Shown here one piece after another: positions 1-23,992 of a stretch of DNA of 23,992 nucleotides (positions within the stretch are counted from its first letter, which is position 1; each line of letters begins with the position of its first letter). The position numbers were made by a program, and so were the translations under genes. The notes beneath the pieces are model-generated. The model had not been told where the DNA came from, did not search any database, and saw only the letters and a list, made by a program, of their open reading frames with translations. This DNA is from a virus, in IMG/VR virus record IMGVR_UViG_3300035698_014035, positions 1-23,992 of that record; one strand, written 5' to 3'.

Positions 1-981
1 CTCTCCGACATCTCCCCGGAACTGAACATCTTCCACCTCCATACGCTCAATACAACGGACGGCCCTGCGCCTAGTCTCCTTCAGTGTCCGACCATGAGCG
101 CTGACATATCCCAGACACCCAGAGGTTCCAGCACAGAGATATTGAGCATCAACCTTCATCACATCCTCCATCCATATATACTTCCTACCCTCAGGAGTAT
201 TCCAAGATGACCCACCAAGAGGGAGGCCGAGGGCTTGTGAGGATACCTTTGTTGTCGGATACGGTGGGACTGATACCTGGATCGTAACTGCCCAGTCTTT
301 GTTCTTCTTAATCCTTGCTTTCTGCTGACTGAGCTTCAGGAAGAATTCCCCGAGAGGCTGCCTGAGCATCACCATCATACACTCACTGATTCCAGGGTAG
401 AAGTAACAGGAGAGTTTTCCTCCATGAACCACAACCGGTCCAACGTATTTGGCACTCCGCAGAGGCCACTCAATCGCTCGTGTAAGGCCGAGAGACCCGC
501 CCCCTACCTGTATAAGGGTCGCGCCAGACGAGGGCACGGTGGCCCCGATTTCGCCCGGCATTGTACGGGTGTGCAACCTTCCCTGGTAGAACTCCGGTAG
601 AAGTTTCTCTCCATCAAACCAACCACATCTCACAAACCCTTCCAGAGGATCTTTCTCATCCAGCTGACTAAGAGTCTGAGTTATGTGCCTGTACTCATCA
701 TTAACTTCTATCGCTTCCGAGAATGGTGAATCCCCAATCACTGGATACCCACGCTCTTGCAGATACATTACATGATCTCCGAACTGATATCCGAAGACCA
801 GGACATAATCTATCTTCTTATCAAGGATTGTCCGGAGAGACCCATGAGCCTTCTCTACCATTGCATTCCCTATCTTTGCATAAGGATCACTGAGTTTGAA
901 AACGACCTCATGACCTTCCTCTTGGAGCCGACATGCTACTCCAAGCCCCCGTCCTTTGGACGAGATGATTAGTATCCTCAC
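1..981 (-). CDS. PurD-like (phosphoribosylamine-glycine ligase-like) ATP-grasp protein, 3' end outside window
   Basis: The frame stays open for 327 codons from a GTG at 981 to the window edge. I chose the GTG because it overlaps the upstream stop (TAGTG at 983-979) and has AAGGAGG a few bases before it. The start RILIISSKGRGLGVACRLQ, followed by EEGHEVVFKL, looks like the first domain of PurD-like ligases, including phage versions. Residues about 120-128 (GWFDGEKLL) and 285-327 (GCLGYVSAHGRTLKETRRRA, then RGDVGE) resemble the family's later ATP-grasp and C-terminal parts. PurD joins phosphoribosylamine and glycine using ATP in purine synthesis. Here the stretch of about 80-90 residues expected between FSEAIEVNDEY (87-97) and GWFDGEKLL seems absent, and the usual E-x-N-x-R metal motif is replaced around E200. 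Catalysis is doubtful. Family assignment is from remembered motifs; role in the phage is unknown. Confidence 0.72.
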   Translation of the reverse strand, partial: MRILIISSKGRGLGVACRLQEEGHEVVFKLSDPYAKIGNAMVEKAHGSLRTILDKKIDYVLVFGYQFGDHVMYLQERGYPVIGDSPFSEAIEVNDEYRHITQTLSQLDEKDPLEGFVRCGWFDGEKLLPEFYQGRLHTRTMPGEIGATVPSSGATLIQVGGGSLGLTRAIEWPLRSAKYVGPVVVHGGKLSCYFYPGISECMMVMLRQPLGEFFLKLSQQKARIKKNKDWAVTIQVSVPPYPTTKVSSQALGLPLGGSSWNTPEGRKYIWMEDVMKVDAQYLCAGTSGCLGYVSAHGRTLKETRRRAVRCIERMEVEDVQFRGDVGE

Positions 982-3900
982 TAGAATCCCTCCTTTTTCC
1001 TCTTTCTCTCCCTGAGGTAGTTTGCTTTATCTCTTGCTTCTCCATCTTCCATTCTCTTCATTTCATTGGCTGTCTTCAAAGCGAGTCTCTTGAGATTGTC
1101 ATTAATTCGTTGATCTGATGGATGAATCTTACCACTCATGATTGAATAAGCATATGCCTGCATTTCTTTCTTGCCCTGACTGGCTACCCAATACTTCTTG
1201 TCAAAGTGATATGCATCTTCGTAGTAGGTGATAGTCATCAAAGCCAATCCACTCTCGAGCCAGTTTGCATCTCTCTCCAGGAACGTCCTCTTGGTCCAGT
1301 TGATCGGTGCGATGACTTCCCCTACTGTATAGACTAGGTAGTCAAGCATTATCTGTCCAGTCGTTCCACCCGAACTAAATTGTTTGCCTCGATAGTCTGT
1401 TCTTTTAGCCCAGTCTATGACCAAGTGAAATGGTACAGAAGAGTACCCATAATACCAAGACATGAAAACTCGCTTCAGATCTCCTGTTGCCAGAGGCTTC
1501 ATTCCACGTTCATACCAACGAACAGCCTCTCCAAGTGGTGTGAATGGAGTAATTACTGTCTGCTCAATAAAGCCCTTCACTTCATCAAACACAATCCTTG
1601 AGAGCTTGTATGCGTTCTGCCATTTGAATCCCATTGCATAGGCGAACACTCCCATCAGGCCTTTGAACAAGAGGTAGTTTAGAAGCTGCGGCCACCTGCG
1701 TAGAGGTTGTGTGACCATCAGGGCTTGATTCCTAATCACCTGAGTCCGATAGGTTGGGGTTAAGAAAAAGTATGACAAACTCTCGTTCAGGATCTTGGGC
1801 AGTCGTGCGTAATCTACATGCACATCTTTGATCAGCTGAAGAGCTCCTGTCTTCTTATTGTAATTCACTGGGCCGTGTAGACTCCAGCCATTACTTACCA
1901 GATAGTCCAGTCCTGCCAATCTCTGCTGTGCATCAATGGTCCATGTGAAGTGGCTGATTGCATTAAGCAATGGCATCATATTACCGTGGGCAAATTTCTT
2001 TTTGAAGATTGTATCTAGACTATCACCCATCCAATACTCAAGCTTCTGAGATGCTGCTACACGAGCTTTGCCGAATGGCTTATCAATCATCTTTGACTCG
2101 GCTCTGTGGATGGACATGATCATATCACGCAACTGGAAGTCATGTAACTTAAATGGGGCCGTCCCGATAACACCAGCTGCTAGTGCATCATAAAACAACT
2201 CCGTCTTCATTTCATAATGATAATATCCCTTCACCAGATACTTGGTGTACGTAGTAGGATTCATCAGCAGCTCTTGGCCTTTGAGCATTGCCGCCGGTCC
2301 ACCATAGTACCATGCCTGCGCAAGATTGTTCCCAGCCATGATCTGAGGCAGGAAGAATTTCACACGTTTCGTGAAGTTGAGAGCTTGTCTAAATGATATC
2401 CAACCTGGACGACCAATTGCAGATTGAGGTCCGACCTGATGCACCAAATCTCCAAGAGAGGGCATGTTCATTTGACGATAAGCTGCAGCAAAAGCAGGAT
2501 GAATAAAGAAGTTTTTCTGCTCAAGATTCTTCTCACCATTCAGTTCCCAAACATTAGGTATCGGAATCCAAGGAACTCCCTCACCCTCTTGCCGAAGTTT
2601 ATTTAACTCAGCCTTAGCCTTCTTCCAATCTCTCTTGAATGCTAACTTCTCCATGGGATCAGTAGCATCTTCCATGTCCGCTCTTAGCTCATTGATATTT
2701 CCCTCAAGCTCTTCTAGAAGTTTGTTGGGTGTGTGCTGCTCCTGTCTACAAACAGTAGCTTGTGTCTTCAGATCTTCCCAGAACAGGTGCTCTTGTGCAG
2801 CAGTCATGACTCCGACTCTATGGTATGCAGCAAGGACTTCGATATGAAGTTCTGGTTTGTAGCGTTTCCGTCTGCAGAATGTCTTCCAATCTTCAACAGA
2901 GTAGTACGACTTCTCTTTCATGAAACTCTTGAAGTCAGAGATAAGAGATCCACGATTTGAGTACTTGTAATTCTTATCAAATGTTCCTTGGATGATCATA
3001 GCAGGGAAGTACTCGAACTGTTCCAATGCAATGAGTTTCATCTGCAGACCATCAATCTCCTGTGCTCCTTTACGATACTCTTCGACTGTGTTATACCGTC
3101 CCCACTTCCCTTCCTTCTTGGGGCCTAGTGTTCCATCTTCCTGCACCACCCATCCGAGTTCAGATTGGAGTTCACTGATTCGATTAGACATTTTCAGTTT
3201 AGCACTTGCTGGCCACAAAGGCATCCCGAGAGAGTTCGCCAGCTCAGCATCTGCATCAAACCACTGGTCAAAGATCGCCATGAACTTCTTCTCATTCTCT
3301 GTCTCTGCCACCATCTTTCCCTCACCTTCTACATTACGCATTGACATTATATGTGTAAGTTTGATAGCAAGTTCAGGAGTTAGTCCATACAGCATCCCTC
3401 CCTTCCTTCTATGTGCGCGGATGGCAGTGATGACCTTCTCAGTATTCACAGCCTTAGCTTGTCCGACAGCCAGGAGCTTAACAGCAATATCTGTGCCTTT
3501 GGCTATGTCCAGATCTTCAAGAGCTCCAAACCTATTAAACCATCTTGCGAGAGTTGAGGCAGACTTACGTGCCATGAAGGCAGTTGCTCCACCAGCTTTG
3601 AATGCCAGATCAAACATGGCAGGGATGGGCAGGTTCGAATACAGAATTGTGTCACCACCATTCTCCATCTCCGCAAGATATGGAAACAAATCAATGAATG
3701 CTTTAGGGTCAGCGAGGAGACCAAAGGTTGTTGGAGAGGCAGATTGTTCAGTCACCCATTGTTCCAATGCCTTCTCTGTCTGAGACATTGATCTCCAGGC
3801 CTCATGGATTCTATTATACCTGGCTCGTTGGGACTCAGTGTCAAACACCGGCTTTGGATTAGATATAAAATCCTCGACCTTTATATTCGGATCAAGATAC

Positions 3901-6900
3901 ATATCCCAGAGTTGCTTCCCTGACATCTTACCAAAGTTTCGTTGGGCAGTTCCTGATGAGAGTTCTACTTCATATTCCAAATCCTTAAACCAAAGAACTG
4001 TATTCCCTTCTGTATCACGAAAGACCTGACTCCGACCCTCTGGTATTACGTAGGATTCTGTCTGACGAAGAATTGACTCAGCCTCTTTTAGTTGCTGCTT
4101 CTTCCTAGCAAGATTCCGTTGGTCATCTGAGATAGCCATCTGAACATCATCTATCTGCTCAGCGAGTGATTCATCTTTAACATCTGCCTGCTCACTTTCT
4201 TCCTGCTGGGCAAGGTTTCTGAACTCGTCTTGAAGAGATGCAATGTTTGTTTCAAGAGCAAGGACTTCCATTCGCAAGGCCTGCACATCAGCCACCGGAG
4301 TTTTCCCAGTGACTGTCTTTTTGTTTGCACGTTTTGCCTGATACTTATAGAAGGGGTTCTTGCCGATCATTGTGACATTCAAGTTATCTCCAGAGGTAAG
4401 TTCCTGGAGCATTCTCTGCACTGTCTTGTGGACTTTGTGAGGATCAAGCCATCTCCTGTGTTGTCGTTTTTGTGACTTCTTGTATTCGAGTAATCTTTCT
4501 TTTTGTGCTTCTTCTTTCTGAACTAATTCTTGGACAATACCACCTGTGGCATCAGCAGTATTCAATAACTTATCTACTTGAGGGCCAGTGAGTCTTGCAT
4601 TTGGCTTTTGTGTTTTTAATAATTTGATTCGATTATCAAGTTGCTTGACTTCGCCACTAAGTTGTTTCATTCTCTTGGCATAAAGAGTTTTTGTGTAGTC
4701 TACTTCTTGACCACCATCTACTGTCTTACCACGAAGTGCATCAGCAACTCTTTGTGGATTGGCTATCGACCTGCGAAGGTTTATCCCATCAGAAATTCCC
4801 ATATCCAGAAGTGCCTGTTTGATCTCCCTATCTGTAGGTTGCCTGACTTCTTTCAGGTTCTTCTCAAAGTATTCAATAATCTGCTTAGCATTTACTGAAC
4901 TCTTACTCTTCTTGACGAACTCCAAAATCCCACTTCGCTGTGCCTCGTATCGGCTCACTGCTGCATCAACCTCAGCCTGAGCTGCCTTAGCTGTCATCTC
5001 ACCTGTTGCCATCGGGAAGTGTAGGAAACTCTGACGGATGATATTCTCGTGTGCGATATCTCTACGCTCGTCAGTCTCATCCAGGTCCAACGTCTCAATG
5101 GCACGATCAATCTGTTCCATCTCTCTCATGACGAAGGACTTACGCAGGAGTTCCTGCTGGGCTATATGGAATGCAGGTCCCATCTTAGCAACCTCAGCCG
5201 CTCCATCCCAGAGTTTGTCAGACAGGAAGTTAAATGCATCTATGTTCTGGATAGCAAGGGTGTCGAACTCAAGGAACTCATCTATAAGGAACCTGTTGAA
5301 ATTCTCTTGGTGAAGTTTAATCCCTGAATCAATCCATTCTTGAAGCTTTGCCAGATACTCATCACGAGGGATCATATCGAGAACGTCCTGAGCTTCTTTG
5401 AGTTTGTGGGTTAGGGACTCTGCGTGTTCGGAGAATTCATGGCCAATGTCTTGAATAGAGGGAGGAGCTCCTTCTCTCTCTTCCTCTTCTATCTCACGAT
5501 CAATTTCTGCCTCTTCTTCCGCTGTCAACTCCCGATTCCGAACAGGGATCTTCACCTTCTCGGCCTTCTCGAGTTCATCCTGTATCTCACCAAGGGTCTT
5601 GCCAGCATTCTCTTCCTTGACCTTTTTCGCTTCTGCAGCATTCTTCTCTGCCAGCTCGTCCATCCAGGTAGACAACTCTGCAATGTCTTCATCTGACATA
5701 GCCTCATCATCATACTCTTCTCCCTTCTCAACACGCATCTGCTTCAGGATCTCCAGTGCTTCAGCTGCACGTTCTTGAGTCAAGTCCTCTACACGAACAG
5801 GCTCTCTGGAGGTTTTGTTCTTTGGTTTTGCCTTCCCTTCAGCCTTCTGTTTCTTCCGCTTCCTCTTCTTGAGTTCTTCCAACTTCTCGAGTGCTTTCTC
5901 TGCCTGAGCTTCTGTGATTACTGGGTCGGGTTCTGCAGGAGCTTCTTCAACAGGAGGAGTTGCTTCTTCTGCCGCCGCTTCCTTCTTGGCCGCCTTCTTC
6001 TGTGCACGTTTCTTCTTCGGAAGCTTCCCTTCCTTCTCCAACTCTTTCTTCCGAGCCTCCTTCGATGCAAGTTCTTCTTTTGACTCGCCAGTATATGTTT
6101 CCGTCCCTGTGATCGTCACCTTCTCCTGATCACTCTTGCTGACATACCCACTTTCCCTCTTATATGATTCCCAGTATGCATCAGCTGCGGCTCCAGCCTC
6201 ATCCCCATAGTTCTTCGTATCCTTACGGATCGCACCCTCACGTTTGCGAGCATCTGCCGGACTCTTCTTCTTCCCATCAGCCAATCCCCAACCACCAGCA
6301 GCATCGACAATATTCGATGTCGGACCAAAGGGTTGTTTCTTCCTACCCATCTTCTGAGCCTTCTTCCTGGTCTTCCTTCCCTCCAATGCCTGTTGCTTTG
6401 CCTTCTCCATTTCATCCATAACCCCCACAAACAAAGATACATCACCTGATAACTCGGCATGAATAGGACGTAGATTCCTAAAGGAAATCTGTGTAGTAAC
6501 ACCATCTGCATACTGAATAGTCACATACTCATTTCCGTCAATACTGACGATGGATACAACCTCTCCCAACCGCTTCGTATGGAGCTGTCCTTCCTTCACA
6601 ACATAAGGAGTCTGACGACTGATAACATCCGAAGCATATACTTTTGGATCATGAAAGAGATTGGCAACTTGTTGCTGTAACTTCGCTGGGTTCTTGGCGA
6701 GGAATTTGAACTCTTTATCTGTCTTAGCTTTGGTATCAGCATCCCACCACTGCATAAACTCTTTCAGGAGAGCTTCTCGCCCCAACTTATTTGCTTTCTT
6801 CACACCAATCTGTGTACCAACAACCTTACGAAGTTCTTCTATCGTCATCTCATCAGAATTCAACTTCGCCATCTCGCGAGCTTTGGCATTGCGCATATTG

Positions 6901-8462
6901 ACAGTATGAAGCATAGTCTTCATAGCCACTGTTGCTTGGATATGTGATTGACGCTCGACTTCTTTTCCAGGCATCTTCGGATCAAACTTCCGGAGGCTCT
7001 TAGCCGCCTCATCTTGAATACTAAAGAAGAGGGAAGTTCCTCCTCCAAATACAAGAGATGGAAGGATCGCACCTAGCATATTGTCCCGGATGGTCGGCCA
7101 GATTTCTTCCAACTTCTCCATCTGGACTGTAGGATCTGCAGAGAAATATCTATCCTTCTGGTAGGTTAGAGCAGCATCTATAATCTGGACACCGGCTTGG
7201 AGTCCTTCAGTGGTTGACTCAACAAAGACCTGCTTCAGGCGATTGAGAATTGGACGTCCAGCTTTCCTTCCGAAGAACGTACCAAGACTTAAGGATTCAA
7301 GTGCTCCTATCAAAGCAACTTCAACTGCAAAGTTAGTCCATGCAAGATTTTTTGCTTCTGACTTGCCTTTACCTTGACGCTGATAATCATCCACAGCCTT
7401 TCGATACACAGGAGAGGCTTCAACAATCGCCAAACCATAACCACCTATAACAGCAGCCGCTTTTGTGCTGCCAGTGATGCCATATCCCACACCCCCCATG
7501 GCGTATGCATGTGCAAGTGAAGCCATACCGGATGCCGAAATCTGTGCAAGGTTGTAGTACCAGGGAGCATCTGGTTGATTATGCCCTGTCATTCCACGCT
7601 GAATTTTCTTATGCCAGTCTGATGCTTTCCATAACCATTGAGCGGCAGCTTTTGCCCAGGCTGGTTGTTCCTTATCAGACATTGCAATATCCCATGTCCC
7701 ACCAACACCAAAAGAATGCTCATTGCGTGAATGCTCAAGATTATCTTTGTTTGGAGCCAATAGCCCTCGAGGATTGTATGCTACAGCACCTCGTTTAGTA
7801 GTCATCTCAACATTCTGTGCAATATCTCGAAAGTGATCCTGTCCCATCTCAGCTACATAATTTGGATCAGTCCAAGCATCAATAGTATTCCCTGCACCCT
7901 CAAGGAGTCCAGCCTGTAATCCATAGAAGAACTGTGCTCCGAAACTACGGAACATGGTATTGATAGTTCCCTGAGCAGAGTAATCATCATTGACATATTT
8001 GGAACCAGCGCGTTCTCCATTTGGACCCACTGGCAGGGGTGGAGGTCCTTGCATATTATAAGTATCCTGAAGAGACCCTGCTTCCTTCTGACTTGCTACT
8101 GCCAGAGCAAAGTCCATCCCCTCTTCTACAGTCCCCACAGCCTCCTTCTTCATGACATCACGATATGTTGCATCAAGAAGATTCTTTGTCCCAAACTCTT
8201 GAGGATCATACATGAGGTCATCAGCAGGAGGCGCAGCGAGATCTACATTGTACTTACTAGGGTCAAATGGTTTTGACTCATACCCAGGCTCTTCTAGACG
8301 CATATCTATATCCACATCCAGACTTGGTATAGATGCTTCTTCCGCAGTAGGGATTAGTGACGAAGGAGTTTTTGTAATGACTTCATCTACTGACTCAATC
8401 TGCTCCTCCGAAAGGTCTAATCCAGTAGCTAAACTTGGCATGTTATTTTCTTTGTCTGTCAT
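981..8462 (-). CDS. Giant 2493-residue protein, probable internal virion / DNA-ejection protein
   Basis: This gene takes up nearly a third of the window. Its start has GGAGG about 6 bases upstream and overlaps the preceding gene by 20 bases. Visible segments: a disordered acidic N-terminus (1-110); a helical, Gly/Ala-rich hydrophobic region (about 310-480) containing VESTTEGLQAGVQ; an SH3/KOW-like beta stretch (about 627-667); Lys/Glu/Ala-rich low-complexity sequence (about 780-1000); long charged coiled coil (about 1000-1500); and an aromatic-rich C-terminal third (about 1560-2490) with hydrophobic patches such as LLFKGLMGVFAYAMGF near 2270. The C-terminal third resembles domains found in giant phage 'polyvalent' proteins. 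I see no lytic transglycosylase or protease motif. Being the third and largest gene after the nozzle, it sits where T7 has gp16, which forms part of the DNA-ejection channel. A tape-measure-like or DarB-like role is the alternative. Confidence 0.7.
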   Translation of the reverse strand: MTDKENNMPSLATGLDLSEEQIESVDEVITKTPSSLIPTAEEASIPSLDVDIDMRLEEPGYESKPFDPSKYNVDLAAPPADDLMYDPQEFGTKNLLDATYRDVMKKEAVGTVEEGMDFALAVASQKEAGSLQDTYNMQGPPPLPVGPNGERAGSKYVNDDYSAQGTINTMFRSFGAQFFYGLQAGLLEGAGNTIDAWTDPNYVAEMGQDHFRDIAQNVEMTTKRGAVAYNPRGLLAPNKDNLEHSRNEHSFGVGGTWDIAMSDKEQPAWAKAAAQWLWKASDWHKKIQRGMTGHNQPDAPWYYNLAQISASGMASLAHAYAMGGVGYGITGSTKAAAVIGGYGLAIVEASPVYRKAVDDYQRQGKGKSEAKNLAWTNFAVEVALIGALESLSLGTFFGRKAGRPILNRLKQVFVESTTEGLQAGVQIIDAALTYQKDRYFSADPTVQMEKLEEIWPTIRDNMLGAILPSLVFGGGTSLFFSIQDEAAKSLRKFDPKMPGKEVERQSHIQATVAMKTMLHTVNMRNAKAREMAKLNSDEMTIEELRKVVGTQIGVKKANKLGREALLKEFMQWWDADTKAKTDKEFKFLAKNPAKLQQQVANLFHDPKVYASDVISRQTPYVVKEGQLHTKRLGEVVSIVSIDGNEYVTIQYADGVTTQISFRNLRPIHAELSGDVSLFVGVMDEMEKAKQQALEGRKTRKKAQKMGRKKQPFGPTSNIVDAAGGWGLADGKKKSPADARKREGAIRKDTKNYGDEAGAAADAYWESYKRESGYVSKSDQEKVTITGTETYTGESKEELASKEARKKELEKEGKLPKKKRAQKKAAKKEAAAEEATPPVEEAPAEPDPVITEAQAEKALEKLEELKKRKRKKQKAEGKAKPKNKTSREPVRVEDLTQERAAEALEILKQMRVEKGEEYDDEAMSDEDIAELSTWMDELAEKNAAEAKKVKEENAGKTLGEIQDELEKAEKVKIPVRNRELTAEEEAEIDREIEEEEREGAPPSIQDIGHEFSEHAESLTHKLKEAQDVLDMIPRDEYLAKLQEWIDSGIKLHQENFNRFLIDEFLEFDTLAIQNIDAFNFLSDKLWDGAAEVAKMGPAFHIAQQELLRKSFVMREMEQIDRAIETLDLDETDERRDIAHENIIRQSFLHFPMATGEMTAKAAQAEVDAAVSRYEAQRSGILEFVKKSKSSVNAKQIIEYFEKNLKEVRQPTDREIKQALLDMGISDGINLRRSIANPQRVADALRGKTVDGGQEVDYTKTLYAKRMKQLSGEVKQLDNRIKLLKTQKPNARLTGPQVDKLLNTADATGGIVQELVQKEEAQKERLLEYKKSQKRQHRRWLDPHKVHKTVQRMLQELTSGDNLNVTMIGKNPFYKYQAKRANKKTVTGKTPVADVQALRMEVLALETNIASLQDEFRNLAQQEESEQADVKDESLAEQIDDVQMAISDDQRNLARKKQQLKEAESILRQTESYVIPEGRSQVFRDTEGNTVLWFKDLEYEVELSSGTAQRNFGKMSGKQLWDMYLDPNIKVEDFISNPKPVFDTESQRARYNRIHEAWRSMSQTEKALEQWVTEQSASPTTFGLLADPKAFIDLFPYLAEMENGGDTILYSNLPIPAMFDLAFKAGGATAFMARKSASTLARWFNRFGALEDLDIAKGTDIAVKLLAVGQAKAVNTEKVITAIRAHRRKGGMLYGLTPELAIKLTHIMSMRNVEGEGKMVAETENEKKFMAIFDQWFDADAELANSLGMPLWPASAKLKMSNRISELQSELGWVVQEDGTLGPKKEGKWGRYNTVEEYRKGAQEIDGLQMKLIALEQFEYFPAMIIQGTFDKNYKYSNRGSLISDFKSFMKEKSYYSVEDWKTFCRRKRYKPELHIEVLAAYHRVGVMTAAQEHLFWEDLKTQATVCRQEQHTPNKLLEELEGNINELRADMEDATDPMEKLAFKRDWKKAKAELNKLRQEGEGVPWIPIPNVWELNGEKNLEQKNFFIHPAFAAAYRQMNMPSLGDLVHQVGPQSAIGRPGWISFRQALNFTKRVKFFLPQIMAGNNLAQAWYYGGPAAMLKGQELLMNPTTYTKYLVKGYYHYEMKTELFYDALAAGVIGTAPFKLHDFQLRDMIMSIHRAESKMIDKPFGKARVAASQKLEYWMGDSLDTIFKKKFAHGNMMPLLNAISHFTWTIDAQQRLAGLDYLVSNGWSLHGPVNYNKKTGALQLIKDVHVDYARLPKILNESLSYFFLTPTYRTQVIRNQALMVTQPLRRWPQLLNYLLFKGLMGVFAYAMGFKWQNAYKLSRIVFDEVKGFIEQTVITPFTPLGEAVRWYERGMKPLATGDLKRVFMSWYYGYSSVPFHLVIDWAKRTDYRGKQFSSGGTTGQIMLDYLVYTVGEVIAPINWTKRTFLERDANWLESGLALMTITYYEDAYHFDKKYWVASQGKKEMQAYAYSIMSGKIHPSDQRINDNLKRLALKTANEMKRMEDGEARDKANYLRERKRKKEGF

Positions 8463-9894
8463 ACTTCCTCCATCCGTCTTGATCGTCTAAGATATCCCAT
8501 CTTCCTTTGGATACTTTTTTGAAATACCTGCCTTCGGAATCTTTACCTACCTCAGCCTTTCTTGCCGTAAAAATAGAATCTGCATCAATCTCCTTTCCAT
8601 CAACAATCTTCCCCGATAGTCTATTCATCTCGAGGGACCGACTATTGATCTGCCGTTGCTTCTTATCAGACAAGTCTTTGGATATTGCTTGTGTTGCAGT
8701 ACGTTGTGCCTCAGCTTCTTTCGTAGCTGCTTTCTTAGCTGTTGCAGCAATATCAGGATACTTCTTATCTATCTTATCAAATGCTTCCTCAATCTTTTTC
8801 TTGATTGGTGCGATATCTTTCTTCTTATTGAATGCTTCCTGAATTGCTATATCATCTTTATCAGCATTCTCATCAAGCTTCTTGAAATCCTGAACAAGTC
8901 CACCAGAAACTCGATTGTAAAGTTCTTGTGGAGTTAGGCCTTGTGATATAAGTGCATGAACATATCTTTCACCCACAGGTGAGTCTATGTCAAAGTTCTT
9001 CGCAAGTTCTTCTAAGATTGCAGGAGACATATTCACGCCACCCCACATTGAGCTTCCAGTACTTCTCCCCTTCTGCATGTTCGCAAGATAGACATTATAG
9101 AGATCTTCAACATCAGCATCACCTTCATCAACAGCCTTGTAATAATCATCTGATGCTTTCTGTGCCATCTTAGCATCCTGTTCGTCTTTCTCTTCCTGAC
9201 TCTTTGCTACCTGATCTCCAAGTTCTGTGATGCGATCTCTCTCCCAGATGGCATCTTCTCGATCATTCTTCTGCTGACGTTTAGACCTTGCACCACCTAC
9301 TGACTCATCAAAGACTTGTCCAGCATTACCTTGTCGCTGACCACCACCTTGTCCTCCACCCATCCCAAACCTCTGCATTTGCTTCTGTGCATCAGGAGCT
9401 TCTCTACGACCACTATCTCTTGGAATCAATGAATCCATCATAGTTCCCCGTGTGTCACCGCCTTCCTTCGCAGCTTCTTTCTCCTGCTTATCTGCCCGCT
9501 GCAGGGCTTTCATAGCCATCTGCCCAGATTTAATCATGGGCCCTCTAATGATTCCTGGGGCTATACCAGATTCAATAAGTTGAGGAAGTGCTTTGATTAG
9601 AGAATCGTATGAAGAGAGTGCCATCTGATCTTGCTTCTGCTCAAAAGTCTTGAGGAACTGCTCTCCCTGTTGTTTGAGCCTAGCTCCCTGAAGGTTGTCC
9701 TGATGCATCTGTTTCCCTACATCACTCGCCCCTCTGCCAATCCCTGCCAGTGCCTCCTCCCAGGGTTTCATACTACTCTTTCTCTGGATCACTCTTCCCT
9801 GTTGCCCAGGACGAGGATTGGGTCTCTTGACCCTCATCGCCTCAGCGTAGTTGATTGGAGCACCTGCTCCCGGAAATTTTAGTTCTTGTGCCAT
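8443..9894 (-). CDS. Charged helical protein, 483 residues, probable internal virion protein
   Basis: I do not recognise a family by sequence. The start follows AAAGGAGAATAGACA, a good SD. The N-terminal 50 residues are basic and proline-rich (RVKRPNPRPGQQGRVIQRK). A helical part follows to about 165, then a Gly/Gln-rich spacer (about 176-192, GMGGGQGGGQRQGNAGQ). The remainder is long, highly charged, predicted helical sequence rich in Lys, Glu, Asp and Ala, ending in a basic tail (GWRKYDRQRK). There is no membrane segment or signal peptide. It lies between the 353-residue gene and the giant gene, the place held by gp15 in T7-type genomes, and its last 20 bases overlap the giant gene, which suggests coupled translation. 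An ejection-complex role is inferred from position and composition only. Confidence 0.72.
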   Translation of the reverse strand: MAQELKFPGAGAPINYAEAMRVKRPNPRPGQQGRVIQRKSSMKPWEEALAGIGRGASDVGKQMHQDNLQGARLKQQGEQFLKTFEQKQDQMALSSYDSLIKALPQLIESGIAPGIIRGPMIKSGQMAMKALQRADKQEKEAAKEGGDTRGTMMDSLIPRDSGRREAPDAQKQMQRFGMGGGQGGGQRQGNAGQVFDESVGGARSKRQQKNDREDAIWERDRITELGDQVAKSQEEKDEQDAKMAQKASDDYYKAVDEGDADVEDLYNVYLANMQKGRSTGSSMWGGVNMSPAILEELAKNFDIDSPVGERYVHALISQGLTPQELYNRVSGGLVQDFKKLDENADKDDIAIQEAFNKKKDIAPIKKKIEEAFDKIDKKYPDIAATAKKAATKEAEAQRTATQAISKDLSDKKQRQINSRSLEMNRLSGKIVDGKEIDADSIFTARKAEVGKDSEGRYFKKVSKGRWDILDDQDGWRKYDRQRK

Positions 9895-9913
9895 TGTCTA
9901 TTCTCCTTTATCC

Positions 9914-10975
9914 TTAAAATCCTAATGGGTTATTTGGACTGTTGATAAGTGATGACCCTAACCCAAACGCCCCCTGTGCTATTGCTCCCCAAGGACTCTG
10001 GTCATCTGATTCTGCTACTGCAGTATACATTGGCTGACCACAGACAGCAAGAAGAAATTCTATGGCTGGGTTCATTAGATAGTGATTTCGCATTTCATTC
10101 TGAAAATCTACCATATCAGATTGCCCAGTAACTCCACGCTGAAGTTCCCCTGACTGCATTCCAGCCATTGCTCGTTTGAGGTAGTTGTTCAGTGGTTGTT
10201 CTATGAAGTAAGTATATCCTTGAACAGCAGTCAAACGACGATTGATTGCCTCATTTTGATATTTAAGTAGACGCTCGAGAAATGATTCTCTAGCAGCTGA
10301 TATACGATCAACATTCTTATCACGAAATGTGGAATTAGTCTTATCTCGATCAGCAGTCAGTTGCAACTTCCTATCAAGTTGCTTATCTTTCATCTGACCA
10401 ACAAGTTGCTGAAAGGAGAATGCCGTCTCCCCTCTCTTGGCAAGAATTTCGAGGGTCAACTTCCTTCGTGCTTCAGCAACTGCTCTCTCACACCTACCAG
10501 ACCAGCGAGGATTAGACCCAGCAAATGCTTCTCGAATCTGAGGCACTGTGGTATTGTCGAAATAGTCCCATGCAGGATCTTCAACCCATTCATCAAAGTA
10601 TGTCTGATCCCAATCAGCAGCCTCAAGTGCCACAAGGTCTAGATCAGTACCTTGTCCATCCATAGTTGTTCGATCATTACCATATGGATTTAGATTGGCT
10701 AGTCCATCAGGAACTTGGTTTACTGCAGATGCTCTGAGTGTAGCAATAGCAAGTTCATATAAGTCTTGATTTTCGGGATTATGTGATGTAACCGAAGCAT
10801 CACCTCCAGCATAAGCAAGTACCATATCCCAGGCTGCTTTTTGCCCTGTGGCAAGAACTGGATTCTCAGCTGATGGCATACTACATCCGAGCTTACCCTG
10901 CAACTTTCCCAACAAATCATTAATTGCAGCTTCTTGTCCAGTCGATACTGTTAAAATCCTTTCTACGTCACCCAT
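9914..10975 (-). CDS. Helical virion protein, 353 residues, probable internal virion protein
   Basis: The start lies one base after the nozzle gene's stop, and GGAGAGA serves as SD. The protein is mostly helical: an Ala-rich N-terminal third, an Arg/Lys/Glu-rich centre (about 165-260, with KQLDRKLQLTADRDKTNSTF) suited to coiled coil, and a small, mildly hydrophobic Gly/Ala/Ser tail (AIAQGAFGLGSSLINSPNN). That tail resembles the ends of small internal virion proteins in other podovirus-like phages. It is the first gene after the tail nozzle and precedes two larger helical proteins, like gp14 before gp15 and gp16 in T7. No enzyme motif is visible. It could instead be a tail-associated structural protein. 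Confidence 0.7.
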   Translation of the reverse strand: MGDVERILTVSTGQEAAINDLLGKLQGKLGCSMPSAENPVLATGQKAAWDMVLAYAGGDASVTSHNPENQDLYELAIATLRASAVNQVPDGLANLNPYGNDRTTMDGQGTDLDLVALEAADWDQTYFDEWVEDPAWDYFDNTTVPQIREAFAGSNPRWSGRCERAVAEARRKLTLEILAKRGETAFSFQQLVGQMKDKQLDRKLQLTADRDKTNSTFRDKNVDRISAARESFLERLLKYQNEAINRRLTAVQGYTYFIEQPLNNYLKRAMAGMQSGELQRGVTGQSDMVDFQNEMRNHYLMNPAIEFLLAVCGQPMYTAVAESDDQSPWGAIAQGAFGLGSSLINSPNNPLGF

Positions 10976-10976
10976 T

Positions 10977-12662
10977 TTATCTCTCCGTGCTAGGGATCAT
11001 CCCCCTAAGTATTTGTTTGATTGTCATGTATGATGGCTTGACTGTTCCATCAGTATAGTTTGTGCACAAGACCTTGATCCGGAAATACTCACATGAAGTA
11101 TTCGGCCAGATTGTGAAGAGTTTCCACGTAGTTTCTAGGTCAAATACCTTTGCTGTACTCCAGTCTCCTCCATCATAGGCTACCTGAACTCTCAATTGTC
11201 CCAACCCTTTGGCCTCAACACGGACAAACTGTAAACGTCCTTTCTTTGAATAGGATTCATTTGCATCAAAAAACACGAACTCCTTGGATTCAAGCATCGA
11301 AGTTATATATGTACTTCTATCATATCCAGTATTGACTTCGTCCTTCAGGACATATCCATCATTTGTTCCATACAGAACCGAGTCCATTGTAACACCTGCT
11401 TGGAACGAATGCTTTCTGACAGATTGAGTTATTCCACAGAGAATTGAATCAGGCTCGGTTAGGAGCGTCCAAGTGTTCTCCACATAGTTATAAGAAACAA
11501 CAGTATTTGGTTCAGAAGCATCCCATGTCATATCAGATGTTGGATAGTCTACCCAATTCCCTGCTTGTGTATCCCATGTAGCTGATGGGTCATGATCCAT
11601 TGCTACATGAAAGTTCACGCAGAAATCCCTAGGTCTGTCGTAGCCAAAGATCCGATATCTATTTGTCCCAGTCACTCCATGGTCTACCATGTATTGGAAG
11701 ATAGCATCATGTGAGATATCTTGGTACAATGAATCTGCTTTGTGGATGTAAATCCCTCTCTGGCCAAAGACCATATGTGCGCGACCTTGAGGAGTCAGGA
11801 ACGGAACTACTGATCTAGGTGAACACGCACCCTCTTCTCCCAATATAGTCTGGAAGGAGAAGATCTCTTGTCCACCAACCCACCTCATGATATGCACTCC
11901 CCATTCCTGGTAGATGATTATCACATCTCCCTGAGGTGTTTGAAGAGGCTCTGCAGCAATGATAGCTCCATAACCTTTTGTTACTGAGTTCGGTGCTGAT
12001 AGATCTACGAAGTCTGCAGTAGTGCCTTCTTCGTCAAAGTTCGTAGGATCTCCAAAGTCTCCCCAACGGACACGGTCGAGGGAAGGGACTCCATTCTCAG
12101 TCGTGCCGAAGAATACAATATGTCCTGCCAGTGTCCGAACAACTCTCGCCCGCATCCAGTGTTTATTCGTCCCAAGAGTCAGTTGTGGGAAAAGGCCAGA
12201 TGAGACATCCTCAAGATATCGAACAGGTGCTCTCTGATCGAATGACACTACATAGATTTCACTTCCTGTTTTGCCTTTGATTGCAGCAGTTGTTATATGT
12301 GTATCATGTCCTAATTGCTGGGCTGTATGCTCAACTATCTTCTGCCAGATCCCGTCTCTGTCCTTATAGTAGATGCTGTTATTTGTAACCGCGACAGGTG
12401 ATGGTGTGTCCATATCCCTAAGTCGGATATTGTCTAAGTGAATAGTTGCCTCCCCAGAAGCTACCTGGAGACCAAAGGCCTGTCGACCAGGACGAGTAGT
12501 CAGTACCCCTTGCCAGGGACGTAGATTTTGTAAAGCATAAGTCTGATTATCTTTCAGATCCCTCGGGCCACCCTCCGGACGAAACAATCCGCCAGCAACA
12601 GTAGGGATACCTAAAGGTTGAGTGATGGTGGTTGGATTGGTTATAGAGTTGTTGGTTGGCAT
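10977..12662 (-). CDS. Tail nozzle / tail tube protein (T7 gp12-like, P22 gp10-like role)
   Basis: The protein has 561 residues. It is rich in beta strands and aromatic residues and has no signal peptide, which suits the propeller-like nozzle that closes the tail of short-tailed phages. Diagnostic stretches are RVRWGDFGDPTNF (about 203), EWGVHIMRWVGGQEIFSFQT (about 252-271) and GACSPRSVVPF just after. These match a pattern I know from nozzle or 'stabilisation' proteins of environmental podovirus-like phages. It follows the adaptor gene, as gp12 follows gp11 in T7. An AAAAGGT SD lies 8 bases before the ATG. The 74-base gap upstream holds no clear hairpin or promoter. The tail-tube role is well supported by context; the exact family is less sure. 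Confidence 0.75.
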   Translation of the reverse strand: MPTNNSITNPTTITQPLGIPTVAGGLFRPEGGPRDLKDNQTYALQNLRPWQGVLTTRPGRQAFGLQVASGEATIHLDNIRLRDMDTPSPVAVTNNSIYYKDRDGIWQKIVEHTAQQLGHDTHITTAAIKGKTGSEIYVVSFDQRAPVRYLEDVSSGLFPQLTLGTNKHWMRARVVRTLAGHIVFFGTTENGVPSLDRVRWGDFGDPTNFDEEGTTADFVDLSAPNSVTKGYGAIIAAEPLQTPQGDVIIIYQEWGVHIMRWVGGQEIFSFQTILGEEGACSPRSVVPFLTPQGRAHMVFGQRGIYIHKADSLYQDISHDAIFQYMVDHGVTGTNRYRIFGYDRPRDFCVNFHVAMDHDPSATWDTQAGNWVDYPTSDMTWDASEPNTVVSYNYVENTWTLLTEPDSILCGITQSVRKHSFQAGVTMDSVLYGTNDGYVLKDEVNTGYDRSTYITSMLESKEFVFFDANESYSKKGRLQFVRVEAKGLGQLRVQVAYDGGDWSTAKVFDLETTWKLFTIWPNTSCEYFRIKVLCTNYTDGTVKPSYMTIKQILRGMIPSTER

Positions 12663-12736
12663 GATCGAGACCTTTTAGGTGGATTATTGTTTAGATGTAG
12701 GTGGCAAAATTGGTTGGTGGTTTTTTGAATCGTTGG

Positions 12737-13498
12737 CTAGCGCATGACGAAAGGATCTCTCCAGGATTCAGTTATTGGACCACGTCCGAGGTCAGGGACG
12801 GAAGAGAGTCCAAGCCAAGCCATGTCCCAGTCTGGAGATGTGACCTCGAGTTTTACTGCTTCTTGGAGTGCTGGCATGTATTTGTTTTGATACCAGAAGA
12901 CTGATTGCGGGTATTCTCCAAGAGCTGAATAGAGCATGGAGGTTCCGAGGTTCAGGATAATGTCGTCGATCTGTGTGATCTCTGGGGTTTCAGTTGCTGC
13001 ATAGGTACTCGGCCATTTGGAGTAACGGATGGATATGTCGTAGGCGTCATCCGGTATCGGGTCGAAGATCAGACATTTAGTGTTGGTGCCCTCGATGACG
13101 ATATTGTCTTCAGAGTAGTGTGTTGGGATGCCCTCAGCGTAATTAGTCGCGTCTGGTATCCACTTGTCTGTCTGTCGAATGTCGTTTACTCGGATGAGCT
13201 TCCTACTGGAACCGGATTCAATTATCCGGATGGAGACGATGGTGCGAAGAGGTTGCAGGCCTGAGATGTCGACATACCGAACACCATCAGCTGTGTCATA
13301 TGTAGTCGTGTCGAGGATTCGCAGTTCCTTCCAAGCCCAGTTGCGTGCTATTCTCATGATCGCACGGTTGATAATTCCAGGGTTATTGGATGCCAGAGTT
13401 GCGTCTGGAAGGCAACGGGTCTGTAGGTCAGTGTCCAGGTTACTCCCTGCCCTTCCTATATTGGATAAGACTTCTGTTGCAAAGTCGGATATTCTCAT
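12737..13498 (-). CDS. Head-tail adaptor (connector) protein
   Basis: The product has 253 residues. Its N-terminal half has the helical layout of podovirus adaptors: MRISDFATEVLSNIGR, then NNPGIINRAIMRIARNWAWK, where an Asn-containing turn precedes a helix that packs against the portal. The middle is beta-rich (LRTIVSIRII, TKCLIFDPIPDDAYDISIRY), and a helix near the end (QNKYMPALQEAVKLEV) resembles the end of the SU10/T7 gp11-type adaptor family. It lies directly upstream of the nozzle gene. No strong SD precedes the ATG (only TGGGAAAC), unlike nearly every neighbour, so it may be translated less or depend on the upstream hairpin region. Confidence 0.7.
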   Translation of the reverse strand: MRISDFATEVLSNIGRAGSNLDTDLQTRCLPDATLASNNPGIINRAIMRIARNWAWKELRILDTTTYDTADGVRYVDISGLQPLRTIVSIRIIESGSSRKLIRVNDIRQTDKWIPDATNYAEGIPTHYSEDNIVIEGTNTKCLIFDPIPDDAYDISIRYSKWPSTYAATETPEITQIDDIILNLGTSMLYSALGEYPQSVFWYQNKYMPALQEAVKLEVTSPDWDMAWLGLSSVPDLGRGPITESWRDPFVMR

Positions 13499-13579
13499 TA
13501 GATTAGTTTCCCATTAGGTGTTCAATAGTTGAACGGCTGGTCAGAAAGAGGGGCTTGCACCCCCCTCCCCAACCGCTTC
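13499..13579 (-). terminator. Spacer with nested GC-rich hairpin, possible weak terminator or mRNA-stabilising element
   Basis: This 81-base gap between the small virion gene and the adaptor gene folds well. In transcript sense, CGGTTGG (13575-13569) can pair with CCAGCCG (13540-13534), enclosing an inner stem GAGGGG (13567-13562) with CCCCTC (13553-13548). The inner stem is followed only by TTTCTG, a poor U-tract. Immediately downstream, GTTCAA-CTA-TTGAAC (13534-13520) forms a second small hairpin that abuts the outer stem. It may partly end transcription after the capsid genes or protect their mRNA. Stems are seen directly; function is inferred. Confidence 0.45.
13520..13534 (-). repeat. 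Perfect 6-bp inverted repeat GTTCAA-CTA-TTGAAC
   Basis: A 15-base inverted repeat with a three-base loop lies just downstream of the GC-rich hairpin and 22 bases before the adaptor start. It could be a small mRNA hairpin or a protein-binding half-site pair. Such a short palindrome may also occur by chance. Confidence 0.35.
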
Positions 13580-13909
13580 TTAGATCGTGCCGATAGCGAT
13601 GAAGTTAACTTCACCAATATCAGTATCATTTGCTTCTTCTTGAAAAGCAGTTCCTGCTCCACCATCGCTCTCAGAGAATGCATGAAAGCATTTATCAGTG
13701 GTATCCCACCGCACTCCAAAGAGGTTGTCAGAAAAGCCATCACAGATGACCCGTTTCAGGGATTTGAATTTTCCAGTAATGTCAGTGTTCTCAGCACCAG
13801 TGGTGTTGTAGTTTGTGACATCACACTTACCAACGATCATCCCAAGTTCTCTTGAGATCCTTTCAGCCTTCGGTAAGTCAAAGGTTGTAGTTTGTGCGTA
13901 ATCAGCCAT
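13580..13909 (-). CDS. Small virion-associated protein, 109 residues, function unknown
   Basis: The ATG is preceded by AAGGAGG at a 7-base spacing, and that SD lies inside a hairpin (see the 13917-13931 entry). The protein starts MADYAQTTTFDLPKAERISR, then turns beta-rich: ITGKFKSLKRVICDGFSDNL and a Gly/Asp/Glu-rich end (EVNFIAIGTI). There is no membrane segment. It stands alone between two hairpin-bearing spacers, directly after the putative decoration gene. Small beta-rich proteins here in uncultured phage genomes are usually head-decoration or head-completion proteins, but I do not recognise this one. Confidence 0.65.
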   Translation of the reverse strand: MADYAQTTTFDLPKAERISRELGMIVGKCDVTNYNTTGAENTDITGKFKSLKRVICDGFSDNLFGVRWDTTDKCFHAFSESDGGAGTAFQEEANDTDIGEVNFIAIGTI

Positions 13910-13991
13910 TATCTTTCCTCCTTAAAGGAGGCGGTGATGGGGGTGCCGAACTTCACCGTTTACCCCCACACCACCATTGTTATTGTTTAGA
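13910..13991 (-). promoter_or_regulatory. Spacer with an 11-bp GC-rich hairpin upstream of the 109-residue gene
   Basis: In this 82-base gap, transcript GGTGTGGGGGT (13972-13962) can pair with ACCCCCATCACC (13944-13933), leaving one bulged base and a 17-base loop. No U-tract follows, so simple termination is unlikely; mRNA stabilisation or RNase processing fits better. The smaller SD-occluding palindrome follows directly. Confidence 0.45.
13917..13931 (-). promoter_or_regulatory. SD-occluding palindrome CCTCCTTTAAGGAGG before the 109-residue gene
   Basis: Transcript CCTCCT can pair with AGGAGG across a three-base loop, burying the SD of the gene starting at 13909. CCTCCT also copies the 3' end of 16S rRNA, so the mRNA carries its own anti-SD. 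The palindrome is exact; the effect on translation is inferred. Confidence 0.5.
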
Positions 13992-14762
13992 TCACGGACT
14001 GATCTGTAAGAAGAACATCGCGTACTGTGCATCCACGTAATCAGTTTCATCCGTGTACACGAAGCCAAGGTGTGGCTTGTGTGCAGCACCACCAGCATCC
14101 GGCTTCATAATTGCACCGGCAACATTGGTGGAAACGATACCATAACGCTCACCCACAAGGGCTCCGAAGGTTCCGGTTGCATCTATCAAGACACAACAAG
14201 GCCCCCACGTCTGGATCCAACCATAGTACTCATCGGTGATATCCACAATAGGAACACCAGCAACCATTTCCTTCCCACCAGTATTAGCCTCTTGAACCCG
14301 ATAAGGACTCTGGTACATAGTGATATCAGTATTAGCAATCACCCAGGCAGTACGCAGGGGGTCAAGCAACTTGATAACACCTTCTGCTGAATTCGCAATA
14401 GCCGGATGTTCTTTAATACGCATAACATCACCAGCACCAGTGCCTTCATCCACAACCAGATACCCATCCGTAAACATGTTTGCGGTAATATCCCGAGTAC
14501 CTTCCTCAGTGATAGTTACATCAAACGTGCCGATTGGATGAGCCACTGTAACAGTGTTCTCAGCATTGATGAAGTTCAGCGAGGTTGCGAGCTTGCTCTT
14601 ACTCAAACCCTCACTTGCCCAGGCGTATCTGAACACTCTTTCTCCGACACACAGACGAGTCCCAAGACGGGCCTGCTTGGTTTCGGAAATCTCATACAGA
14701 CCCTGCGGTGGAATACTTACCGCCGGAACCTGGTCATAACTGCCTTCTACAAAATTACTCAT
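13992..14762 (-). CDS. Probable capsid decoration / minor head protein
   Basis: The product has 256 residues and is beta-rich. Two stretches stand out: ARLGTRLCVGERVFRYAWAS (31-50) and YYGWIQTWGPCCVLIDA (179-195), with DGYLVVDEGTGAGDVMRIKE (99-118) between. I recall this LGTR..FRYA / Y..WIQTWGP arrangement from proteins encoded next to the capsid gene in many uncultured aquatic phages, where they are taken as decoration or second structural head proteins. The gene lies directly downstream of the major capsid gene, across a hairpin-bearing spacer. Its SD (GGAGG, 6 bases before ATG) overlaps a small stem-loop. Virion location is likely; the decoration role is inferred. Confidence 0.62.
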   Translation of the reverse strand: MSNFVEGSYDQVPAVSIPPQGLYEISETKQARLGTRLCVGERVFRYAWASEGLSKSKLATSLNFINAENTVTVAHPIGTFDVTITEEGTRDITANMFTDGYLVVDEGTGAGDVMRIKEHPAIANSAEGVIKLLDPLRTAWVIANTDITMYQSPYRVQEANTGGKEMVAGVPIVDITDEYYGWIQTWGPCCVLIDATGTFGALVGERYGIVSTNVAGAIMKPDAGGAAHKPHLGFVYTDETDYVDAQYAMFFLQISP

Positions 14763-14832
14763 AATAAACCTCCATTGGTTTATAGGCTACCTCAAGGGGA
14801 GGGTTTGCGGCCACTCCCCGGAGGGCAGTTGT
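14763..14832 (-). promoter_or_regulatory. Spacer with GC-rich hairpin between capsid and decoration genes, plus SD stem-loop
   Basis: After the capsid stop, transcript GGGGAG (14819-14814, read from CTCCCC on +) pairs with CTCCCC (14801-14796), extended by CCTC/GAGG (14824-14821 with 14793-14790) across small bulges. No U-tract follows, which argues for a processing or stability element. Closer to the next gene, TAAACC-AATGGA-GGTTTA (14782-14765) is an exact 6-bp stem whose loop and 3' arm contain the SD of the decoration gene. Confidence 0.45.
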
Positions 14833-15813
14833 TTAGGATATCGACACGACCTGACGGCCTTGCTTCTTCCTGTTGGTTATTTCGAAGTTGCCAACCCAGA
14901 CGATCTGGGCAGCTCGGTCGAAAGGCTGTGTGGGTATGTTTTTCCACGCAGTCATTTCGAAGTTATAAGCAGGGTCAAAGACCAAGCCCATGTACTTCGG
15001 GTTGATGCAATATACGGTGTTTGCCGTACAGTTTGTGCACCAGGTAAGGATTCCACCCTTGAACTTCAGGGCATCAGTCAGACCAAGGTCAACATTGTTC
15101 CTGTCAGAGAACATGTAATACTCCAGTCCTTCATCCTCATATGCTTCCAGAACCGCCTGAGTTGTCAGGTAGATCTTCGGGTAATCCTGTCCACCATTGG
15201 AACAGTCATTCCGCATATTGCGCAGATCAGAGACTCCATAAATATCGAAGTCGCCAGTCGCAGCCTGATACTGATTTCTCCACCAATGATAAAGTGCTCC
15301 AGTGAATCCACCAACAGAGGTCGTACTCGTACTCGGGTTCGCCTCAATTAACTTCGGAAGACCATCGATAGCCAGTCCGCCATCACCAGTTCCGTCACCC
15401 CAAAGGGCAGCGTCTGCATACTCAGTCATGGACATTCCAAGAGTCTCAACCTTTTCTTTTGCCAGGTCAATTTCCTTAGCACTGCCAGAGTTCTGCTGCT
15501 CATCGGTGAAGTACCGCACGATTGAACCTGACATATACTTCCAATTGAAGTAAGCCACGGTCAAGTTCTGAGTATCAGTCAGGGGCATTACTGCTCCGCG
15601 ACCGATAAACCGCACAGTCTCATTCTTCGCATAACGAAGAGTTGCTTCAATAAAGCGTCCGCCACGCTGAGCGCGAGAAGCCTTATGCTGTTTTACTAGC
15701 AGGTTCCAGCCTGCAGTCTGTCCGAATATATTATCCGTAATACCTTTCTTTCTCACCTGCCAAGTTGCGGCATAAAAGGCATCCATCTCTACTGTTTTTT
15801 CGGGAAGTCCCAT
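14833..15813 (-). CDS. Major capsid protein
   Basis: The product has 326 residues, with AAGGAGTAG as SD. Near the N-terminus it shows GITDNIFGQ (24-32), a basic stretch, then GGRFIEATLRYAKNETVRFI (51-70) and GRGAVMPLTD. This matches the pattern TDNIF ... GG..I..PL.YAKN.T....G of a HK97-fold capsid family common in phages. Later parts (MTEYADAALWGDGTGDGGLA; DYPKIYLTTQAVLEAYEDEG) fit the spine helix and A-domain of that fold. It follows the scaffold gene by 14 bases and precedes the decoration gene, the expected place. It should be the most abundant virion protein. No fused protease is seen. Confidence 0.85.
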   Translation of the reverse strand: MGLPEKTVEMDAFYAATWQVRKKGITDNIFGQTAGWNLLVKQHKASRAQRGGRFIEATLRYAKNETVRFIGRGAVMPLTDTQNLTVAYFNWKYMSGSIVRYFTDEQQNSGSAKEIDLAKEKVETLGMSMTEYADAALWGDGTGDGGLAIDGLPKLIEANPSTSTTSVGGFTGALYHWWRNQYQAATGDFDIYGVSDLRNMRNDCSNGGQDYPKIYLTTQAVLEAYEDEGLEYYMFSDRNNVDLGLTDALKFKGGILTWCTNCTANTVYCINPKYMGLVFDPAYNFEMTAWKNIPTQPFDRAAQIVWVGNFEITNRKKQGRQVVSIS

Positions 15814-15827
15814 TGAATCTCTACTCC

Positions 15828-16493
15828 TTAAGAAGGCTGTGTTACAAGCTTCTTATAAGCAGCGGATATCTGATCATCCTCCGATAGGTCTTTGTGTTCT
15901 TCCAAGTTAAAGGAAGATCCTGTTCCGGGTGGTTGAGTTTGTAGGGATGCACGAAGTGCTTCTTGTTCCTTATCACGTGCAGCCTTTTCAGCTTCAGTAA
16001 CAGCTTCATCGTTCCCAAACTTTGCAAGACGATAAGCATCCTCAGGAGAGAGATTCGAGTTCTTTGCCCAAATCTCACGCATCTTCGGCATGTAATGGTC
16101 AAAATCTCCATGCCTTCCTCTCACATCCCCAAGGGACTGACCTGCTCTCACAACATTAAGGTCCTTCTGCAGCCCACCTAATTTATCATCAACTAGTGCT
16201 GCAACCTTTGATATGATCTGCTCTGCCATTCCCACATTATCCAGCTCATTAAGATCAAGTACTGGTTCTGTGGCGACTGGAGCAGCAGGTCCTCTCATGG
16301 ATTGTAAGAACTCCGGTGAGAAGAATTTGCTCTGAGCCTGTGCCTGTGCCTGCTGTTGCTTTGCTAAACTCCCAACCAACCCAGTCAGTTCAGTTACCTT
16401 GTTCGTCAAAGTATCAATCGCTGCTGAATTATTGTCACCCGGGACTTTGCTCTCAGGTTCTGGTAATGGATTTCCGTTGGCATCCAGTTTCAT
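15828..16493 (-). CDS. Capsid scaffolding protein
   Basis: The 221-residue protein is acidic, helical and low in aromatic residues. A disordered start (MKLDANGNPLPEPESKVPGD) leads to a coiled coil with a Gln/Ala run (about 44-56, KQQQAQAQAQ), a second helical part with DFDHYMPKMREIWAKN and LSPEDAYRLAKFGNDEAVTE, and a Lys-containing C-terminal helix (SAAYKKLVTQPS) of the sort that touches the capsid. Composition, size and place immediately before the major capsid gene are those of scaffolds, which guide procapsid assembly and then leave. Its ATG overlaps the previous stop (TAATG at 16493). No protease signature is visible. Confidence 0.8.
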   Translation of the reverse strand: MKLDANGNPLPEPESKVPGDNNSAAIDTLTNKVTELTGLVGSLAKQQQAQAQAQSKFFSPEFLQSMRGPAAPVATEPVLDLNELDNVGMAEQIISKVAALVDDKLGGLQKDLNVVRAGQSLGDVRGRHGDFDHYMPKMREIWAKNSNLSPEDAYRLAKFGNDEAVTEAEKAARDKEQEALRASLQTQPPGTGSSFNLEEHKDLSEDDQISAAYKKLVTQPS

Positions 16494-16939
16494 TATACTG
16501 TTTCTCCTTCTTTGGTTAGACTATGAGGTTGCATGCTCGCAGCATCAATCTCGTGGATTGGAGCAATTACTGGTACTGATAATCCGTCGGCCAAGGGCAT
16601 AGATGGCTGAGCAATGCGCTGAGCCTTCAATACCCCAGTTCCAGGATTTGTTCCCAAGTTCTCTCCAGGACGATCTTGTGGAATCTGCTCGGTCTTGACA
16701 GGCTTACGACTCCGTAGTGTAGACTTGTCAATAGCTTTACGCCGTGACCTCACCAATCCTCTCTTAAGACCCTTTGCGATCTTCTGTATTAAATGAGCAT
16801 TCCAATGCCCAGTAAAATCATATTGCCACTGACCCTTCGTCTTATCGAATGTGATGACTATCTTCCTGGGTTCTTTTCCAAGAACTCGATGAGTCTTTGG
16901 GCGATTCGGACTTATTGTTACTTTCCTTTCCTCACTCAC
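16493..16939 (-). CDS. Basic 148-residue protein in the head module, function unknown
   Basis: The start overlaps the zinc-ribbon gene's stop by four bases (ATGA). The first half looks folded: RKIVITFDKTKGQWQYDFTG followed by HWNAHLIQKIAKGLKRGLVRS, a strand-strand-helix layout with a very basic helix (LKRGLVRSRRKAIDKSTLRS) that could touch DNA or the connector. The second half is proline-rich and probably disordered. A pattern of 'I.ITFD..G.W...FTG.W....I' followed by a basic helix is familiar from unnamed proteins between portal and scaffold in uncultured phages, but I know no assigned function. Head-completion or assembly factor is a guess. Confidence 0.65.
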   Translation of the reverse strand: MSEERKVTISPNRPKTHRVLGKEPRKIVITFDKTKGQWQYDFTGHWNAHLIQKIAKGLKRGLVRSRRKAIDKSTLRSRKPVKTEQIPQDRPGENLGTNPGTGVLKAQRIAQPSMPLADGLSVPVIAPIHEIDAASMQPHSLTKEGETV

Positions 16940-17352
16940 TTTGCTTTATCCTCCAGCCACTTTGCGGCATTCTCTGGTGCTTTTTTGCCTTGACCAATTG
17001 TGATACTATGGAGCTCAGCAATATCCTTGTTGTCTTGCTCTGTCCATTTGGTCGGCTCGATTTTCTTATCTTTTCCCGTAGATGGGCTTCCTTCAAGGTA
17101 GTGGCTGATCAATCCCTGACTCTGGCAAACAGACCTCAACTGTTTCCGATCGTTAATCTGGACTAATGAATCTCCTGGGCCACAAGGATAAAGCCCCGCA
17201 GGAAACTCTTTGAATGCAAAGGCTGTTGCAACGATCCTGTGCATCCCCTCCCCACATTCTGGACAATTCTGTGGCTCATTCCTCTTAGCCACAGTTGAAA
17301 TTAGATCATACCTCTGATTACACTTCTCACACTTATGAACGTACACCGGCAC
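16936..17352 (-). CDS. FmdB-type zinc-ribbon protein
   Basis: I place the start at a GTG (17352), not at upstream ATGs (17481, 17370). From there the protein begins MPVYVHKCEKCNQRYDLIS, the usual MP.Y.Y.C..CG opening of FmdB-type zinc ribbons, and AGGAGG sits 8 bases before the GTG. That gives 138 residues and a 20-base overlap with the portal gene. Four cysteines (C8, C11, C30, C33 in CPECG) should bind one zinc ion. After the ribbon come a conserved-looking stretch (INDRKQLRSVCQSQGLISHY) and a charged C-terminus. Small zinc ribbons next to portal genes recur in phages; their role is unproven, possibly in assembly or regulation. Confidence 0.75.
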   Translation of the reverse strand: MPVYVHKCEKCNQRYDLISTVAKRNEPQNCPECGEGMHRIVATAFAFKEFPAGLYPCGPGDSLVQINDRKQLRSVCQSQGLISHYLEGSPSTGKDKKIEPTKWTEQDNKDIAELHSITIGQGKKAPENAAKWLEDKAK

Positions 17353-19033
17353 TTTGGCCACCTCCTGCATTAACCATTGTGTTAAAGTCTTCTCCTGATA
17401 CAGCTTTATCTGGACTCCCTCCCATGCCCTCTCTGGGTTGGAAAAGTTTTGCTTTGTCAAGGTACGGGAATGTATCCCCATACATCTTCATTAGATCTGG
17501 ACTCATGTTCTCAGGCCCCATGACCTGCATGAGCTGCTGCAATTCATTGCGCTTACTCATTTGACTGAAAGGCAGTCCAGCATTGACGTCTATGTCAATT
17601 GAGAACTTACCTTCCAAATCAGCTCCGGAAAACTCTACCCAGAAAGGCAGACCTTCAGGGCCTATGAGTGCAATGATCTCCTTCTCCTTCCAGAATCTCT
17701 TCGCAGAATCTATCATGCCAAGCATAAGGTCTGACCACATGGCATTGACCAGGTTCCTACGATCCTCCATGCTACCTTCTGCAGCAGCAGAGACTATTCC
17801 AGCCTCAGATGCAGTAGTCCTCCCCCCAGCAAAAGCACCCTGTTGATTCCGGGACAATCCCACCATTTCTCTCATGTCCTTCCGGACTTCTTCAGAGAGC
17901 TGAGAGAGCTCCAATGCCGGCTGTGGACGAATGTCCTTGATAACCTTGTCTAGATCACCCTTGACAAAAACTGCGACATTAGGTTTCCCAGTCAGAAGTT
18001 TCTCAAGCTCCAATGGATCAATCATATCTTCACGAACCATGAATTTTAGAATAGATGCCCTTCTTGAGACAGCCTGTTGTGTCCGGATATCGTTGATCTC
18101 AAGCTGCTGAGGCTCCAGGTTATGCGTATCACTCAATCCCCACCAACATCTGTTGTTATCATTCAACCGAAGTGCGTACCCCACAGGCTCACCCTCAGAA
18201 GTCAATATGTCAGTCTCCTCAAGGATAATCTTCTCAGCATTGAGATCCAGCCAGACACACTTGGATCTTCGCATGTCATGAATCTCCCAGTAGGCAAACC
18301 ACTCAGCTGGAGGAGCATCCTTCTCAGCATCATGTTGTGGGACAGAAGTCCCACCATCTGAAACTATCATGCTCTTGTTCATGATCGGTCTAGCAGTACC
18401 GACAAGATCTTTCACATTCTTGAGCCGGCTATCCGCCTTCATATCCTCGACTCTTCGGAACATCAAGAAAGCCTGAAACCAAACATCTTCATCCCTCACT
18501 ACCCCATATGGAACAAGACAATCCTCTAACTGTTGCCACATTGCCCATGGCATGTTCTCACGGTACTTACTCCCATGCTCAATCGCCTCTCCATTTGAAC
18601 CGATCTTGGAGTTATTCATTCCATCAAAATGACCGAATTGTGAATTATATCCTCTCTTGATAAAGCCAGTGCCGAGGAGATATGCATCCTGAACGACTCT
18701 CCTCATATTCTGCACCAGAGGGAGGTTCAACATCAGCTGCTGACATACCTGCTGGATCAGCATCGCACGGCCACCACCATTCTGTTTGAGTGGCTTCACA
18801 ACAACAGAAGGATGAGAGGATACGAGTTTGGATATGAAAGTCCTACCATAGGCGAAGATGAGATTGACAGGGAGGATACCACTACTCTTCATTCCAGAGT
18901 GAAAACCATTCCAATTCCCTTCATAATATCCACGCCAGGTCGGCCACTGCTCAGCCCGAGCATTATCCTGTCTGTACTTCCAGGCGGCGTGGATCTGAGC
19001 TGCCCAATATTTTCCATCATACTCTGTGGTCAT
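17333..19033 (-). CDS. Portal protein
   Basis: The product has 566 residues. Portal features are plain: a helical N-terminus with WPTWRGYYEGNWNGF, ILPVNLIFAYGRTFISKLVS (53-72), and AYLLGTGFIKRGYN (117-130), which matches the 'D...YGTG.LK.GY' segment of portals. Near 393-435, GGRTTASEAGIVSAAAEGSM begins the long helix lining the channel ('TATE' motif region), followed by a helical domain to about 460 and a beta-rich part. The C-terminus is Gly-rich. The dodecameric portal forms the DNA entry channel at one capsid vertex and binds terminase and adaptor. Its ATG overlaps the stop of the 47-residue gene (TAATG), with AAAGGAAT as SD. Confidence 0.82.
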   Translation of the reverse strand: MTTEYDGKYWAAQIHAAWKYRQDNARAEQWPTWRGYYEGNWNGFHSGMKSSGILPVNLIFAYGRTFISKLVSSHPSVVVKPLKQNGGGRAMLIQQVCQQLMLNLPLVQNMRRVVQDAYLLGTGFIKRGYNSQFGHFDGMNNSKIGSNGEAIEHGSKYRENMPWAMWQQLEDCLVPYGVVRDEDVWFQAFLMFRRVEDMKADSRLKNVKDLVGTARPIMNKSMIVSDGGTSVPQHDAEKDAPPAEWFAYWEIHDMRRSKCVWLDLNAEKIILEETDILTSEGEPVGYALRLNDNNRCWWGLSDTHNLEPQQLEINDIRTQQAVSRRASILKFMVREDMIDPLELEKLLTGKPNVAVFVKGDLDKVIKDIRPQPALELSQLSEEVRKDMREMVGLSRNQQGAFAGGRTTASEAGIVSAAAEGSMEDRRNLVNAMWSDLMLGMIDSAKRFWKEKEIIALIGPEGLPFWVEFSGADLEGKFSIDIDVNAGLPFSQMSKRNELQQLMQVMGPENMSPDLMKMYGDTFPYLDKAKLFQPREGMGGSPDKAVSGEDFNTMVNAGGGQSAGVRS

Positions 19034-19176
19034 TAGTTATTCCTTTGTTTAGGGTCGATCTGTCTCCAATGGTCAAGGAGAAGATTCTTAGTCTCCTTTT
19101 TTCCAAATAAGAGTTTGATCAATATTGGTAACACTTCAACTGCAAGTCTTATCCATCCTTCACTGTGTATTGTCAT
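19033..19176 (-). CDS. 47-residue small protein between two TAATG junctions
   Basis: The ATG (19176-19174) shares a base with the stop of the 737-residue gene, and its own TAA (19035-19033) shares a base with the portal ATG, giving TAATG at both ends. AGGAGTGAG supplies an SD. It fills exactly the interval that would otherwise be a 142-base gap. The product begins MTIHSEGWIRLAVEVLPILI, continues KLLFGKKETK and has a polar, charged end (DPKQRNN). Residues 10-24 form a short hydrophobic or amphipathic helix flanked by Lys/Arg, long enough for membrane contact but short for a full crossing. I do not recognise it. A small lysis or assembly factor is possible. Confidence 0.7.
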   Translation of the reverse strand: MTIHSEGWIRLAVEVLPILIKLLFGKKETKNLLLDHWRQIDPKQRNN

Positions 19177-21389
19177 TAGTAACTCACTCCTAATGCTTTC
19201 GCATATTGTTTAGCTTTGGGTGAATTACCCATTGCCATAACTAATTTTGAATTTCTTCTTGCTTTTTGTCCTGCCTCAAACTCTGTTGCATAATTAGCTT
19301 CCCATTGCTCTTTAGTTAGTCCTTGATATAATTGAGTGTACTCATAATCATCTGGCATTTCCTCTGACCATTCAATAATCCATGCATCATAATCAGAAGA
19401 ATATGTATCATAATCATATGTTGTGTAATCAATATCTTTATACTTATTTAAATGATCACCTAAACGCTTGATCTCATCATGATACCATTGTTTCTGATTA
19501 TCTGGTACTGGTAAGCTCCCTCCACCACCAGCAAGTCTTTGCTTTAGATCAGCTATATCATTTGTAATATTCTCTATATAATTATCCGGAGTATAGTTTG
19601 AATTATGAACATCAGTATAATAATCATCAACCAAATCATCTCCTGTTGTTGGAGCAGCCTCTCCACGCTCACGATTATAATGAAACTCATTATAACTGCC
19701 AGCTAAAAACATTTTGTATTGATCCTGCCATCCAAAACTAGCTACATATTTTTGGAGTGCATCATCACGATATTCCAAATCCCCCATGAAGTTCATAAAA
19801 TCAAACTGTGAGTTTCCTTCCTGATCTGTTCTCCAATAGGCTTCATGGAATAAGGGAGACATCATATCATATTCTTCTGCCGTATATTCATTCTCATGTA
19901 AATCTACATTAACGCCTTTTGCAAAATATGAATCAGGGGCTGAAGCATCAGCATTAACAGCATCATCCCAAGGTTTAGTAATTGAATAAGGATTCACTCG
20001 CCCTTCTGCAGCATAGGCCTTATCCATTTTATCTTGGACAGTTGGATCATCAAACCTGCCAGTTCTAAACTGAATAAAACCACCTTGTGTATTATTTATG
20101 TGCTCTTGGTATTGATCCATATCATACTCCATGCCTCCCATTGCACCCCTATGCTTACGCCCAACAAGGCTAAAATCAGGCTGATCAATACCATTTTCGG
20201 CAAACCATTCATCACGTTGTTTCCACCCACGATCACCAGTCCAATAATAACGATCAGTTACTTCAGCACGATCTTCATCAGGCAGATGCGGGTCTAAACC
20301 AAGATTTACTGGATCACGTTTGTTTGGATTGAAGTTCTCACCCTTACCCCAACCAACTGCATCAATAATCTGATGCCCCGCACCATAAAGTTCTCCGAGA
20401 GCAAGTGCTGCACCAGTACCTATTATACCAGGCCCTACCATTCCAAATATTCCACTAGGAACTGCTCCAGCACCAAGACCGGCCAATGCCGCAGCCTGTG
20501 TCCCTGTCGCTTGTGCTCCTAACATTCCTGCACCCATTACTCCACCAGTGAAAGCAGAACGTCCATAATCTGGATCCTCATCCAAAAGTGTACTCATCAG
20601 ATAGTCCATACCAATTCCTACTCCAGCACCACCCAATCCAGCAAGACCATAGTCAAAAACTCCTGGCATGTTCTCTACACCATAATATCCACCCTGAGGA
20701 ATTTCTTGATCCGGACCAATAAAAGGGTCACCCAAACTTCTTTCTCCACTTCCTATCGGATCAAATGGTGTACTGTTCAACATCTCTCCTTCTTGAAAGT
20801 ATCCTTGGTTTATGGCAAATTCTTGTTCAGGCGAGTAGTGAACATCTACTGGTGATGTACCACTTCCTGTAGGAAATTGTCCTATTTCAGGTTCAACTTT
20901 CGGAGGACTCCACTGGCTCAAACCAGATTCATTTGCTCCTGGATATTCAGGCATATCATTCTGAAAAATATATGTATCACGTCCCTCATATGGATTCCCA
21001 TAATAATTCCCCTTATACCAACCTTCATCATATTGCCCAACAGCATCCATATAATTCGTAGCTACTGGATCACCATAATCAAAACTCAATGCCTTATCCA
21101 GCATCTTCCCACCAAGACTAAGTAGTCCAAGATAACTCTGTCCTGGGAGTTCTTCCTCAGCAAGAGGTTTTGCTCCTCCACCAGATCCAGCACTCCCCCA
21201 ACTCTTCCCATACACACACTGTTGGAACTCTGCAATGGTACGTGCTGAGTAACACTCTACTGGGATATCCCCTGCTCCAGGAAACATACCACCAGGAGGG
21301 AAGCCTTCACCAGCATCCCCTGCAGAAGCCCCAATAATTGGATCCTGCGGTGCTGTCATACCTGTATTTTCAAGCATTGAAGATTCCAT
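19176..21389 (-). CDS. 737-residue virion-module protein of unknown function with a Gly/Ala-rich hydrophobic core
   Basis: I do not recognise this protein. The first 240 residues are Gly/Pro/Tyr-rich and acidic. Residues about 250-345 form a Gly/Ala-rich hydrophobic region (for example GGVMGAGMLGAQATGTQAAA, then FGMVGPGIIGTGAALALG) with small-residue helices that could insert in a membrane. The rest is Tyr/Asp/Asn-rich (ITNDIADLKQRL; YKDIDYTTYDYDTYSSDYD), ending in a basic tail. There is no signal peptide. The start overlaps the previous stop as TAATG. The coding DNA is markedly more AT-rich than the portal or capsid genes, which may mean later acquisition or a different expression need. The hydrophobic core hints at a membrane-penetrating or ejected protein; an adhesin accessory is another option. 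Confidence 0.7.
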   Translation of the reverse strand: MESSMLENTGMTAPQDPIIGASAGDAGEGFPPGGMFPGAGDIPVECYSARTIAEFQQCVYGKSWGSAGSGGGAKPLAEEELPGQSYLGLLSLGGKMLDKALSFDYGDPVATNYMDAVGQYDEGWYKGNYYGNPYEGRDTYIFQNDMPEYPGANESGLSQWSPPKVEPEIGQFPTGSGTSPVDVHYSPEQEFAINQGYFQEGEMLNSTPFDPIGSGERSLGDPFIGPDQEIPQGGYYGVENMPGVFDYGLAGLGGAGVGIGMDYLMSTLLDEDPDYGRSAFTGGVMGAGMLGAQATGTQAAALAGLGAGAVPSGIFGMVGPGIIGTGAALALGELYGAGHQIIDAVGWGKGENFNPNKRDPVNLGLDPHLPDEDRAEVTDRYYWTGDRGWKQRDEWFAENGIDQPDFSLVGRKHRGAMGGMEYDMDQYQEHINNTQGGFIQFRTGRFDDPTVQDKMDKAYAAEGRVNPYSITKPWDDAVNADASAPDSYFAKGVNVDLHENEYTAEEYDMMSPLFHEAYWRTDQEGNSQFDFMNFMGDLEYRDDALQKYVASFGWQDQYKMFLAGSYNEFHYNRERGEAAPTTGDDLVDDYYTDVHNSNYTPDNYIENITNDIADLKQRLAGGGGSLPVPDNQKQWYHDEIKRLGDHLNKYKDIDYTTYDYDTYSSDYDAWIIEWSEEMPDDYEYTQLYQGLTKEQWEANYATEFEAGQKARRNSKLVMAMGNSPKAKQYAKALGVSY

Positions 21390-21697
21390 TATTTTCCTCT
21401 GCGTAAGAGTTCGTCCAGTTTCTTTGTATTCCCATCTATCTTCTTGTCAATGCCAGTTACCTTGGATTTCAGGACTGCCATATCAATTTTCATGTTTCGG
21501 GATATATGAGTACCCTCAGCATCAAGTTTCGTTATCCTCTTATCAAGAACTTGGCAAGCAGTTGCTCCCAACTTGATATCCGAGCATACAGTGAACCATG
21601 CGAAGGCACCTGCTAAGAGAATGGTGATTGCAGTCCCAATGATACCACTCCAGAGCTTGATCGTCTTTCCGTTTTTGATTACTATTTCTTCTGGCAT
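21389..21697 (-). CDS. 102-residue protein with one membrane segment and a C-terminal coiled coil
   Basis: A short charged start (MPEEIVIKNGKTIK) is followed by one clear membrane helix (16-37, WSGIIGTAITILLAGAFAWF), then a soluble helical region with regular hydrophobic spacing (LDKRITKLDAEGTHISRNMK; GIDKKIDGNTKKLDELLRR) typical of coiled coil. This topology, an N-terminal anchor with a helical periplasmic or external part, fits an i-spanin (Rz-like) or a holin-associated protein, so a lysis role is possible. No endolysin is in the window to back it. An SD (TTAAGGAAT) lies before the ATG, 9 bases after the previous stop. Some phages carry such proteins as tail components. Confidence 0.68.
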   Translation of the reverse strand: MPEEIVIKNGKTIKLWSGIIGTAITILLAGAFAWFTVCSDIKLGATACQVLDKRITKLDAEGTHISRNMKIDMAVLKSKVTGIDKKIDGNTKKLDELLRRGK

Positions 21698-21706
21698 AGA
21701 GATTCC

Positions 21707-23146
21707 TTAAGGGTTATATAATGTTCCTGCACTTGCATCATGAATGATTGTGTAGTTGGCACATGAACTTGCAGCACACCATGAAACTGCAACAATGTCT
21801 CCCTGCTCCACTCCGGCAAGTGTTCCATCTGATAGATAAATAAAACTGCCTACTGCAGTAGGTGCGGTTGGTGATGTGGTTTCCTCATCCATATGTATAA
21901 TAGAAAGATAAGCATCTCCCCAGGAATAAGTAGGAAGCCCAAAGGTGCCAGCCCCTAATCCATATATGCTATAACCACTTGCTTTGGCACTAATATAAAT
22001 TGCTGGCTCATTAGAACCATCACCCACCGATATTTGTGAAGCACTTAATGAAACACCTTCTTCTAACCATAAAGTAGCATTATCTGTATTTCCAGCAACT
22101 TTCATTACAAGTCCTGTACTTCTGCCAAAAGGAAGATCTGCATAGACACCATCTGTAAATGTAACTACTTGATTATTTACGTTCCCATCATTATCAATAA
22201 TAAGACTATTAATCGTAACATCGTCAGTAGTCTCCACATCCTGATTCATGGCATAGCATTCAACTGCTCCATGTCCCGTAGTAATCGTATCACAAGTTAA
22301 TGCTGTAAAAGATATAGTTGAAACAACAGAACCTGCAGTAAGCTTATCTACGATAAGATCACCAAATGTAGGATCAGAGGTTGTGAGAAGAGCCTGATCC
22401 ATACCATAACATTCAACATCTCCTTGTCCTGTATTAATCGTAGGAGCATCAAGTGTGCCTGCTTGGATATCAACATCACCAGTGGTAAAGGTCACATCAT
22501 CCACAACCACCAGATCATCAGAAAGAGTGAGATCGACAGCAGTGAATGTCGTCCCATCCAACGTAGCAATCGTTCCAGTAGTAGCCGTCACATTAGCAAA
22601 GGTAACAGTACTTGCCTCCAGAACATTCTGATCCATATCAAACAACTCATTAGCCCCTTGTCCTGTGTCAAGAGTCGTTGCAGTCGCAACTCCTAATGAA
22701 GAAGTAGAAGCTGTAAAGTCTGTTACAACAAGATCACCAGTAATTGTCAGGACAAATCCAACAGTATCTCCTGCCATAGTTGCTACATCACTATTGAAAG
22801 TGAATGAAGAAGTATCTCCTACGATATTGAATTCATCAGAAGTTACGTTCGTAAAGGTAACGGAGTCACTCGACTCCACATCCTGATCCATTGCGTGGCA
22901 TTCAACTGCACCTTGACCAGTATTGATCGTTAAGGTAGCAATTGCTCCAGCAGTTGAGACACTGAATGCAGACGCCTCTGAGTAGCCAAGATTCTTCAAG
23001 ATCAATCCTATTGCTGTCCAATTCGCACGGATGTAGTCATCTGAGACATCAAAGGTATCAGATCCTGCTGGACGATTGGCATTCCAACCTTCACTTCCTA
23101 AACAAAGTGATGGGATTAAGAGTAAAAACAGAGGCCACTTTTTCAT
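21707..23146 (-). CDS. Probable tail fibre/spike or secreted repeat protein with TGQG repeats
   Basis: The product has 479 residues. It opens with MKKWPLFLLLIPSLCLGSEG, a plausible export signal, unusual for a phage tail protein. Next comes WNANRPAGSDTFDVSDDYIR, an 'N..PAGS..F..SDDYIR.NW' segment familiar from the starts of phage tail proteins. Four copies of a motif, TGQGAVECHAMDQ and variants, lie at 75-89, 160-174, 238-252 and 289-303, separated by beta-rich Thr/Val/Asp sequence. The C-terminal 150 residues appear to be a distinct beta domain containing GYSIYGLGAG and ending in a Cys pair region (WCAASSCANY). The start overlaps the previous stop (ATGA), with AAAGGAG as SD. A receptor-binding or fibre role is likely. 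Confidence 0.7.
   Translation of the reverse strand: MKKWPLFLLLIPSLCLGSEGWNANRPAGSDTFDVSDDYIRANWTAIGLILKNLGYSEASAFSVSTAGAIATLTINTGQGAVECHAMDQDVESSDSVTFTNVTSDEFNIVGDTSSFTFNSDVATMAGDTVGFVLTITGDLVVTDFTASTSSLGVATATTLDTGQGANELFDMDQNVLEASTVTFANVTATTGTIATLDGTTFTAVDLTLSDDLVVVDDVTFTTGDVDIQAGTLDAPTINTGQGDVECYGMDQALLTTSDPTFGDLIVDKLTAGSVVSTISFTALTCDTITTGHGAVECYAMNQDVETTDDVTINSLIIDNDGNVNNQVVTFTDGVYADLPFGRSTGLVMKVAGNTDNATLWLEEGVSLSASQISVGDGSNEPAIYISAKASGYSIYGLGAGTFGLPTYSWGDAYLSIIHMDEETTSPTAPTAVGSFIYLSDGTLAGVEQGDIVAVSWCAASSCANYTIIHDASAGTLYNP
22238..22924 (-). repeat. Four-copy degenerate 45-base repeat encoding TGQG..E(C/L)..M(D/N)Q
   Basis: Copies lie at 22880-22924, 22625-22669, 22391-22435 and 22238-22282. 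All encode (N/D/T)TG(Q/H)G, then a Glu followed by Cys (three copies) or Leu (one), then M(D/N)Q. Spacing shrinks from 85 to 78 to 51 residues along the protein. The DNA copies remain visibly alike (shared CATTCAAC-type core on the + strand), so recombination between them could change repeat number. Confidence 0.7.
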
Positions 23147-23992
23147 GAAAGTCTTGCTCCTTTAATTGTGTACATCAACGGACGAGGTGAGACCGTTGGT
23201 ACTGGTGATGGGGTTACATATCCAACAGGTGTTGGTGTTGGAGAGGCTGTTGGCACTGGTGTTACAAATGGTGTTGGTATAGTTGGAGGCACTGGTGTTG
23301 GAGTAACAGTTGGACTTGGAGTCGGTGTAAATGTAATCTCGAAAGTCATCAACTCACGTCCATCACGCCAATCCCATGGAGTATAATAGTAGAGGAAGCC
23401 TTTGTAAAAATCACCAAGAAACCATGTATCTTCATTTGATTCATTATATATGTATGTGTAACTTGTGGTACATGCTACATCTGTTTGTGTAACAGCAGTT
23501 GTTCCATCCCATTTCCACAACCGAAAATTTGTATAGAAGCCAGTCTCATCACGAAAACGAATATCTGCATAAGGCGTAGGAGTCACTGAAGGACTCGGTG
23601 TGATTGATGGACTTGGTGTAATACTCGCTGTTGGTGTAACTGTTGGTGGAGCAGGTGGATGTGGAGTCGGTGTTACCGTGGGTGTCGGGGTAACTGAAGG
23701 GGTTGGCGTGACTGTTGGTGTCATGGTTGGAGTTACCGTTGGGGTCACGCTTGGGGTTGGGGTGGCCGTCGGAGGAGGGGTCGGGGTGGGTGGAACGGAC
23801 GGAGTGGGTGCCGCTTGTGCCAAATCTTGTAACCACCGATCATTGTATGTTGATCCGTCATCTGCCAGGTAATAATAAGTTGGGCCAGTAGCAACATCTT
23901 TTGTAAAAATTGGAGGATAAATATATGTGTTTATAACAGCATTATTTTCATCTGTCCCTGTTACATTTATCCAATCTCCTGTTTGTATTGAA
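23143..23992 (-). CDS. Proline/threonine-linker protein with globular insert, 5' end outside window
   Basis: The reading frame is open to the window edge, so the real start lies upstream; the TTG at 23823 is internal. The visible N-terminal part (56 residues, including TGDWINVTGTDENNAVINTY) looks like a folded beta domain. Then comes a Pro/Thr/Ser/Val linker of about 80 residues (23572-23808, PTVTPTMTPTVTPTPSVTP), a compact aromatic-rich domain of about 80 residues (23329-23571, with DIRFRDETGFYTNFRLWKWD), and a second Pro/Thr linker (23182-23328) before a short end (YTIKGARLS). Beads-on-a-string design with such linkers is typical of secreted or surface binding proteins. Here, next to a fibre-like gene, a tail appendage or decoration is likely. 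The stop overlaps the next ATG. Confidence 0.7.
   Translation of the reverse strand, partial: SIQTGDWINVTGTDENNAVINTYIYPPIFTKDVATGPTYYYLADDGSTYNDRWLQDLAQAAPTPSVPPTPTPPPTATPTPSVTPTVTPTMTPTVTPTPSVTPTPTVTPTPHPPAPPTVTPTASITPSPSITPSPSVTPTPYADIRFRDETGFYTNFRLWKWDGTTAVTQTDVACTTSYTYIYNESNEDTWFLGDFYKGFLYYYTPWDWRDGRELMTFEITFTPTPSPTVTPTPVPPTIPTPFVTPVPTASPTPTPVGYVTPSPVPTVSPRPLMYTIKGARLS
23182..23328 (-). repeat. Second Pro/Thr linker-coding repeat of the same gene
   Basis: About 49 codons rich in Pro, Thr, Val and Ser (PTPTPVGYVTPSPVPTVSP) with the same short period as the first linker but fewer G-runs. The two arrays could recombine and delete the globular domain between them. Confidence 0.6.
23572..23808 (-). 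repeat. Degenerate short-period repeat coding for a Pro/Thr/Val linker
   Basis: About 79 codons of PT, VT, PS and SV units in 6- and 12-base periods. The + strand is GT-rich, and between 23741 and 23790 it carries six G-runs (23741-23744, 23753-23756, 23759-23762, 23777-23780, 23783-23786, 23788-23790), enough for a G-quadruplex on the template strand. The period makes slippage and length change likely. Confidence 0.65.

Follow-up and report, generated by a model that had tools for sequence, protein, structure and literature searches.

Results

A PurD-like gene at the end of a late virion operon

The DNA that we analyzed (the window) is a complete IMG/VR virus record of 23,992 bases (IMGVR_UViG_3300035698_014035; G000 in our numbering), and its first 981 positions (1..981) are occupied by a PurD-like gene on the minus strand. 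The frame begins with GTG at position 981 and runs to base 1, the end of the contig, with no stop codon; 327 codons are readable, and approximately 15–20 C-terminal residues have been lost to the contig end. A strong ribosome-binding site, the Shine-Dalgarno sequence AAGGAGG (989..995, minus strand; read directly from the sequence), is located seven bases 5′ of the GTG, and the GTG shares one base with the stop codon of the preceding gene (TAGTG), so the clean frame noted in the original prediction is borne out.

The preceding gene (981..8462, minus strand) encodes a giant late virion-type protein of 2493 residues that has no match in Pfam or PHROG. Upstream of it is a late virion operon (8443..19033, minus strand) that includes, among others, genes for an SU10-type portal (19033-17333), the major capsid protein (15813-14833), an SU10-type adaptor (13498-12737), and a virion protein (12662-10977), all on the minus strand. 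The PurD-like gene closes the late operon of the window, as had been proposed. At the far end (23143-23991, minus strand), a late protein whose sequence carries long Thr/Pro repeats (TPTPSVTPTPTVTPT) is open at the contig start.

Domain organization and similarity to PurD

The AlphaFold model of the window protein is confident (pLDDT 91.0, pTM 0.91), and its 15 best Foldseek matches in the PDB are all PurD (E=3.9e-18, TM 0.71); the model of a full-length viral relative (L164; pLDDT 91.9) also matches PurD (TM up to 0.79). The order of the N, A, and C domains is that of PurD/GAR synthetase (TIGR00877; PDB 2yw2, 5vev, and 1gso); however, the window protein is without the ATP-grasp B subdomain, its active-site and metal residues are replaced, and its gene is located in a virion operon.

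Using the alignment of the viral PurD-like family (vide infra) and the model, we assign residues 1-100 (682..981, minus strand) to an N-terminal pre-ATP-grasp (Rossmann-like) domain, with predicted strands at residues 2-7, 25-30, and 59-63; this agrees with the N-terminal domain (residues 1-97) recognized earlier. A short helix and linker (residues 95-115; 637..699, minus strand) take the place of the B subdomain, with the modeled helix (residues 95-108) connecting the N domain with the sheet of the A domain, which is entered at residue 116. The residual A subdomain (residues 116-225; 307..636, minus strand) extends from GWFDGEKLL onward. The C-terminal GARS_C-like domain (residues 226-327; 1..306, minus strand), the end of which is off the contig, contains a conserved Arg-rich helix (LKETRRRAVRCIE, residues 300-312; 46..84, minus strand) that recurs in L126, a protein recovered independently of this motif, and is absent from the more distant viral relatives.

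Sequence profiles detect the similarity to PurD at low scores. TIGR00877 gives 23.9 bits with the protein (E=1.6e-5 over residues 201-326) and 19.4 bits in a genome search, against a cut-off of 288 that is passed by 13 of 14 control genomes; GARS_C (PF02843) gives 19.2 bits (E=0.0016; cut-off 34.8 bits) and is found at E≤0.01 in 28 of the 29 rows of the family alignment, the window among them. Queries with the window protein gave no match in a PHROGs profile search or a single-protein scan of IMG/VR and no close match in a BFVD structure search; PADLOC also gave no match.

A virus-specific PurD-like family

We used tblastn with E. coli PurD as the query (a sequence with a 93% match to Salmonella PurD) and located a full-length PurD-like gene in the environmental phage MW202796, where it closes the late genes. 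This gene (MW202796.1:42140-43471; L003:20001-21332) encodes 443 residues and is unannotated in GenBank. ORM_20, the top phage match in tblastn, resembles UDP-galactopyranose mutase and was dropped. Scans of IMG/VR seeded by the MW202796 gene yielded 13 and later at least 305 relatives, and a scan with a C-terminal motif added further members, both full-length and lid-less. Two pattern scans of a collection of species genomes identified no family member, the 34 matches in the second being due to chance; also, MW202803 and MW202489, which encode relatives of the window capsid and portal, have no annotated PurD-like gene. The family is virus-specific and frequent in IMG/VR contigs, yet it has no PHROG match.

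The family profile and the window protein align colinearly (hhalign E=4.5e-6), and the window protein matches full-length L095, which an earlier motif scan had found, with a phmmer E-value of 5.4e-26. It has late-operon places in common with the full-length family, in which its nearest relatives are the L095/L164 class; the full-length proteins keep the lid and the catalytic residues (12/12), which are lost in the window. The profile of the full-length family matches PurD in the PDB with E=9.7e-49; however, as far as seen, the full-length viral proteins are below the purD equivalog cut-off (best E 8.7e-37), and alignment with PurD shows that three elements are missing from them (GGREHA in the N domain, the glycine-rich loop for ATP, and GDPE in the C-terminal signature), so their substrate may differ from that of PurD.

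Two genomic layouts are found: the PurD-like gene is located either in the interval between the large terminase and the portal or as the final gene of the late operon, where it follows a giant gene (roughly 930-2493 residues across records). The second, that of the window, also occurs in G021, G035, G025, G032, L015, L028, L143, and L144; of these, the lid-less G021 and G035 also carry relatives of the window virion genes W561 or W353. In full-length relatives with this layout the PurD-like gene likewise closes the late genes and is followed by genes on the opposite strand, and the surroundings are late/virion wherever neighbors could be named. Genes of about 930-1566 residues occupy the place of the 2493-residue gene in related viruses. 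In the interval between the PurD-like gene and the portal we observe a protein, designated X (L126:12017-13840, L129:8647-9198, and L207:8658-10043), of approximately 180-600 residues with a related C-terminus; X is a candidate partner of the PurD-like protein. Beyond the capsid genes in L126 and L129 (L126:4697-6336 and L129:1628-3295; syntenic G001 and G002), a glycosyltransferase-like gene is followed by a radical-SAM-like gene with a CxxCxxxC-type cysteine cluster, both genes being named by eye.

Loss of the lid and of the active site

In the window protein 22 residues separate DEY (97) from GWF (120); between fixed alignment columns it keeps 17 residues, compared with 81-83 in 12 full-length viral relatives. 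The missing stretch is the ATP-grasp lid (B subdomain), and the original count of about 22 residues is confirmed. No other part of the contig encodes the lid: a lid profile found no match in the whole window, which rules out a split or rearranged lid and removes the possibility, raised with the prediction, that the A subdomain is complete in another arrangement.

Six positions (K138, E204, K206, N256, E268, and R272) carry the same residue in each of the 12 full-length proteins of the clade, E268 being the metal-binding Glu of LEFTxRxG in L164. All six aligned columns are altered in the window, including the five that fall in the residual A subdomain (E204, K206, N256, E268, and R272). In the ten lid-less proteins described below, K138, E204, K206, and N256 are kept in none according to the alignment, and E268 and R272 are each kept in one. 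The full-length viral relatives carry E-F-T-x-R at the metal site; in the window the motif has degenerated to KLSCYFYPG (residues 189-197; 391..417, minus strand), with K, S, Y, and Y in the columns of E268, T270, R272, and G274. The metal motif is indeed broken, as had been suggested, but not at E200; the lost Glu aligns to about K189-Y195 instead. The substrate loop reads GATVPSSGA in the window vs GPNTGCMGN, although two of its glycines persist in the lid-less proteins (G214 in 10/10 and G221 in 9/10). The loss of residues far from the deletion argues for a genuine loss of catalysis and against an assembly gap; judged from the alignment and the model, this loss is near certain, and the window protein is almost surely a pseudoenzyme.

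Recurrence and independent origins of the lid-less form

The lid-less form is present in at least ten viruses, none of them cultured (the window, G002, G021, G024, G030, G033, G035, G036, G037, and G038), the nine others being IMG/VR phages; the ten proteins keep 16-24 residues between the fixed columns, compared with 81-83 in the full-length proteins. The G035 member was first met as a fragment and later read whole. The motif scan that brought L095 also brought the second lid-less protein, L103; the two are from syntenic viruses with the same gene order (small terminase, large terminase, PurD-like gene, X, portal), and L095 has 417 residues with an intact ATP-grasp whereas L103 has 343 and no lid. 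In an eleventh case, L149 (G023), most of the lid region is retained, whereas E268 and the segment with E204 and K206 are gone (L149:6541-7731; G023:28362-29486), a loss of catalysis through a different lesion. No second PurD-like copy occurs in any of 45 virus records, so, to the extent of these records, a pair of catalytic protein and pseudoenzyme within one virus is ruled out.

In a tree built on the columns outside the deletion, lid-less L147 pairs with full-length L151 (support 97/93), lid-less L167 pairs with full-length L164 (99/93), and four lid-less rows form one group (97/96). The best tree has six changes, and the well-supported branches alone force three. Constraining the lid-less rows to a single clade is rejected (p-AU 3.5e-5; 1e-47 with an earlier tree); because long branches would draw the lid-less rows together, this test should err conservatively. 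The window has the longest branch (2.07), too long to be placed. From these sequence comparisons, the lid appears to have been lost at least three times, perhaps six.

Conservation, selection, and alternative explanations

The share of the conserved columns of the full-length proteins that the lid-less proteins keep differs by domain (N, 0.52; A, 0.42; C, 0.80). Retention of the C-terminal search motif is partly built in for the eight of ten lid-less rows that came through the motif scan, the window and L126 being independent of it; removing the columns imposed by the motif gives 0.75 for the C domain, and the window and L126 alone give 0.69. A DNA element behind the conserved C-terminus was considered and ruled out, synonymous sites there being unconstrained in the lid-less sisters L163 and L150.

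These values bear on the possibility that the protein is a ligand sponge or sensor, the cleft between the N and A domains binding a non-ATP substrate and sequestering or sensing a host metabolite. Both domains are kept and are folded in the model, and the substrate loop retains G214 and G221; however, the remaining loop positions vary, conservation is lowest in the A domain (0.42) and highest in the C domain (0.75), and the operon contains virion genes, not early takeover genes, so we regard this explanation as unlikely. We give still less weight to a regulatory role, in which the protein would be a pseudo-subunit paired with PurD of the host, or with another of its ATP-grasp enzymes, and would alter the activity of that enzyme: the fold is PurD-like and pseudoenzymes often regulate active paralogues, but no active paralogue accompanies the gene in the 45 virus records, PurD is largely monomeric, and late expression would seem a poor moment to change nucleotide supply.

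A pseudogene that is decaying with its frame not yet lost would account for the longer branches of the lid-less proteins (L147, 1.17, vs L151, 0.24; L167, 0.51, vs L164, 0.19). However, the closest lid-less pair, L163 and L150, has dN 0.108 and dS 1.63, that is, dN/dS 0.066; although dS approaches saturation, the ratio is still far under 1, and it is even across all four quarters of the gene. The estimate is from this one sister pair, no close enough relative of the window gene having been found; it indicates that these two lid-less genes encode maintained proteins and are not debris. Decay, which we consider very improbable, is also at odds with ten clean frames of comparable length, the strong Shine-Dalgarno sequence ahead of the window gene, the confident predicted fold, and the retained C-domain residues; we are confident that the lid-less protein is maintained. 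The original view of a stable non-catalytic derivative, not a broken gene, is therefore supported by the nine other lid-less homologues and their several origins, by the dN/dS of the sister pair, by the loss of the active site, and by the PurD-like fold.

A working auxiliary gene for purine synthesis (GAR synthetase), which the distant similarity to PurD and the published reports of viral purD as an auxiliary metabolic gene (PMC11360552, PMC11097641, PMC12043954) might suggest, has next to no probability given the missing lid, the missing catalytic and metal residues, and 19-24 bits against a 288-bit cut-off. Equally negligible, even with the gene at the contig end, is an assembly or sequencing deletion, a concern raised at the outset, since nine other, unrelated contigs have the same loss (16-24 residues remaining) and residues far from the deletion are lost in matching fashion.

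Discussion

The reading that we favor, and consider fairly probable, is that the window encodes a non-catalytic, late-expressed protein with the PurD fold that works via the conserved C-terminal domain and probably serves virion assembly; the assembly role taken by itself is a more tentative inference. A role outside purine synthesis, as originally proposed, is strongly suggested.

The protein descends from a virus-specific PurD-like (GAR-synthetase-fold) ATP-grasp family encoded in the late virion operon. Loss of the B subdomain removed the lid, which carries the ATP-binding lysine and one half of the adenine pocket; because the remaining half has in turn lost its catalytic and metal residues, ATP-driven joining of substrates is no longer expected. 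The remainder is predicted to fold as the N domain, a short helix, the A-domain sheet, and the C-terminal domain. We infer that the full-length ancestors already had a non-catalytic job, carried out mainly via the C-terminal domain beside any ligase activity; most likely this would have been a docking function in assembly, with late or virion components (the portal, the giant virion protein, or the terminase) as partners. The chemistry would then have become dispensable and the lid been excised repeatedly, the putative docking role of the C domain being what the lid-less proteins retain.

A second function that outweighs the chemistry is implied by orthologues that share an operon position, lose precisely the ATP-binding subdomain time and again, and yet, in one pair, are under purifying selection. 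Extended to the family, the proposal is a conjecture that we hold more loosely: the virus-specific "PurD" family may consist primarily of late virion-module proteins, not of purine auxiliary genes, with the C-terminal domain providing a second, non-catalytic function; the ATP-grasp chemistry would be dispensable and the lid would have been excised at least three (perhaps six) times, with a structural or assembly protein as what is left.

In the open-access papers that we searched, we found no report of a viral ATP-grasp protein without its lid, and TTLL12 was the subject of the sole paper found on an ATP-grasp pseudoenzyme. As in the window protein, the fold of TTLL12 is kept and catalysis is apparently lost; however, TTLL12 is a eukaryotic member of the TTL family without reported repeated excision of the lid.

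Virus-encoded purD and GART genes in ocean, snow, and vent surveys are read as auxiliary metabolic genes for purine synthesis (PMC11360552, PMC11097641, PMC12043954). Judging from the annotation names, these genes probably overlap with the full-length family described here; the relevant passages of the surveys present them as purine-synthesis genes, with no description of lid-less forms. Such ecological surveys count viral purD among the genes of purine metabolism, and the lid-less forms caution against inferring metabolism in viruses from annotation at the level of the fold. The full-length/lid-less sisters (L164/L167 and L151/L147) provide a natural separation-of-function series for finding the second function.
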